Below, one piece after another: positions 1 through 64,000 of a stretch of 64,000 bases of DNA. Below the pieces are notes generated by a model that did no database searches, had not been told where the DNA came from, and saw only the letters and a list, made by a program, of their open reading frames with translations. Position 1 is the stretch's first letter, and each line of letters begins with the position of its first letter. The position numbers and the translations under genes are program-made. This DNA is from Magnetococcales bacterium (GTDB lineage: Bacteria > Pseudomonadota > Magnetococcia > Magnetococcales > JADGCH01): the NCBI GenBank assembly GCA_015229115.1, contig JADGCH010000002.1, positions 1 to 64,000 of the forward strand. Direction: 5' to 3'.

Positions 1-1307
1 TATAAAGCGAACGCACTCCCTCTGGCCGTACCGTGTAGTGTTCAAACCCCTGTGAACGCACCAGGGCGATATGCTGGTCCAGCTGTTCGGGAGCAATCAT
101 CAGGGAGAACCCGATGCCCTGCACGCCAGGCCAGAAGGTATCGATCTGCAAGGTATCGACATAGGTACGCCAGTCGTCGCGGGTGACCGAACCATGGGCG
201 TTAAAAAATGCCACACCACCACGTAACACCTGCTCGTATTCCTGCATGCGCTTGACGATAGCGGTACGCGCTTCTTCCACCTTGTAGGCGAAGCGATCAC
301 TGGATCGATCTTCAACATAAAGCGTGGCCAAGTGCCAACCAACGACCGTCAACAAAGAGGTCCCCATCAGCACCAGCCAAGCCATTTTTTGCGTATTGAC
401 AAAACGGATCCAGTAGTCCGAGGCAGGATGATGGATGCTGTAGTGCCAACCACGCCGCCAGACCACCACCATGCCGACCAGTGCGACCAGCACTATCAGC
501 CATCCGGCTAGGCGATCGATGGACCATGGCATCCCGGCGTGCCCGTAAGACTGCTGATAGTTCCTACGGTAATGAGGCGATTCGATGTAGTCACGGAGAG
601 CTTTGTTGATGACGGGCAGCAGATGGGCCAGGTCCTTGCGTACCATCATGGCCCGTTTCAGCTCCAGTAGCGGACGACCGGTGGTTTTAATCTGTCCATG
701 GACACCCAGTTGCTCTGCCCTATGCCACACCGCCCGTTCCGGAGCGACAAGAACCTCGGCTTGCTGCTGTAACAACTGGGTCAGCGAGGCCTCGATACCC
801 TGGGTAGCCAGCAACCGGATGTCGTGCTCTCTTTCCAGACGCTGGTAACTGGCCCCGTAGCGAACGGTGGTGACCGTACGATTAGCCAGATTGTCGCAGC
901 CATGCACCTTGTCGTTATACTGCAGTACAAAACAGGAGACATAGTCCCTGGCAACGGTCTCCGAAAACAGAAATTCCCGTTCCCAGGCGCTGGTGACGGC
1001 TGTGGCGGGAGAAAGGTCAGCGCGGCGATCACGCAAGGCATCCGTCAGCTGTTCCCAGTTGTCCACCATCAGGTAACGAACGTTCCAACGGGCACTGCGG
1101 GCTACCTCATTGAGAACATCGATGGCAAAACCAGCAGGCTGGCCCGCAGCATCAAGCCGGTAAAGCGGCGCGAAATCACGCAAAATAACAGCAGTCATCT
1201 CGCGTGGTTCGTCTTCATCGGACCAAGCGTTACCGGCCAGACCGGGCCAGAGCAGCAGGCCCAGCCAGACCAGACGCAACAGGATGATGGAACGGTAGAT
1301 CGTCATG
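1..1307 (-). CDS. Sensor protein, N-terminal part (runs off the left edge): signal peptide, bacterial extracellular solute-binding family 3-like domain, TM, then CHASE-like periplasmic domain; probably a histidine kinase
   Basis: Manual minus-strand translation from ATG at 1307 is open to base 1: MTIYRSSIILLRLVWLGLLLWPGLAGNAWSDEDEPREMTAVILRDFAPLYRLDAAGQPAGFAIDVLNEVARSARWNVRYLMVDNWEQL... then ...GVQGIGFSLMIAPEQLDQHIALVRSQGFEHYTVRPEG (CHASE-like). Absent from the ORF track because there is no stop inside the window. Confidence 0.75.
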
Positions 1308-1317
1308 CCCATCCGGA

Positions 1318-2142
1318 TCACTCCATACCATCCAACACAATGCCCTCCTGCTGGGCCCAGGCCTGCAGCAAGGCTAACGCCGCATCGAAATCATAGACAG
1401 CCAGTTGTTGTTGCAGCTCGGCCACTTTTTGCTGGCGCGGTGTCTGATGTACCAAGTCTGCAATGGAGGCGCACAACGACTCGGCGGTCGAATCGCAGTG
1501 GAGCAGTGCGGTGGCGGTCTGCTGGAATAACGTTGCCAACTGGCTACTGTCGATCTCAGGTTGAACTGTCACGGGCGTATTCGCTGCTATGTCTGGAGTA
1601 TCTCGGGCGGCTAGCGCCTGTTCAATGCTGCCACACACCCGACGCAATTCGCTGGCAAGCTGTTCCAGTAGATCGGTGCATCCTGCCGCTACGGCATCGT
1701 CGCGGTGAAGGGCCTGTTCCAGCTGTTTGGCCAACCGTTGCAGCTGTTCGGCACCCAGGGTGGCAGCCAGTCCCTTCAAGGTGTGGCTCAGTCGTTCGGC
1801 AGTGTCCCACTCCTGCTGCTCCAGAGCGGTACGAATGGCTGCTGCAGCCTGTGATTGACGCTGATTGAATTTAGCCAACAGCTCCCAATACAACGACCTT
1901 CGATGATCAACATGCTGCAACCCAAGGTGGCTGTTGATGCCCGCCATCTCTGGCAGCTCGGCCGCTTCATCCTGAGTGGAAGGCAACTGTTGATGGTCTG
2001 CAAGATCCGACCGTACCGTCGGCCTGATCCATTGGACCAGCGTGGCAAACATCTCCTCAACCCTGATAGGCTTGGCAATATGAGCCTGCATGCCAACGGC
2101 CAAACAGGCCTCACGGTCCTGATCCATGGCATTGGCTGTCAT
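1318..2142 (-). pseudogene. Truncated receiver C-terminal half plus HPt domain; probable 3' remnant of the upstream hybrid kinase
   Basis: Starts mid-receiver (IIAMTANAMDQDREACLAVGMQAHIAKPIR) followed by an HPt with intact SHTLKGLAATLG motif; no N-terminal half of the receiver in frame. Confidence 0.65.
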
Positions 2143-2196
2143 GGCGATAATCGGCAGCTCAGCCCAGCGCGCATGTTGGCGAATGTGGCAACCATA

Positions 2197-4587
2197 TCAG
2201 GCATCATGACCTCCGGTTGTTTGATCAATGATCTCCAGCAACCTGCTCTTGCGGATTGGTTTGGAGAGGTAGTTCTGCATACCTGCAGCCAGGCACTCCT
2301 GGCGGTCCTGGGCCATGGCATAGGCCGTCAAGGCAATGATCGGCAAGCGCGGCAACCCCTGTTGCTGTTCCCACTGACGCCACAGGCGCGTGGCGGTATA
2401 GCCATCCATGATGGGCATCTGGATATCCATCAGCACCAGATCGTAGCGTTCCTGTTTGAGCTTGGCCAACGCCATGGCACCATGATCGGCCACGGAAATC
2501 TGGTAAGGCCTACTACTGAGAAAGGCTTGCACCAGCAAACAATTGTCGTTGGAGTCATCCGCCAGCAGAATGCGCAGTGGCCTGCAACGGGCTGGCGTTG
2601 TCGTGGCTGACTGCTGGTCAGTCAATTCCCTATCAGGGATTGTCAAACCCAGCACTGTGGCAACAGTCAGCAACAATGGGGCGCGGCGAATCGGTTTGAC
2701 CAGGAAATGATGGATACCCAAGGCATCACAACGTTGTTGATCCTGGCTGCTGTGGTGGGAAGGCAGCATCATGACCGGCACGGCCGGATCACCGGCAGCA
2801 CGCCAGCATTCTGCCACCTGAAAACCATCCATGCCGGGCATCTGCACATCCAGCAACAGCAGGTGAAACAGGTTGACCCCTGCCCGTGCCCGCTCCAGCG
2901 CCAACAGGGCGGATGGACCATCCTCGGCTTCATCAACCAGGGCTCCGGCCTTGGTCAAAATATCGAACAGCACCAAACGGTTGATAGCATTGTCATCGAC
3001 CACCAGAATGTGTACGCCCTGCAGATTGGGCAACGTCACGGGAGCGATCTGGTCCGGACCTTTTGTCAGGGACAGCGTCAACTGGAAGGAAGAGCCCTTG
3101 CCAACGCTACTTTGCAGCTGGATATGACCGTGCATGCGTTCAACCAGACGTTTGACAATGGCCAAACCCAGGCCGGTACCGCCAAAACGGCGCGTGATGG
3201 AACTGTCGACCTGAACAAAATTATCGAAGATGGCTTCTTGTCGCTCCACCGGGATGCCTATGCCAGTATCGGTCACGGTGATCAGCAGCTCCACGTCCGA
3301 TGACTCGGCTGCAGCAGGATCAGCCCGTGCCACGCGCACTTCGATACCGCCCTGGTCGGTAAACTTGATGGCGTTATTGAGCAGGTTGAGCAGAATCTGG
3401 CGCAGCCGGACCGGGTCTCCCAGCAATATTTCCGGGATATCCGGCGCAATGTGCCAAGTCAGCTCCAGACCCTTGCTGCTGAGACGCTGAGTCACGATCT
3501 CACAGGTGCTCTCGATCTCTTCGACCAGGTTGAAAGCAACCTCTTCCAGTGACAGTTGACCGGCCTCAATCTTGGAAAAATCGAGAATGTCGTTGATGAT
3601 CCCCAGCAGGGTCTCACCAGCGGAACGAAACACCTGCACATATTTACGCTGTATGCCGGTCAGCGTGGTTTCCCATAGCAGATCGGCCATACCAAGAATG
3701 GCGTTCATCGGTGTACGGATCTCGTGGCTCATGGTGGCGACAAAATGGCTTTTGGCCTGACTGGCCTGCTCGGCCTGGCTTTTGGCCTCACGCAGCGACT
3801 GTTCCAGCCGTTTACGCTCGCTGATATCGCGTGCCGACGCATAGAGGTAGGGTTGTCCATCAAGCTGGATGCCCTTGGCATTGATCTCGGCATCGAACAC
3901 CGTACCATCCCTGCGGCGGTGTTTGGTTTCAAAAATGGCCGGCTGGCGCATCAGATCCTGGATGACCTGAACACACTGCTCTGGTGCGATGGTGGCATCC
4001 CAGTCAGTCACGTTGAGCATGATCACCTCATCCTTGCCATAACCCAGCGCCCTGGCAAAAGAATCGCTGCACTGGAACACGTTGCCCTGCTGGTCGAGTA
4101 TGTGGATGCCATCGCTGGCATTTTCCAGCAGAATCTGGTAGCGGTTGCGCTCCAGCTGCAGCAGTTCCAGGGTCTGCTGCTGACCCATCCGCAATTGGTA
4201 TAATTCAGTAAATATCCTGATTTTGGCCAGCAGGATGGTGGGGTCAAAGGGTTTTTCCAGATAATCAATACCACCCGAGGCGTAAGCCTGTAGCTGATGG
4301 TGCTGGTCTTTGAAAGCCGCAGTCAGAAAGATGATCGGGATCTGACTGGTCTGCTTAAACTCCTTGAGCATTTCTGCCACCTGATAACCACTCATGCCCG
4401 GCATGTTGACATCAAGGATGATCAAAGCCAAATCGTGTTCGACGACCAAGCCAAGCGCCTCTTCACCACTGCTGGCGGTGATGAGCTCGGCCTGCAGCGG
4501 TTGCAGCAGACGCCGCATCGCCAGCAGATTGGCCGATTGGTCATCAACAACCAGAATCTTCGGCCATGTCGTCCCGTGCGCGTTCAT
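2197..4587 (-). CDS. Hybrid histidine kinase (REC-PAS-HisKA-HATPase-REC-REC)
   Basis: Translation shows N-terminal REC (ILVVDDQSANLLAMRRLL...LIILDVNMPGMSGYQVAEML), PAS, H-box [23 protein letters not shown], HATPase [16 protein letters not shown], two further REC domains. Confidence 0.9.
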   Translation of the reverse strand: MNAHGTTWPKILVVDDQSANLLAMRRLLQPLQAELITASSGEEALGLVVEHDLALIILDVNMPGMSGYQVAEMLKEFKQTSQIPIIFLTAAFKDQHHQLQAYASGGIDYLEKPFDPTILLAKIRIFTELYQLRMGQQQTLELLQLERNRYQILLENASDGIHILDQQGNVFQCSDSFARALGYGKDEVIMLNVTDWDATIAPEQCVQVIQDLMRQPAIFETKHRRRDGTVFDAEINAKGIQLDGQPYLYASARDISERKRLEQSLREAKSQAEQASQAKSHFVATMSHEIRTPMNAILGMADLLWETTLTGIQRKYVQVFRSAGETLLGIINDILDFSKIEAGQLSLEEVAFNLVEEIESTCEIVTQRLSSKGLELTWHIAPDIPEILLGDPVRLRQILLNLLNNAIKFTDQGGIEVRVARADPAAAESSDVELLITVTDTGIGIPVERQEAIFDNFVQVDSSITRRFGGTGLGLAIVKRLVERMHGHIQLQSSVGKGSSFQLTLSLTKGPDQIAPVTLPNLQGVHILVVDDNAINRLVLFDILTKAGALVDEAEDGPSALLALERARAGVNLFHLLLLDVQMPGMDGFQVAECWRAAGDPAVPVMMLPSHHSSQDQQRCDALGIHHFLVKPIRRAPLLLTVATVLGLTIPDRELTDQQSATTTPARCRPLRILLADDSNDNCLLVQAFLSSRPYQISVADHGAMALAKLKQERYDLVLMDIQMPIMDGYTATRLWRQWEQQQGLPRLPIIALTAYAMAQDRQECLAAGMQNYLSKPIRKSRLLEIIDQTTGGHDA

Positions 4588-5189
4588 GAACGGTCCAGTT
4601 GCTGTTCAACGATACTTCTCAGCTGCCCGAACGAAATAGGCTTATGTAAAATCGGGATGTTGGCATCCAGTCCTCCCCGTTCAGCGATTTTCTCAGCCGT
4701 CAGAGAAGTGATGACAACAATAGAGCAGTGATGCAACCTGGAATTACGCCGAATACTACGGATCATCTGGAAACCATCCATCAAGGGGGTCATCAGGTCG
4801 GCCAGCAACATATCTGGTTTGTGGTAACCGGCCAGAATCAAACCATCAAAACCATTGTCGGCGGTCAGGATATCGATGGGCAGCTGCCAATTTTTGAAGA
4901 CCTCCACATAACTGCTCAACAGTACCTCGTCATCTTCGACAATCAGCAGACTCATCTTGCCAGTCGGCTTGTGAGTCGACTGGCCTGCTAATGCCGCCTC
5001 TCTCTTGCTAAGAATGGCATTGATGGAGGTACGTGCAATATGATAGTGCCCCCCTTCGGTCTGCCATGCCTTGAACAAACCGCGCATCATCCAGTTGTGA
5101 ATGGTGCGTTTGGAAACACCGAGCAATCGTCCGGCCTGTGCCGGCGTCACATAGTCACTGGTTTCTGCTGAAAGGGTATTCTGATCCAT
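4584..5189 (-). CDS. HTH (excisionase/BldC/MerR-like) DNA-binding domain fused to a C-terminal receiver domain
   Basis: N-term DYVTPAQAGRLLGVSKRTIHNWMMRGLFKAWQTEGGHYHIARTSI (helix-turn-helix_17 style) then MSLLIVEDDEVLLSSYVE...DMLLADLMTPLMDGFQM...ILHKPI. Overlaps the downstream kinase by 4 nt. Confidence 0.85.
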   Translation of the reverse strand: MDQNTLSAETSDYVTPAQAGRLLGVSKRTIHNWMMRGLFKAWQTEGGHYHIARTSINAILSKREAALAGQSTHKPTGKMSLLIVEDDEVLLSSYVEVFKNWQLPIDILTADNGFDGLILAGYHKPDMLLADLMTPLMDGFQMIRSIRRNSRLHHCSIVVITSLTAEKIAERGGLDANIPILHKPISFGQLRSIVEQQLDRS

Positions 5190-5233
5190 CTCCTACCATC
5201 CTCTGAACGATTCTGCTTTTGGCTTTCCATTCT

Positions 5234-5269
5234 ATAAAGAACGTAAACATCGTAAATATCGTAAATCTA
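5234..5269. repeat. 9-bp tandem direct repeats (iteron-like), about 4 units: ataaagaac / gtaaacatc / gtaaatatc / gtaaatcta
   Basis: Read directly from sequence upstream of the HTH-REC gene (minus strand start 5189). Confidence 0.8.
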
Positions 5270-5302
5270 TCCTCAATGAAAGGCAAGGAAAGCGCCCCAA
5301 CG

Positions 5303-6814
5303 TCAGCAGGTCAACTCAACCATGGTCATATCATCGCTCTGTTCATGACCAGCCCGGTAACCTCTCAGGGTCCTCTGGATCATTTCGAGTGGCTCATCCA
5401 GATCCAGGATCTGTTGCAATAACCTCTCAAAGTTGTCTTGCCCAAACATCTCCCCATCGGCGTTGCTCTCTTCTGTCAGACCATCGGTATAAGCAAAAAA
5501 ACGGTCTCCAGGCTCGACCTGAATCATGACACCGGGACCACAGGGGCGGTTAACCAGGCCCCTGGCCATATGTCCGGACACCACTCTCTGATCAAGCCTG
5601 TTATGGCGAAACAGCAACATATCGGGGATGGCACAATTCCATACCAGCAGTTGCGTCCGCGATGGATCCAGCTCAAGAAAACCAGCAGCCAGAAACACAT
5701 TGGTGGGGGTTTTCTCATAAAGTCTCACGTTGACTTCGGTGATGATTTTGGCCATCGGCCAGCCCTTGCTGGTCATGGAGTAGAAAATATCCGAAACAAT
5801 GGGACCACCAATGGCAGCTGGTAAGCCATGACCGGTAAAATCGCCCAACAGGACATGCTGAGCACCATCCGGACTGAAAGCGGACAGCAGCACATCTCCG
5901 GCAGTCTTCTCGACCGGATCCTGCAAAAAACGCAGATGACGGCCATTAAACAGCTTCGATGAGCGCATGCGCGTAATAATTTCCTCGATAATCTGTCGTT
6001 CAAAGGCCAGCTTGTCGCGATGCCGGCGCAGCTCGTCCTCCATTTTTTTATGCTGGGTAATATCCTCGGTAAACATCAGAATACCGCCAACGGCTCCGGT
6101 TGGCTTGTGCCACGGTAACCCTTCCCAACGAAACCACCGCACCTCATGATCTGTCACCTGAATAGGGTCAGCATCGCTTTTCTCATGAGAGCCCTTCAGG
6201 CAGCGCTGGTGAATGGCCTGCCATTTTTCTGGCTGATCCGGCAATAACTCGTAATGCGACCGCCCTATGATGTTCCTGTTGACCAGATGATAATCCTCCT
6301 CCCAGCGTTCACTGACATGCAGATAGCGCATGTCCTGATCAAACATGGCTATCGCCACGGGACTATGCCGTGTGAAGAGATGGATGACCTCTTCATCCTG
6401 TTGCTGTTTGATAAGGGTACGTATCCGGTGCTCCAGCACAGCCCAGTTAATCGGTTTGGTAATGTATTCGTTGGCACCAGCCTCATAGGCCCGATCAACC
6501 GATTGCTGGTCATCCAGCGAGGTGACCATGATGATGGGCAACCGACTCTGCTGCAGACCACGGCGCAGTTGCAAACAGACATCAAAACCATCCATACTTG
6601 GCATGCTGGCATCAAGCAGCATCAGATCGGGCTTGTTACTGTCACAAAGACGCAAGGCCTGTTCGCCGCTATCAGCCGTCAGAACGTTGAAACCACGGCG
6701 CATCAGGAGCTGACAGGCAACGTCGACCATGACTTCATCGTCATCACAAACCAGAATGGTCAGTGGGTCACCCGCTGTCGTGTTGCCAGCTACCGTATCA
6801 ATGGGGTCAGTCAT
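5303..6814 (-). CDS. REC-PAS-PP2C (SpoIIE/RsbU-type) serine phosphatase
   Basis: REC (ILVCDDDEVMVDVACQLL...LMLLDASMPSMDGFDV), PAS (HSPVAIAMFDQDMRYLHVSERW), PP2C motifs VLLGDFTGHGLPAAIGG and FFAYTDGLTEESNADGEMFG. Confidence 0.9.
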   Translation of the reverse strand: MTDPIDTVAGNTTAGDPLTILVCDDDEVMVDVACQLLMRRGFNVLTADSGEQALRLCDSNKPDLMLLDASMPSMDGFDVCLQLRRGLQQSRLPIIMVTSLDDQQSVDRAYEAGANEYITKPINWAVLEHRIRTLIKQQQDEEVIHLFTRHSPVAIAMFDQDMRYLHVSERWEEDYHLVNRNIIGRSHYELLPDQPEKWQAIHQRCLKGSHEKSDADPIQVTDHEVRWFRWEGLPWHKPTGAVGGILMFTEDITQHKKMEDELRRHRDKLAFERQIIEEIITRMRSSKLFNGRHLRFLQDPVEKTAGDVLLSAFSPDGAQHVLLGDFTGHGLPAAIGGPIVSDIFYSMTSKGWPMAKIITEVNVRLYEKTPTNVFLAAGFLELDPSRTQLLVWNCAIPDMLLFRHNRLDQRVVSGHMARGLVNRPCGPGVMIQVEPGDRFFAYTDGLTEESNADGEMFGQDNFERLLQQILDLDEPLEMIQRTLRGYRAGHEQSDDMTMVELTC

Positions 6815-7187
6815 GGCGACAGATCTCCTGTATAGCAGTCACTATCCTGTTTTTTGTAAGTGGTTTGTTGAGAATGCAATCAGCTCCCAGATGGCGCAGT
6901 GTTTTCAGTGCGAATTGCGAATCAAGAAAATCCGATCCTCCCGTTATGACTATGATTTTGGGTCTTGTCGCTTGTCTAGTAATCGTCTTGACCACCTCAA
7001 TACCATCGGCTCTGGGCATGTAGATGTCGGTAACCACCAGGTCAAAGGTTTTTTCCTTCAATTTTTTCAAGCCCACCCAACCATCTTTGGCTCTCGAGAC
7101 CTTGAAGCCCAGATCGATGAAAATATGGTGCAGCAGCACTCGGACAATTTCATCGTCATCAATGATCAGAACGTGACGTGCAGTCAT
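6807..7187 (-). CDS. Single-domain response regulator (CheY-like receiver)
   Basis: HVLIIDDDEIVRVLLHHIF...DLVVTDIYMPRADGIEVVKTI...KPLTKNRI. Confidence 0.9.
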   Translation of the reverse strand: MTARHVLIIDDDEIVRVLLHHIFIDLGFKVSRAKDGWVGLKKLKEKTFDLVVTDIYMPRADGIEVVKTITRQATRPKIIVITGGSDFLDSQFALKTLRHLGADCILNKPLTKNRIVTAIQEICRHD

Positions 7188-7192
7188 TGATC

Positions 7193-9997
7193 CTATCTCC
7201 TCTCTGCACAGGTATCGAACAGCAGCGCGAGCAGTTGCTGCTGTACCCGTTCTCCTTCAGCCATCAGTTGAGCCATGATTTCAGCACCACGGGGTGACAG
7301 CCCTTCCTGGTGCAGACAAAGTTCCAGTCTGGCACAGAGATCCGAGAACGTCGTGGCGCCAAAAGTAGCCGACGAACCCTTCAGCTTGTGCGTTATCATA
7401 GCCACCTGCCCGGCGTCGTTGTCGCTCCACGCCTGCGCCAATGCCGCTAAACGCTGTGGAAAGCTATCGGAAAATCTACTCAGCACCGATTGGAAACCTG
7501 TGCCTACATCGGCCTTTAATTCAGCCAGTTTGACACGATTGATGGCCTCCTCCGAGCTGGCCACCATCTCGACGTCAAGTTGAGCGCACGCTGCCGGCAA
7601 CTGGCATGAGCACAGGTCTGCGTAGCTCATGATAACGTGCAGCAAATCGGCGCGACGCACTGGTTTCGTCAGATGCATGTCACACCCGGCTGCCATGGTT
7701 TGCTGGATATCCTCTTTCATGGAGTTGGCGGTCATGGCTACCACCGGAGTACGCCGCAAGCCGCGACTGGCTTCGATGGCCCGCCACTGGCGTGTTGTTG
7801 CCAGGCCGTCCATCACCGGCATCATGATATCCATTAAAACCAGATCGAACGACCTCGTTACCAGGAGCTGCAGCGCCTCTGTGCCGTTGCAGGCCTCCAC
7901 GATCTGGTGCGATGTTGTGTCAAGAAAGGCCTGCACCACCAGACGATTGTCTTCCATATCATCGACCAGCAGGATATGCAGACCCTGATCGTTCCGACTG
8001 CTATCCGGCTGCACTGCAACAGGCTGATCGTCCGGTAACGTCACGACCGCCTGGTCAATGGTTGAGGCATCAACTGGCGGCATGTGCACGGTGAAGTGAA
8101 AGACACTGCCTGTAGCCTTCTGACTCTCCACCCAGATTTTACCACCCATTTTTCTGACCAGTTGACGGCAAATGCTCAATCCCAGTCCAGTGCCGCCAAA
8201 ACGCCGGGTGGTGGAATTTTCGGCCTGGATAAAGGGCTGAAAAATGGTGTAGCACAACTCTTTTTCAATACCGATGCCGCTATCAGTTACCGAGCAGTAG
8301 AGCTTCTCATCGGCCCAGGCTGCAACGCGCACCACAATACTACCCTGTTCCGTGAATTTGATGGCGTTGTTGAGCAGGTTCAACAATACCTGCCGCCAGC
8401 GATGCACATCGCCACGCACCTGGAGCGGCAGGTCGGTAGCCAGCGAACAGGTCAGCTGCAGTCCTTTCTGGGTCGCAGCCTCGGTAACGAAGGCCACCGT
8501 CTGCCGTGTCTCAAGCGCTGGGTCAAAGACCCCATCCTCCAGATGTAACTGTCCGGCTTCGATCTTGGACAGATCGAGGATGTCGTTGATGAGCGTCAGC
8601 AGGGTCATACCGGCTTTGTTGGAAACATCAAGCAGATTTTTTTCCTTGTCGGACAGACGGGTCGATGCCGCCAGCACCTCGCCGACGCCAAGAATGGTAT
8701 TCAGAGGCGTTCGGATCTCGTGGCTCATGGTGGCCAGAAACCGGCTTTTAGCCTGATTGGCGTCCTCAGCCTCTTTTCTGGCTTTCTTGAGCGATTGTTC
8801 AAACAGCTTGCGTTCGGTGATATCGATGACGACACCATCCCAAACGCTATCGCCATTATCCTGCAGGATCGGAAACGACTGGATATGCAACCAGCGCAAC
8901 TGTTCCCCGACCCAAAAACGACCCTCCCACAGAAAAGGCATCTGGTTGGCCCGGACATACTGGTTCAGTTGCATGAACTGATCTTTTTCCTTGGCATAAA
9001 CCCTTGTGAAGGCCCGCCCGGCATCCTGCATGATGGCGTCATGATCAAGGCCTAACAATTCACAGAAGGGTTGGCTGACATAGTCAAATGAACGATTACC
9101 ATCCTGCTGCCAACGCAGCTTGTAAATACCCACCGGAACCCGTTCGGTCAGATCCCGATACTTCTTTTCGTTACGACGCAGCTCCGCTTCCATGCGCTTG
9201 CGCTCGGTGATGTCCTGGTGGGTGCCTACCATACGCAGTGGCTTGCCATCGTTGGTATACTGGACCACCTTGCCGCGATCCAGCACCCAGATCCAGTCAC
9301 CGCCTCTGGTCCGGAGACGGTGCTCTGTTTCGTACATGGGAGTCACCCCATACAGGTGCGCATCAAGAACCTCCAGGACAAGACCAACATCATCTGGATG
9401 GACCAGTTTCTGCCACGATCGCACATGGGGTTCGATGTCGCCGGGCTGATAACCGAGCATGGTCTGCCATTTTGGGCTGAAATAGACCGATCCAGTCTGG
9501 ATGTCCCAATCCCAGACGCCATCGTTGGCCCCCTCCAGAATAAAATGAAGGTGCTCATTGCTACTGACCAGCTGCTGGTACAGCTGTTTGGCCTCGCCTT
9601 TGGTTCTGTGAAGTTCGAGAAACAGATTGACCTTGGTCCGCAACACCTCATCGTGAATCGGCCTTTCGATATAGTCGATGGCTCCCGACTGATAACCTTT
9701 CAGACGATGCCATTCATCCCGGTAGGCAGCGGTCACAAACACGATGGGGATGTATTGGGTTTGCTCCAGTCCCCGTGCCATATCGGCCACTTCGTAACCA
9801 TCCATGTCGGGCATATCGACGTCAAGCAGCATCAACGCCAGCTCGTGATCCAGCAACAGAGCAAGCGCCTCATTGCCTGATTGTGCCGTAATGACATTGG
9901 CGTCAATATCCTGCAAAATGGCTAATAATGCCTTGATATTGGCCTGTTGGTCATCGACTATGAGTATATTGGGACGCGTTGACGCATTCATGGGCAT
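7193..9997 (-). CDS. Hybrid histidine kinase (REC-PAS-PAS-HisKA-HATPase-REC-HPt)
   Basis: Probable start MPMNASTRPNILIVDDQQ at ~9997 rather than 10099. H-box [23 protein letters not shown], HATPase GTGLGLSICRQLVRKM, REC DLVLMDIMMPVMDGL, HPt THKLKGSSATFG. Confidence 0.9.
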   Translation of the reverse strand: MPMNASTRPNILIVDDQQANIKALLAILQDIDANVITAQSGNEALALLLDHELALMLLDVDMPDMDGYEVADMARGLEQTQYIPIVFVTAAYRDEWHRLKGYQSGAIDYIERPIHDEVLRTKVNLFLELHRTKGEAKQLYQQLVSSNEHLHFILEGANDGVWDWDIQTGSVYFSPKWQTMLGYQPGDIEPHVRSWQKLVHPDDVGLVLEVLDAHLYGVTPMYETEHRLRTRGGDWIWVLDRGKVVQYTNDGKPLRMVGTHQDITERKRMEAELRRNEKKYRDLTERVPVGIYKLRWQQDGNRSFDYVSQPFCELLGLDHDAIMQDAGRAFTRVYAKEKDQFMQLNQYVRANQMPFLWEGRFWVGEQLRWLHIQSFPILQDNGDSVWDGVVIDITERKLFEQSLKKARKEAEDANQAKSRFLATMSHEIRTPLNTILGVGEVLAASTRLSDKEKNLLDVSNKAGMTLLTLINDILDLSKIEAGQLHLEDGVFDPALETRQTVAFVTEAATQKGLQLTCSLATDLPLQVRGDVHRWRQVLLNLLNNAIKFTEQGSIVVRVAAWADEKLYCSVTDSGIGIEKELCYTIFQPFIQAENSTTRRFGGTGLGLSICRQLVRKMGGKIWVESQKATGSVFHFTVHMPPVDASTIDQAVVTLPDDQPVAVQPDSSRNDQGLHILLVDDMEDNRLVVQAFLDTTSHQIVEACNGTEALQLLVTRSFDLVLMDIMMPVMDGLATTRQWRAIEASRGLRRTPVVAMTANSMKEDIQQTMAAGCDMHLTKPVRRADLLHVIMSYADLCSCQLPAACAQLDVEMVASSEEAINRVKLAELKADVGTGFQSVLSRFSDSFPQRLAALAQAWSDNDAGQVAMITHKLKGSSATFGATTFSDLCARLELCLHQEGLSPRGAEIMAQLMAEGERVQQQLLALLFDTCAERR

Positions 9998-10022
9998 GAA
10001 TCCTGATCTTGTGAAAAAAGAT

Positions 10023-10051
10023 TTGACAGTCGCACCCCTCATCCGTATAAT
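10023..10051 (+). promoter_or_regulatory. Consensus sigma70-like promoter TTGACA-N17-TATAAT
   Basis: TTGACA at 10023-10028, 17-nt spacer, TATAAT at 10046-10051; upstream of the kinase starting at ~10125. Confidence 0.75.
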
Positions 10052-10053
10052 AC

Positions 10054-10089
10054 GTGAAAATCGTAAAGAATGTGCACATCGTAAACCTA
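10054..10089. repeat. 9-bp tandem direct repeats: gtgaaaatc / gtaaagaat / gtgcacatc / gtaaaccta
   Basis: Period-9 units immediately 3' of the TATAAT box; same unit type as 5234-5269. Confidence 0.75.
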
Positions 10090-10124
10090 TCACAGACAAA
10101 AGACAAGCAGAGATTGTAAAAAAA

Positions 10125-13100
10125 ATGATTCAATGGGAATCCCTGTTCAATCATGCTCCGCAAGGCATGGCCATCGTCTCGCTACAGGGCCGGTTTCTCA
10201 AGGTTAATCAGGCTCTGTGCGATATGGTTGGCTATCAACCGGAGGAGTTGCTGGCGACTGATTTTCAATCGATTACCCATCCGGATCACTTGGTCAATGA
10301 TCTGCGCGATAGGCAACGGATGCTGGCTGGTGGCTGCGGCTCTTTTCAGAAAGAGAAGCGTTACATCCACAAGCAGGGCCATGCGGTCTGGGCACGGCTG
10401 CGTGCCGTTCTGGTCCGTGATGAACAGCAGCAGCCGCTTCATGTCATGGCCTACATTCAGGATATGACCGCCCAGTTAGACCATTTCTTTACAGCTGCGG
10501 TCGACCTGTTCTGCATTGCCGGCACCGATGGCTATTTTCACCGCCTCAACGCCATCTGGCAGGAGGTATTGGGTTATTCGACCGTTGAGTTGATGGCCAC
10601 CCCCTGGATCGATTTTGTCCACCCGGACGATGTCCCCAAAACCAGACAGGCCCTGACCGATCTGAAACAGCAGAAGGTGTTGCACAGCTTCATCAATCGT
10701 TATCGCTGCAAGGATGGCCACTATCGCTGGCTGGAGTGGACCTCGACACCGGTCGACGATGTCATTTATGCCACGGCACGCGATATCACCGAAAAGGTCT
10801 ACAACGATGAGATCGTGCGCAGTAACCGGCAACAGTTGCATGAGATCACCAGCACACTGATCGAAGGACTGTTTGTCGTTGATCGCAGTCGACTGATTTC
10901 CTTCATCAATCCCATGGCCCTGGAGCTGCTGGATTATACAGCCAGTGAGGTATTGGGGCGGCCATGCTCGGTACTACTCCGCTGCGCAACAGATGGTGGC
11001 CTGGTCTGTTGTGGCCACGATTGCCCGATACTGGCCATTTTCAGTCATGGTCAGACCATCGTGACCGATGACCACTTTTTTCAGAATCGCCAGGGCAACC
11101 CGTTTCCGGTTGCCATCATGGCTGCACCGATCATGCGGGCAGACGCTGTCGATGCCGTTGTGGTGACGTTCAGCGACATTACCCAGCAAAAGGTGGCGCA
11201 ACAGGCGCTGATAAAAGCCAATCTGGCCCTGCAGCGCAGCAACGACTTTCTGGAACAGCTGTTCAACACGACTCACCTCTCCATTGTCTTTCTGGATCGC
11301 AACTTCCGTTTTATCCGTGTCAATCGCTCCTATGCCCTGGCCTGCGGCCATGACCCTGATTTTTTTATCGGTCAAAATCATTTTGACCTCTATCCCAACG
11401 CTGACAATGAGGTCATTTTCCGGCAGGTGGTGACCAGCGGTGAAACCTATACCGCCGTGGCCAAGCCGTTCGAGTTTCCCGACCATCCAGAATGGGGCGT
11501 CACTTACTGGGACTGGAGTCTGTATCCGATTCATAACACCCAGGGACAGGTGGAGTGGCTGATTTTTACTCTGCTGGACGTCACCCGTAGCAAACGTAAC
11601 GAACTATCCATGACACAGGCCAAAGAAGAAGCCGACCGTGCCAACCAGGCCAAAAGTGAGTTTCTGGCGATGATGAGCCATGAGATCCGTACGCCCATGA
11701 ACGGTATCCTCGGCATGGCCGATCTGCTGGCCGATGACCCGCTATCCGATCAGGCACGATCGCGGGTAGCCGTGATCCAGGGATCCTGCCAGACCTTATT
11801 GACCGTCATCAACGATATTCTCGATTTTTCCAAGATTGAATCGAGCAAGCTGATTCTGGAGGTAGCGCCTTTTCAGTTGCAGCCGTTGTTGCAGCAACTG
11901 GCTCAACTGTTTCAGATAGCGGCTCAGCACAAAGGCATTGCCTTCACCATCGACATCAACGGCGTCATCCCGACGATCGTCCATGGTGATGCCACGCGGG
12001 TACGTCAGATCCTGACCAATCTGCTGGCCAATGCCATCAAATTTACCGATCAGGGCTATGTCCGTTGCCAGGTTGCTGTCGTGCAACAGCAGCAGCACAA
12101 CTGCCGGGTCGCTTTTGTGGTACAGGATAGCGGTATTGGTATTGATCCCAACCATCTTCAACAGATTTTCCAGCCGTTTTCTCAGGCCGAATCCTCGATT
12201 ACGCGGCGTTTTGGCGGTACCGGATTGGGGCTGGCCATTGCCCATAATCTGGTGACCCTGATGCAGGGAACCATTGAAGTGGTCAGCACGATCGGCCAGG
12301 GCACACGGTTTGAAGTGGTGCTACCTTTTGCAACAGGGACAGCGACCGACAGCATCGCGACGCTGACATCAGCAGCTCATGGGGCAGCGTGGCAACAAGA
12401 ATCCCTCGGTCATCACCGTGTGCTGGTCGTGGAAGATGATCCTGTCAACAGTGCTGTCATACAGGGCATGCTGGCACGCTATGGCCTGCAACCCGATTTG
12501 GCTGAAAATGGCCTTCTGGCACTGCAATCGTGCCGTCGTCAACGCTATGATCTGGTGTTGCTGGATTGCCAAATGCCGGAAATGGACGGCTTTGAGGTCT
12601 GCCGCATCCTGCGGGCTGAGGAACGTGACAGCCGTCATACACCGGTTGTAGCCTTGACAGCACACGCCACCATCCCTATCCAGCAACGCTGTGTATCGGT
12701 TGGCATGGATGGCTTTCTGACCAAGCCGATTGATCGTGGCAAGCTGCACGAAGTTCTGACACGCTGGCTGGTACAGCCGCCACCGGCAGCCGCAGTCCCC
12801 AGCACCGCCTCACCGGCCATGGCAACCCTGGCATCGGTGCCAATCCTGGATGAAGAACAGTTACTGACCTTTCACCAGAATGTTGGCAGTGGATTTGATT
12901 CGGTCATTGGCATGTATCTGAATTTACTTCCTAAAAGAGTTCGATCCATCCTTGACAGTATCGCCCAGAACAAACCACAGGCGCTGTTTCGTGCTGCTCA
13001 TACCCTCAAGGGGTCCAGTCGCCAGGTAGGCTGTGCGCGCCTGGCTACACTGTGCGAACAGCTGGAACGGCTGAGTGAGTCTGACCTGACGGATGGTGCT

Positions 13101-13172
13101 GATGGTCTGTCTCATCAGCTGAACGTCGAGGCCGATCGGGCCTCCGGGGCGCTACAGAACAGGATACACTAG
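10125..13172 (+). CDS. Hybrid histidine kinase (multiple PAS, HisKA, HATPase, REC, HPt)
   Basis: Likely start [24 protein letters not shown] at 10125; the ORF-track start at 9873 overlaps the divergent gene. H-box [43 protein letters not shown], HPt [13 protein letters not shown]. Confidence 0.9.
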
Positions 13173-13223
13173 AGAGCAACGCAAACACGCAACCCTTCTC
13201 ATCCATCGTTGGAGTCACCAGCC

Positions 13224-15978
13224 ATGAGGCTATTGCGCCATTACCTGCCAAGCCATAACATTCGTGCCAGACTGGTCTTGTCCGTCGGACTGCTGGCGAT
13301 CTTTTCCTCCTTTCTGCTCAGCTTTACGGTCGGTCGCGAAGCAACCCTCCAGGTACAGGAGGACAAGGGCCACACGATGCAACAGCTGGCGTTGCATATG
13401 TCGCGGGAGCTGGATATCGGCATGTATGAGCGTTACCGCGAAATCGGTATCGTTGCGGGCATGGAGGTGATCCGCGATCCGGCTGTTTCATGGCAGCAAA
13501 AGCAGCAATTTCTGGATCTACTCAAAAGCAGTTATGACCATTATGCCTGGATTGGTTTGACCGATGCAGAGGGCAAGATTGTGGTCGGTACGGACCATTT
13601 ACTGGTAGGCAAGAGTGTAGCCGAACGGGAGTGGTTCCTGCGGGGCCGCGAGGGCATGCACGTCGGCGATGTACACGATGCCTTTCTGCTTGCCAAATTG
13701 TTACCCCAACCCAAGGATGATCCTTTACCGTTGCGCTTGGTAGATATTTCCGCTCCGATTCATGATGCCGAGGGCAAGCTTGTCGGAGTACTGTGCGGTC
13801 ACTTGAGTTGGCACTGGGCCTTACGGGTGCGACGTGCCCTGCTGGAACCCACGAAGAGCCATGGTACAGTAGATATTCTGGTCCTTAACAAGGGGCGTAG
13901 CATTTTGTTAGGAACGCCGGAGCTGCCCTCCAGTACGGCCCCCCTTGAAGTACCGAGCGTTTTAGCCGCCAGCCGGGGAGAAAACCACTATACCACTGAA
14001 GATTGGCCGGACCAAAAGAAATATCTGACCGGTTTTGCCCGGGCAGGTGGCTACAGCTCCTACCCCGGACTGGGCTGGCTGGTCTTGGTACGCCAGTCGA
14101 GCGGGGAGGCTTTTGCCGCTGCCGGTCGTCTGGAACAGCGCACACTGCTGATCAGCCTGCCCTTTTCCCTGCTGTTTCTGCTCTTATCCTGGATGGTCAT
14201 CAATCGTATCGTCCGTCCCATGGCAGCCATTGCCCATGTAGCCGACTGCCTGCGGCAAGGCGACACAACAGCCACCATCCCCAATTGCGATGTTGCAGAC
14301 GAAACCGGTATTCTGGCCCGTTCCCTGCGGGATCTGGTCGCTACCCTGGAATCTCAGAAAGTGGATCTGCTGTCGTTGAATCAGCAGCTGCAGGCCGATA
14401 TCGTGTACCGTATCCAGGTGGAGGAACAGTTGCGCCTCTCCGCCCAGGTGTTTGAGAACAGCATCGAAGGCATCGTCATCACCGACAGTCAGGAGAGGAT
14501 CATCTCGGTCAACAAGGCCTTCCTGTATGTCACCGGTTTCAGCGCGGAAGAAGTCATCGGCCAGACACCACGCATGCTCAAATCGGGTCGCCAGGATGCC
14601 CAGTTCTACCAGCAGATGTGGCGCTCCCTGCAGGAAAATGGCTCCTGGCAGGGAGAAGTGTGGAATCGCCGCAAGTCTGGAGAGGTTTTTCCGGAATGGC
14701 TGACCATCAGTGCCATGAAACGCGACGATGGTCAGATTGGCTATTATATTGCCCTATTTACCGACATCAGCACACTGAAAGAATCGCAGCAGGCCCTGCT
14801 GCTGGCGAAAGAACGGGCTGAAGACGCCAACCGGGTCAAGAGCGAGTTTCTGCTGGTCATGAGTCATGAAATGCGTACCCCCATGAATGTCATCATGGGT
14901 ATGGGTGAACTGCTGGAAGAGACTGGTCTCTCCGAAGAGCAGCAGTCGATTCTGGCGCGACAGAAGAACGCCGCCAACCGGCTGCTGGAACTGATCGATG
15001 ATGTGCTGGATATGTCCAAAATCGAATCGGGCCAGTTGCAATTGAACCGCATGGATTTCGATCTGCGCTCCCTGATGAAGTCCATCCGCGATATCATGGG
15101 TCCGATAGCCCAGGTCAAACAGCTTGATTTCCAGGTTAACATCAGGCCGGATACCCCTCTCAAACTGCGGGGAGATGTGCGCCGTCTGCGCCAGATTCTG
15201 ATCAACCTGGTCGACAACGGCATCAAGTTTACCGACAGGGGCTGCGTGGAGGTCAGCGTTGCGACCGAGGCCGAGGCCCTTCAGTCCGGGGTGATCCGCT
15301 TTACCGTCCAGGACTCCGGCATCGGTATATCCCCGGATATGCAGGAAAAAAATTTTCGATAACTTTACCCAGGCCAATTCAACCCTGTCGAGAACGTATG
15401 GCGGCATTGGCCTGGGCCTGAGCCTGGCCAACCGGCTGGTGCATCTGCTGGGAGGAGACCTGAAGCTCGACAGCACCTTGGGCAAAGGCAGTCGCTTCTA
15501 TTTCTCGGTACCCTTTGAATGTCTGACCGAGACGGCTGAACTGGACATCACCCAGGCACTGCTGCCAGTCAAAGACAGTGCCAAACGGATCCTGCTGGTG
15601 GAAGACACCGAGGACAATGCCATGCTGGTCATCTCCTATCTGAAAAAATCTGCCATCCAGGTCGATGTGGCCGAAAACGGCGCCGAGGCCTGCCATCGTT
15701 TCAAGCTGGGTAAACTTTACGACCTGGTTCTGATGGATTTGCAGATGCCGGTCATGGACGGCTACGACGCTACCCGTGAGATTCGGCAATGGGAACAGCA
15801 GAAAAAACGCAAGCCGACCCCGATTCTCGCCCTGACCGCACATACCCGCAAAGAGGATGTCGACAGGAGTCTCCAGGTTGGCTGCAATGAACATTTGACC
15901 AAACCAATCAGCAGGAAGCAGTTGCTGGAAGCGGTCAACGTCTGGATACAAACCGAAGATGGCAGCTGGGTCTATTGA
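13224..15978 (+). CDS. Periplasmic-sensing (Cache-like) HAMP-PAS-HisKA-HATPase-REC hybrid kinase, split by a frameshift at 15346-15352
   Basis: ORF 13209-15362 ends ...GIGISPDMQEKNFR*; the next frame continues MQEK|IFDNFTQANSTLSRTYGGIGLGLSLANRLVHLLGGDLKLD...REC to 15978. Removing one A from the A7 run restores a continuous kinase. Confidence 0.8.
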
Positions 15979-16101
15979 AAAACAGGAGATCCACAGATCA
16001 ATTCGACATGAGTCGGCGACGGATTGGTCCACCTGGCTCGTCTAAACGAGTATAGAGCCGTTGCCAACGGCAGTTGCTGACAAGGAACAAGGATACCAAC
16101 C

Positions 16102-16434
16102 ATGAAGACGACACGCTTATGGATCATGATGGCAACGTTAGCCTGGCTGTTGCCGGGACAGCTACAGGCTCAACCCTGGCCAGGTGGTGGCTATGGAAGA
16201 GGATGCTGTGCCGGGACCGCCATGCCACAGACAGCGCAGGCTCATTTTCAGACCATGGATCAGAATGGCGACGGAATTGTAACCCGCGCCGAATTGACTC
16301 AACAGGGTCCTCCCATGAGAGCCAACCATTTTCTTGCCACCCATGACAGCAATGGGGATGGCCAAGTGACGCAGGGAGAGTTTATGGCGACAATACCGGC
16401 CAATCGTCCAGGATGGGCTGGACCGGTGAGGTGA
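16102..16434 (+). CDS. Secreted EF-hand domain protein
   Basis: Signal peptide MKTTRLWIMMATLAWLLPGQLQAQ; two EF-hand loops DQNGDGIVTRAEL and DSNGDGQVTQGEF. Confidence 0.85.
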   Translation: MKTTRLWIMMATLAWLLPGQLQAQPWPGGGYGRGCCAGTAMPQTAQAHFQTMDQNGDGIVTRAELTQQGPPMRANHFLATHDSNGDGQVTQGEFMATIPANRPGWAGPVR

Positions 16435-16488
16435 GGTTTTTGAGGCTGGAGACCCTGGAGCTTTGCTCCAGGTGAGAGGTCGTCAACC

Positions 16489-17061
16489 ATGATCGTAACA
16501 GAGGGCAACGACGGGGTGCGGATTGAGGAGGCCCGCTGGATGGCCCGAGCTGCCCTACATGAAGAAACGGCTTGCCGGTTATTGGTCAATCGTTATCTCA
16601 AGCCTTTGCTCAATTTGGCTGCCCGGCTGTTGCAAAACCGTGCTGACGCTGAAGACATGGTGCAAGAGGCCTTCATCCGCCTCTGGCGTGAAGCGCCTCA
16701 CTGGCGTGGACAGGCAAAGGTTGGCACGTGGCTGCACCAAATTGTTTATCATGCCTGTATTGACCGACTGCGACAGCGCACGGTTCTTCCTCTGGAAGAG
16801 CTGGAAGAACCGTTATACTCAGAACCAGAAACCGATCCACTGGCTACTCTGCAACTGCAAGAAGCAGCACAGCTGGTCGAGCAGGCTATGGCTGCCCTAC
16901 CGCCGCGCCAAAGGGCAGCCATCCTGATGGTGCATTATCAGGAATTTCATCAGGTCGACGCTGCCCAGGTGCTGGGCATTGGTGTTGAGGCGCTGGAGTC
17001 TCTCCTGGCCCGGGGACGGCGCAAATTACGGCAACTGCTGGCAGAATCGATCAAGGGCTAA
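16489..17061 (+). CDS. ECF-type RNA polymerase sigma factor
   Basis: Sigma region 2 LQNRADAEDMVQEAFIRLWREAPHWRGQAKVGTWLHQIVYHACIDRLRQR; region 4 ALPPRQRAAILMVHYQEFHQVDAAQVLGIGVEALESLLARGRRKLRQLL. Confidence 0.92.
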   Translation: MIVTEGNDGVRIEEARWMARAALHEETACRLLVNRYLKPLLNLAARLLQNRADAEDMVQEAFIRLWREAPHWRGQAKVGTWLHQIVYHACIDRLRQRTVLPLEELEEPLYSEPETDPLATLQLQEAAQLVEQAMAALPPRQRAAILMVHYQEFHQVDAAQVLGIGVEALESLLARGRRKLRQLLAESIKG

Positions 17062-17077
17062 CAGGAGGGGATCAGGC

Positions 17078-17524
17078 ATGAAAGACAACCATGACACGTT
17101 ACAGCAGCTCCATGCCGATCGCATCAAAACACTGTTGGCAGCCTATGGCAGTGCCTCGACACACTGGCCAGCGCACGAACGGACTGCAATCCCTGCTGAC
17201 GTGCAGCAAGATGCGACCCTGCTGCAGCACTGGCATCGGGCTCAAACCCTGGATCGGCTACTGGACCAGATAACCATGGACCATCCAACCCCGGCACTGG
17301 AATGTGCGATCCTGCAACAGAGCCGACCATTCTGGCATCGTTGCATGGCCATGATCTGGCCCTTGGATCAAGGACGCTGGTTGGCGGCGACGATGCTGGC
17401 TTCCCTGTTACTGGGAGTGGTTGTTGGCGATTGGCTGGTTCGGTCAGAACTGACTCCAGATGACAACGACCCCCCGTGGCAGCTGGTTTTTGGACCCAAC
17501 TGGAATGGAGTTGAACAGCCATGA
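17078..17524 (+). CDS. Single-TM protein, probable anti-sigma factor of the adjacent ECF sigma
   Basis: ATG at 17078 (MKDNHDTLQQLHADRIKTLLAAYG...), preceded by AGGAGG; one TM WLAATMLASLLLGVVVGDWLV; position between sigma factor and metal sensor. Confidence 0.6.
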   Translation: MKDNHDTLQQLHADRIKTLLAAYGSASTHWPAHERTAIPADVQQDATLLQHWHRAQTLDRLLDQITMDHPTPALECAILQQSRPFWHRCMAMIWPLDQGRWLAATMLASLLLGVVVGDWLVRSELTPDDNDPPWQLVFGPNWNGVEQP

Positions 17525-18084
17525 TGCCCATCCGGCCCTCTCAATGGCAACCATGGCTGATGGCAGGGTCGCTGTTGCTCAACCTGTTTCTGGCTGGGGT
17601 GCTGTTCGGTATCTGGCAACCCTGGAACAGCGATCAGCAGTCGCCATGGCTGAAAAACGGTCCAGGCATGATGCAAGGCTGGTTTTTGCCCCAGAGCGAC
17701 CCTGCCCTGGCCACCGTGATTGATCAGGTGTGGCGCCAACATGGTGCCCATATCCAGCAACAGATGCAAACGTTGCAACAGGCCCGACAAGCGGTTCATG
17801 AGCAACTGGCTGCGCAGCTGGTGGACGAAGCAGCGCTCCATGCGGCTTTTTCCCAACTGCGACGGGCAACCTATCAAGCCCAGGAGTCTTCCCATCATGC
17901 CGTGCTGGCCATGGCACAGCGACTGTCACCCGAGCAACGACGCGTTCTGGCCAATCCTGGCAAGGATGGTCATCAGCGCCGCCACCCAGGCGGTTGTGGC
18001 ATGGGACAACAGCGGAGTGTCAGTCCTTTGGGAGACCTCCAGCAACATGGCGCTGTTGCACCAGTGCGTACACAACCGGAATGA
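17521..18084 (+). CDS. Periplasmic heavy-metal sensor (CnrX/ZraP/Spy-like)
   Basis: N-terminal TM then long helical hairpin HGAHIQQQMQTLQQARQAVHEQLAAQLVDEAALHAAFSQLRRATYQAQESSHHAVLAMAQRLSPEQRRVL; gene context. Confidence 0.7.
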   Translation: MMPIRPSQWQPWLMAGSLLLNLFLAGVLFGIWQPWNSDQQSPWLKNGPGMMQGWFLPQSDPALATVIDQVWRQHGAHIQQQMQTLQQARQAVHEQLAAQLVDEAALHAAFSQLRRATYQAQESSHHAVLAMAQRLSPEQRRVLANPGKDGHQRRHPGGCGMGQQRSVSPLGDLQQHGAVAPVRTQPE

Positions 18085-21000
18085 CCACCAGCGTCAGGAT
18101 GGTGGAGGAGATCATGCCTCCCACCATTGGAGCAGCGATGCGGCTCATGACCTCCGAACCGGTACCGCTGCTCCAGAGGATGGGCAACAGACTGGCCATA
18201 ATAGCCACCACGGTCATCATTTTCGGCCGTACCCGCTCCACGGCTCCTTCCATCACCGCTTGGTAAAGATCGGTCAAGGCTGGTTGGCGTTGCTGCTCCT
18301 GGCAGCGCTGCCGGATCTGCTGCCAGGCATGATCCAGATAGATCAGCATCACCACACCAGTTTCAGCGGCAACACCGGCTAGGGCGATGAAACCGACCGC
18401 CACCGCTACCGACAGATGATAACCCAGTAACCACAGCAGCCAAAACCCGCCAATCAGAGCAAAAGGGACCGACAGCATGACGATCAGTGTCTCGGTCATA
18501 CGCCTGAAATTGAGATAAAGCAGTAGCAAAATGATCAACAGCGTAACCGGTACCACAATGACCATCCGGTTGAGCGCACGCTGCATGTACTCAAACTGAC
18601 CACTCCAGCTAATGTAAAAACCGGGTGGCATTTTGACCTGCTCGGCCACCAAACGCTGGGCCGCAGCAATATAGGCACCGATATCGCTGTTGCGGGTATC
18701 GACATAAACATAGGCTGATAGCAGACCATTCTCGGTGCGGATGGCTGGTGCGCCCCTGGCAAGGGTCACCTGGGCCACCTGCCCTAGTGGAATCATGGTA
18801 CCATCCATGCTGGTCAGCAACACTTCACGGGCGATCTGCTGTGGATCGGACCGACTGTCACGCGGGTAGCGGATGGCGACGGTGTAGCGCTCGCGACCAT
18901 CCAGCAGCGTGGTGACCGCTTCACCACCCAACGCCATGGCAACAACCTGCTGCACATCACCCACTGTCAAGCCATAACGAGCCAACTGCTGACGCTGGGG
19001 TTCGATGTTGAGATAGTAGCCACCGGTCAGCCGCTCGGCATAGGCACTGCTGGTATCCGGCAGCTGTCGTAGCACGGTTTCAATCTGCTGCGCCAGTTGC
19101 TCCATCACGGTCAGGTCGTTGCCGAACACCTTAATGCCTACCGGTGTGCGAATACCGGTCGATAACATATCGATGCGGGCCTTGATCGGCATGGTCCAGG
19201 CATTGGAGACGCCGGGCAGCTGCAACGCCTGATCCATCTCCGCCACCAAGGCATCGATCGTCAGGCCAGCACGCCACTGTGACGGCGGTTTCAGGTTGAT
19301 GATGGTCTCGAACATCTCGGTCGGCGCCGGATCGGTAGCGCTGTTGGCACGGCCAGCCTTACCCCAGACCGATTCCACCTCTGGAAAGGTCTTGATGATG
19401 CGATTCTGCAGTTGCAGCAATTCAGCCGCCTTGGTAATCGATAGACCGGGCAGCGTCGTCGGCATGTAGAACAGCGTCCCCTCATTAAGAGTCGGCATGA
19501 ACTCGCTGCCCAGCTTGGTGACCGGATAAACCGAAGCCACCATGGCCGCCAGTGCCAACAGCAGGGTGAGCCGTTTCCAGCGCAATACCAACCGGATCAC
19601 GGGTCGGTAGAGCCAGATCAGCAGTCGGTTGAGTGGATTACGTGCCTCCAATGGAATGTGGCCACGAATAAACAGCCCCATCAACACCGGCACCAGCGTC
19701 ACCGATAGCAACGCTGCACCAGCCATGGCAAAGGTCTTGGTCCAGGCCAGCGGGGCAAACAGGCGCCCCTCCTGCGCTTCGAGCGTGAAGACCGGCAAAA
19801 ACGACACCGTGATGATCAGCAGAGAAAAGAATAGCGCCGGTCCCACCTCACGACAGGCATCCAGAATGGCCTGCTGTCGTGATTGCCCAGGTTGTAGCCG
19901 CTCCAGGTGTTTATGGGCGTTTTCGATCATGACAATGGCGGCATCGATCATGGCACCGATGGCAATGGCCATACCACCCAGACTCATCAGGTTGGAGTGG
20001 ATGCCCAGGCCATACATAGCGATAAAAGCCAGCAGCAACCCGACCGGCAACATCAGGATAGCCACCAGGGCCGAACGCAGATGCAGCAGGAACAGCACGC
20101 AGACGGCCGCCACAATGAGCGACTCCTCCAGCAAGGTCTGCTTCAGGGTTGCTATGGCACGATGAATCAGATCGGAACGATCATAGACCGGTGTCAGGGT
20201 CATCCCGTCCGGCAGGCCGGCGGTCACCTCACGGAGACGCTGCTTCAGGTTGTGAATCACCTCCAGGGCATTCTGGCCATAACGGGCCATGGCGATGCCA
20301 GAAACCACCTCTCCTGTGCCGTTGAGCTCGGTGATACCACGCCGTTCATCGGGCACCAACTCCACCCGGGCCACATCACGCAGCAACACCGCTGTGCCCT
20401 GGCTTGCCTTGACCACCAGCTGCTCCAGATCAGCGCTATGGCGCAGATAGCCGCGTCCGCGCACCATGTATTCGGTTTCAGCCATCTCGATCACCCGACC
20501 ACCGACGTCACGGTTAGAGTCGCGAATGACTTGGGCCAACCGTTCCAGCGACAAACCATAGCCACGCAGCTTGACCGGATCGACCGTGACCTGATAGGTC
20601 TTGACAAAACCACCGACCGAAGCCACCTCGGCAATACCGGGCGTGCGCGTCAGCTGGTAACGCAGATACCAGTCCTGGATGGAACGCAACTCGGCCAAGG
20701 TGTAATGGGCGGCGGTGACCACATATTGATAGACCCAGCCGACACCGGTGGCATCAGGCCCCAGCTGTGGTAACACGCCGGGTGGCAGCCGCCCACTGAC
20801 GACGTTGAGATATTCCAGCACCCGCGACCTGGCCCAGTAAATATCGGTGCCATCGTCGAAAATGACGTAGACAAACGAGGCACCGAAAAAGGACAAGCCG
20901 CGCACCACCCGTGCATGCGGCACCGACAGCAGAGCCGTGGTCAGAGGATAGGTCACCTGGTCCTCGACCACCTGCGGCGCCTGTCCGGCATAGTCGGTGT

Positions 21001-21148
21001 AGACGATCACCTGAACATCGGACAGATCCGGCAGGGCATCAAGCGGAATGCGCAGCACGGCATAGACACCGGCGATCAGGACGAACAGGGTTAGCAGCAG
21101 GACCAGCAGCGGATTGCGACTGGACCAGGAGATCACGGCGGCCAGCAT
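18020..21148 (-). CDS. cusA: Heavy-metal efflux RND transporter, CusA/CzcA family
   Basis: MLAAVISWSSRNPLLVLLLTLFVLIAGVYAVLRIPLDALPDLSDVQVIVYTDYAGQAPQVVEDQVTYPLTTALLSVPHARVVRG and other CusA-type motifs. Confidence 0.95.
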   Translation of the reverse strand: MLAAVISWSSRNPLLVLLLTLFVLIAGVYAVLRIPLDALPDLSDVQVIVYTDYAGQAPQVVEDQVTYPLTTALLSVPHARVVRGLSFFGASFVYVIFDDGTDIYWARSRVLEYLNVVSGRLPPGVLPQLGPDATGVGWVYQYVVTAAHYTLAELRSIQDWYLRYQLTRTPGIAEVASVGGFVKTYQVTVDPVKLRGYGLSLERLAQVIRDSNRDVGGRVIEMAETEYMVRGRGYLRHSADLEQLVVKASQGTAVLLRDVARVELVPDERRGITELNGTGEVVSGIAMARYGQNALEVIHNLKQRLREVTAGLPDGMTLTPVYDRSDLIHRAIATLKQTLLEESLIVAAVCVLFLLHLRSALVAILMLPVGLLLAFIAMYGLGIHSNLMSLGGMAIAIGAMIDAAIVMIENAHKHLERLQPGQSRQQAILDACREVGPALFFSLLIITVSFLPVFTLEAQEGRLFAPLAWTKTFAMAGAALLSVTLVPVLMGLFIRGHIPLEARNPLNRLLIWLYRPVIRLVLRWKRLTLLLALAAMVASVYPVTKLGSEFMPTLNEGTLFYMPTTLPGLSITKAAELLQLQNRIIKTFPEVESVWGKAGRANSATDPAPTEMFETIINLKPPSQWRAGLTIDALVAEMDQALQLPGVSNAWTMPIKARIDMLSTGIRTPVGIKVFGNDLTVMEQLAQQIETVLRQLPDTSSAYAERLTGGYYLNIEPQRQQLARYGLTVGDVQQVVAMALGGEAVTTLLDGRERYTVAIRYPRDSRSDPQQIAREVLLTSMDGTMIPLGQVAQVTLARGAPAIRTENGLLSAYVYVDTRNSDIGAYIAAAQRLVAEQVKMPPGFYISWSGQFEYMQRALNRMVIVVPVTLLIILLLLYLNFRRMTETLIVMLSVPFALIGGFWLLWLLGYHLSVAVAVGFIALAGVAAETGVVMLIYLDHAWQQIRQRCQEQQRQPALTDLYQAVMEGAVERVRPKMMTVVAIMASLLPILWSSGTGSEVMSRIAAPMVGGMISSTILTLVVIPVVYALVQQRHVAGGLPKD

Positions 21149-21159
21149 GGCAACTCTCC

Positions 21160-22458
21160 TCAGTGACCCGTATGGCCGGTGTGATTGGTGGTAGTAGAGG
21201 TAGCAGGAGCCGTGAAACTGCTCAGCGCCGCCTTGAGGTTGCTTTCAGCATCGATGAGAAAATTGGCTGACACCACCACTTGATCGCCGATATCGACCCC
21301 ATCCATGACCTCGATCAGATCATCGCTAGAGCGCCCCAGTGTGACGGTACGGGGTTCAAAACGACCCTCATCGAGCTGCAGCAGCACCACCTGCCGCTTG
21401 CCGCTGTCGATAACGGCCGACCTCGGTACGACAACCACCTCACTGGGCGTGACGGCAGAGATCTCGACACGAGCCAACATAGCCGGCTTGAGCTGCTGCT
21501 GTGGGTTGTCGAGCTCAATCCGCACCGACAACGTACGGGTGTCCGACTTGAGCACTGGATAGATATAGCGGATGACACCGGTGAACGACTGTTGCGGCAG
21601 GGCCGACAAGCGCACGGTGGCGGCCATGCCAACGGTAACCGCCGCCGCATCCTGCTCGAACAGATCAGCAATGACCCACACCGTTGACAGATCGGCAATC
21701 TGGAACAGCATCTCACCCGGCATGACCCGCATCCCGGGCAAGGCCTTCTTCTCCAACACCACACCAGAGGCCGGGGCATGAAGAGTCAAGGTACGTTGTA
21801 TCGGACCGGAACTGGTCAACCGCTTCAGGGTGGCTGGTGCAATACCCCAGTTCTGCAGCCGCAACAGCGCTGCAGTTGCCAGTTGCTGCATGCCGACACG
21901 TGCCTCTGCCCCCGCCTGTTGCAAGGCTAGCAGACCCCGACTAGCAACCTGGTACTCCTGCTGTGCTGCCACCAGCTCCGGGCTGTAGACCTCGAACAGT
22001 GGATCACCACGACTCACCTGCTGTCCGGTAACGTTGACATGCAGACGCTCGATATAGCCCTCAAAACGGGTGGTTACCGCATGCAGACGGCGTTCATCCA
22101 GCTCCACCCGACCGGCGGCCTGGATCCGTCGTTCCAAGGTCTGGGTGCGTACCAGCTCGGTTTTAACACCGAGCTGCTGCATTTTTCCGGCAGCCACCAC
22201 CACCTGACCAGCGGTCGATGGTGTGGGTGACTCGCCCTCGTAGACCGGCAGATAGTCCATCCCCATCGGATCTTTTTTCGGTACCGGTGAAACGTCGGAT
22301 AGTCCCATCGGGTTGCGGTAATAGAGCAGTTTGCGACCGGAAGAGGAGAGTTCGGGCGTGGCAGGCGTGCCCTCGTGGGGCGGGTTGTAACGGCCCCACT
22401 CGTAACCGCCACCAGCCGCTGCAACCAGCATGATGATCGATAGCATCACCCGCATCAT
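21160..22458 (-). CDS. cusB: CusB-family efflux periplasmic adaptor
   Basis: KLLYYRNPMGLSDVSPVPKKDPMGMDYLPVYEGE heavy-metal-binding motif plus MFP core; adjacent to cusA and cusC. Confidence 0.92.
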   Translation of the reverse strand: MMRVMLSIIMLVAAAGGGYEWGRYNPPHEGTPATPELSSSGRKLLYYRNPMGLSDVSPVPKKDPMGMDYLPVYEGESPTPSTAGQVVVAAGKMQQLGVKTELVRTQTLERRIQAAGRVELDERRLHAVTTRFEGYIERLHVNVTGQQVSRGDPLFEVYSPELVAAQQEYQVASRGLLALQQAGAEARVGMQQLATAALLRLQNWGIAPATLKRLTSSGPIQRTLTLHAPASGVVLEKKALPGMRVMPGEMLFQIADLSTVWVIADLFEQDAAAVTVGMAATVRLSALPQQSFTGVIRYIYPVLKSDTRTLSVRIELDNPQQQLKPAMLARVEISAVTPSEVVVVPRSAVIDSGKRQVVLLQLDEGRFEPRTVTLGRSSDDLIEVMDGVDIGDQVVVSANFLIDAESNLKAALSSFTAPATSTTTNHTGHTGH

Positions 22459-23741
22459 GGCTCCTCTCCCAGCAGCTGTGTCAGTTCGGCCAGCGCCATC
22501 TGCACGGCACTCTGAGCCTTGATGTGGTTCTGCTGCACCTGGCGCAGCTGGCGTTGACTCTCCAGTAGCGTGGTAAAATCGACCCGTCCAGCCTGGTAGC
22601 CTGACAGGGCCGACTGATGGTTGATCTGGGTCTGGGGCAACAACGTGGTCCGGATGAGTTGTTCGTTGCGCCGCGCTGTACCGATATCGGTCAAGGTGGT
22701 CGCCAGCTGTGCCAGAAGTTGATTGGCGGTGGCCTCCTGCCGCTGTTGTGCTACAGCAAGCATTTCATGGGCTTCGCGTTCGCGTGCCCGTCGTGCCTGC
22801 TGTTGCAACGGGATGTTAATCTCGGCCATCACCTCCCATTCACGAACCGCGTTGCGGTACTGGATCGGTGACAGACCAACGGTGACATCGGGATAACGGT
22901 TGCGGTAGGTCAAATCACGGTTTTTCTCGGCACCTAGCACCCGGGACGAGGAGAGCAACCATTGGGGATTGCGCTGGCGCAAACGCTGTTCCAGTTGATC
23001 GAGCTGGAGTCTGTCGTCATCGGGCAGCGGTGGCAACGGCTGCGCTGGTGCCAGCACAGCATTGGCTGGCCGACCGAGCAAGGCATTGAGGCGATGATCC
23101 AGGTGGTGCTGTTCGGTCTCGAAGGCCAACTGTTCACTGCGCAGACTGGTCTGCTCCATCTGGACGCGAATGACATCCTGCTGCATGGTCAGACCGGCGG
23201 CATAACGGCTGCGCACTGTCTGTTCCAGCTGCCGCATCAGGTCGACGGTTTGCTGCAACAGCTGCCGGTTCTGCTGGCCAAAATAACGTTCAATCTGGAG
23301 ACTGCGCAGGCGTGCTACCAGATCAACCCAGGCTGAAGTCACCTGACTTTCAGCTCCAGAGGCTTCTGCAGCAGCCACTTGCTGCTGTAGATCGCGCTTG
23401 CCAAACCAGGGCAGATCCTGCATCAGCAGATAACGGGTGCTACCGACCCGGCTGGGATCAAGCGTGGGTGACTGCTCACCGAAGCGGGTGATATCGCGCC
23501 ACTCGACCCGGAATTTCGGATCAGCCAGAGCCCCAGCTCCGGCAGCACGGGCTTCAGCAGCCAGAGACTCATGGTACATGGCTTGATAATCGGGATTGTG
23601 CTGACGTGCGTAATCGAGCAGCCCGGACAGGGTATCTCCCAGCATCCCCTCCTCGGCCAGCAGCGGAGTAGTGGTCCAGCAACCCACCATCAAAATTGCG
23701 TAGCCTAGTATCCGTCGAATGATGGGTCGAAATCGGGTCAT
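22455..23741 (-). CDS. cusC: TolC/CusC-family outer membrane efflux protein
   Basis: Likely start MTRFRPIIRRILGYAILMVGCWTTTPLLAEEG at 23741 (ORF-track start at 24017 would overlap recA); two OEP repeats. Confidence 0.85.
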   Translation of the reverse strand: MTRFRPIIRRILGYAILMVGCWTTTPLLAEEGMLGDTLSGLLDYARQHNPDYQAMYHESLAAEARAAGAGALADPKFRVEWRDITRFGEQSPTLDPSRVGSTRYLLMQDLPWFGKRDLQQQVAAAEASGAESQVTSAWVDLVARLRSLQIERYFGQQNRQLLQQTVDLMRQLEQTVRSRYAAGLTMQQDVIRVQMEQTSLRSEQLAFETEQHHLDHRLNALLGRPANAVLAPAQPLPPLPDDDRLQLDQLEQRLRQRNPQWLLSSSRVLGAEKNRDLTYRNRYPDVTVGLSPIQYRNAVREWEVMAEINIPLQQQARRAREREAHEMLAVAQQRQEATANQLLAQLATTLTDIGTARRNEQLIRTTLLPQTQINHQSALSGYQAGRVDFTTLLESQRQLRQVQQNHIKAQSAVQMALAELTQLLGEEP

Positions 23742-23774
23742 GGATCGTGGTTTCCTTGCCTGCTCTTGACGTCC

Positions 23775-23797
23775 ACCATCGTGCATGCCATGATGGT
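23775..23797. promoter_or_regulatory. Dyad ACCATCGTG-CATGC-CATGATGGT in the cusC/recA divergent intergenic region
   Basis: 9-bp arms with one G-T position, 5-nt spacer, read directly. Confidence 0.5.
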
Positions 23798-23838
23798 CTA
23801 ATAAGTCTATTATCACTTGTATCGTCAAAGGAGGCAAC

Positions 23839-24873
23839 ATGGATGATGAAAAAGTCAGGGCGCTTAATGCCACAGTAGCCCAGATTGAACGCCAGTTTGG
23901 CAAGGGTTCAATCATGCGCATGAGCGCCGATGCGCTGCAGGATATTGCCGTGGTCTCAACCGGCTCGCTCAGCCTCGATCTGGCACTGGGTGTTGGGGGG
24001 TTGCCGCGTGGCCGCATCGTCGAAATCTACGGACAGGAGTCCTCCGGTAAAACGACGCTGGCGCTGCACGTGGCGGCACAGGTGCAACAGGCCGGTGGGG
24101 TGTCTGCCTTTGTCGATGCTGAACATGCCCTTGATCCAGGCTATGCCCGCCGCATTGGTGTTAACGTCGACGAGCTGCTGATTTCACAGCCCGACACCGG
24201 CGAACAGGGACTGGAAATTACCGATCTTCTGGTACGATCCAACGCTGTCGATCTGGTAGTAGTCGACTCGGTAGCGGCCCTGACTCCCAAGGCCGAGATC
24301 GAAGGCGACATGGGCGATGCCCACGTCGGCCTGCAGGCACGACTGATGTCGCAAGCGTTGCGCAAACTAACCGGCAGCATCTCACGCTCCAATGCCATCG
24401 TCATCTTCATCAATCAGTTGCGCATGCGCATTGGTGGCATCGCCTATGGGGCCCCCCCTGAGGTAACCACCGGTGGTAATGCCCTTAAATTCTACGCCTC
24501 GATACGTCTTGACATCCGGCGCTCGAACCTGAAAGACAAAGCCGATGAAGTCATCGGCAATCGTTGTCGGGTGCGTGTGGTCAAGAACAAGGTAGCGCCA
24601 CCGTTTCGGCTGGCTGAATTCGACCTACCCTACGGTGAATCGATCTCGGTCGAGGGGGAGGTGATTGATCTCGGTTCGGAGCTGGGCATCATTGAGAAAT
24701 CAGGTTCCTGGTATGCCTATAGCGGCGATCGGCTGGGACAGGGACGTGAAAACGCCAAAAAGTATCTGCGTGACAATCCCCAACTGTTGCGCAAACTGGA
24801 AGATCAGATTCGTATTGCCAATGGCTCGCGTTCGCGCTATGGCGAGGAACTGGCCGAAATCGTTCGTGAATGA
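23839..24873 (+). CDS. recA: Recombinase RecA
   Basis: [14 protein letters not shown] Walker [69 protein letters not shown]. Confidence 0.97.
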
Positions 24874-24879
24874 GCAACA

Positions 24880-25566
24880 TTACACGGATGGGGGGAGTCC
24901 CCCTCCACCCCCGACCATGAAACTCACGTTATGAATTTCATGGTAATAGTGGCAGCAATGCTGCACCAGACAGGGCTGTTGGTGGCATAGCGGCTGTCTG
25001 GCGCGGCAGCGGTAGCGGCCGTGGCGTAGCAGCCAGTGGTGAGCATGGAGTAGAAAGCGTTCGGGCACGATCTGTAGCAGGCGCTGTTCGACCTGATCCG
25101 GTGTTTTACCAGGAGCCAAGCCGGTACGATTGGCAACACGGAAGATATGGGTATCAACGGCCAGAGTCGGTTGACCGAAAGCAACATTCAGCACCACGTT
25201 GGCGCTCTTGCGACCAACACCCGGCAGGGACTGTAATTCTGCTCGCGTCTCGGGTACACGGCCACCAAACTGGTCGAGCAGTTGCTGACTGAGGGCATGA
25301 ATGTGGCGTGCCTTGGCGTTGTAAAGCCCCAAGGTGCGAATATGGTCGCGAATACCCTCCTCGCCCAGTTGCACCATGGCCTTGGCCGTGTTGGCACGGG
25401 CGAACAGGGCTGGTGTGGCACGATTGACACCGACATCGGTCGATTGGGCCGACAACACCACCGCTACCAGCAGTTCAAACGGCGTTGTGTAGTGCAGATC
25501 GCTGGCTGGATCCGGTTCAGCCTGCTGCAGGAGGCTGAAAAAATCCTCAACAGCCGTCGGTTCCAT
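24880..25566 (-). CDS. nth: Endonuclease III
   Basis: MEPTAVEDFFSLLQQ start at 25566; HhH-GPD LPGVGRKSANVVLNVAFGQPTLAVDTHIFRVANRTGLA; C-terminal Cys cluster. Confidence 0.9.
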   Translation of the reverse strand: MEPTAVEDFFSLLQQAEPDPASDLHYTTPFELLVAVVLSAQSTDVGVNRATPALFARANTAKAMVQLGEEGIRDHIRTLGLYNAKARHIHALSQQLLDQFGGRVPETRAELQSLPGVGRKSANVVLNVAFGQPTLAVDTHIFRVANRTGLAPGKTPDQVEQRLLQIVPERFLLHAHHWLLRHGRYRCRARQPLCHQQPCLVQHCCHYYHEIHNVSFMVGGGGGLPPSV

Positions 25567-26392
25567 CGTCCACCGCCGCTGGATAACAGCCCAGAATCTT
25601 GACCTGCTCGGTAAAAAAGCGCAGCTCTTCCAGCGCCTGACGACAAGCTGGTGCTTCGGGCTGGCCCTGAAAATCGAGATAGAAGTGATAGTGCCAATGG
25701 CCACCACGCACCGGCCGTGATTCCAGCCGCGTTAAATTGATGCCGTTGGTCGCGAAGCCGCCAAGACACTTATACAGGGCTGCCGGGATGTTTTTGACCA
25801 CAAACAGCAGGCTGGTCTTGCAGGGCTGGTGGTCTGGTGGATCAACAGGCTGGCTGGCAATCAGCAGAAAGCGGGTGGTATTGCGATCGCTGTCCTGGAT
25901 CTGGCGCCGCAGTACCACCAGACCATACAGATCAGCACACAGCTCGGAAGCGATGGCAGCCTCATCGCTGCTGCGCCGTTGCGCCAGATCACAAGCAGCA
26001 CCGGCGGTATCATAGACAGCGTTGGCCTGCCAACCCTGCTGCTGCAGAAACTGACGACACTGGGCCAAGGCCTGGGGATGGGAAGAAACGGTGCGGATCT
26101 GTTCGATGGAACTGCCGGGCGTGGCTAACAGGGCGTGGCGCACGCGCAGATAGTACTCGCCGACGATGTGTAGATCGTGGGTGGCTAGCAGGTCGTAGCT
26201 ATCACTGACGACACCGGCAACGCTGTTCTCTACCGGCAGCATGCCCAGCTCGGCTGTCCCCTGCTCAATGGCACTGAAGATATCCTCAAACGACCTGCAG
26301 CAGAGCGGGCGACGGTCGGGACGCATCTCGCGACAGGCCTGTTCGCTGTAGGCTCCATGAATTCCCTGAAAGGCGATGGTTGGCGCTACCAT
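25547..26392 (-). CDS. pheA: Prephenate dehydratase (PDT plus ACT domain)
   Basis: MVAPTIAFQGIHGAYSEQACRE..., LPVENSVAGVVSDSYDLL, NTTRFLLI, ACT region KTSLLFVVKNIPAALYKCLGGFATNGINLTRLESRP. Confidence 0.93.
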   Translation of the reverse strand: MVAPTIAFQGIHGAYSEQACREMRPDRRPLCCRSFEDIFSAIEQGTAELGMLPVENSVAGVVSDSYDLLATHDLHIVGEYYLRVRHALLATPGSSIEQIRTVSSHPQALAQCRQFLQQQGWQANAVYDTAGAACDLAQRRSSDEAAIASELCADLYGLVVLRRQIQDSDRNTTRFLLIASQPVDPPDHQPCKTSLLFVVKNIPAALYKCLGGFATNGINLTRLESRPVRGGHWHYHFYLDFQGQPEAPACRQALEELRFFTEQVKILGCYPAAVDDGTDGC

Positions 26393-27221
26393 GTCGTTAT
26401 GTCCTGATACCGTTGCTGTTGCTACCTCTGAACCTGCCACCATCACGAGTCAACAGCAGGCCCGCTGGCTGGCTGAATCCCTCAAACTGCCTCTGACCAA
26501 TACGCATGACCACCGTTACCCGCTGATGTTGACGGTGACGGCACAACGTCTTGAACTGCGTGCCACGATCGGTCGTGGCCCGACCAGCACCACGGCCGCC
26601 GAATTCATCCATGGACGCATGGGCTATCGGCGTCACCATGGTGGCGGCATCCGACAACCCATCGCCCGTGCCATCGGTCTCCGTGGCGGATGGCGCCCCA
26701 CAGTACTCGATACCACCGCTGGTCTGGGCTGTGACGCCTTTGTTCTGGCCACCCTGGGATGCCAGGTCGACATGCTGGAACGTTCGGCCATCGTCACCCT
26801 ACTGCTACAGGATGGTCTGCGTCGCGCTGCCCTTCATCCAGCAACCGCCGCCATCGTTGCCACACGGCTGACCCTGACACAGGTCGATGCGCTGCAATGG
26901 CTGGCGCAGAACGGCCGACGGGGAGCACACGATGTGGTCTATATCGATCCGATGTTTCCGTCACAACCCAACCACCACGCCATGGCCCGCAAGGAGATGC
27001 AGCTGTTGCGCTCCCTGATCGGTCCGGAGAGCGAGGAAACGGCGCAGCTGTTGCAGCTGGCACGTTGCTACGCCAACCAGCGCGTCGTGGTCAAACGCCC
27101 CCTGCACGCCCCTGTGCTACCGCACCTGCCACCGACGTTTTTCATGGCCGGCAGCAGTACCCGCTTCGATGTTTATCTGACGTCACAGACCAGCCAGATC
27201 GATCAAGGGTCGCAGCAATGA
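26391..27221 (+). CDS. rsmJ: 16S rRNA (guanine-N2)-methyltransferase RsmJ-like
   Basis: TTAAEFIHGRMGYRRHHGGGIRQPIARAIGL...VLDTTAGLGCDAFVLATLGCQVDMLERS...VVYIDPMFP. Confidence 0.85.
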   Translation: MSLCPDTVAVATSEPATITSQQQARWLAESLKLPLTNTHDHRYPLMLTVTAQRLELRATIGRGPTSTTAAEFIHGRMGYRRHHGGGIRQPIARAIGLRGGWRPTVLDTTAGLGCDAFVLATLGCQVDMLERSAIVTLLLQDGLRRAALHPATAAIVATRLTLTQVDALQWLAQNGRRGAHDVVYIDPMFPSQPNHHAMARKEMQLLRSLIGPESEETAQLLQLARCYANQRVVVKRPLHAPVLPHLPPTFFMAGSSTRFDVYLTSQTSQIDQGSQQ

Positions 27222-27836
27222 CCGTTGCAACGGATTCAGCACCGGCGACAACCATCCAGACAGGGCCAGCGCCATGACCACGACCAAACCGATCCGCTCG
27301 GTGCTACTCCACAGCCGCGCCAGGGCATCTGGCAGTAGGGTCATGACCATCCGGCCACCATCCAGAGGCAACATCGGCAACAGATTGAACACCGCCAGCA
27401 TAACGTTCATCTGGATTGAGGCCAGTGCCATGGCGGCTACCCAGCCATAAACCGTCGCCGTCACCGGCAATAACCCAGTCAGAAGCACCAGCAGGGCACT
27501 GGCCAGGGCGAGTAGCAGATTCATCATTGGACCAGCAGCAGCAACCCAGAACATGGCCCGGCGTCCGTGACGGAAATAACGAGGATCCACCAGTACCGGT
27601 TTGGCGCCACCGAACACAAACGGCCCCATGGCCAACAGCACCAGCGGCACCAGAATGGACCAGACCGGGTCAATGTGGGCGATTGGGTTGAGCGTCAAGC
27701 GACCGGTGCGACGCGGGGTAGGATCACCCAACAGGGTTGCCGCGAAGCCATGGCCCCATTCATGGAGGGTAACGGCCAGCAACACCCCAGGAGTCCAGAT
27801 GAGGATCTTCTGCAACAGCGCCAGGTTATCGATCAT
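27183..27836 (-). CDS. Site-2 protease family (M50) membrane metalloprotease
   Basis: HEWGH zinc motif in TM segment; AAGPMMNLLLALASALL; FNLLPMLPLDGGRM. Confidence 0.9.
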   Translation of the reverse strand: MIDNLALLQKILIWTPGVLLAVTLHEWGHGFAATLLGDPTPRRTGRLTLNPIAHIDPVWSILVPLVLLAMGPFVFGGAKPVLVDPRYFRHGRRAMFWVAAAGPMMNLLLALASALLVLLTGLLPVTATVYGWVAAMALASIQMNVMLAVFNLLPMLPLDGGRMVMTLLPDALARLWSSTERIGLVVVMALALSGWLSPVLNPLQRSLLRPLIDLAGL

Positions 27837-28513
27837 GGCTGCTCACGGATATGGCCATCGACCAGATGAAAGCGCCGATCGAGACGGGCAGCCAGCTCGC
27901 TGTTATGAGTCACCATGACACAGGCCAGATCCTGCTGCTGGCTAAGCTGGCGCAGCAGGGCAAACACCTGCTCTGCCGTCTGCCAATCGAGGTTGCCGGT
28001 GGGCTCATCAGCCAATAATAGTTCCGGATTGGTGACCACGGCACGAGCAATGGCAATGCGCTGCTGCTCACCACCGGAAAGCTGACCGGGGCGATGATCG
28101 GCACGTGCGGTCAAGCCAACCGCAGCAATGGCCTGCGCTGCCTTGTCCCTGGCCTGCGACGACGCCACACGCCCGATCAGCAACGGCATCATGACGTTTT
28201 CCAGGGCAGAAAACTCCGGTAATAGCCGATGCGACTGATAGATAAAGCCAATGCGGCTGTTGCGCACCTTGGCCTGCTGCTGCCGCGACAGCGCGAATAA
28301 ATCCGTACCATTGAGCAGCACCTGACCACTGGTCGGATGATCAAGCATACCTAGAATCTGGATCAGGGTGCTTTTACCAGCACCGGACACACCGAGCAGG
28401 GCTGCCATTTCACCCCTGCCCAGGGTCAGGTCGATCCCCTTGAGGATGGTCAGTGTCTGATTGGGTGACTGGAACTGGCGCGTCAGCTGACGCACTTCCA
28501 GCAGTGGGGTCAT
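27833..28513 (-). CDS. lolD: Lipoprotein-releasing ABC transporter ATP-binding protein LolD-like
   Basis: [64 protein letters not shown]. Confidence 0.88.
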
Positions 28514-28523
28514 AATCTACTCC

Positions 28524-31385
28524 TCATAAGGCCCGCAGGCTCTCTTCCAGCGCCCGGGTCACGACCTTGATTTTATAGTCGCCCAGTTTCAGGCCAAACA
28601 GATCCTTGACGTAAAAGACATCGACGGCCCGCTCGCCGTAGGTAGCGATTTTGGCAGTGATAATCTGCAAACCGCATTGCTGCATCACGCGCGTCATGGT
28701 GTAGAGCAGGCCGATGCGATCAAGGGCCGTAATCTCAAGAATGGTATGGGTATCGGAGTAGTCGTTGTCGACCACGATGACAGGGGCCACATCGAACAGA
28801 TCCTGCTTGCGCCGCTGTGCCATGGCAGCGGCCATCAGCTTGTCAAGATAAACCTGACCGGTCAGTACCGCCGTTAACGTGTGCTGGATTTTTTTCTGGC
28901 GCCGCTCCCTGGCAGACTCCGTCTCACCAGCTATATTCTGGATGACAAAAATATCAAGCGCCATACCATCGCGGGTGGTGTTGCCATGAGCGGAGAGAAT
29001 GTTGGCCCCTTCTGAAGCAAGGGCACCCGAGACCTTGGCCAGCAAGCCGGCATGATCCTGCACATGCAGCAACAGGCTGGTGGTATCGGAGGGTGCGTGC
29101 TGGGTAAAGGCGATGGCCAGGGGTTCCTGCCAACGTCCAGCCAAGGCAGTGTAGTGAGCAGCCAGGGAGTCGGGATCGTAACCGATAAAATACTCGGGAT
29201 AAAACCGGTCAAGATGTTGCTGGGCCTGCTCCACTGGATAGTGGTGCGACAGAATGCGCAACACCTCAGCTTTTTTGCCCTCAGCATGGGCCACAACGTT
29301 GTCACGCGCCGTATAGAGCCCCTTGTTGAGCGTTTCCAGCGTTAACAGGTAGAGCTGACGTAGCGAAGCAGCCTTCCACTGGTTCCAGACCTTAGGACCG
29401 ACAGCACGGATATCAGCTACGGTTAACAGCAGCAACAGATCGAGGTTGACCTTGTTTTCAATCTGTCGTGCAAACTGCTGAATAGTCTGTGGATCGTTGA
29501 TATCGCGTCGAAAAGCGGTACGGGAAAAGATGAGGTGATTCTCCACCAGCCATACCACCTGATCGACATCTTCCGGCAGCATGTCGAAGCGTTGGCAAAT
29601 CTGCCGCGCCATGATGCCGCCCTTGACTTCGTGCTGTCCGCCACGTCCCTTGGCAATATCGTGAAACATGACGCCAAGATAGAGCACCACTGGCTTGGCA
29701 ATTTCCTTGATCAACTGGGTCGACAGTGGCAGTTCATCGCTGAACTTGCCGGAACGGATATGACGTAAGGCCTCCACAGCCAGAATGGTGTGTTCATCGA
29801 CGGTGTAGACATGAAACATGTCATGTTGGGTTTGACCGACAATACGACCAAACTCAGGCAGATAACGTCCAAGCAGCTGACAGGCATTCATGGTGCGCAA
29901 GACCCAGGCTACTGCCCGTTCACCATTGAGCATGGCCAGAAAAAGTGCCGCCACCTCCCGATCACGACGGAAGGCATGATCGATCAGATCCAGATTGGCT
30001 GTTACCAGTCGCAGTGTATCGGGGTGAATCTCGCAGCTGTTGCGCTGGGCAACCTGAAACACCTTCATCAGCCGCGTCGGGTTGGCACGAAACTGTTCGG
30101 CATCGAGAATGGCTACCTTGCCCCCCATGAGACAGAAGCCCTCTTCGATCATCTGGCAGGAGACGATGGTGCTGCTGGTCAGCTCATCGCGATATTTCTG
30201 CAGCAGCAGATTGGAAAGATTGCCGACCTGCTTGGCGACCTGATAGTAACGGCGCATGAATTGCTCAACACCGCGCATGCCGGGACGATCCCGATAACCA
30301 AACTCGGTGGCAATCTCAAGCTGGTACTGGAACGTGAGGCGGTCGTCACGCCGACCAGCCCGGTAGTGCATGGCATTGCGGATGCGGCGCAGAAATTCGC
30401 GGCAACGTTCCAGGGTGCGGTGTTCTTCTTCAGTCAGGATGCCCAGCGGTACCAGATCGCTCAGACGACGCACCTGATAGCGGTATTTGGAAATCCAGAG
30501 AAAGACGTGAATATCGCGCAGTCCACCAGGATTTTCCTTGATATTGGGCTCAAGGTAAAACAGTGAGTGGCCAAAACGCTCATAGCGCTGCTGTTGCTCG
30601 GCCAGCTTCTCCTCCAGAAAACGATTGAGGTTCTGCCCGAGAATCTGTTCAAACAGCACGGTATGATAGCGCTTGAACAGCAGATGATTGCCAGCCAGAA
30701 AACGTGACTCAAGCATGGAGGTACAGATCTCGTTGTCACGCCTGGCATGCTCAAGACATTCGTCGATGTTGCGCACGGCATGACCGATTTCCAGTCCCAT
30801 GTCCCACAGGAAATAGAGCATCTGCTCAACCTGCATGCCAAATTTGGGATGAACCCCGTCAGGCAGCAGAAACAGCAGATCGATGTCAGAGAAAGGGGCC
30901 AGCTCGACCCGACCATAACCACCGGTGGCAATGAGGCAAAATTCATCCTCTTCCGGTTTGCTGAGACGCTGCTTGTGAGAACGCAGCAGCTCACGCAACC
31001 GCCCCAGCAGCGGACGTTGCTGATCGGCCGAAGCCGCCGCCACTGCTGCCTGCCGCCCGCCCTCGGCTGAGACATGTTGCGTCTTGACCAGCATCAGCAG
31101 ACGACGTAACAGCACATCGGTCAGAAAGGCATGGCCACGGACAATGGAACGACCCGATGCCCCACCCAGATGGGCCTGATGCAACTGCTGGCGTCCATGG
31201 GCCAGCAACGAACGGAACAGTGCCAATGTTTCAACCCGACCCGCACCATCGAGTGGGTCACCCTGGCAACGGTGGACGATATCAGCCAGTTGCTGATCGA
31301 AGGCCGTGGTATCGATAATGCTCTTCTTGCGGGGATCGTCGATGTCGTGAAAGGGTTCCTGGAACGACAGCAGATGACTAGTCAT
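28524..31385 (-). CDS. glnD: [Protein-PII] uridylyltransferase
   Basis: LIATGGYGRVELAPFSDIDLLFLLPDG nucleotidyltransferase, NIKENPGGLRDIHVFLWI, HD domain MFHDIAKGRGGQHEVKG, two C-terminal ACT domains. Confidence 0.96.
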   Translation of the reverse strand: MTSHLLSFQEPFHDIDDPRKKSIIDTTAFDQQLADIVHRCQGDPLDGAGRVETLALFRSLLAHGRQQLHQAHLGGASGRSIVRGHAFLTDVLLRRLLMLVKTQHVSAEGGRQAAVAAASADQQRPLLGRLRELLRSHKQRLSKPEEDEFCLIATGGYGRVELAPFSDIDLLFLLPDGVHPKFGMQVEQMLYFLWDMGLEIGHAVRNIDECLEHARRDNEICTSMLESRFLAGNHLLFKRYHTVLFEQILGQNLNRFLEEKLAEQQQRYERFGHSLFYLEPNIKENPGGLRDIHVFLWISKYRYQVRRLSDLVPLGILTEEEHRTLERCREFLRRIRNAMHYRAGRRDDRLTFQYQLEIATEFGYRDRPGMRGVEQFMRRYYQVAKQVGNLSNLLLQKYRDELTSSTIVSCQMIEEGFCLMGGKVAILDAEQFRANPTRLMKVFQVAQRNSCEIHPDTLRLVTANLDLIDHAFRRDREVAALFLAMLNGERAVAWVLRTMNACQLLGRYLPEFGRIVGQTQHDMFHVYTVDEHTILAVEALRHIRSGKFSDELPLSTQLIKEIAKPVVLYLGVMFHDIAKGRGGQHEVKGGIMARQICQRFDMLPEDVDQVVWLVENHLIFSRTAFRRDINDPQTIQQFARQIENKVNLDLLLLLTVADIRAVGPKVWNQWKAASLRQLYLLTLETLNKGLYTARDNVVAHAEGKKAEVLRILSHHYPVEQAQQHLDRFYPEYFIGYDPDSLAAHYTALAGRWQEPLAIAFTQHAPSDTTSLLLHVQDHAGLLAKVSGALASEGANILSAHGNTTRDGMALDIFVIQNIAGETESARERRQKKIQHTLTAVLTGQVYLDKLMAAAMAQRRKQDLFDVAPVIVVDNDYSDTHTILEITALDRIGLLYTMTRVMQQCGLQIITAKIATYGERAVDVFYVKDLFGLKLGDYKIKVVTRALEESLRAL

Positions 31386-31611
31386 GGTCTTGATCGCAAC
31401 CGGGGGCACGATTAGGATCGTTCTGAACCGTCACCACCAACGTCTCAATGCGCTGTTCGGCCTCATCCAGCCGCTGTTGACACTGCTGCACCAGCTGAAT
31501 ACCCTCCTCAAACGTACCCAGACTCTGCTCCAGTGGCAGATCACCACGTTCCAGCTGCTGCACGATAGACTCCAGTCTGGCCAGAGAGCGCTCAAAGTCG
31601 ATCGATTGCAT
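31378..31611 (-). CDS. xseB: Exodeoxyribonuclease VII small subunit
   Basis: MQSIDFERSLARLESIVQQLERGDLPLEQSLGTFEEGIQLVQQCQQRLDEAEQRIETL. Confidence 0.95.
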   Translation of the reverse strand: MQSIDFERSLARLESIVQQLERGDLPLEQSLGTFEEGIQLVQQCQQRLDEAEQRIETLVVTVQNDPNRAPGCDQDHD

Positions 31612-31616
31612 GCTTG

Positions 31617-32894
31617 TCAGGCTCCAACCTTGAAGTGGCGCTGCCAATCGGGAAAATGGATTACGCTACCCGGTGCCATACCACCCGCCAGTAACTGCTC
31701 CCTGACATCCGCCCCATGGGTGATAACAATCTGGTCGTCGTAGTCGTTACTGGCCAGAATTTGGGCTACCGTCTCCTCGGTCAGAACGATCTGCGGTATC
31801 ATCTGCTGCAACACACGGCTGATAACCGGAGCATCCCCAGCTACCTGACACAGCACCAGTCGACCGGTCCCCGGCAGGTTGGACACCAGATGGCTGATGG
31901 CATGCAGGGCCATGACTGTGGCATAGTGACCATCCAGATCAGCCAGCTTGAGTTCTCGGCCGATGGTGCCCCCTTCGTCACAACGCCAGACGGTATATTG
32001 TCTGGCAAATTCCATCGCCGAGATGTAATCGCGGAAACGGAACAGAAACTGGGTCAGTGTTGGCAAGCTCTGGATCATGAAGGCGTTGATACCCTCCAGA
32101 AAGGCGCCCTGATCTTCCTTGCTGATGACCGTTGTGCGTTGCAGCAGGCGCAACAGCACAAACAGCGCCAGATTGAGCCCCCCCTGGATGGCGTCGCGTC
32201 GATCGAGATTGACTGACAGGGAAAAACTGCCCGGATTCTGTACCAGCGTGGTGTTGTAACCGACCCCCCAACGGTAGAAGGGACGTGTCGCCACATGAAG
32301 GGTGCCATAGGCCAACACCTGCGCCAACCAGATCAGGGGTGCATAACCCTTATGACTGTTGAAACAGACCCGCGCCAGCACCTCAGTACGAAACAGCACC
32401 CGGTCCGGCATGGCGACACTGGTGGTGATGAAGCGAAACAGCTGCAGAGGATCCGCTGCTGTAAATTGCCGCGGCTGATCGATGGCAAAACTGTTACCCA
32501 GACTGGTCTGACTGCCGACGTGCCAACTTTCAACCGGCGCATAGTAGGCCACGACGTCCGGATGATGTTCCATGAACAGCAACCCACTCAACAACCGCTC
32601 GGCAATCAATTGGTCATCATCAGCCAGATAAAGCACATAGCGCCCACGGGCCGTGCGCAACAAGCTGGCAAGACAGCGTTCCATACCGATGTTGTGGGGA
32701 TAATGAAAGGCCTGGATCATCGGCAGGGTCTGCTGCATGGCAGAGATCACCTCAGCACTGCCATCGGTAGAACCGTTGTTGCCGATCAGAATCTCAACCG
32801 GCAGATCCCATTGCAGCACAAACTGGAGCTGTTTCAGGGTATCGTGCAACCGTGCGGCACGGTTGTAGGTAGGGATACAGAGGCTCAGGATCAT
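31617..32894 (-). CDS. Glycosyltransferase family 2 with additional C-terminal domain
   Basis: MILSLCIPTYNRAARLHDTLKQL...VEILIGNNGSTDGSAEVI...GRYVLYLADDDQLI; C-term ...GMAPGSVIHFPDWQRHFKVGA. Confidence 0.88.
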   Translation of the reverse strand: MILSLCIPTYNRAARLHDTLKQLQFVLQWDLPVEILIGNNGSTDGSAEVISAMQQTLPMIQAFHYPHNIGMERCLASLLRTARGRYVLYLADDDQLIAERLLSGLLFMEHHPDVVAYYAPVESWHVGSQTSLGNSFAIDQPRQFTAADPLQLFRFITTSVAMPDRVLFRTEVLARVCFNSHKGYAPLIWLAQVLAYGTLHVATRPFYRWGVGYNTTLVQNPGSFSLSVNLDRRDAIQGGLNLALFVLLRLLQRTTVISKEDQGAFLEGINAFMIQSLPTLTQFLFRFRDYISAMEFARQYTVWRCDEGGTIGRELKLADLDGHYATVMALHAISHLVSNLPGTGRLVLCQVAGDAPVISRVLQQMIPQIVLTEETVAQILASNDYDDQIVITHGADVREQLLAGGMAPGSVIHFPDWQRHFKVGA

Positions 32895-34261
32895 GGCTGC
32901 CCGCCCTCCGCTGCCACCCGAAAGTTGCGCTGCCACTCAGGAAAAAGGATGATGCGTCCGGGTGCCACGCCCTGCTGTTGCAAACGCTGCCGTAACTCGG
33001 GCTGTTCGGTGATGACGATACCACGAGCTAATTCTTGCGGCAGTTGCTGCTCCGCCACCACACGCATGATCATCAGTTTCTGGTAGTGGGGCCACAACTG
33101 CTCGACACAGTGGCTGAAAAAATAGGCCGCTTGTGGTGCATGGCAAAACAGCAGCTCACCAGGCCCACCTGGCAGGTCGTAGGCCAGCTCCAGTACCGCC
33201 TGAACGGCCGCCTGTGGGCTACCATGCTGCTCCTGCCAATGCTGGATCGACTCCGGCGTGACATCGTTGTTCCATAGCATGGATTGGGCAAAAAATTCCA
33301 GTCCACCGACAAAGTCGCGGTTCATGACACCAAAATTGGCCGCTACCGACAGATTGGTGGTCAAATAACGGTTGATCTGAATCAGCGCCGACCGGCGCAG
33401 ATGATCGGGTACCGTATGGGTGGCCAAGGTGCGCAACAGAGCCTGACGCAGGGCCAGATCCCAACTGATACGCAGCATATCGCGCCGGTTGAGAATCCAG
33501 TTGACACCCTCGTTACCACGACGCAGCACCATCTGATCAGCCGGCGTGTTACGCAGCATCCAGAGATAGAACGGTATCGGGGTAAAATAGACATCACCAT
33601 AGTCAAGCAGTTTGAACAGCAGGTCAAACAGGAAATAGCTGCGATTGAGGGTAAAACAGCTCCGACCGACGGCATCGGTGCGCAGAATGGCATTTTCCGG
33701 CATGATGAAATGGTCCAGCATGAAATTGAATAGATCCAGTGCCATGGGACGATCAAACAGCCGCGGCGGATTGAAACGGTCGCCCTTGTCAAAACGGGCC
33801 TGATGGGAACAATCCCACATGGCTGGTGGAGCATAGTAACCCACGATACGGGGGTTGCTGTCGAGAAACTGGATGGCCGCCAGGGTGGCCTCGGGCATGA
33901 GCTGGTCGTCGTCGCCCAGGTAGGTGAGATACCGCCCACGGGCAACACGGAACAAGGCGGTCATGTTGCGCTCGACGCCACGATTGCGACGTGACAGAAA
34001 AGGCCGGATCATCGGCAGGTGACTGCGGCGCATTTCCTCAATGACGGCAGCACTCTCATCTTGCGAGGCATCATCAGCGACCAGAATCTCAACCGGGAAA
34101 GGGGCTTGCTTGACCCATTGCAGGTGCTCCAGCGTGGTACGCAGAATGGCGGCACGATTATAGGTGGGGATACAGATGGATAGGATGGGACCGCTGCCGC
34201 TTGTGTTCACTCTGACGGGCTCGATTTTGGAAAGTTGTCGTGATGGCCCATTGTAACGCAA
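32891..34261 (-). CDS. Glycosyltransferase family 2 paralogue with same C-terminal domain
   Basis: ILSICIPTYNRAAILRTTLEHLQ...EILVADDASQDESAAVI...GRYLTYLGDDDQLM; C-term ...GVAPGRIILFPEWQRNFRVAA. Confidence 0.88.
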   Translation of the reverse strand: MRYNGPSRQLSKIEPVRVNTSGSGPILSICIPTYNRAAILRTTLEHLQWVKQAPFPVEILVADDASQDESAAVIEEMRRSHLPMIRPFLSRRNRGVERNMTALFRVARGRYLTYLGDDDQLMPEATLAAIQFLDSNPRIVGYYAPPAMWDCSHQARFDKGDRFNPPRLFDRPMALDLFNFMLDHFIMPENAILRTDAVGRSCFTLNRSYFLFDLLFKLLDYGDVYFTPIPFYLWMLRNTPADQMVLRRGNEGVNWILNRRDMLRISWDLALRQALLRTLATHTVPDHLRRSALIQINRYLTTNLSVAANFGVMNRDFVGGLEFFAQSMLWNNDVTPESIQHWQEQHGSPQAAVQAVLELAYDLPGGPGELLFCHAPQAAYFFSHCVEQLWPHYQKLMIMRVVAEQQLPQELARGIVITEQPELRQRLQQQGVAPGRIILFPEWQRNFRVAAEGGQP

Positions 34262-34304
34262 TACCGCCGCTTGTCAAGCACAGCAGTCATTGGTTAAAAT
34301 TATA

Positions 34305-34320
34305 AATGATACTTATCATT
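34305..34320. promoter_or_regulatory. Fur-box-like palindrome AATGATA-CT-TATCATT
   Basis: Perfect 7-bp inverted repeat with 2-bp spacer, resembling the GATAATGATAATCATTATC core; upstream of the phasin gene. Confidence 0.5.
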
Positions 34321-34352
34321 AAAAAAAATTTATTTTTTTGCACTGCAAAAAG

Positions 34353-34381
34353 TTGACAAAGGGAACCGGACGCCCTACCTT
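34353..34381 (+). promoter_or_regulatory. Candidate sigma70 promoter TTGACA-N17-TACCTT for phasin gene
   Basis: TTGACA at 34353-34358, TACCTT at 34376-34381. Confidence 0.5.
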
Positions 34382-34486
34382 AGTTGACATATCGCACCGA
34401 CTGATATCTCGAGACTGTCATGCGAAACCGTGTCTCCATTGCGTCTTTGATTCATCGTTTGTCTTCAATGAAGGGGAGTTTTTACT

Positions 34487-34858
34487 ATGTCTAACAATAA
34501 TGTCGTCCAATACGTTCAGGATATGACCGCAACGGTTGTCAATTCGATGGTCCGTCTTCAGGAGATCAATGGCAGCATGATCCAGAAGCTGGCCCAGCAT
34601 CAACTGACCGCTGCCAACGACCTGATGGCCAGCAGCTCCAAGCAGCTGCAGGAGTTCAGTGCCGTCAACAATCCGTCAGAAGTGGTTGGCAAACAGGCCG
34701 ACTTGGCCAAAGAGTGGCACGACAAGATCTTCAGCCATGCCAAACAGACCATGGATCTGCTGATGTCGACCAATACCGAGCTGCACAAGATGATGGAACA
34801 GAATCTTAACAATATCTCAGAAAGCTTCTCCAAGAACGTCAGCGGCATCGCCGCCTAA
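34487..34858 (+). CDS. Phasin family protein (polyhydroxyalkanoate granule associated)
   Basis: MSNNNVVQYVQDMTATVVNSMVRLQEINGSMIQKLAQHQLTAANDLMASSSKQLQEF...AKEWHDKIFSHAKQTMDLLMSTNTELHKMMEQNLNNISESF, phasin_2-like. Confidence 0.8.
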   Translation: MSNNNVVQYVQDMTATVVNSMVRLQEINGSMIQKLAQHQLTAANDLMASSSKQLQEFSAVNNPSEVVGKQADLAKEWHDKIFSHAKQTMDLLMSTNTELHKMMEQNLNNISESFSKNVSGIAA

Positions 34859-34871
34859 GGCTTTTTTTATG

Positions 34872-34897
34872 CCTGGGGCGATGTCCCCAGGCATACA
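34872..34897. repeat. Perfect 10-bp inverted repeat ATGCCTGGGG-CGATGT-CCCCAGGCAT just 3' of phasin gene; possible transcription-end hairpin
   Basis: Directly read; a T7 run lies immediately 5' of the hairpin rather than 3', so it is not a textbook intrinsic terminator. Confidence 0.6.
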
Positions 34898-34913
34898 GCG
34901 TCACAGGCTATGG

Positions 34914-35894
34914 TTAATGCGCTGCCTGAGGCTCATCACCGAAGATCTCCTGCAGCGAATGGGCGTCGACAAATCGGTCGGTCCATTGTTCCAAAAGATC
35001 CAGACTGGCATTGAGCACCCTAGGCTCTACCCAGGATGGTAGCGTGGCAAAACGACGCCGAAGCAGGCGTAGCAAGACTGACTGTTCACCCTTTTCTATG
35101 CCTTTTTCTATGCCTTTTTCTATGCCTTTTTCTATGCCGATTTGCTCAAAACTAGTCACATAAGATGGCATTTTATTTCCTCCTTCAAGTTCTGCCAGCT
35201 CGCACGAGAGCTGATGATTGGCAACCTTCGATAACCGCAACACCCAGTCGACGAAGCGCAGCAGTTGCCGGATCTTCTGATGGGTGAATCCCTTCTGGTA
35301 CAAGCCACGGATGATCTCCTTCTTGACCTGATAGCGCCGCTCGGCATCGCCTCGGGTTTGCTTGGCGTACAGGTGAGCCAGCAGGACGACGGCAAAAGGA
35401 TTGTCCGACGATCTCAGCTCCTCTTCACGGTTCATAAAGTCGAGCAACTTGACGGCGTTGAACTGGTAGATCACCTGACTGCCCAGCAACCCGGAACGAT
35501 ATTCCTGCGGACGCCAGCCCTCATCCATGTCGGCCAGTAAGGCAATACCGACTACCTTCCTGCGGAATAGGTCGTAGATACGGTAGTGGCACTGGAACAT
35601 GCGCTCTTCAAATCCGGTGACCCGATCCCCTTGCGCCTCGACATGCAGCAGGATCCAGTGCTCACAGCCATCCTTGAGCCACACCTTGATCAGCTTATCC
35701 ACCCGCCGGTTGGTGGTAGCGGCATCGACCAGAATGCGCGCCAGCTCCTGATCGAGGAATTCCGGAGCACGCGACCAGTCGATCAGAGCATGAAGATCGG
35801 GCAGCAACATCGCCAGTAAATCGTCGAGCAGCTCTTCGATCACTTCCTTCCAAGGGCTATCGTACTCATCCTGTGGTGGCGGAGATTCATGCAC
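34914..35894 (-). CDS. Rpn/PDDEXK-family putative transposase-nuclease protein
   Basis: SPWKEVIEELLDDLLAMLLPDLHALIDWSRAPEFLDQEL...RRVDKLIKVWLKDGCEHWILLHVEAQGD...FQCHYRIYDLF...; C-terminal GIEK repeat typical of this family. Confidence 0.8.
   Translation of the reverse strand: MHESPPPQDEYDSPWKEVIEELLDDLLAMLLPDLHALIDWSRAPEFLDQELARILVDAATTNRRVDKLIKVWLKDGCEHWILLHVEAQGDRVTGFEERMFQCHYRIYDLFRRKVVGIALLADMDEGWRPQEYRSGLLGSQVIYQFNAVKLLDFMNREEELRSSDNPFAVVLLAHLYAKQTRGDAERRYQVKKEIIRGLYQKGFTHQKIRQLLRFVDWVLRLSKVANHQLSCELAELEGGNKMPSYVTSFEQIGIEKGIEKGIEKGIEKGEQSVLLRLLRRRFATLPSWVEPRVLNASLDLLEQWTDRFVDAHSLQEIFGDEPQAAH
35089..35136. repeat. 12-bp in-frame tandem repeat (cctttttctatg x4) encoding GIEK repeats
   Basis: Four units, first slightly degenerate, within the Rpn-like CDS. 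Confidence 0.9.
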
Positions 35895-36042
35895 TGGCTA
35901 TCTTCTTTTTGCCCGGTTCAGATACCACGTTGACCATCCGTGCATCGTATCACGCAAGAATATTGTGTGCAACTGAGTACAAAATACTGTATTTTACAAA
36001 CAGGTTTAAAAAAATAGCGACATGCTTTCAGGAACAAGATCC

Positions 36043-36603
36043 CGTGGTTGAACAGAGCCGTCACAGACAGAAAATACTGGTGGTCGATGATGATCTATTG
36101 AGTATCCGGGTACTCAACGAGTTACTGGCGGATCACTACGACACCTTTATTGCTACCGATGGCGAGTCGGTATTAAGGCTGGCGATGGAGCTGTTACCCG
36201 CGCCGATGATGTTCCCGATATCGTCACGGGAGATTCCAATTGGACCGGACAAATCCTGGCTCGCCTACTGGACAATGCCTTCAAGTTTACCGCTGCAGGC
36301 TCAGTATCCCTGAAGATCGTGCTGGAACGCCATCCGAAACAGGAAGATGAACTGGTTTTTGCCATCCTGGATACTGGCCCTGGCGTTGCACCGGAGATAC
36401 AGGAGGAGATCTTTGAGCATTTTACCTGCGGTGCCAAGGATCCGCGCACCGAACACCAAGGCGGTATCGGCATGGGTTTGGCGATCTGTCAACAGGCCAT
36501 CGGGCTCATGAAGGGTCACGTCTGGATCGAGCAGAGCGGACCCGGCGGCAGCGAATTCCGTTTCTCGATCCCGTGTGGCAATCCAGCTGAACTAACCCGT
36601 TGA
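36043..36603 (+). pseudogene. Degenerate histidine kinase: receiver N-terminal half joined out of frame to a HATPase domain (HisKA and REC end missing)
   Basis: RQKILVVDDDLLSIRVLNELLADHYDTFIATDGESVLRLAMELLP then frame change to VTRADDVPDIVTGDSNWTGQILARLLDNAFKFTAAGSVSLKIVLERHPKQEDELVFAILDTGPGVAPEIQEEIFEHF...GIGMGLAICQQAI. Confidence 0.8.
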
Positions 36604-37065
36604 GGCGTCCGCCGAGGCAGCCAAGTGGTGGTTAAGTTCCTCCATCATCTGGATGCTGTTACGCACGCCACGGGCGGCTGCGGCATAGGCCTCATCGTCT
36701 TGCAGGGCTTTGGCGATGACCAACCGCAAAATTTCGGCATCGAAAGGCTTGGTCAGGTAGTAATAGGCGCCGGCCTCCAACCCTTGCACAATCTCCTCGC
36801 TGCTATCTTTCGCGGTTAGAAAAACCACCGGAATGTGCTGGGTCGATGGATTGGCCTTGAGCTGCTCCAATACGGCAAAGCCATCCATGTCCGGCATGTT
36901 GATATCCAGCAGGATCAGGTCTGGTGGATTGGCTGCGGCGATTTTCAGGGCCTTGCGACCATCGGTAGCCATAAACAGCTCATGGTCCGGGTTCATGTAG
37001 GATTCCAATATCTTGAGATTACTCGGCAGATCATCAACCAGTAATATTTTATGTGATGCCATCAT
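36592..37065 (-). CDS. Response regulator (receiver plus short helical tail)
   Basis: MMASHKILLVDDLPSNLKILESYM...DLILLDINMPDMDGFAVLEQL...LTKPFDAEIL. Confidence 0.9.
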   Translation of the reverse strand: MMASHKILLVDDLPSNLKILESYMNPDHELFMATDGRKALKIAAANPPDLILLDINMPDMDGFAVLEQLKANPSTQHIPVVFLTAKDSSEEIVQGLEAGAYYYLTKPFDAEILRLVIAKALQDDEAYAAAARGVRNSIQMMEELNHHLAASADASTG

Positions 37066-37076
37066 GGTGCTCCAAA

Positions 37077-37217
37077 TCAGTTTAAGGTAGTCAGCAGTCC
37101 AATCACACCCACCCATAGCGCCACATGGTATTCCCGCACGAACAGACCGGCGTGCTTGAGCCCCGTACGTAAATCAACCATCAACGTCTCCACCTCTCGG
37201 TCCACTTCTCGGCCCAT
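37077..37217 (-). CDS. Possible 46-aa small membrane protein (below the ORF-track cutoff)
   Basis: Manual translation: MGREVDREVETLMVDLRTGLKHAGLFVREYHVALWVGVIGLLTTLN*; overlaps the 3' end of the upstream CDS. Confidence 0.3.
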   Translation of the reverse strand: MGREVDREVETLMVDLRTGLKHAGLFVREYHVALWVGVIGLLTTLN

Positions 37218-37711
37218 AGGGTCCTGGCGAACAAGCGCAACCGTCGTCCCCAATCCCTGATAGTCGCCACCATGTGCCGCATAGTGGCCACAACAGGCCA
37301 GCGGCTTATGACCTCATGGGCCCAGTGCTTGAATTGAACCACCCGGTTGTAAACCACCCCAAACAAGGCAAAGGTCATCAGTTTGGGCTTGGCCAGCACA
37401 AACAGCCGGGCTGAAATGGTGGTTCCGATGAGTTTGGCGACCACAATCAGGGCGATGCCAGCCCCTGTTCGTCCGTGCGCAATGAGGTATAAAGCCGCCA
37501 GTTTGACTGGTAGCAAGGTCAGGATCGGCAGGGCAAACAGAGCCAGCGTGGCGTAGGGTCCCAGGGTCACCACCCACTGCTCCAGCCGCGCCACCAGCCG
37601 CATGCGTGCCAGCCAAGCCGCCAGATCGGTGATCCTGTCCCAGACCAGCTCTTCGAACAGCACGATCAGGGCGGCCAGCAGCGCCGCTGGATAGGTGAGG
37701 ATTCTCCTCAT
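37181..37711 (-). CDS. Hypothetical multi-pass membrane protein
   Basis: MRRILTYPAALLAALIVLFEELVWDRITDLAAWLARM...TLALFALPILTLLPVKLAALYLIAHG... Confidence 0.7.
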   Translation of the reverse strand: MRRILTYPAALLAALIVLFEELVWDRITDLAAWLARMRLVARLEQWVVTLGPYATLALFALPILTLLPVKLAALYLIAHGRTGAGIALIVVAKLIGTTISARLFVLAKPKLMTFALFGVVYNRVVQFKHWAHEVISRWPVVATMRHMVATIRDWGRRLRLFARTLWAEKWTERWRR

Positions 37712-37724
37712 GGTCCGAGCCTGG

Positions 37725-39626
37725 TCATGGCTCCAGACGCTTGACAATCTCCTGGGTTTTGATGGCGGTCAGATCGCGCAGCTGCAGCCCCGATGCGCCG
37801 GTCTTGAGCACCCGGCTGACGCTGACTGCTTTCTGGCTCATTTTGGCGAACGGCTGCCAAAACTCCTTGGCCACCGACACCTGCCCCGATTCATCGATCG
37901 GGACCATGTAGGCCTCGCGCGGCTTAATCTGAAACACTAACCTGACCTGATTCATGGTCTCAGGCGTAATGGTGAAGCTCTCCCCACCAGCGCGTGAGAA
38001 CTTCTGGTGCATGATCGAGGCAATGGAAAAATCGACCCCGCCACTACCGTTGCGCCGGAAGGCCAGGCCATTGCCTACCTTGTTGCCCTGGACAATGGTG
38101 TAGGGTGGCTCATCCAGCAGGCGGTCCATGGCCAACAACTGATTGGCGAAGGGTTCCAGACCGGTTTTGGCAGCGCCGGTTGTGGCAGCGGTAACCGTTG
38201 TCGTTGTGGTGGCCGGCGTAGCTGGAGCAGCCGGTGCAGTGGCCGGTTTGGTCTCAGCCGCAGCTGGAGCGGCAGCCGATGTAGCCGGTGCGGCTGGTGC
38301 AACCACTGCCGATGCTGCCGGTGCACTCGGTTTGGTCTCGGCTACCGTTGCAGCAGCAGGGGGCGGTGAGGTCGGCGGTACCGGAGCAGCCACCATTTTC
38401 ATGGCCGGAACCGGACGGGAAGAGCTCAACGCCGCCGAATCGACCGTCGCACGTGAATGCCAGGTTAACCAGGCCATCCACGTCACACCGGCCACGGCCA
38501 AAGCGATGAATAGCCAGCGGCTGTTGGCGGCCGTTTTAGGGGGGTGATTGGTGACCGGCGGTGCTGGTGCGACCGGTGGCGGAGGTGGAGCCGCCATCGC
38601 AGCCGCCTGAACCTGCTGCAACTGCTCCATCTGCTGCTCAAGCAGGCGCTGCTTGCGTTCCAGTTCATCGAAATAGGCCTGACGCATCTGCCGCTCCGCC
38701 TCGCCCAGTTTGACTTCTTCGAGGATATCGCGTCCGGTGGTAGGGGGCTCCGGCTCAATCAGCTGCTGTTCCGGCTCCTGATCCATGCCCAATGAGGGCG
38801 ATGACAGAATGCGTTGCTGCAACGATTCCGAAACCGGCATCGGCTGCAACTGGTACGCCTGCAACTGCAACAGACCCATCAGCAGTTCCGGCTTGAGAAT
38901 GGTGGAAAACAGCAGCCAAATGGTATCGCCATCATACGCCGGATCCAGCTCAAGCTCCTCCGACAGGAGAGGGTCCGAATCAATGACACTGCCAACGGCC
39001 AGCAGTTTTTCGACGAAGGGACGGAACTGCTGCCGGTCAATCTGGACGGCAAAAAAGCTGAGACCATGGTAGAGAGCAGCGGCTACCGCATCCGGATAAC
39101 GCTCCAGCTCGAAGGGTGCTGCACCAACCGGCGCCATCACCGGCTGCTGCCATGGATCGGAGGCCAGAAACTGCTCCGGCTCTGACTCCAGTTCGGGCTC
39201 GAACTCGGGCTCCACGACCGCAGACGATTCTCGACGCATGCGCCGATCGAGTAGATCCTGTAACAGTTCAATCTGCTGCTGCACATCCGGCGACCCACTC
39301 AGATCAAGATCGATCAGCAGCAAATGAAGCGTCTCCAGACCCGAGACCAAGTGGGCGGTTACCTCACGATCAACGGTGATCGATTGCTGATCGACCTGAT
39401 AAAGAAGGGTCTCCATCAGCTGACTCAGCTGCACCACTGCTGATAGACCCAGCAGTTCGGCCGATCCACGAACACCACGGAAAGTACGGATCAGCCGCTG
39501 CAGCACCGCCGGATCGACCGCACCCAAGTGGTCATCCAGGCTGCGCAGATCGGTTTGGCTGATGGCCAGACGCTTGACCGCCTCATCCATAAATAGTTTC
39601 AGTTGGGTATCATCCCTGCCAGCCAT
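37725..39626 (-). CDS. Membrane-spanning protein: N-terminal degenerate HPt-like domain, coiled segment, one TM, Ala/Pro/Thr-rich linker and C-terminal periplasmic domain
   Basis: N-term RLIRTFRGVRGSAELLGLSAVVQLSQLMETLL (HPt-like, His absent); TM WLFIALAVAGVTWMAWLTW; linker with ETKPSAPAASA / ETKPATAPAAP repeats. Confidence 0.7.
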   Translation of the reverse strand: MAGRDDTQLKLFMDEAVKRLAISQTDLRSLDDHLGAVDPAVLQRLIRTFRGVRGSAELLGLSAVVQLSQLMETLLYQVDQQSITVDREVTAHLVSGLETLHLLLIDLDLSGSPDVQQQIELLQDLLDRRMRRESSAVVEPEFEPELESEPEQFLASDPWQQPVMAPVGAAPFELERYPDAVAAALYHGLSFFAVQIDRQQFRPFVEKLLAVGSVIDSDPLLSEELELDPAYDGDTIWLLFSTILKPELLMGLLQLQAYQLQPMPVSESLQQRILSSPSLGMDQEPEQQLIEPEPPTTGRDILEEVKLGEAERQMRQAYFDELERKQRLLEQQMEQLQQVQAAAMAAPPPPPVAPAPPVTNHPPKTAANSRWLFIALAVAGVTWMAWLTWHSRATVDSAALSSSRPVPAMKMVAAPVPPTSPPPAAATVAETKPSAPAASAVVAPAAPATSAAAPAAAETKPATAPAAPATPATTTTTVTAATTGAAKTGLEPFANQLLAMDRLLDEPPYTIVQGNKVGNGLAFRRNGSGGVDFSIASIMHQKFSRAGGESFTITPETMNQVRLVFQIKPREAYMVPIDESGQVSVAKEFWQPFAKMSQKAVSVSRVLKTGASGLQLRDLTAIKTQEIVKRLEP

Positions 39627-39647
39627 GATGCGTTCTCCTGTTGTGGG

Positions 39648-40658
39648 TCATTCGATGGCGAAAAAGCGGCCAAAATCGACCGCTTCGAACATGCGCCGGA
39701 TGTTGGGGCTACAGTTGACGATCCTGATCCTGTCAACATCATCCGAGCCATTGTGCTGCTTCAGCAACAGCATGGTACCCAGGGCAGCCTTGCCAACAAA
39801 CAGGGTATCGCTGAAGTCGAGCCGGTAGTGGGTCTGTTTCGGCCGGTGCTGATAGAGGTTGAGGAATCCGTGTCGACAGTTATAGTCGAACTCCTCCGCC
39901 ATACGAACCACCACCACAGGCGTGCCATCCGCCAGCGTTTCGGCGCTGACCTGAAACTGGTGGGATGACTCTGACAACACCTCACGCTGGCGCGAGACGG
40001 TGATGGCAATGCCTGGCACATCCAGCAGGGCAATGCCGCGCAGCACCTCCTTGCTGCTGTTGATGATGCGGATATCCTCCTTATCGCCCTGGTTGTAATC
40101 GGCCAACTGCAACAGCATCGCCAGACCAGAGTGGGCCACAGACGAAACATTACCGAAATCGAGGATATATTGGCGTTTGGTCGGCTTGCCGGCAAAAATC
40201 TTCGAGAAATCCTCCAGAGAGTCGGCCGACAACTCACCCTTGAAGTGAACCACGGTCCGGGAGCCACGATCGTCGATCCATTTGATGCCATTACGGATGG
40301 AATGCTCCAGAGAGGAGAGCTGGCTCTGCTGTTCCAGCGACACCACAGCAATACCGACCTCGGTGATTCTGGAGACAATAGCCAGCTCGTCAATGACACT
40401 GCCATCCATTTGATAGATCTGCAGCTGTCCCTTCTGACCCACCTCAACAGCACAGGGAGAGGCAAAGACAATAAAGACCGAATCGCCGCTGATCTCGAGC
40501 GCATTGCCGCTGTATTGGTCAAACTTGGCCTTCAAACCACAGAACGCGCGCGACTTATGGCTTCTGCGATCCGACTCCTGACGTCGTTCGTCCGCCAGAA
40601 CCCGCTCACGGTTGCGCCGGTCCAGCTGTTCCCTGCGATCGTCGGATAATTCATTCAT
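39648..40658 (-). CDS. PilZ-like domain followed by two STAS domains
   Basis: PilZ-like GNALEISGDSVFIVFASPCAVEVGQKGQLQIYQMDG...EVGIAVVSLEQ; STAS1 YILDFGNVSSVAHSGLAMLLQLADYN; STAS2 YRLDFSDTLFVGKAALGTMLLLKQHN. Confidence 0.7.
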   Translation of the reverse strand: MNELSDDRREQLDRRNRERVLADERRQESDRRSHKSRAFCGLKAKFDQYSGNALEISGDSVFIVFASPCAVEVGQKGQLQIYQMDGSVIDELAIVSRITEVGIAVVSLEQQSQLSSLEHSIRNGIKWIDDRGSRTVVHFKGELSADSLEDFSKIFAGKPTKRQYILDFGNVSSVAHSGLAMLLQLADYNQGDKEDIRIINSSKEVLRGIALLDVPGIAITVSRQREVLSESSHQFQVSAETLADGTPVVVVRMAEEFDYNCRHGFLNLYQHRPKQTHYRLDFSDTLFVGKAALGTMLLLKQHNGSDDVDRIRIVNCSPNIRRMFEAVDFGRFFAIE

Positions 40659-40663
40659 AGAAT

Positions 40664-41071
40664 CTACTCCTCCTCAATTTCGATCACCCCGAGTGCCTGC
40701 AGCTTGTCGAGCAGGCTCTGGCGCGTGACAGGCTTGGTCAGATAATCGGTACATCCACCCTTGAAATAGGCCTGCATCGCCTGAACCGAAGAATCCATAC
40801 CGGTAACCATGATGATGACGGTTTCACGTGCATCCGGTGCCAGCCGCTTCTCGGCCGCACGCATCTTGCTCAACGCCTTCTGGCCATCCATCACCGGCAT
40901 CATGATATCAAGGAAGACGATGTCGTAGGGATCACCGTCTTCCAGATCGGCGACAAACAGATCCAGTGCGGCCTTGCCATCGCTGGCCATGTCGCACTGT
41001 CCCAGCGGCTTGAGAAAATCACGCATCAGCTTGCGGTTTTGCAATTCATCGTCTGCAATCAAAATCTTCAT
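40664..41071 (-). CDS. Single-domain response regulator
   Basis: MKILIADDELQNRKLMRDFLKPLG...DIVFLDIMMPVMDGQKAL...LTKPVTRQSLL. Confidence 0.92.
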   Translation of the reverse strand: MKILIADDELQNRKLMRDFLKPLGQCDMASDGKAALDLFVADLEDGDPYDIVFLDIMMPVMDGQKALSKMRAAEKRLAPDARETVIIMVTGMDSSVQAMQAYFKGGCTDYLTKPVTRQSLLDKLQALGVIEIEEE

Positions 41072-44000
41072 CGGTTGTTGCCTCCTCTGTCAGGAAATGG
41101 ACCACCTTGTTGACATAATTTTCCAGGTTAGGCACCATGGCCTGTGCCTCGTTCCAATCGGTCATTTCGGCATGACCAACCAGTCTCACGGTCTGGGTTG
41201 CGATGCGGGCGGCACCGATGGCAGCCGCCATCTTTCTCAGACCGACCCCAGCCCGTACCACTGCACCAACATCTTGATGATTCAACCCCTGCAACAGCGC
41301 CTGTAACTGCGCCAACGCCTCATCCAGGAAGTGGCGCTTGGAAGCTTGCAGGGTTGCTGCATCCACATCGACTGGCTTAAGGAGCACCGCCGGCCCCTCT
41401 CCCGCCCGGGCAACTGGTTTCAGCCAGGGTTCCATCACCACCAGCAACTGACTGGGCACATAAGGCTTGGCCAGAAACTGGTTGATACCCAGATCGAGAC
41501 AACGCTGCCGCTCATCCATCATGGTGGCAGCGGTCAGGGCAATGACCGGAATGGTACGGTTGGCCTCTCCTGCCTCACCCCGACGAATGTGTTGCGTGGC
41601 CTCAAAACCATCCATACCAGGCATCTGCAGATCCATCAGCACCAGATCGAAACGATGATCACGCAACAACCGCAGTGCCTCCTCACCACCGCTGGCCACC
41701 ATGGAACGATGACCAGCATGGTGCAGAATGGAGACAGCCAGTTTCTGGTTGCCGTCGACATCATCAACCACCAGCACGTGCAACGGTGTGCGGTTGTTGC
41801 GCCGGAAAGAGGCCAACAGAGACGAGGGTGCCGGTTCCTCCGCCGCTACCACACCCAACGTCTGGTTGAGCTTTTTCAGCAGCTGAAAACGCCGCACCGG
41901 TTTTTTCAGTGGTAGGGCCTGCGGCAGAAAAGCGGGACGCACCACATCCTTGAACACCACGTGGGACGATAACAGGATCACCGCCTGACCGCAACAACCA
42001 GCGTGCGGTTCGGTAGCCAACGAGGAGGACCAGTCGGCTCGTACCAGCTCTTCGTCGATCACCAGCGCATCGAAGGGGGTGCCCTGTAGGACAGCCTGAT
42101 CAAGCGCCGCCAGCAGCTCATCAGCGCTGGCCACAATCGTCAGATCGGCAGCCCAGCCAGTCAACATCTGTCCGACCACCAGCCGTCCGGTGGCGTTGCG
42201 ATCGGCCAGCAACAGCCGTCTGCCCTGCAACGTCGCTGCAGTTGCTGTCGGGCTGCCACGTCGGTCTCCGACGGCCTGGGATGGCTCTTTTTTGCCTTGC
42301 CGCACCGGAGCAATGCCGAAGCGGGCGGTAAAATGGAAGGTGCTGCCCCGCCCCTCACCGCTCTCGACCCAAATGGTGCCACCCATGCTCTGCACCAGAT
42401 GACGGCTGATGGTCAGTCCCAAGCCAGTACCGCCATATTTGCGCGTGGTCGAGCCATCGGCCTGGGTGAATTTTTCGAAGATCAGCGCCTGTTTATCGGC
42501 TGGGATACCGATGCCGGTATCGACCACGGCACAATGGATCAGTAAGGTGCCATCGGTGGCGGCCGCATCGGTGGCCGGTGCAACCCGTACCACCACTTCA
42601 CCCTGTTCGGTGAACTTGACGGCGTTGCTGGCCAGGTTGATGAGAATCTGTCCCAACCGCGATGGATCGCCGATCAGAGTCTCCGGCAGCTCCGGATCGA
42701 CCTGGCAGTAGAGCTGCAACCCCTTTTGGTGCGCCTTGACCGCTGCCGTTTCACAGGATTTCTCGACCTGACCGAGCAGATCGAAGGCGATCGACTCCAG
42801 CACCAGATGGCCGGCTTCAATCTTGGAAAGATCGAGAATGCTGTTGATGATATCGAGCAGCGCCAGCGAGGCGGAGTGCACAATGGTCAGATTGCCCTGC
42901 TGCTCCTCACGCGACTGGTCGCTATGGAGGATGAGATCGGTCATGCCGATGATAGCATTAAGCGGACTGCGGATCTCGTGGCTCATGCTGGCCAGAAATT
43001 CGCTCTTGGCGCGATTGGCCAGTTCGGCCCGATCACGCGATTGCTTCAGGGCCTGATACATGTGGCCTCGTTCCATCAGGGTGGCGAGCGAATGGCTGAT
43101 GTTGTCCATGGCGACATCGAACCCGGGCAGATGCTGGGCCTCCTGCAACAACACCAGCTCCAGCAGGCCACACACCTCACCCTGCAACACGATCGGCAGA
43201 CAGAAATGGGTATCATGACTGTCGCGACGGCAGAGACAATAACTATTCGGCAACTGGGCACAATTAAAGCTCTGGGGCGATTCTGGTAGATCAGAACGAT
43301 CGACACACAGGGGCCCTTTGCTCCCCAACGGACGCCAGAACAAGGTGCAGCCGGTAATCTCACGTGCCAGCCATGGCAAGGCGACGATCAGATCGACGGC
43401 CTCATGAATCACCTGCTCCAGCGAGCGGTCCTCAATGGGCAAACGCAACAGGGAGGTGACCAGCTGCTGGGTCTGCCACGAGCGGGTGGCACTCTCCTCC
43501 GAGGCACGAATGCGCAGCAGCTCGCTCTCCTTGTTGCGATGGGCCACCTCGGCCGTTGTCAGGGTATCGAGCAGTGCCTGTGACAGCTGTTCCCTCGTGG
43601 TGATGTCCTGGATGAAGGCCATGAGATGGACCGACCCACTCAGAACCGCTGAAGTCAGGCCAATGTCAACAGCGATGATCTGGCCTGAGGCATGTCGGGC
43701 AGTCGATTTCATCCGCCTGCGGACCGGATGGGTCACCAGATCGTTGCGAGTCAGAAGTGCGGCCAGTCCGCGTTGATGAGCGGCCAGATGTTCTGGTGGT
43801 ACGACAAAATCACCAACGTCATGGCCCAGCAATTCAGCCCTGCTATAACCAAACAACGCCTCGGCTGCCGGATTGAATTCGACCACCCGTCCATGGATAT
43901 CGGTCACCACAATGGCTTCCAGACTGTGCTCGACAATGGCACGCACAAAGGCGGCCTGCTCATCAAGGGCACGGACAACGGCCCCAACCCGCTGCGCCGA

Positions 44001-44324
44001 TCGACCCTGTTTGGCTGGATGACTGACAAAGGTGGCCTGATGGCACAGAGACTGACTCACCGTGCGCAACGCGCTGGGATCGGCCAGAGAGACCACGGCA
44101 ATACCGGTTGACTCAACCCGTACCACCACAGCCTGTTCCTCAACCGTGCCCCCATGGAGCTCCAGTCGCAACGTTCCCTGCTGCCCAACCCGAACGGCAC
44201 AAGGTGTTTGCAGCGCGATAAAAACGGCATTTTCAGCCATATCGAGGGCATGGCCACTGCATGCACCAAAGGCCAGCGGCACACTCAGTTGCAAACGTTG
44301 CTGTTTTCTGCGATTAGCACTCAC
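41046..44324 (-). CDS. Hybrid histidine kinase: PilZ-like, PAS, GAF-like, HisKA, HATPase, REC-like, REC, His-less HPt-like
   Basis: N-term ANRRKQQRLQLSVPLAFGACSGHALDMAENAVFIALQTPCAVRVGQQG; H-box FLASMSHEIRSPLNAIIGMTDLI; REC DLVLMDLQMPGMDGFEA. Confidence 0.88.
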   Translation of the reverse strand: MSANRRKQQRLQLSVPLAFGACSGHALDMAENAVFIALQTPCAVRVGQQGTLRLELHGGTVEEQAVVVRVESTGIAVVSLADPSALRTVSQSLCHQATFVSHPAKQGRSAQRVGAVVRALDEQAAFVRAIVEHSLEAIVVTDIHGRVVEFNPAAEALFGYSRAELLGHDVGDFVVPPEHLAAHQRGLAALLTRNDLVTHPVRRRMKSTARHASGQIIAVDIGLTSAVLSGSVHLMAFIQDITTREQLSQALLDTLTTAEVAHRNKESELLRIRASEESATRSWQTQQLVTSLLRLPIEDRSLEQVIHEAVDLIVALPWLAREITGCTLFWRPLGSKGPLCVDRSDLPESPQSFNCAQLPNSYCLCRRDSHDTHFCLPIVLQGEVCGLLELVLLQEAQHLPGFDVAMDNISHSLATLMERGHMYQALKQSRDRAELANRAKSEFLASMSHEIRSPLNAIIGMTDLILHSDQSREEQQGNLTIVHSASLALLDIINSILDLSKIEAGHLVLESIAFDLLGQVEKSCETAAVKAHQKGLQLYCQVDPELPETLIGDPSRLGQILINLASNAVKFTEQGEVVVRVAPATDAAATDGTLLIHCAVVDTGIGIPADKQALIFEKFTQADGSTTRKYGGTGLGLTISRHLVQSMGGTIWVESGEGRGSTFHFTARFGIAPVRQGKKEPSQAVGDRRGSPTATAATLQGRRLLLADRNATGRLVVGQMLTGWAADLTIVASADELLAALDQAVLQGTPFDALVIDEELVRADWSSSLATEPHAGCCGQAVILLSSHVVFKDVVRPAFLPQALPLKKPVRRFQLLKKLNQTLGVVAAEEPAPSSLLASFRRNNRTPLHVLVVDDVDGNQKLAVSILHHAGHRSMVASGGEEALRLLRDHRFDLVLMDLQMPGMDGFEATQHIRRGEAGEANRTIPVIALTAATMMDERQRCLDLGINQFLAKPYVPSQLLVVMEPWLKPVARAGEGPAVLLKPVDVDAATLQASKRHFLDEALAQLQALLQGLNHQDVGAVVRAGVGLRKMAAAIGAARIATQTVRLVGHAEMTDWNEAQAMVPNLENYVNKVVHFLTEEATTDEDFDCRR

Positions 44325-44356
44325 ACCTGTTGTTGCTCCTGGTTATCCCATCAAGA

Positions 44357-44468
44357 GGCCCCCTCACCCCCCAACCCCCTCTCCCACAGGGTGGAGAGGG
44401 GGAGTATCGGAACTAGCCTCTTCACCCTCTCCCCTTGCGGGAGAGAGCAGGGTGAGGGTGCGGTCAAG
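44357..44468. repeat. REP-like intergenic palindromic element (CCCCCTCTCCCACAGGGTGGAGAGGGGG plus CTCTCCCCTTGCGGGAGAG)
   Basis: Two adjacent GC-rich hairpins of the widespread CCCTCACCCCNNCCCTCTCCC type, in an intergenic region. Confidence 0.7.
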
Positions 44469-44523
44469 CCCACGTCGTGATAGTATACCACCCTTTTATA
44501 CCACAGAACACGGTATTACTGTC

Positions 44524-44551
44524 TTGACTTTACTACCCTGATTGGTATATC
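44524..44551 (+). promoter_or_regulatory. Candidate promoter TTGACT-N16-TATATC for the cytochrome/cyclase operon
   Basis: Read directly; 59 bp upstream of the NapC-like CDS. Confidence 0.4.
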
Positions 44552-44609
44552 CATCAAGGTCATCGGGGTCTCTGTCAGTCACTGCAATCCGGATCAAGGG
44601 AGTACCTTC

Positions 44610-45215
44610 ATGACATCCAAAATAAGCCAGTCGCGCTTGTGGCTGATTTTTGCGGGCGGCATGGCTGCCGGATCGATTCTGTTAGCTGGATTCCACTTCA
44701 CCCTGATGGATGGCTTTACCAACAGCCTGGAAATGTGCATCTCCTGCCACGAGATGGATGGCGTCTACAAGGAATACCAAAAGAGTGCGCACTACCAGAA
44801 CCGGTCGGGGGTGCGCGTCGTCTGCTCCAGCTGTCATATACCCCACGGCAAGGGAGTGGTCGACTATGTCGACAAGCTGATGGACAAGGTGATCGTGGGT
44901 GGACGCCATCTCTATCATCATGTCATCGGCACTTACCCCGATGAAGCGTCCTTTGCCAAAAACCGCTACCGGCTAGCCCAGAGTGTGCTGGAGAACATGC
45001 GTCAGCGCGACTCGAAGGAGTGCCGCCAGTGTCACAGCTACCAGGCGATGCAGCTGTCAGCCCAGGAGCGTGCTGCGGCCAGCAAACATGACAAGATGAT
45101 GAAAGACAGCACCAAAACCTGTGTTGACTGCCACACCGGTTTTGTCCACGAGGAACAACAGGAACCGGCTGCGGTCGTCGATAACCCAAAGGGCGATAAC
45201 CAGAAAGGAAACTGA
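44610..45215 (+). CDS. NapC/NirT-type tetraheme cytochrome c
   Basis: N-terminal TM anchor and four CxxCH: CISCH, CSSCH, CRQCH, CVDCH. Confidence 0.93.
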   Translation: MTSKISQSRLWLIFAGGMAAGSILLAGFHFTLMDGFTNSLEMCISCHEMDGVYKEYQKSAHYQNRSGVRVVCSSCHIPHGKGVVDYVDKLMDKVIVGGRHLYHHVIGTYPDEASFAKNRYRLAQSVLENMRQRDSKECRQCHSYQAMQLSAQERAAASKHDKMMKDSTKTCVDCHTGFVHEEQQEPAAVVDNPKGDNQKGN

Positions 45216-45221
45216 CCTACC

Positions 45222-45746
45222 ATGCTACCCCTATTTCACGGTCGCAAGATTTTGACGAGCTATCTGTCTCGGCTATCACTGGTGGCTCTGTTACTGGTTC
45301 CAGTAGCATCGGCCCAAGCCGAATCACCGGAAAAAACACGCTATATCGAGTCGGTCATCGCTCTGCTCAACTTGCATGCCGATGCCATCCGTCAGCTGGC
45401 CAGCCACAATTTCCGCTATAGCCAAAATTTGGCCCGTCATGCCAGCGCCCTGCACGACACCTTTGGACTGGTAGGTCCAATGGATTGGCATGCTGCCGAA
45501 GCGGTGACGCTGCAGAAGATTAGCAAGGATCAGCCCGGTTTGACGGCTGGCCAGTTTGAAAAGATGGCGTCTCAATGCCAGAAATCGATGAAAACGCTTC
45601 ATCGGGCCGCCCTGCAGCGGATCGAAAAGGGAGGGGACGCCGCGCCGGTCATCAAGGCACTGGACACGATGCAACAGCAATGCAACGACTGTCACCATCT
45701 GCTGGGAGGGACGGTACCGGAGGTGTGGCATCGGTCTGGCCAGTAA
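45222..45746 (+). CDS. Cytochrome c'/c556-like (class II) cytochrome
   Basis: Signal peptide, helical bundle, C-terminal CNDCH haem motif. Confidence 0.8.
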   Translation: MLPLFHGRKILTSYLSRLSLVALLLVPVASAQAESPEKTRYIESVIALLNLHADAIRQLASHNFRYSQNLARHASALHDTFGLVGPMDWHAAEAVTLQKISKDQPGLTAGQFEKMASQCQKSMKTLHRAALQRIEKGGDAAPVIKALDTMQQQCNDCHHLLGGTVPEVWHRSGQ

Positions 45747-45767
45747 GGGCCTCTGAAGTCCCGCTGC

Positions 45768-47435
45768 ATGGACAACCGCATCCGCCTGATCAGTGGTCTG
45801 GTACTGGCCCTGTTTATCACCAGTCATCTGGTCAATCATGCCCTCGGCATCGTTTCGATCGAACTGCAGGACTGGGCTGCGCCGTGGTTAAGCGAGCCAT
45901 GGAACCACCTACCTTTGATGGTCCTGTTTCTGACCGCTCTGCTGCTGCATCCACTGCTGGCCCTATCAACGCTGCAGCGCCGTCATCACCTGCGCTTACC
46001 CAACTGGCAGAGGCTGCAAATCTGGCTCGGCCTGCTGATCCTGCCACTGCTTGCGCCCCATCTGGTCAAGGCCATGATGTTGGAACACCAATATCATGTC
46101 GAAGTCAACTATGCCCTGGTTCAGTTCAGTTTGTGGGTGGTCAACGCCAATGATGGAGCGGTACAGCTGCTGCTGTTGCTGGTGGTCTGGACCCACGGCA
46201 CCATCGGAGTCTGGTCCCTGATTCGGCTGAAACCCTGGTACCAACGCTGGAGCAAGGGGCTGATCCCGCTGGCATGGATCATCCCGACGCTGGCCTTGGC
46301 AGGCCATACCGCTTCTGGCATGCAGACCTACCGGATGGCTGCCACGGATGCCGACCTGTTCAGCAAGCTGTCCAAGGCAACCGGTCTGGCCACCGAGATG
46401 CTGCCACCGGTGCTGCAGATGGCTGCCTGGTTTCAGTGGGGCTGCGTTGCCTTGGCCATCACGGCCCTGATGTTTCCGGTCATCCGGCAGCAGTTATCGC
46501 GCCGAACAGGCAACAGACCGCTGCTCCATTACAACGACCGTTATCATGTTCCGATCATCAAAGGGGCTACCCTACTGGAAACCCTGCAAGAGGCCCATAT
46601 CAACCACCCCAGCCTGTGTGGTGGGCGTGGTCGTTGTTCGACCTGCCGTGTGCGCGTCAGCGGTGGCAGCCATGGATCGTTGCCGGACCCGACAACGACA
46701 GAACGTCAGGTGCTAACCCAGATCGGTGCTCCTGACAATGTGCGCTTGGCCTGTCAGATGAGGGTTCGGTCTGAACTTACGGCCTGGTCCCTGCTGAAGA
46801 ATAGCGCTGGGCCGTCTGATGTGCTGGCACAGGTGGGACAGCGCCATGGTTGCGAACTCGACATAGCGGTCCTGTTTGCCGATCTGCGTGGCTTTACCGC
46901 TTTCTCGGAACAGCGCCTGCCGTTCGATGTGCTGTTTGTACTCAACAGCTATTTTCGTTTCATGGGAGAAGCGGTTGAATTGCAGGGCGGCCGTCTCGAC
47001 AAGTTCATCGGTGACGGGGTCATGGCGTTGTTCGGTCTCGATGGCAACACCGCTGAAGGGTGCCGCAATGCCCTGCGCGCCGCCAGGGCCATGGGTGATA
47101 ACCTGGAACAACTCAACGCCAGCCTGAAAGAAGCGTTGCACGAACCGCTGCGCATTGGCATTGGCATCCATGTTGGCCCAGTCATTGTAGGTGAAATGGG
47201 CCACGGTTCGGCACGACAACTGACCGCTATTGGCGATACCGTCAATACCGCCAGCCGACTGGAAAGCCTGACCAAATCACATCGTGCCCAGCTCATTGTC
47301 TCCGAAGCGGTCTTTGAACGGGCCAGAGTGGATCCGGCTCACTATCCATTGCATCAGCTTGATATTCGCGGCCGGGTCGAATCGATGCCGGCCCGGATCC
47401 TATCCACAGCAACCTCGCTCAGGACGGTGCTATGA
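45768..47435 (+). CDS. Membrane (SdhC/FrdC-like) - plant-type 2Fe-2S ferredoxin - class III adenylate/guanylate cyclase fusion
   Basis: TM region with conserved His (SHLVNHALG, VWTHGTIGVW); CGGRGRCSTC...RLACQ ferredoxin; cyclase LFADLRGFTAFSE, LDKFIGDGVMALFG, GDTVNTASRLE. Confidence 0.92.
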   Translation: MDNRIRLISGLVLALFITSHLVNHALGIVSIELQDWAAPWLSEPWNHLPLMVLFLTALLLHPLLALSTLQRRHHLRLPNWQRLQIWLGLLILPLLAPHLVKAMMLEHQYHVEVNYALVQFSLWVVNANDGAVQLLLLLVVWTHGTIGVWSLIRLKPWYQRWSKGLIPLAWIIPTLALAGHTASGMQTYRMAATDADLFSKLSKATGLATEMLPPVLQMAAWFQWGCVALAITALMFPVIRQQLSRRTGNRPLLHYNDRYHVPIIKGATLLETLQEAHINHPSLCGGRGRCSTCRVRVSGGSHGSLPDPTTTERQVLTQIGAPDNVRLACQMRVRSELTAWSLLKNSAGPSDVLAQVGQRHGCELDIAVLFADLRGFTAFSEQRLPFDVLFVLNSYFRFMGEAVELQGGRLDKFIGDGVMALFGLDGNTAEGCRNALRAARAMGDNLEQLNASLKEALHEPLRIGIGIHVGPVIVGEMGHGSARQLTAIGDTVNTASRLESLTKSHRAQLIVSEAVFERARVDPAHYPLHQLDIRGRVESMPARILSTATSLRTVL

Positions 47436-48736
47436 AGGGTATTGCGGTTTTGTCCTGCTTGATGATCGCCAGCCTCGTTCCGCTTATCACCCCTCTGCAC
47501 GCGGATGAGTCTGGGCGGTGGCATATCACCGGTTACGGCACGCTGGGCGTTAACCAGGACGATCATCACCCTAGGACATCTTTCATCCGCGATATCAGTC
47601 AACGTCCACAGGACTCTTTTACCACCAGCTCCTGGCTGACGGATGATGCCTGGCGCAGGGACACGCGCCTGGGATTGCAGGTGGGTTATCAGTTCACACC
47701 CACCCTCTCAGCTGTTAGCCAGCTGGTGTTGCGCGACCAGGTATCACCCCGATTGACCCATTTCATCGACTGGGGTTATGTCGCACTGACGCCCATACCC
47801 GACGTTGACGTCCGTCTTGGGCGTGTCGGTTTTGACGTCTTTCTGATGTCGGAACAACGCAATCTGGGCTATTCCTATCCGTGGGTGCGACCACCGGTTG
47901 AATTTTACGGCTGGGTACCGCTGTACTCCATTGATGGTGCCGACCTGGGGTACACCCTGCGCGATCAGGAAACACGCTGGCGGTTCAAGATACAGGGCGG
48001 CCGCAGTCCCGGTTTGGGTGTTCCCATCGATGACGATATCTTCTACGTTGCCAGCAACAAGATCATGACGGCTACCCTGACACGGGAATCGGGCCCTTGG
48101 CTGTTCAAGGCGGGTTACTCCCATGTGACCTTCAGCAAGGAAGCCGATCCTCTGGCACGGATGGGGTTGTTCGCTGGTCTCGATGAGGTCGCCCGTCTTG
48201 GCATCGATCCGATCAGTCGCGATGCTGACCAACTGCGCCGCCAAATGACCTGGAAAAATGCGCGTATGAATTACTTCACCATAGGCTCCACTTACGACGA
48301 TAACGACTGGTTGGCCCAGGCCGAACTGGGAGTCGTCGCTTCTTCGATCGATATGGCGATGAACAACACCATGGCCTACCTCGGTTTGGCCAGAAGGCTG
48401 GGGAACTGGACCCCTTATGCCATGGTCAGCGCTATCCGTCCCAACACCACAAGGTATTCCTCCATCCGTCCTTGGGGTGATGGCTTGCCTCAGGAATTAC
48501 AGGGCACATTAAACGGACTTCAAACCGGAGCCCAAGCCGCTGTTAACTCAACCCGTATCCACCAGGAAACCTTGACCTTGGGTCTGCGCTGGGATTTCAG
48601 CAGCCGGGCCGCCATTAAGTGGCAACTGGATACTACCCAGGTTCATCCTCATGGCTATTTGCTCCGGCCCAGTAACGATGTGGCCCAGGCTACCACGGTC
48701 CATCTCTTCTCCGTCAACCTGGATTTTATGTTCTAG
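47432..48736 (+). CDS. Outer-membrane beta-barrel/porin-like protein
   Basis: Signal peptide MKGIAVLSCLMIASLVPLITPLHA; alternating strand pattern; C-terminal ...SVNLDFMF ending in Phe. Confidence 0.75.
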   Translation: MKGIAVLSCLMIASLVPLITPLHADESGRWHITGYGTLGVNQDDHHPRTSFIRDISQRPQDSFTTSSWLTDDAWRRDTRLGLQVGYQFTPTLSAVSQLVLRDQVSPRLTHFIDWGYVALTPIPDVDVRLGRVGFDVFLMSEQRNLGYSYPWVRPPVEFYGWVPLYSIDGADLGYTLRDQETRWRFKIQGGRSPGLGVPIDDDIFYVASNKIMTATLTRESGPWLFKAGYSHVTFSKEADPLARMGLFAGLDEVARLGIDPISRDADQLRRQMTWKNARMNYFTIGSTYDDNDWLAQAELGVVASSIDMAMNNTMAYLGLARRLGNWTPYAMVSAIRPNTTRYSSIRPWGDGLPQELQGTLNGLQTGAQAAVNSTRIHQETLTLGLRWDFSSRAAIKWQLDTTQVHPHGYLLRPSNDVAQATTVHLFSVNLDFMF

Positions 48737-48739
48737 ACC

Positions 48740-49186
48740 ATGAAGATCGATAAAATCCACCCCTACCCACTGCTATGGGCCCTGTTGTGGCAGCTGTTGC
48801 CCTGTTGTCCTGCCCAAGCTGACAACATGGTCGTGATCGTCCATCCGGCCAATCCCATCACCAGCCTCAGTCCAGCCCAGGTGTCCGATCTGTATCTGGG
48901 GCGTATCCGCATCTTTCCCAACGGCCAATATGCCCAGGTGATCGACTGGTCGCGTGACAGTCCAGAACGGCAGTATTTTTTTCAACGGATCAACGGCATG
49001 TCCCTCAACCAGGTCAATACCTACTGGGCACGCCTGACGTTTACCGGGCGGGTCTTGCCACCGCAATCGGTGGGCAACAGCCACGAAGTGCTGAAGGTCA
49101 TTATGGACAATGAGACGGCCATTGGTTACATCAACAGTTCAGAGGTGACCCCTGCGGTACGCGAGGTGCTGAGGCTACATGAGTGA
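48740..49186 (+). CDS. Periplasmic phosphate-ABC-type substrate-binding protein (PBP-like)
   Basis: VVIVHPANPITSLSPAQVSDLYLGRIRIFPNGQYAQVIDWSRDSPERQYFFQRINGMSLNQVNTYWARLTFTG...VMDNETAIGYIN. Confidence 0.8.
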   Translation: MKIDKIHPYPLLWALLWQLLPCCPAQADNMVVIVHPANPITSLSPAQVSDLYLGRIRIFPNGQYAQVIDWSRDSPERQYFFQRINGMSLNQVNTYWARLTFTGRVLPPQSVGNSHEVLKVIMDNETAIGYINSSEVTPAVREVLRLHE

Positions 49187-52100
49187 CATTCCCTATCTAT
49201 CCAGCCTGGAATACCGCTTTACCGTCTACGTCGGACTGGGCATGACGCTGTTCTCACTGCTGGTAGGATTGGGTACTTACCGCTATTTTTCCAGCCAGGA
49301 GGTGATCCATGCCCTGGCCCTGGAACAACAACTGGTGCAGACTGTTGTGTCCCAGGCTGCTGTGGGCGCCTTTGTCAAAAATGATCCGATTGCCCAGGAT
49401 GTCATGCAGGGATTGCTCGTCAATCCGATTATCCTCGGCGTGCGTATTGAGTCCAAGGAAGGATTCCTGGCGCAACAGACCAAAGTGGCGCCACTAGATT
49501 TTAGCGCGGCCGTGCTCCATCCGCTACCATCACCCGTTCGTGCAGACGAAATCGTTGGCACCCTGAAAGTCGTTGTTGACCTGGTCAGCGTCCAGAGGAG
49601 TGCCACCCTGAAAGCCCTGTTGTATGCCGGTATGCTGGTGGCGCAAATCATTGTCGCCACCGTGCTGTTGATGGTGCTGGTGCGCCACATGCTCGGCAGA
49701 CCGGTGGCCCTGCTGGCTCAACAAATGACCCATATTCATCCTGGCGCGGGTAGACGTCTAACCATCGATAGCAGCCGTCCCTACGACGAGATTGGCCTGC
49801 TTTCCAGCAGTGCCAACGCGCTACTGGATACAGCGGATCATGCCATCGATATGGAACATCGGTTACGTCTACAGCTGAGTGAGGCATTACAGGCGGCAGA
49901 AGAGGCCAATCAGAGCAAAAGCAGCTTTCTGGCCAACATGAGCCATGAGATTCGCACCCCGATGAATGCCATTATCGGTCTGACCGACCTGGCGCTCCAG
50001 ACCAACCTCACGGCCCAGACCAGGGACTATCTCACTAAAGTATCGTCGTCGTCCCAGTCCTTATTGCGTCTTATCAACGATATCCTGGATTTCTCCAAGA
50101 TCGAGGCTAATAAACTGGATCTGGAACAGGTCCCGTTCTTTTTAAGAGATACGTTCGATCATCTTGCTGACCTGTTTCGCGCCAAAATGACCGAAAAACA
50201 CCTCGAACTGATCCTGTGTGCCTCGGAGGAATGTCGCTATCAGCTCTATGGCGATCCCCTGCGTCTGGAACAGATTCTGATGAACCTGGTGAGCAATGCC
50301 CTTAAATTCACCGACGAGGGTGAAATCGAGGTTCAGATCACCACCTTACAGGAAACGGTCGATCAGGTTACCCTGCATTTTTCAGTACGGGATACCGGAT
50401 TGGGCATGAGTCAGGAACAGGTGGCACGATTGTTCCAGCCCTTTTCCCAGGCTGACAGTTCAACGACACGCCGATTCGGTGGAACAGGACTGGGACTTTC
50501 GATCAGTAAACAGCTGGTGGAATTGATGGCTGGCCGTTTGTGGGTCACCTCAGCCCCCGGGCAAGGGAGCACCTTTTATTTTACGGCCAATTTCCAGCGT
50601 GTGCTGCAGACCGCTGAGATCGACGATATGACTTTACCTGAGGCCATGGAAGCCCTTAGGGTGCTGTTGGTCGAAGACAATCAGGCCGCTCGGGCGGCCA
50701 TCGAAAACATGCTGCAGCTGTTTGGCTTGACAGTCACCAGCGTCGCATCGGGACCAGAAGCCCTTGCAGTCATCCAGCAAGGCCTGGCATCAGGCAGCCC
50801 CTATCCGTTGGCGCTGGTCGACTGGTTCATGCCAGGAATGAGTGGTCTGGATAGCCTGCGGCAGATGAACGCCATGATCCCCCATCCTTCTCGACCGAAA
50901 GTGATTCTGCTGGTTCCCTTTGGACGCGAACAACCGATGCGGACCCTGGGTGATCCGATGGGTGTTGATGGCTACATCACCAAACCGGTCAACTGTTCCG
51001 TGCTGTTTGATACCATCATGGATGTATTCGGCCACAACGTCCAAAAAATCTACCGCTCTGGCAAGACAGTCCTTGATCCTACCGATATCATCCAGCACAT
51101 CGGTGGTGCGCGCGTGCTGTTGGTCGAGGACAACGCCATCAACCGACAAGTGGCGCAAGAGGTGCTCGAAAGCGTTCAACTGGTGGTGGAATCGGCTGAA
51201 AATGGCTTCATAGCCACCCAGATGCTGGAAAAGGCCCCGTACGATGTGGTGCTGATGGATATCCAGATGCCGGTGATGGATGGTTATACCGCTACACGCC
51301 ACATACGCAACCAACCTCGCTTTGCCGACCTACCCATTGTTGCCATGACAGCCAACGCCATGGCGGGTGATCGGGAGCAATGCCTCGCAGCAGGCATGAA
51401 CGACCACGTCGGCAAGCCCATCATCCAGAAAGAGTTGTTTGCAACGCTGGTCCGCTGGATCGGCTCATCCGACCGGTCATCACCCCGCCCTTATCAGCCC
51501 GTGGCGCAACAACCTCGTGGTGGTGAGAGTCAGGAGGAGGTTCCAGATGTGCTGCCCGGGCTGGATATTGCGGTAGCCCTGGACCGGCTGAATGGCAACC
51601 GTCCGTTGTTGCGGTCATTGTTGATTGAATTTCAGCGCACGCACAGCCATACCATGGCTGAGCTTGACGTCTATCTCACGGGCAAGCGTAAAAGTGATCG
51701 TGACACAGCCCGACACATCGTCCATACCATTAAAGGCATGGCTGGTAATTTGGCAGCGCACGATCTGGCCGATGCGGCACGCGCCCTGGAGACAATCCTT
51801 CGCGACGATCAGGCTCATGCTGCTGCCTGGTCCGAGGCGCTGCAGCATTTTGAGCTGGCTCTGACACAGGTGCTGACCTCCATTGACCATATGCCCCACG
51901 CAACGAGCACACCACCCCTGCAGCAGCAGGATCATGAAACGACCTTGTCAGCGGAAACGATGGATCAGGTCAAACAGACCATCCTTGCGTTATCCGAGTT
52001 GGTGCGTTATAATGACGTGAATGCTATCCATCAATTGAACAGGCTTAAAGAGTTGGTTCTGAATGTCACCTCGCTCGCCGGAGAGATCGATCAGCTGGAT

Positions 52101-52187
52101 CAATGCCTGGATCAGTTTGATTTTGCCGGAGCGCGCGATGTTTTAGCGGCTTTGGTGGCGAAACTAACCCTTGGAAAGCAACAGTGA
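49179..52187 (+). CDS. Membrane hybrid histidine kinase (periplasmic sensor-HisKA-HATPase-REC-REC-HPt)
   Basis: H-box [24 protein letters not shown]; HATPase GTGLGLSISKQLVELM; REC DVVLMDIQMPVMDGYTA; HPt VHTIKGMAGNLAA. Confidence 0.92.
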   Translation: MSDIPYLSSLEYRFTVYVGLGMTLFSLLVGLGTYRYFSSQEVIHALALEQQLVQTVVSQAAVGAFVKNDPIAQDVMQGLLVNPIILGVRIESKEGFLAQQTKVAPLDFSAAVLHPLPSPVRADEIVGTLKVVVDLVSVQRSATLKALLYAGMLVAQIIVATVLLMVLVRHMLGRPVALLAQQMTHIHPGAGRRLTIDSSRPYDEIGLLSSSANALLDTADHAIDMEHRLRLQLSEALQAAEEANQSKSSFLANMSHEIRTPMNAIIGLTDLALQTNLTAQTRDYLTKVSSSSQSLLRLINDILDFSKIEANKLDLEQVPFFLRDTFDHLADLFRAKMTEKHLELILCASEECRYQLYGDPLRLEQILMNLVSNALKFTDEGEIEVQITTLQETVDQVTLHFSVRDTGLGMSQEQVARLFQPFSQADSSTTRRFGGTGLGLSISKQLVELMAGRLWVTSAPGQGSTFYFTANFQRVLQTAEIDDMTLPEAMEALRVLLVEDNQAARAAIENMLQLFGLTVTSVASGPEALAVIQQGLASGSPYPLALVDWFMPGMSGLDSLRQMNAMIPHPSRPKVILLVPFGREQPMRTLGDPMGVDGYITKPVNCSVLFDTIMDVFGHNVQKIYRSGKTVLDPTDIIQHIGGARVLLVEDNAINRQVAQEVLESVQLVVESAENGFIATQMLEKAPYDVVLMDIQMPVMDGYTATRHIRNQPRFADLPIVAMTANAMAGDREQCLAAGMNDHVGKPIIQKELFATLVRWIGSSDRSSPRPYQPVAQQPRGGESQEEVPDVLPGLDIAVALDRLNGNRPLLRSLLIEFQRTHSHTMAELDVYLTGKRKSDRDTARHIVHTIKGMAGNLAAHDLADAARALETILRDDQAHAAAWSEALQHFELALTQVLTSIDHMPHATSTPPLQQQDHETTLSAETMDQVKQTILALSELVRYNDVNAIHQLNRLKELVLNVTSLAGEIDQLDQCLDQFDFAGARDVLAALVAKLTLGKQQ

Positions 52188-52236
52188 GGAGCAAGATTGA
52201 GGAGCAAGATTGAGGAGCAAGATTGAGGAGCAAGAT
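52185..52236. repeat. 13-bp tandem repeat (tgaggagcaagat x4) at the kinase stop/next gene start
   Basis: Exact four copies at 52185, 52198, 52211, 52224, then partial tgagggg. Confidence 0.95.
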
Positions 52237-52248
52237 TGAGGGGTAACT

Positions 52249-52770
52249 GTGACAGACGAACAGGATAAGCCAAAAGTTTTGATTATTGATGATATACCGG
52301 GCAATCTCAAGATTGTGCATGCCGCGCTGGGCAACGAGTACCAGCTGTTTTTTTCGACCAGTGGCCAGGAAGCTCTCGAAATTGCCCGCGCCAAGCGCCC
52401 GCACCTGGTGCTGCTCGACATCATGATGCCGGATATGGATGGCTACGAGGTATGCCGTCGACTCAAGTCCGATGCCATCACCAGCCGTGCCACCATTCTG
52501 TTTCTCTCATCCAAGGACGAGATTATGGATGAGGTCAAGGGACTGATGCTGGGAGCCGCTGACTTCATTCTCAAACCGATCGATCCAACCCTGTTAAAGG
52601 TGCGCGTGATGGGACACATCCAGCGCGCCATGATGTTGCAGTCGCTCCAGGACGACAAGGACCAACTACAGCGGCGCCTGACGGCCAGCATCGAGCTGGC
52701 ACGGCGGGCTATTTCCGGCGACAGCCAGGCACTGCCTCAGCTGTTGGCCATGTTGCAGGGGTCGGAATAA
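52249..52770 (+). CDS. Response regulator (receiver plus helical tail), GTG start
   Basis: VTDEQDKPKVLIIDDIPGNLKIVHAAL...LVLLDIMMPDMDGYEVCRRL...LKPIDPTLL. Confidence 0.9.
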   Translation: MTDEQDKPKVLIIDDIPGNLKIVHAALGNEYQLFFSTSGQEALEIARAKRPHLVLLDIMMPDMDGYEVCRRLKSDAITSRATILFLSSKDEIMDEVKGLMLGAADFILKPIDPTLLKVRVMGHIQRAMMLQSLQDDKDQLQRRLTASIELARRAISGDSQALPQLLAMLQGSE

Positions 52771-52784
52771 TTGTTGAATCATTG

Positions 52785-53723
52785 TTATTGTCGAGAAAAA
52801 TAGGTCGCGGCAATCTGCTGATGCAGCTGCCCCAAGGCCAGTTGTAGATCGTCCATGAATTTACTCAGGCCATGCTGCATCAGCAGGGACAGATCACTCT
52901 CTTCTACGGTCTGTTCGAGTTGTCCTACACGTTCGAGCAGCTGACTGTTATTGACCATGGTTGCCAAAGCCGAACTCACTTCGTGGACGCAGTAGCAGAA
53001 GGTACGCGGAAACGAACGATCGCGCAGCAGGAACAGCAACACATCAATATCGATAATGCGCGGATTAACCTGGCGCCGGTACATTTGTTCGCCAGAAACA
53101 CAACGCAACAGATTGAGCCATTGGAGCTGTTCAAATGGAATCGAGCCATCTGAGGCATGTAAAGCCAGGTAACTTGAACGAACATCGAGAATGCGCGTGG
53201 TCATATCCGCCCTTTCTATGTGCTGGCCGATACGAAAGAAATCAAAAGCCGTACCACGTGACAAGGTACCGTTCAACAGTCCAATCAACTCCTGGCATTT
53301 ACGCACAACGATACGCAAGAAACGATCCCAGTAGCCTGTTTCGATACCGGTATCGGCATATTCACGTATGCACAGGTAAAGCTGGTTCAGGCTTTCCCAG
53401 AATTCGCGTGGGAAAATATCCCGTATGGTGCGCAGGTTATCACGGGCACAGGTAATGGCACCCAGCAACGACGAGTGATTGTTGGGTTGGCTGATGAGAA
53501 ATGAGAGCACAGAGGGTTCATCACTTTGCTGATACAAAGAGTGGAACAACTCGTTATGACCGGTAATGGTAATCAACTGTCCCCAACCGAAATGAGGGTG
53601 GGTACGGCAGATGGGTAGATCAAGTAGCATGGTCTTGGTCACATTGATCAATCGGGCCCCGTTCTCGACCCGTTCCAGATTACGCCCCATCCAGTAGATA
53701 TTTTCAGCAACGCGCGACAGCAT
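52785..53723 (-). CDS. Alpha-E domain protein (DUF403)
   Basis: MLSRVAENIYWMGRNLERVENGARLINVTKTMLLDL... typical alpha-E N-terminus. Confidence 0.92.
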   Translation of the reverse strand: MLSRVAENIYWMGRNLERVENGARLINVTKTMLLDLPICRTHPHFGWGQLITITGHNELFHSLYQQSDEPSVLSFLISQPNNHSSLLGAITCARDNLRTIRDIFPREFWESLNQLYLCIREYADTGIETGYWDRFLRIVVRKCQELIGLLNGTLSRGTAFDFFRIGQHIERADMTTRILDVRSSYLALHASDGSIPFEQLQWLNLLRCVSGEQMYRRQVNPRIIDIDVLLFLLRDRSFPRTFCYCVHEVSSALATMVNNSQLLERVGQLEQTVEESDLSLLMQHGLSKFMDDLQLALGQLHQQIAATYFSRQ

Positions 53724-53725
53724 GA

Positions 53726-55168
53726 CTAATCCTCCACAATCCAGGTGTCTTTACTTCCTCCGCCCTGCGACGAATTGACTACCAACGACCCCTTACGCAG
53801 GGCCACCCGTGTCAATCCGCCCGTTGTGATGTAAGAACGGCGCCCCTGCAGAATGAATGGGCGCAGATCAACATGGCGCGGCTGTATGCCCTCGTCGGTC
53901 AATGTCGGTACCGTTGACAGTGCAATCACCGGTTGGGCAATGTAATTACGAGGATTCTCCTGAATACGCCAAGCCATCTGCTCACGTTCAGACGTAGTAG
54001 CGTAGGGACCAATCATCATGCCATAACCACCTGATTCGTTGGCTGGTTTGACCACCAGCTGGTCGAGGTTCTCCAAGACGTATTGCCGGTCGGTTGGATC
54101 CAGGCATTTCCAGGTCTGAATGTTGGGCAGCATGATCTCCTCACCCAGATAATAGCGGATCACCTCCGGGATATACGCATAGACGACCTTATCATCGGCC
54201 ACTCCAGCTCCTGGTGCATTGACCAATGCCACACGGTGCTTGTGCCAGGCCCGCATTAATCCAGGTACCCCCAAACAGGAATCAGGGTGAAACACCTCCG
54301 GATCAAGAAACAGGTCATCGACACGGCGATAGATCACATCGACCTGTTTCAGACCAGCAATGGTTTTCATGTAGACGCAATCATCATCACCGACAACCAG
54401 ATCCCGCCCCTCGACCAGCTCAATACCCATGCGCTGTGCCAGATAAAGGTGTTCAAAATAAGCCGAGTTGTAGATGCCAGGCGTTAACAACACCACTTGC
54501 GGGTGGTCATGGGGACGTGGGGTCAGGGATGCCAGCATGTCGTACAACTGTGAGGGATAGTCATCGACTGGCACAATGTTATGGGTATCAAACAGCTCAG
54601 GAAAGACCCGCTTGGTCACCAGGCGATTCTCCAACATGTAGGAGACACCGGATGGCACGCGCAGATTGTCCTCCAGTACGTGCAATGTTCCGTGCTGGTC
54701 ACGCACCAGATCACTACCGCAGATATGAGCCCACACACCCCAGGCCAGCTTCATACCCACACACTGGGCAAGAAAGTTCTTGGAGTCGGCCAACAACTCA
54801 GCCGGAAAAACCTTATCCCGGATAATGCGCTGCGCCCCATACAGGTCGCCGATGAACATGTTAATGGCGGTCATGCGCTGGATGAGACCGGCCTGAGTAC
54901 GCCGCCATTCTGACTGTGCCAACAGGCGCGGAATAATATCAAACGGCCAGACACGATCGATGTTGTCGCCATCGGAATAAACCGTAAAGGTAATACCAAG
55001 GTCGACAATCGTATCGTTGGCATCCTGCTGGCGTTGTCTCAGTGCCTGTTCGCCCAGCTCAGACAGATACTGGTACAGGGCTGACATACCGGGACGCGCC
55101 AAGCAGTCAGAATTGATCATCTCATCAAAAGCTGCCGTGCGCGGGTAACGGGTCCAGTCAATGGTCAT
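53726..55168 (-). CDS. Circularly permuted ATP-grasp protein (DUF404/DUF407 type)
   Basis: RPGMSALYQYLSELGEQALRQRQQDANDTIVDLGITFTVY...DLYGAQRIIRDKVFPAELLADSKNFLAQCVG...VVKPANESGGYGMMIGP. Confidence 0.92.
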   Translation of the reverse strand: MTIDWTRYPRTAAFDEMINSDCLARPGMSALYQYLSELGEQALRQRQQDANDTIVDLGITFTVYSDGDNIDRVWPFDIIPRLLAQSEWRRTQAGLIQRMTAINMFIGDLYGAQRIIRDKVFPAELLADSKNFLAQCVGMKLAWGVWAHICGSDLVRDQHGTLHVLEDNLRVPSGVSYMLENRLVTKRVFPELFDTHNIVPVDDYPSQLYDMLASLTPRPHDHPQVVLLTPGIYNSAYFEHLYLAQRMGIELVEGRDLVVGDDDCVYMKTIAGLKQVDVIYRRVDDLFLDPEVFHPDSCLGVPGLMRAWHKHRVALVNAPGAGVADDKVVYAYIPEVIRYYLGEEIMLPNIQTWKCLDPTDRQYVLENLDQLVVKPANESGGYGMMIGPYATTSEREQMAWRIQENPRNYIAQPVIALSTVPTLTDEGIQPRHVDLRPFILQGRRSYITTGGLTRVALRKGSLVVNSSQGGGSKDTWIVED

Positions 55169-55461
55169 GATACAGTTCTCCCCATCCACATCATTGTCTG
55201 TTGGTCTGACTATCCATGCAGCAATGATCACACCATCATTATAAATAGTTGTTTATATTCGTTTTTATTATTATTTGTGCCTTAAAAAGAGCTGGTTTGC
55301 CTAAATAATAATCACTAAACAGAAAGAGCTGTTAAAAAATAAGCATGTTATGACCCTAACAACGTGCTGAACAGCCTGTAGACTTGGTTTGCGAGGTTGG
55401 CTCGCCTTTTGTTGTAATTGAGACTATCCCTCCTCCAGGAATTTCAGTTTGGGAGTCATCC

Positions 55462-58400
55462 ATGACCATACGCGTTGCCATACGTCATCAAACGCACTAT
55501 CAATACGATCGAGCAACCCTGTTGTTGCCTCACGTGTTTCGATTACGCCCAGCGGCTCATTGCCGCACCCCGATTCGTGGTTACACGCTACGGATCACAC
55601 CAGCCAATCATTTCCTGAACTGGCAGCAAGATCCATTTGGTAATTTTTTGGCCCGGGTGGTGTTCCAGAACAGAACGCGCAGCATGCACATCGATGTTGA
55701 GGTGATAGCCGATCTGACGGTGATCAATCCCTTTGATTTTTTTATTGAGGAGTCGGCCGAGTTCTATCCATTCCGTTACGATGGCGGCGAGGAACAGTCA
55801 CTGCGACCCTATCTGGAAGTTGAGAAACACGGACCATGGTTCCATCAGTGGTTGGCCACAGTATCCCGCCAAAAGCAGAAGACCGTTGATTTCCTGGTTG
55901 AGCTCAATCAGCAACTCTGGCGATTGATTCGTTACACCATCCGCATGGAGCCGGGCGTACAGTCTTGCGAGGAGACGCTCAGCCAACGGAGCGGTTCATG
56001 TCGTGATACGGCCTGGTTGTTGGTGCAGACCATGCGCCACCTTGGCTTGGCCTGCCGATTTGTTTCTGGTTATCTGGTACAGCTCAAACCCGATGTAGCC
56101 TCACTCGATGGACCATCAGGACCAGAGCGTGATTTTACGGATCTGCATGCCTGGGCAGAAGTTTACGTGCCAGGTGCAGGCTGGATCGGTCTGGATCCGA
56201 CTTCTGGACTATTTGCTGGTGAAGGCCATATTCCATTGGCCTGCACCCCTCATTATCGTGATGCTGCTCCCATTATTGGTGATATCGAGCCATGCGAGAG
56301 CCAATTTTCTTTTGATAATCAGGTGGTACGCATTCTGGAGCAGCCACGGGTCACCAAACCCTATAGCGACGAGCAGTGGATGGCTATTCAGGCACTGGGA
56401 CAGCAGGTCGATGAGCAACTGGTCCAACAGGATGTACGACTCACCATGGGTGGTGAGCCCACTTTTGTTGCCATGGATCACCCGGATGATCCGGAATGGA
56501 ATTTCACCGCTGACAGTGCGAAAAAACGGCAATTGGCCGGTGATTTGCTGCGCCGACTGCAACGCTGTTTTGCCCCCGGTGGTTTGCTCCACTATGGTCA
56601 GGGTAAATGGTATCCGGGTGAGCCGCTACCACGCTGGCGTTTAAGCTGCTTCTGGCGCCAGGATGGGCAGCCTCTGTGGCACAATCCGGCCTTGCTGGCT
56701 ATCGACGATCAGACATCCCGTTACGATGCGAACCACGCCAAACAATGGATCGATCACCTGGCCACAGCTTTAAGCATCGAACGACGGTATGTGTTGGCTG
56801 GCTATGAGGATCCTTTTTATCATGCCTGGCAGGAACAGCACCTTCCGGTCGATACCGATCCATTGGCGGCTGATCTGACCGATGCACTGGAACGGCAACG
56901 ACTGGCGCGCGTTTTGAGCCGTGGCTTGAACACGCCTGCTGGTTTCGTGTTGCCGTTACAGTGGCATGAACGTCGCCAGTGTTGGTGTAGCAGCCACTGG
57001 CCACTGCGGCAGAAGCGACTGTTTCTGCTGCCGGGCGATTCGCCCGTTGGATTACGGTTGCCGATCGATTCGTTGCCTGCTGAATCGGCATCAGTCATCC
57101 ATACAGCCCTCTGTGTCGAACCGCGCCATGGCCAACTCCATGTATTCCTGCCACCGGTAGAGCTACTGGAACAGTGGTGTGCGTTGGTGGCCGTTATAGA
57201 GTCGGTGGCGGCTCAATTACAGTTCCCCCTTGTTCTGGAAGGGTATGATCCACCACAACATGAGCAACTGAGCCGTTTGTTGGTAACGCCAGATCCCGGT
57301 GTCATTGAGGTCAACATCCATCCGGCGGCATCCTGGCATGAACTGGAAAGAACCACCACGATACTTTATCAGGAAGCACGGCTGGCTCGGTTGGCAACCG
57401 AAAAATTTATGTTGGATGGTCGCCATAGCGGCACGGGTGGAGGCAATCATGTCACCATTGGTGGCCCTACAGCAACGGATAGTCCGCTGCTGCGTCGCCC
57501 TGACCTGCTGCGCAGCCTGATTACCTATTGGCAGCACCATCCGGGACTTTCCTATCTCTTCTCTGGGCAGTTCATCGGTCCGACCAGCCAGGCACCACGT
57601 ATCGATGAGGCACGCATGGACGCCTTGTACGAGTTGGAAATCGCTTTTCAACAGATGCCCACTGGTGAAGTAGCGACGCCATGGCTGGTCGACCGGCTGC
57701 TGCGTCACCTGTTGGTTGATCTGACGGGTAATACCCATCGTGCCGAATTTTGCATCGATAAGCTCTATTCGCCCGATGGTCCAGCCGGTCGTTTGGGATT
57801 GGTGGAGCTACGGGCCTTTGAAATGCCCCCCCATGCCCACATGAGTTTGGTACAGATGCTGTTGTTACGAGGATTAATCGCCTGGTTTTGGCAACAACCG
57901 TACCACCACCGGTTGGTACGTTGGGGCACCGAGTTGCACGACCGCTTCATGCTACCTTATTACGTGATGCACGACGTGCGTGCCGTGTTGGCCGATTTAC
58001 GTCGTGCCGGGTTGCCGTTTCAGGACAGTTGGCTCGATCCATTTCTGGAGTTCCGTTTTCCACGTTACGGCTCCATCCAGTTGGATACGATCGAGCTGGA
58101 GTTGCGTATGGCCATCGAACCATGGCCCGTGTTGGGAGAAGAGGTCACTCGCGCTGGCACGGCGCGTTTCGTTGATTCGTCCATGGAGCGCGTGCAAGTG
58201 CTCTGTTCCGGTTTGACAGAGGGGCGGTATGTGCTAACCTGTAATGGTCGTCGTGTGCCCCTGCACGCTACAGCACGCCATGGCCAGGCTGTCACCGGTG
58301 TGCGCTATCGAGCCTGGAAACCAGCCTCAGCGCTCCACCCCACCATAGGCGTCCACACGCCATTGGTGTTTGATGTGATTGATAGCTGGAATGGCCACTC

Positions 58401-58671
58401 CATCGGTGGTTGCAGCTACCACGTTGCCCATCCTGGCGGGCAGAATTATCAGCAGTTCCCAATCAACAGCTACGAAGCCGAGGCACGCCGCACCAATCGG
58501 TTCCAGGAATTTGGGCATACACCAGGCGTCTTGACGCCTCCTCCGGAGAGCATCCGCTTCAGTCGCTTCTATCCCCATGGCAGCCTACCACAACCGATGG
58601 AACCCCCACCGGAGGAGCCTGCGGATGAATACCCGCATACGTTGGACCTGCGCTGTGGCCAAGACAGGTAG
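55462..58671 (+). CDS. Transglutaminase-like protease plus DUF2126 large C-terminal region
   Basis: MTIRVAIRHQTHYQYDRATLLLPHVFRLRPAAHCRTPI; catalytic SGSCRDTAWLLVQTMRHLGLACRFVSGYL, LHAWAEVYVPGAGWIGLDPTSGLFAGEGHIPLACTPHY; DUF2126 core GGEPTFVAMDHPDDPEWN. Confidence 0.93.
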   Translation: MTIRVAIRHQTHYQYDRATLLLPHVFRLRPAAHCRTPIRGYTLRITPANHFLNWQQDPFGNFLARVVFQNRTRSMHIDVEVIADLTVINPFDFFIEESAEFYPFRYDGGEEQSLRPYLEVEKHGPWFHQWLATVSRQKQKTVDFLVELNQQLWRLIRYTIRMEPGVQSCEETLSQRSGSCRDTAWLLVQTMRHLGLACRFVSGYLVQLKPDVASLDGPSGPERDFTDLHAWAEVYVPGAGWIGLDPTSGLFAGEGHIPLACTPHYRDAAPIIGDIEPCESQFSFDNQVVRILEQPRVTKPYSDEQWMAIQALGQQVDEQLVQQDVRLTMGGEPTFVAMDHPDDPEWNFTADSAKKRQLAGDLLRRLQRCFAPGGLLHYGQGKWYPGEPLPRWRLSCFWRQDGQPLWHNPALLAIDDQTSRYDANHAKQWIDHLATALSIERRYVLAGYEDPFYHAWQEQHLPVDTDPLAADLTDALERQRLARVLSRGLNTPAGFVLPLQWHERRQCWCSSHWPLRQKRLFLLPGDSPVGLRLPIDSLPAESASVIHTALCVEPRHGQLHVFLPPVELLEQWCALVAVIESVAAQLQFPLVLEGYDPPQHEQLSRLLVTPDPGVIEVNIHPAASWHELERTTTILYQEARLARLATEKFMLDGRHSGTGGGNHVTIGGPTATDSPLLRRPDLLRSLITYWQHHPGLSYLFSGQFIGPTSQAPRIDEARMDALYELEIAFQQMPTGEVATPWLVDRLLRHLLVDLTGNTHRAEFCIDKLYSPDGPAGRLGLVELRAFEMPPHAHMSLVQMLLLRGLIAWFWQQPYHHRLVRWGTELHDRFMLPYYVMHDVRAVLADLRRAGLPFQDSWLDPFLEFRFPRYGSIQLDTIELELRMAIEPWPVLGEEVTRAGTARFVDSSMERVQVLCSGLTEGRYVLTCNGRRVPLHATARHGQAVTGVRYRAWKPASALHPTIGVHTPLVFDVIDSWNGHSIGGCSYHVAHPGGQNYQQFPINSYEAEARRTNRFQEFGHTPGVLTPPPESIRFSRFYPHGSLPQPMEPPPEEPADEYPHTLDLRCGQDR

Positions 58672-58679
58672 GACGCTTT

Positions 58680-61337
58680 TTGTCGGTTGATTTGTTGAAT
58701 GGCTACTGTATACTCACCCCGGTCATAGTGGTACCCGCCCGGCCTTGCTGGGGGGTACCTGAGGTCGACAGAGTGCGATACGAGGATGATAATATCTTGA
58801 CCGAAGGTGAATTCTTTCACTACTCCCCCCCGAATGGATACGACGAATTCCTGACAATCCATGGTACCCCGCGCGACTGCCTGGGTCCAATTTTCAGTTC
58901 CATGAGTGCGTGGAACTCCCCTTACATGGGTCAGCTGCACGATAAGGCCAAACGCCTTCTGTTGGAAAACGGCGCAGCCTATAATGTTTACCATGACCAC
59001 CGCAGTGTGCTACGCACCTGGGATCTCGACATGTGGCCGTTGGTGATCATCGAAGCTGAGTGGTTACGGCTGGAGCAGGGACTGAAGCAGCGTTATCGTT
59101 TGCTGGAGCGGTTGTTCGCCGACTTGTACGGAGCACAGGATGTCATCCGCAATGGACTGTTACCTGCTGAACTGGTGTTTGCCCATAACGCTTTTTCGCA
59201 TCCTTGTCACCAGCTTCCTCTGACGACACAGCATGCGCTGCCATGGTATTCAGTCGATTTGGCACGTGATACCGATGGACGTTTTTTGGTGCTAGGAGAT
59301 CATTTACAGAAGCCAGCAGGTTTTGGCTACGCCCTGGAGAATCGCCAGATCATGGCTCGACTGCTGCGCAATGCCTTGAACGAGCATCAGGTACGTCTGT
59401 TACGGCCTTTTTTTGCGACGCTGCGAACCAACATGACCGGTTCAGCCTTCCTTCCCCGTGAGGATCCACAAACAGTCTTGCTGACTTCTGGTCCTCAGGA
59501 CCCACTCTACTTCGAACACACCTTTCTGGCCAATTACCTCGGCTTGACGTTGGTACAGGGGGAGGATCTGGCAACGCGTTCTGGTCGTGTCTGTCTCAAG
59601 ACATTGGATGGACTGCATACGGTCGATGTGATTGTGCGGCTCATTGATGATCGACTGTGTGATCCGCTGGAACTGCAGGAAAGCTCCTGCGTCGGTGTTG
59701 CTGGCCTGTTGCAAGCCATTCGTAATCGACGTGTAGCTGTGGTCAATCCTCCCGGTGCCGCTGTACTGGAAAATCAGGGACTGCTGGCTTGGTTGCCACA
59801 GCTGGCACGCTATTTCCTTGGAGAGGAGCTGTTGTTGCCATCCACCCCGACCTGGTGGTGTGGCCAGCGTGACCACCTGGCTTACACGCTGGATCATCTC
59901 GATATGCTCGTCATCAAGTCACTGGATCGTCTTGATTCTGCTCCGCTCGTGTTTGGTGATCAACTATCATCGGCGGAGCAGTTGACGATGCGGCAGCGTA
60001 TTTTGGCACAACCATCCTCTTTTATCGCCCAGAAGCGCATTACTCCTTCGACGATACCGGTCATGTCTGATCATCGTCTCGTGCCTGGTCATATGCTGTT
60101 ACGCACTTTTATGACGGCTGGCGTGGCCGGTGTGGAGGTCATGCCAGGAGGATTGGCCACCGTATCGACCCAATCAGCGCAGGTACCTTTCTTTGATAAT
60201 TATGGTGGCATCACCAAAGATGTTTGGGTGCTCTCCTCCTTACCGGTGGCACGTGGTGGTCGACAGCCTTCTGGGCCGTTGCTGCAACCCTCCATTTTTA
60301 CTGGCGAGCTTTCCAGTCGGGTAGCAGAAAATCTGTTCTGGCTGGGGCGCTATGCGGTACGTGTTGAAAATATATTGCGCTTATTGCGCACTATTTTGCT
60401 GTTACCACTGCTGGAAGAGAGCGACGACAAGAGTGATGCAGCACCACAACAGGCCACCCGTATTCTGTACCAGGCGGCCACTCTGCTCACCGCTACACTA
60501 CCTGGCTTTATGGGCGTGGGTTCTGAGCAATGTTTTGCTGATCCAGAACCAGAGATACGGCGCATGATTTTGTCGTCCAACGATAACGGTAGTGTCCGTG
60601 CCACAGTCAAAACGTTGATTCAAACGGCCTACCGTGTGCGTGATCGGCTCTCCAGTGATACCTGGCGCATCATCAATCGCATTCACGATATTTTATTGCA
60701 CTTGGAAGGGCTGCATCATCTCAATGACATGGTGGATGATATCGAGGCCTTGTTGACTTCGTTGACGGCGTTTACGGGTTTGTCGATGGAAAATATGACC
60801 CGCGGTACTGGCTGGCGTTTTCTCGAATTAGGGCGCCGATTGGAACGGTCTCTATTCGCCACTGAGCTGTTTCAAATCACTTTGGTACAACATACCGATG
60901 CCGATGAAGAGCAACTGTTGTTGGAAGCGTTGCTGAACATTACGGACAGCATTATTACCTATCGCCGCCGTTATCGTAGCCATCTTGCCATGAAGCCGAC
61001 ACTCGATCTGATCCTGCAGGATGAATCCAATCCGCGTAGCCTGTCCTTCCAACTGGTCGAACTGCAGCAGCATATTGATCAGCTACCACAGCTGCAACCG
61101 ATACCTGTCTTTCGCACCCCAGCTGGCCGCACGATTTTGGAAGCGGTCAATTTATTACGTCTTGCCGATACCGACTTACTGGCGCTGATCAATGATACCA
61201 CCATGAAACGACCCAATCTGGAAGAACTGCTGGTACGCATGAAACAGCTGCTGCCACTGCTGTCAGCGGAGATTTCCAACAGCTATTTCCAACATGCCTT
61301 GCCAGTCACCCGGCAGGGCATGCCATTGACCAGGTGA
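58680..61337 (+). CDS. Fused circularly permuted ATP-grasp plus alpha-E domain protein
   Basis: ATP-grasp DLYGAQDVIRNGLLPAELVFAHNAF...; alpha-E LSSRVAENLFWLGRYAVRVENILRLLRTILLLPL. True start may be downstream, e.g. GTG ~58773. Confidence 0.9.
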   Translation: MSVDLLNGYCILTPVIVVPARPCWGVPEVDRVRYEDDNILTEGEFFHYSPPNGYDEFLTIHGTPRDCLGPIFSSMSAWNSPYMGQLHDKAKRLLLENGAAYNVYHDHRSVLRTWDLDMWPLVIIEAEWLRLEQGLKQRYRLLERLFADLYGAQDVIRNGLLPAELVFAHNAFSHPCHQLPLTTQHALPWYSVDLARDTDGRFLVLGDHLQKPAGFGYALENRQIMARLLRNALNEHQVRLLRPFFATLRTNMTGSAFLPREDPQTVLLTSGPQDPLYFEHTFLANYLGLTLVQGEDLATRSGRVCLKTLDGLHTVDVIVRLIDDRLCDPLELQESSCVGVAGLLQAIRNRRVAVVNPPGAAVLENQGLLAWLPQLARYFLGEELLLPSTPTWWCGQRDHLAYTLDHLDMLVIKSLDRLDSAPLVFGDQLSSAEQLTMRQRILAQPSSFIAQKRITPSTIPVMSDHRLVPGHMLLRTFMTAGVAGVEVMPGGLATVSTQSAQVPFFDNYGGITKDVWVLSSLPVARGGRQPSGPLLQPSIFTGELSSRVAENLFWLGRYAVRVENILRLLRTILLLPLLEESDDKSDAAPQQATRILYQAATLLTATLPGFMGVGSEQCFADPEPEIRRMILSSNDNGSVRATVKTLIQTAYRVRDRLSSDTWRIINRIHDILLHLEGLHHLNDMVDDIEALLTSLTAFTGLSMENMTRGTGWRFLELGRRLERSLFATELFQITLVQHTDADEEQLLLEALLNITDSIITYRRRYRSHLAMKPTLDLILQDESNPRSLSFQLVELQQHIDQLPQLQPIPVFRTPAGRTILEAVNLLRLADTDLLALINDTTMKRPNLEELLVRMKQLLPLLSAEISNSYFQHALPVTRQGMPLTR

Positions 61338-61340
61338 GTC

Positions 61341-62219
61341 ATGCGCTATCGGATTGAACATTTGACTCGTTATCAATACAGCGAGGCCGTTACCGTTTGT
61401 CACAATTTAGCTCACCTCATTCCGCGTTCCATGGATCATCAGGAGGTGGTACAACGTACCCTGCATGTGACACCCACACCAGCGGTGCTGTACGAATCGA
61501 CCGATTACTTTAACAACTGCCTTCATTACTTTGAAGTTTTGGAACCGCACCAGCAACTGGAGGTGCTGGCGAGTAGCGAGGTGGTTGTTTTGCCCCGTGC
61601 ACCGCTGTCATGGCCCACCACCTACTGTTGTTGGGAACAGGTGCGCGACGCCTTGTGTCAGTCCGATGACCCAGACATCTGTTATAATCGTCCATTCATG
61701 TTTGATTCGCCGTTGATTCGGAGCAGCGATTGTTTGGCGCAATTTGCTGCCAATTCGTTTTCAGCTGGTCGTACACTACTGGATGCGGTCAACGACCTGA
61801 TGCAACGCATCTATCGTGAATTTACTTACTGTGCTGCCGTTACGACAGTGACTACGCCACTGGAGGAGGTGATGCAGCATCGGCAAGGTGTGTGTCAGGA
61901 CTTCGCTCATGTGGCGATTGGATCCCTCCGTGCCATCGGTCTGGCGGCGCGCTACGTGAGTGGCTACCTGGAAACGTCACCACCACCAGGCAAATCACGC
62001 CTGATAGGAGCCGATGCCTCGCATGCCTGGTTCGCTGTATTTGTTCCTGGACAGGGTTGGATTGATTTTGATCCGACCAACAATCTACTGCCGCAAGAGC
62101 GGCATATCACGTTGGCAACGGGGCGTGACTACTCTGATGTGGCACCACTCAAGGGGGTCATTTTAGGTGGTGGTCAGGAGACTTTGCACGTATCCGTCGA
62201 TGTTGCACCACTGCCGTAA
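61341..62219 (+). CDS. Transglutaminase family protein
   Basis: MRYRIEHLTRYQYSEAVTVCHNLAHLIPR; RQGVCQDFAHVAIGSLRAIGLAARYVSGYLET; ASHAWFAVFVPGQGWIDFDPTNN. Confidence 0.94.
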   Translation: MRYRIEHLTRYQYSEAVTVCHNLAHLIPRSMDHQEVVQRTLHVTPTPAVLYESTDYFNNCLHYFEVLEPHQQLEVLASSEVVVLPRAPLSWPTTYCCWEQVRDALCQSDDPDICYNRPFMFDSPLIRSSDCLAQFAANSFSAGRTLLDAVNDLMQRIYREFTYCAAVTTVTTPLEEVMQHRQGVCQDFAHVAIGSLRAIGLAARYVSGYLETSPPPGKSRLIGADASHAWFAVFVPGQGWIDFDPTNNLLPQERHITLATGRDYSDVAPLKGVILGGGQETLHVSVDVAPLP

Positions 62220-62258
62220 GGGGGGAATGGTGAGCCCCCCTTGTACGAGTGACTGATC

Positions 62259-62471
62259 TTATTGGGCCATAGCCTGATTGAGCCGCTTGGCTTCGTCGCT
62301 CAGTTTCAGCGAATACGACTTGCCATAGACTTCCACCGAATGCTGATGAGAATCCAGGTTGGTCCGCAAGGTCGTATCAGCAAGAGTCCCCAGAATAGGC
62401 TGGTTGTTTTTGTATCGATAGACCGCTTCGTTGGTGGAGCTGAAAGCACCCTGTATTTGAGATAGGCTCAT
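62259..62471 (-). CDS. Hypothetical 70-aa small protein
   Basis: MSLSQIQGAFSSTNEAVYRYKNNQPILGTLADTTLRTNLDSHQHSVEVYGKSYSLKLSDEAKRLNQAMAQ; own intergenic region on both sides. Confidence 0.55.
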   Translation of the reverse strand: MSLSQIQGAFSSTNEAVYRYKNNQPILGTLADTTLRTNLDSHQHSVEVYGKSYSLKLSDEAKRLNQAMAQ

Positions 62472-62675
62472 GGTTCACAATCCTCAACTACGTAACACAG
62501 ATATCCATTTGGACACGGGGATCATTGTACTCTATTTGTCCATCCAATGGAAGTCATTTCTGCTACATGCCCAAGAAATCATCCCCCGTACCTCCTACAA
62601 TCGCACAAATGTCAATCGTAAAAAATTCGGATAGACCACCTGGGCAGTTACCGCAATTGTAGTCCTATCTGTCGA

Positions 62676-64000
62676 TCAAAGTAACCTCCTCTTCCGCAAG
62701 GCTGCGATAGCCTCCTGACAATGGCTCTGCAGCTTGGACAGGGCCTGCTGGGCCTCGCTCCAGTTGTGCTGCTCGATCATGCCGCGCAGGCGCATGGCCT
62801 GAATCGACACCTTCCAGGCTCCGACATCGTGGGCGGTGTCGTTGAACCAGTTCGTCGACTGCATCGCCATGGGCTCATGACGACCCTCTATCGCCTGGGT
62901 CAACTGGTCAAAATGCTGCTCTGACAGGTTAATCAAGGCCTCACTCTTGGCTGCTACCACGGCGGCATCAGCGGTAACGGCCTTCAGAACCTGGGGCACT
63001 GCCTTTGGGGGCGCTGCCTTTGGGGGCGTCGATGGTGTCACCATGGTGGCCACTTGGTCGAGCAATTGCTGAGGTCGATAGGGTTTCATCAGGTAGCCGT
63101 TCATACCAGCATCGAGACAGCGCTGCTGTTCCTGGTTCATGGCCTTGGCGGTAACGGCCAGAATCGGCACAGCTACTGGCTGGGTGCGCGCTGATTCCAG
63201 CTGGCGGATCTGTCTGGTCGCTTCAAAGCCGTCCATTTCAGGCATTTGCAGATCCATCAAAATCAGATCAAAACTGTGCTGCTGATAGAGGCTAACCGCC
63301 TCACAGCCGTTGTTGGCCAGGGTGACGCTATGACCGGCCCGCTGCAGAATGGTGGTCGCCAGAATCTGGTTATTGACGATATCCTCGACCAGCAGGATCT
63401 TCAGGGGAGGCAGTTCCCTGCCCTGCAGCACCGATTCCGATTCAAGCAGTGGTCGTGGCTCGTCGGATAACTCAGGCTGACGCAGCGCTTTGATGACCTT
63501 GAGCAACTGAAAGCGTCGTACCGGCTTGCGCACCGACGGTAATTGTTGCCACCAGCCAGAGACCAAACCATCGGCGCCACGGTTAGAGGCAAGCATCAGG
63601 ATGGTCTTACCCTGATAATCAGCATGGTCGCTAACCAGCTTATGGACCAGCGGCGACTGACCCTGCAACAGCGTGTCGTCCAGCAACAGCAGATCAAACG
63701 GCTGTCCCTGCTCCCTGGCCTGCTCCAGGTTGGTCAGCAGGGCTGCCCCATTGGCAGCCACGGTGACATCGGCCGACAGGGTCGCCAACATGGCGGGCAA
63801 AATGACCCGGCCGGTGGCGTGCTGATGGGCCAGCAACACCCTGACACCAGCCAGACTGCGGCTGATATCGGTGTTGCGACGTTCGTCGGCTTCAGTTTGA
63901 CCATCATGCCCCCGATTACGCCGCTGGCCGACACCAAAGCGGGCGGTAAAGTGGAACTGTGTGCCACGGTCGACCTGACTCTCGAGCCAAATCTGCCCGC
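62676..64000 (-). CDS. Hybrid histidine kinase, C-terminal part (runs off right edge): HATPase end, REC-like, REC, His-less HPt-like
   Basis: Frame open to 64000 (GQIWLESQVDRGTQFHFTARFGVGQRRNRG...); [28 protein letters not shown]; resembles the 41046-44324 kinase (KPVRRFQLLK motif in both). Confidence 0.85.
   Translation of the reverse strand, partial: GQIWLESQVDRGTQFHFTARFGVGQRRNRGHDGQTEADERRNTDISRSLAGVRVLLAHQHATGRVILPAMLATLSADVTVAANGAALLTNLEQAREQGQPFDLLLLDDTLLQGQSPLVHKLVSDHADYQGKTILMLASNRGADGLVSGWWQQLPSVRKPVRRFQLLKVIKALRQPELSDEPRPLLESESVLQGRELPPLKILLVEDIVNNQILATTILQRAGHSVTLANNGCEAVSLYQQHSFDLILMDLQMPEMDGFEATRQIRQLESARTQPVAVPILAVTAKAMNQEQQRCLDAGMNGYLMKPYRPQQLLDQVATMVTPSTPPKAAPPKAVPQVLKAVTADAAVVAAKSEALINLSEQHFDQLTQAIEGRHEPMAMQSTNWFNDTAHDVGAWKVSIQAMRLRGMIEQHNWSEAQQALSKLQSHCQEAIAALRKRRLL

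Follow-up and report, generated by a model that had tools for sequence, protein, structure and literature searches.

Why does a short run of 9-bp direct repeats lie directly in front of a response regulator gene, and which protein might bind it? We address this question in a 64-kb stretch of a Magnetococcales genome (64,000 nucleotides, hereafter the window), in which an earlier note had described iterons upstream of a gene for a helix-turn-helix protein with a receiver domain (HTH-REC) and had predicted autoregulation by its product. Our reading, to which we assign a probability of roughly 0.78, is that this tract and a second array nearby are operators of HTH-REC, which would bind them head to tail, most likely as a repressor under phosphorelay control.

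The iteron tract upstream of the HTH-REC gene

The letters quoted for the tract at 5234-5269 proved exact, and its 9-bp period was confirmed by a self-match of 20 of 24 columns and by Tandem Repeats Finder (5242-5266, period 9, 93% matches). A period-9 self-match of this strength was absent from all 100 simulated versions of the window (order-3 Markov model, 64 kb), and one of the 100 had a match as strong at some period from 6 to 15. On the minus (coding) strand the repeat reads TTTACGATR, and its TTTACG core occurs three times without mismatch at intervals of 9 bp. This is the top-scoring three-unit place within the window, and a four-unit scan peaks at 5230. The tract had been described as four units, of which the supposed first, ataaagaac, is weak and straddles the decayed end. 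The minus-strand promoter proposed at the same time, TTTACG-N16-TAGAAT, does lie at 5256..5229. Since it spans these positions, its -35 hexamer is the core of the second unit.

Array 1, 5239..5265, minus strand: three 9-bp units, CGTAAAYAT on the plus strand (sequence, tandem repeat, simulation)
Array 1 unit 1, 5265-5257, minus strand: TTTACGATA (sequence)
Array 1 unit 2, 5256-5248, minus strand: TTTACGATG (sequence)
Array 1 unit 3, 5247-5239, minus strand: TTTACGTTC (sequence)
Decayed fourth unit, 5230..5238, minus strand: TTTATAGAA, overlapping the -10 hexamer (sequence, four-unit scan)
Predicted sigma-70 promoter of the HTH-REC gene, 5229..5256, minus strand: -35 TTTACG at 5256-5251, N16, -10 TAGAAT at 5234-5229 (by consensus match only, 9/12)

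Tandem repeats of other periods are also present in the window: a perfect 12-bp repeat, TTTTCTATGCCT, in 3.9 copies at 35092-35138, and a 13-bp repeat, AGCAAGATTGAGG, in five copies with 96% matches at 52177-52241.

HTH-REC and its gene cluster

The surrounding region, from 1318 to 13172, is a dense two-component cluster with three hybrid kinases, a CheY-like receiver, a REC-PAS-SpoIIE phosphatase and HTH-REC itself.

HTH-REC response regulator, 4584..5189, minus strand: 201 aa (Pfam, PDB sequence matches, AF2, Foldseek)
Hybrid histidine kinase (REC-PAS-HisKA-HATPase-REC-REC), 2197..4587, minus strand: downstream of HTH-REC
REC-PAS-SpoIIE phosphatase (RsbU-type), 5303..6814, minus strand: the gene immediately preceding the HTH-REC promoter region
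Single-domain receiver (CheY-like), 6807..7187, minus strand (Pfam)
Hybrid histidine kinase (REC-PAS-HisKA-HATPase-REC-Hpt), 7193..9991, minus strand: start codon inferred
Histidine kinase (multiple PAS-HisKA-HATPase-REC-Hpt), 10125..13172, plus strand: start codon inferred, downstream of a perfect promoter

The 7193..9991 kinase gene is the first, and the SpoIIE phosphatase gene the last, of the minus-strand operon preceding HTH-REC. The hybrid kinase gene 2197..4587 shares 4 bp with the stop end of the HTH-REC gene, and the two are likely on one transcript. The partners of HTH-REC vary, because in several genomes (loci L024, L036 and L052; in L024 by Pfam) the gene that follows it encodes a twin-arginine-type solute-binding protein rather than a kinase.

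Pfam places an N-terminal HTH_17 domain of the BldC/MerR-like kind at residues 13-63 and a C-terminal receiver at 82-194 (Response_reg, E 3.4e-14). The receiver keeps its acidic pair, and D86, D131 and K183 are invariant in 17 divergent HTH-REC members; with the acidic pair, D131 and K183 retained, phosphorylation of HTH-REC is plausible.

Likeness to BldC

The premise that BldC binds head-to-tail direct repeats agrees with published work, in which one protomer occupies each 9-bp repeat, W31, T42 and G44 lie in the interface between protomers, and R30 reads a C-G pair (PMC5859096). Footprints cover about 30 bp at whiI and about 50 bp at smeA, and transcription of whiI begins earlier when bldC is mutated, so that BldC acts on it as a repressor (PMC5859096).

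The top PDB sequence match of the HTH domain is Streptomyces BldC (6AMA/6AMK, E 0.0027). Similarly, an AF2 model of the domain built from a two-sequence alignment (mean pLDDT 89.8) finds the BldC-DNA complexes 6AMA/6AMK as its top Foldseek matches, at an rmsd of 0.9-1.3 A and a TM score of 0.74-0.80. The domain is a MerR-like winged HTH without the coiled-coil dimerisation helix, followed instead by a linker and the receiver. The residues W33, T44 and G46, which correspond to BldC W31, T42 and G44, are invariant in the 17 divergent members, although conservation of the T-GGH motif alone is no proof of head-to-tail packing, because it is common to many HTH_17 domains. Among the other interface positions, the window protein keeps V25 (V23 in BldC) and a hydrophobic residue, L23, in place of BldC F21, and the BldC pair E16/R22 is replaced by Q18 and G24.

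The likeness concerns the winged HTH fold, the positions that align with the BldC interface and DNA contacts, and the presence of 9-bp direct repeats with an AT tract after a C (GACAATTCG in BldC). Several differences are clear. At the position of BldC Arg30 the window protein has N32, and the base is T, not C; arginine is kept in two relatives (L052 and L029), and we take the change as one of specificity rather than of fold. The letters of the window unit, CGTAAAYAT, differ from those of the BldC repeat. BldC stands alone, with 68 residues and no receiver, whereas the 201-residue window protein carries its HTH fused N-terminally to one, and its candidate operator is its own promoter, unlike the BldC case. 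Taken strictly, HTH-REC is not a BldC protein, because its size and the residue at the Arg30 position differ; judged from sequence and model, it would work like BldC.

A second array between divergent kinase genes

The earlier note had proposed a genome-wide search for further repeats. In the 3.1-Mb genome, no second place with two perfect cores appeared, and an imperfect array was found 4.8 kb away. A scan of the window with the array 1 unit likewise returned a single other place, 10041-10085, which the note had not mentioned. This array lies in the intergenic region of the divergent kinase genes of the HTH-REC cluster, and its score was not attained anywhere in 126 Mb of simulated sequence.

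Array 2, 10041..10085, minus strand: five in-register 9-bp slots, TTTACGATG TGCACATTC TTTACGATT TTCACGTAT TATACGGAT (unit scan)
Perfect sigma-70 consensus promoter TTGACA-N17-TATAAT, 10023..10051, plus strand: 12/12 match, with its -10 within array 2
Predicted promoter TGCACA-N18-TATTAT, 10047..10076, minus strand: 9/12 match, entirely within array 2

A genome-wide regulon was rejected, given that a scan of this genome (G000) found no multi-unit site other than arrays 1 and 2 and that most of six further matches inspected in relatives are at background level. In 18 other HTH-REC neighbourhoods of 3-20 kb, each scanned with its own unit, the top place was in every case the HTH-REC array, usually also the sole convincing one, so array 2 may be peculiar to this genome. 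The six matches in relatives were mostly single-unit and intragenic. The exception, a two-unit intergenic TTTGCAA site at L166 (G010:C277:16265-16280), is a possible second target in genome G010; it precedes a small gene whose product probably carries a signal peptide.

Conservation of the 9-bp period

We searched 48 genomes of Magnetococcales and found the gene in 39, with 51 full HTH-REC copies. For each copy, the best self-match of 18 positions was taken from the 250 bp upstream, with a threshold of at least 13. At period 9 the mean was 12.55 of 18 and 26 of the 51 genes reached the threshold; at the remaining periods between 5 and 20, apart from 18 (twice 9), means ranged from 9.2 to 9.65 and between 0 and 2 genes did so. 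Arrays at threshold occur in 11 of the 14 families of the order. Among controls at period 9, the threshold was reached by 2 of 80 upstream regions of other ORFs from the same loci and by 2 of 50 downstream regions, and 30 of the 51 HTH-REC upstream regions scored above their dinucleotide-shuffled versions (p<0.05). When 399 genomes from the phylum were searched with a profile, 31 from outside Magnetococcales gave matches; among the 33 HTH-REC genes taken from these, 12 reached at least 13 at period 9, compared with 0-2 at other periods bar 18.

Conservation upstream of orthologues, which the earlier note had made a test of its proposal, therefore holds for the period (26/51 in the order, 12/33 elsewhere) and not for the unit letters; conservation of the same letters was rejected. 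The clearest array in the order, at L022, has seven successive TTTGCAARA-type units. Roughly half of the HTH-REC genes fall below the threshold, some with two visible units and some with none. Arrays are present in 32 of 67 cases with a long upstream gap and in 5 of 17 with a short one, a weak trend towards array-less genes being second in operons. In G001, a genome of the same genus that is 69% complete, neither HTH-REC nor an array was found, and the most promising array match falls within the first part of a GyrA-like gene.

The geometry of promoter and array across the family is suggestive. Since the array lies near the best predicted promoter in only 14 of 26 cases (permutation p 0.085), a repression geometry is not established family-wide. 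L029 has a TTTGTC/TTAGTC array at about -154 and, ~300 bp ahead of its HTH-REC gene, another tandem of 9-bp period with CATGAAAAA as the repeated sequence. L011 and L012 carry arrays in both orientations ~140-220 bp upstream, whose units may be readable from either strand because TTGCAA is palindromic.

Unit letters follow the recognition helix

If each protein recognises its own array, unit letters should change with the recognition helix, as a shared unrelated regulator would not predict. We compared the 38 strongest arrays with the nine recognition-helix residues of their proteins. Unit similarity correlates with helix identity (rho 0.36, 0/1000 permutations). In partial Mantel tests the correlation is 0.275 given receiver identity and 0.274 when the rest of the HTH is also included (each 0/1000), against only 0.10 for unit and receiver identity given the helix.

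With the units phased blind to the proteins, RT[IV]H(Y/N)W helices accompany TGCAAA, TGTAAA or CGTAAA units, a [TC]G[CT]A pattern; TIK helices accompany GAC or GAT units; and VQL/IQL helices, in four families, accompany GATAAAT-like units. For instance, L052 combines a BldC-like helix, VDERTITRW (VDPKTVTRW in BldC), with the unit GACAAA, near BldC's own repeat. Two paralogues within one genome, L031 and L051 in G022, also differ: one has CGCATTTCT with SQRTVHNW, and the other GACAAAATC with APTTIKGW. Histidine at residue 31 goes with G at base 2 (15/17 vs 1/21; Fisher 1.3e-7, collapsed 7e-4), and Leu/Asn at residue 32 with T at base 3 (4.8e-4, weakening to 0.06 when like cases are collapsed). 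Because the sequences are related, these p-values are optimistic, but the association recurs across families and within genomes. The base numbering on which this residue-base test depends is a choice, because random-seeded phasing reached a likelihood nearly equal to that of BldC-seeded phasing, but with mixed registers.

Proposed mechanism and alternative readings

We propose that the iterons serve as the operator of HTH-REC, the response regulator encoded next to them, whose BldC-like winged HTH would dock head to tail with a single protomer on each 9-bp unit. Co-variation of the unit with the helix, together with the likeness to BldC in sequence and modelled fold, supports the predicted binding of HTH-REC to its own iterons in the BldC manner. 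At array 1 the multimer would lie over the -35 and spacer of the promoter for HTH-REC and its hybrid kinase, and at array 2 over the core elements of the two kinase promoters that diverge there. Its likeliest effect would be repression, both of its own gene (negative autoregulation) and of the kinase genes; we infer this sign from the position of the arrays over promoters in this window. The receiver would presumably tune oligomerisation once phosphorylated by the surrounding phosphorelay kinases, and phosphorylation may either relieve or strengthen repression.

The live rival is that the self-bound multimer activates, its upstream units recruiting RNA polymerase in a positive feedback switch as in many OmpR-type regulators. 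Autoactivation is frequent among response regulators, array 1 has two of its three units over the -35 or upstream of it, and the spacing of promoter to array differs among genomes. However, both arrays lie on top of core promoter sequences, among them the -10 of a promoter that matches the consensus perfectly and should need no activator, and BldC represses whiI, which is transcribed earlier in the bldC mutant (PMC5859096). We consider activation unlikely, at about one chance in five.

Less probable still, and by a long way, is that the arrays bind a different shared regulator, such as a nucleoid protein, another HTH protein or a replication-type initiator, the adjacency of HTH-REC being incidental. 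Direct repeats of 9 bp are also found as replication iterons and DnaA-type sites; however, the units of the G022 paralogues each follow their own recognition helix, the partial Mantel test favours the helix, and the G014 genome has a single place of the array's kind. That the tract has no function, being a tandem duplication that arose in AT-rich spacer DNA by chance or mutation, seems scarcely credible: short tandem repeats of other periods do occur elsewhere in the window, but the enrichment is limited to periods 9 and 18 when compared with other ORFs, downstream regions and shuffles, and the gene cluster contains another array in register. Simulation and the family-wide period test led us to reject a chance repeat.

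Comparison with other regulators

Response regulators of the OmpR/PhoB type also bind direct repeats and often autoregulate. Their winged helix is C-terminal, after the receiver, and their repeat spacing is usually 10-11 bp, whereas in HTH-REC the MerR-like HTH is N-terminal and the repeat period is 9 bp. A classical MerR protein has a palindromic operator, a 19-20-bp spacer and a C-terminal coiled coil; HTH-REC differs in its direct repeats, its 16-bp spacer and a receiver in place of the coiled coil. Its receiver matches that of a Colwellia protein named a merR-family DNA-binding response regulator (PDB 3CNB), whose structure comprises the receiver only and for whose operator we found no description. 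Excisionases (Pukovnik Xis, 4J2N; RdfS, 8DGL) are also among the Foldseek matches, with a MerR-like winged HTH fold, and RdfS is described as an oligomeric winged HTH protein (PMC11963761). They are recombination directionality factors without a receiver, and no recombination genes were noted beside the arrays. Our literature search, with most subscription papers outside its coverage, returned no published BldC-like HTH-receiver fusion with iterons at its own promoter.

Implications

Binding to 9-bp repeats head to tail was already known from one actinobacterial protein, BldC. What is added here is a large proteobacterial family that combines a BldC-like domain with a phosphorylatable receiver and candidate operators of its own, and the related arrays suggest a family of phosphorelay switches sitting on their own promoters. 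In a wider reading, to which we give even odds, BldC-type HTH-REC proteins would form widespread head-to-tail filaments under phosphorelay control that repress themselves through private iterons, with a helix-to-base code, in which residue 31 would read base 2 and residue 32 base 3, insulating paralogues in one cell from one another. The family offers a natural data set for such a recognition code and a route to predicting the targets of orphan response regulators from sequence, and it makes testable the question of whether phosphorylation switches a head-to-tail DNA filament on or off.

Follow-up and report, generated by a model that had tools for sequence, protein, structure and literature searches.

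In the 64-kb window (the whole stretch of DNA analyzed, 64,000 nucleotides), two short arrays of 9-bp direct repeats are, at a probability of roughly 0.8, operators of a response regulator encoded next to one of them, designated HTH-REC (4584-5189, minus strand). Through them the protein would regulate its own gene and a kinase promoter. We favor this reading of the sequence because such arrays are conserved ahead of HTH-REC genes with an excess of self-match at lag 9, because their units covary with the recognition helix, because the protein resembles BldC, and because the arrays are rare in the genome.

Array 1 (5230-5271, minus strand) lies 41 to 82 bp ahead of the HTH-REC start codon and, read on the minus strand from 5271 down to 5230, consists of GATAGA followed by the four 9-bp units TTTACGATA TTTACGATG TTTACGTTC TTTATAGAA. 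Array 2 (10050-10091, minus strand), read from 10091 down to 10050, has GATAGG and the units TTTACGATG TGCACATTC TTTACGATT TTCACGTAT in strict 9-bp register, and sits where two hybrid kinase genes diverge, at the head of the minus-strand operon. Both arrays are oriented along this phosphorelay operon. An ungapped alignment gives 28 identical bases of 42, and the best 34-mer shared by the two has 25 identities, whereas 500 shuffles gave no more than 23 and reversing the orientation gave 17. Taken by itself, array 1 is the stronger (lag-9 self-match, p<0.001); array 2, whose units 2 and 4 are degenerate, is weaker for that reason (p=0.019 at lag 9; p<0.001 at lag 18). A matrix made from array 1 found array 2 as the only other match within 10 kb, scoring 26.2 bits where simulated sequence reached at best 13.7 and the next real site 12.9. 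The first-pass annotation had seen the same 9-bp iterons at both sites, which the cross-match and the shared bases bear out, and had called for a genome-wide iteron search. In that search, the pattern TTTACG-N3-TTTACG-N3-TTTACG with up to two mismatches occurred at array 1 and array 2 alone in the entire 3.15-Mb assembly. Three mismatches added one match within an open reading frame (60753-60785), a level equal to that of the reversed-pattern control. No third array was found by the pattern searches across the assembly, on which our genome-wide statements are based.

The arrays are embedded in a cluster of signaling genes whose domains were assigned with Pfam. On the minus strand the order is a hybrid kinase with PAS-HisKA-HATPase-REC-Hpt architecture that leads the operon (7193-9997, start ATG 9997 or 9991), a stand-alone receiver (6807-7187), a REC-PAS-SpoIIE phosphatase (5303-6814), array 1, HTH-REC, a hybrid kinase (PAS-HisKA-HATPase with three receiver matches; 2197-4587) that overlaps the HTH-REC stop, and an Hpt protein (1318-2142). 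Divergent from these, on the plus strand, is a multi-PAS hybrid kinase with REC and Hpt domains (10125-13172). Its predicted promoter is of the sigma-70 type, TTGACA (10023-10028)-N17-TATAAT (10046-10051), the sole perfect match to this sequence in the window; the annotation had placed it correctly, with the repeats directly after it. The same annotation gave the kinase 1099 residues, but the TTG at which that reading frame starts (9873) lies upstream of the promoter. Since ATG 10125 fits the promoter, a protein of 1015 residues is probable. Array 2 covers the predicted plus-strand transcription start. On the minus strand, weak promoter-like sites identified by consensus match only have their -35 in unit 2 of each array, TGCACA-18-TATTAT at array 2 (10047-10076) and TTTACG-16-TAGAAT at array 1 (5229-5256). 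In one genome of the same genus, 69% complete, no clear ortholog of the kinase at array 2 was found, the best matches having 38-48% identity. Elsewhere in the window, a protein with nucleotide cyclase and 2Fe-2S ferredoxin domains (45768-47435) is encoded near a NapC/NirT-type cytochrome (44610-45215), and a sigma-70-family factor with regions 2 and 4 (16489-17061) is followed by a heavy-metal-resistance (Metal_resist) protein (17521-18084), beyond which an RND efflux system lies on the opposite strand (18020-24017).

The proposed reader of both arrays combines an N-terminal BldC-type winged HTH (HTH_17, PF12728, E=7e-10) with a C-terminal receiver (PF00072, residues 82-194), an assignment from Pfam and a structural model. 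The acidic and lysine residues conserved in receivers, including the phosphoacceptor Asp and the Lys, are present: D86, D131 and K183 are invariant and D87 is at least 90% conserved among 50 sequences, and T161 is invariant among 10. By sequence, the best PDB match of the HTH is to the BldC-DNA structures 6ama and 6amk, and these are also the closest fold to its AlphaFold model, built as a monomer, with an rmsd of 1.0-1.2 Å. The wing (window 5037-5054) has the sequence GGHYHI in place of the GGHRRI found in almost every homolog; apart from this protein, at least 90% of sequences keep the second Arg.

BldC of Streptomyces (6ama, 6amk; PMC5859096) shares with HTH-REC the HTH_17/MerR-like winged HTH and, as here, fixed-direction 9-bp direct repeats with at least two units near promoters, one protomer occupying each repeat head to tail (PMC5859096). 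However, BldC has 68 residues and no receiver, whereas HTH-REC carries one at its C-terminus, belongs to gene clusters that are phosphorelays, and has unit sequences that diverge between paralogs. Given the receiver, HTH-REC is a different protein from BldC that has a reader of the BldC type. The excisionases Xis and RdfS (4j2n, 8dgl; PMC11963761) also have this fold and form head-to-tail oligomers, but they function in recombination, and RdfS has yielded no consensus for its binding sites (PMC11963761), in contrast to the regular motif here. Classical MerR proteins are coiled-coil dimers on palindromic operators; HTH-REC is not one of them, as its Pfam match to MerR falls below the cut-off, its model has a single helix (53-71) leading to the receiver, and its candidate operators are direct repeats. 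Members of the OmpR/PhoB family are, like HTH-REC, response regulators able to bind direct repeats, with an N-terminal receiver and a DNA-binding domain of another type. HTH-REC falls outside this family too: its Pfam scan contains HTH_17, the receiver and the sub-threshold MerR match but no Trans_reg_C, and the OmpR/PhoB-like period near 10-11 bp is absent upstream of its homologs, where lags 10 and 11 have no excess. The receiver of a 'DNA-binding response regulator, merR family' from Colwellia (3cnb) matches that of HTH-REC; the receiver alone was solved, and the entry title mentions no operator. Searches of the open-access literature turned up work on BldC and on excisionases, but no paper that describes regulators of this class or the operators they use. 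Among the listed NCBIfam models none spans full HTH-REC at its cut-off, the matches being mainly to the receiver.

Close homologs of HTH-REC occur in 39 of 48 genomes of the same order, mostly amid genes for kinases, receivers and Hpt proteins. We measured self-match in the 200 bp upstream of 50 homologs and obtained a mean z of 2.79 at lag 9, with all other lags from 5 to 15 within 0.3 of zero. At lag 9, 27 of the 50 had p<=0.01 and 23 were above it, and when 20 kb was scanned, the top lag-9 site lay at -400 to -20 of the HTH-REC gene in 24 of 50; for other lags this held in 4-7 of 50. A second sample, 17 homologs from another class, drawn after the lag-9 and motif predictions were fixed in writing, gave a mean z of 2.42 at lag 9 and 0.05-0.49 at other lags. 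As a control, 147 upstream regions of neighboring phosphorelay genes had no lag-9 excess; as a class these promoters lack arrays, so an element common to phosphorelay promoters in general is disfavored. In other proteobacteria, periodicity ahead of Q-type homologs was weaker and partly unspecific, so arrays are not universal ahead of HTH-REC homologs in the phylum.

Individual homologs have their own units, including eight copies of TTTGCAAGA at L026, GTCGATTTT at L039 and L052, and GCGAGAAAT at L037. In genomes G022 and G027, the GTCGATTTT array was found genome-wide at the HTH-REC promoter, except for one match with three mismatches, which is no more than the reversed-pattern control gave. 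A second array at a kinase promoter also recurs, between divergent kinases in G016 and G039 and beside a kinase-Hpt gene in G021, G029 and G046 (by matrix search in the first four, by eye in G046). All five parallel array 2, with a hybrid kinase by a divergent membrane kinase. One genome (G003; L035/L090) has a GTCTT-type array and, farther from the HTH-REC gene (~276 bp upstream) and beside a divergent kinase start, another 9-bp array of repeated CATGAAAAA. On a Limnohabitans plasmid (L215:3810-4353), genes for a PemK/MazF-type toxin-antitoxin pair lie after the HTH-REC homolog, with cas2 further on.

The sequence of the units appears to follow the recognition helix. The two residues before the conserved Trp33 are H31 and N32 in HTH-REC, T29 and R30 in BldC, and K and G in L039. 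Unit sequence covaried with these two residues in a partial Mantel test with receiver identity held constant (reached in 7 of 5000 permutations) and in a test on distant pairs (0 of 5000). In motif counts by residue class, H-Y went with TTGCA, other H with TTGCA or TRCGA, K, T or S with GTC, and Q with TTGATA. Because these motifs were picked after the arrays had been inspected, we rely instead on the partial Mantel and distant-pair tests. Paralogs within one genome (G022, G027) differ in unit sequence. The second sample of 17 homologs had mostly K-type members, and inspection by eye of three Q-type plasmid homologs found no TTGATA array, contrary to the prediction for this type. Together, the conservation of arrays in other genera, their tracking of the helix and their restriction to two promoters here support the earlier proposal, made for this cluster, of a local regulon run through a rare tandem operator with HTH-REC as its putative reader.

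A reader other than HTH-REC, for example an OmpR-type response regulator with HTH-REC adjacent only incidentally, is improbable. OmpR-type regulators bind direct repeats too and the genome encodes many receivers, but the excess is at lag 9 alone and not at 10-11, while PhoP of M. tuberculosis recognizes 7-bp motifs with 4-bp spacers. Moreover, the unit sequence follows the recognition helix of HTH-REC, and the other cluster proteins scanned with Pfam have no DNA-binding domain. More improbable still is that the repeats are chance or low-complexity periodicity, or an element of the transcript instead of an operator. The moderate periodicity of array 2 by itself would allow for chance, but the cross-match of the two sites, their genome-wide rarity and the lag-9 excess in two independent sets speak against it; a transcript element is disfavored, as no Rfam match was found.

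The sign of regulation is less clear-cut. HTH-REC could instead activate the two weak minus-strand promoters from their -35 region and block the strong divergent one, which we consider possible but less likely. The shared orientation toward the minus-strand operon suits it, as does unit 2 of both arrays, a poor -35 with a usable -10 at 16-18 bp; L051 and L056 have the same geometry with TTGATA as the -35. In other homologs, however, the array is downstream of the best promoter, favoring repression, and at whiI BldC represses (PMC5859096). Across homologs, the array is downstream of the -10 in 6, overlaps the promoter in 7, is upstream of the -35 in 5 and has no scored promoter in 13, a mixed geometry that does not settle the question. 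The array positions fit repression by HTH-REC somewhat better than activation, and repression is plausible. The first-pass annotation had favored repression of the plus-strand kinase, a view that our analysis bears out only in part. We consider the minus-strand operon at least as likely a target, because the arrays run along it and unit 2 coincides in both with the -35 of a weak minus-strand promoter-like site.

For binding, cooperativity, sign and the effect of phosphorylation, we infer the following scheme, with HTH-REC as the reader. One winged-HTH protomer would occupy each 9-bp unit, head to tail and in one direction, as in BldC. At array 1, HTH-REC would control the gene that encodes it as well as the downstream kinase and Hpt genes; array 2 would extend this control to the operon head (hybrid kinase, receiver and SpoIIE phosphatase) and to the divergent hybrid kinase. 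Repression would be the likely outcome, through occlusion of the -35 on the minus strand and of the start on the plus strand. Phosphorylation of the C-terminal receiver, for which kinases and Hpt proteins are encoded nearby, may alter protomer assembly.

We further think it reasonably probable that HTH-REC represents a class of response regulators whose receivers control the head-to-tail assembly of BldC-type HTH domains on 9-bp iterons. Members would be common throughout the order to which the window belongs and would occur in at least one further class; two recognition-helix residues would set the iteron, and codes would differ between paralogs. If so, a single protein would unite two-component phosphorylation with assembly of the BldC type on direct repeats, and nature would offer many regulator-operator pairs that differ in code. 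Changing H31 and N32 to K and G, as in L039, would then be expected to shift preference from TTTACGATN toward TTTTGTCGA, and both the rules of recognition and the control of head-to-tail assembly by the receiver would be directly testable.
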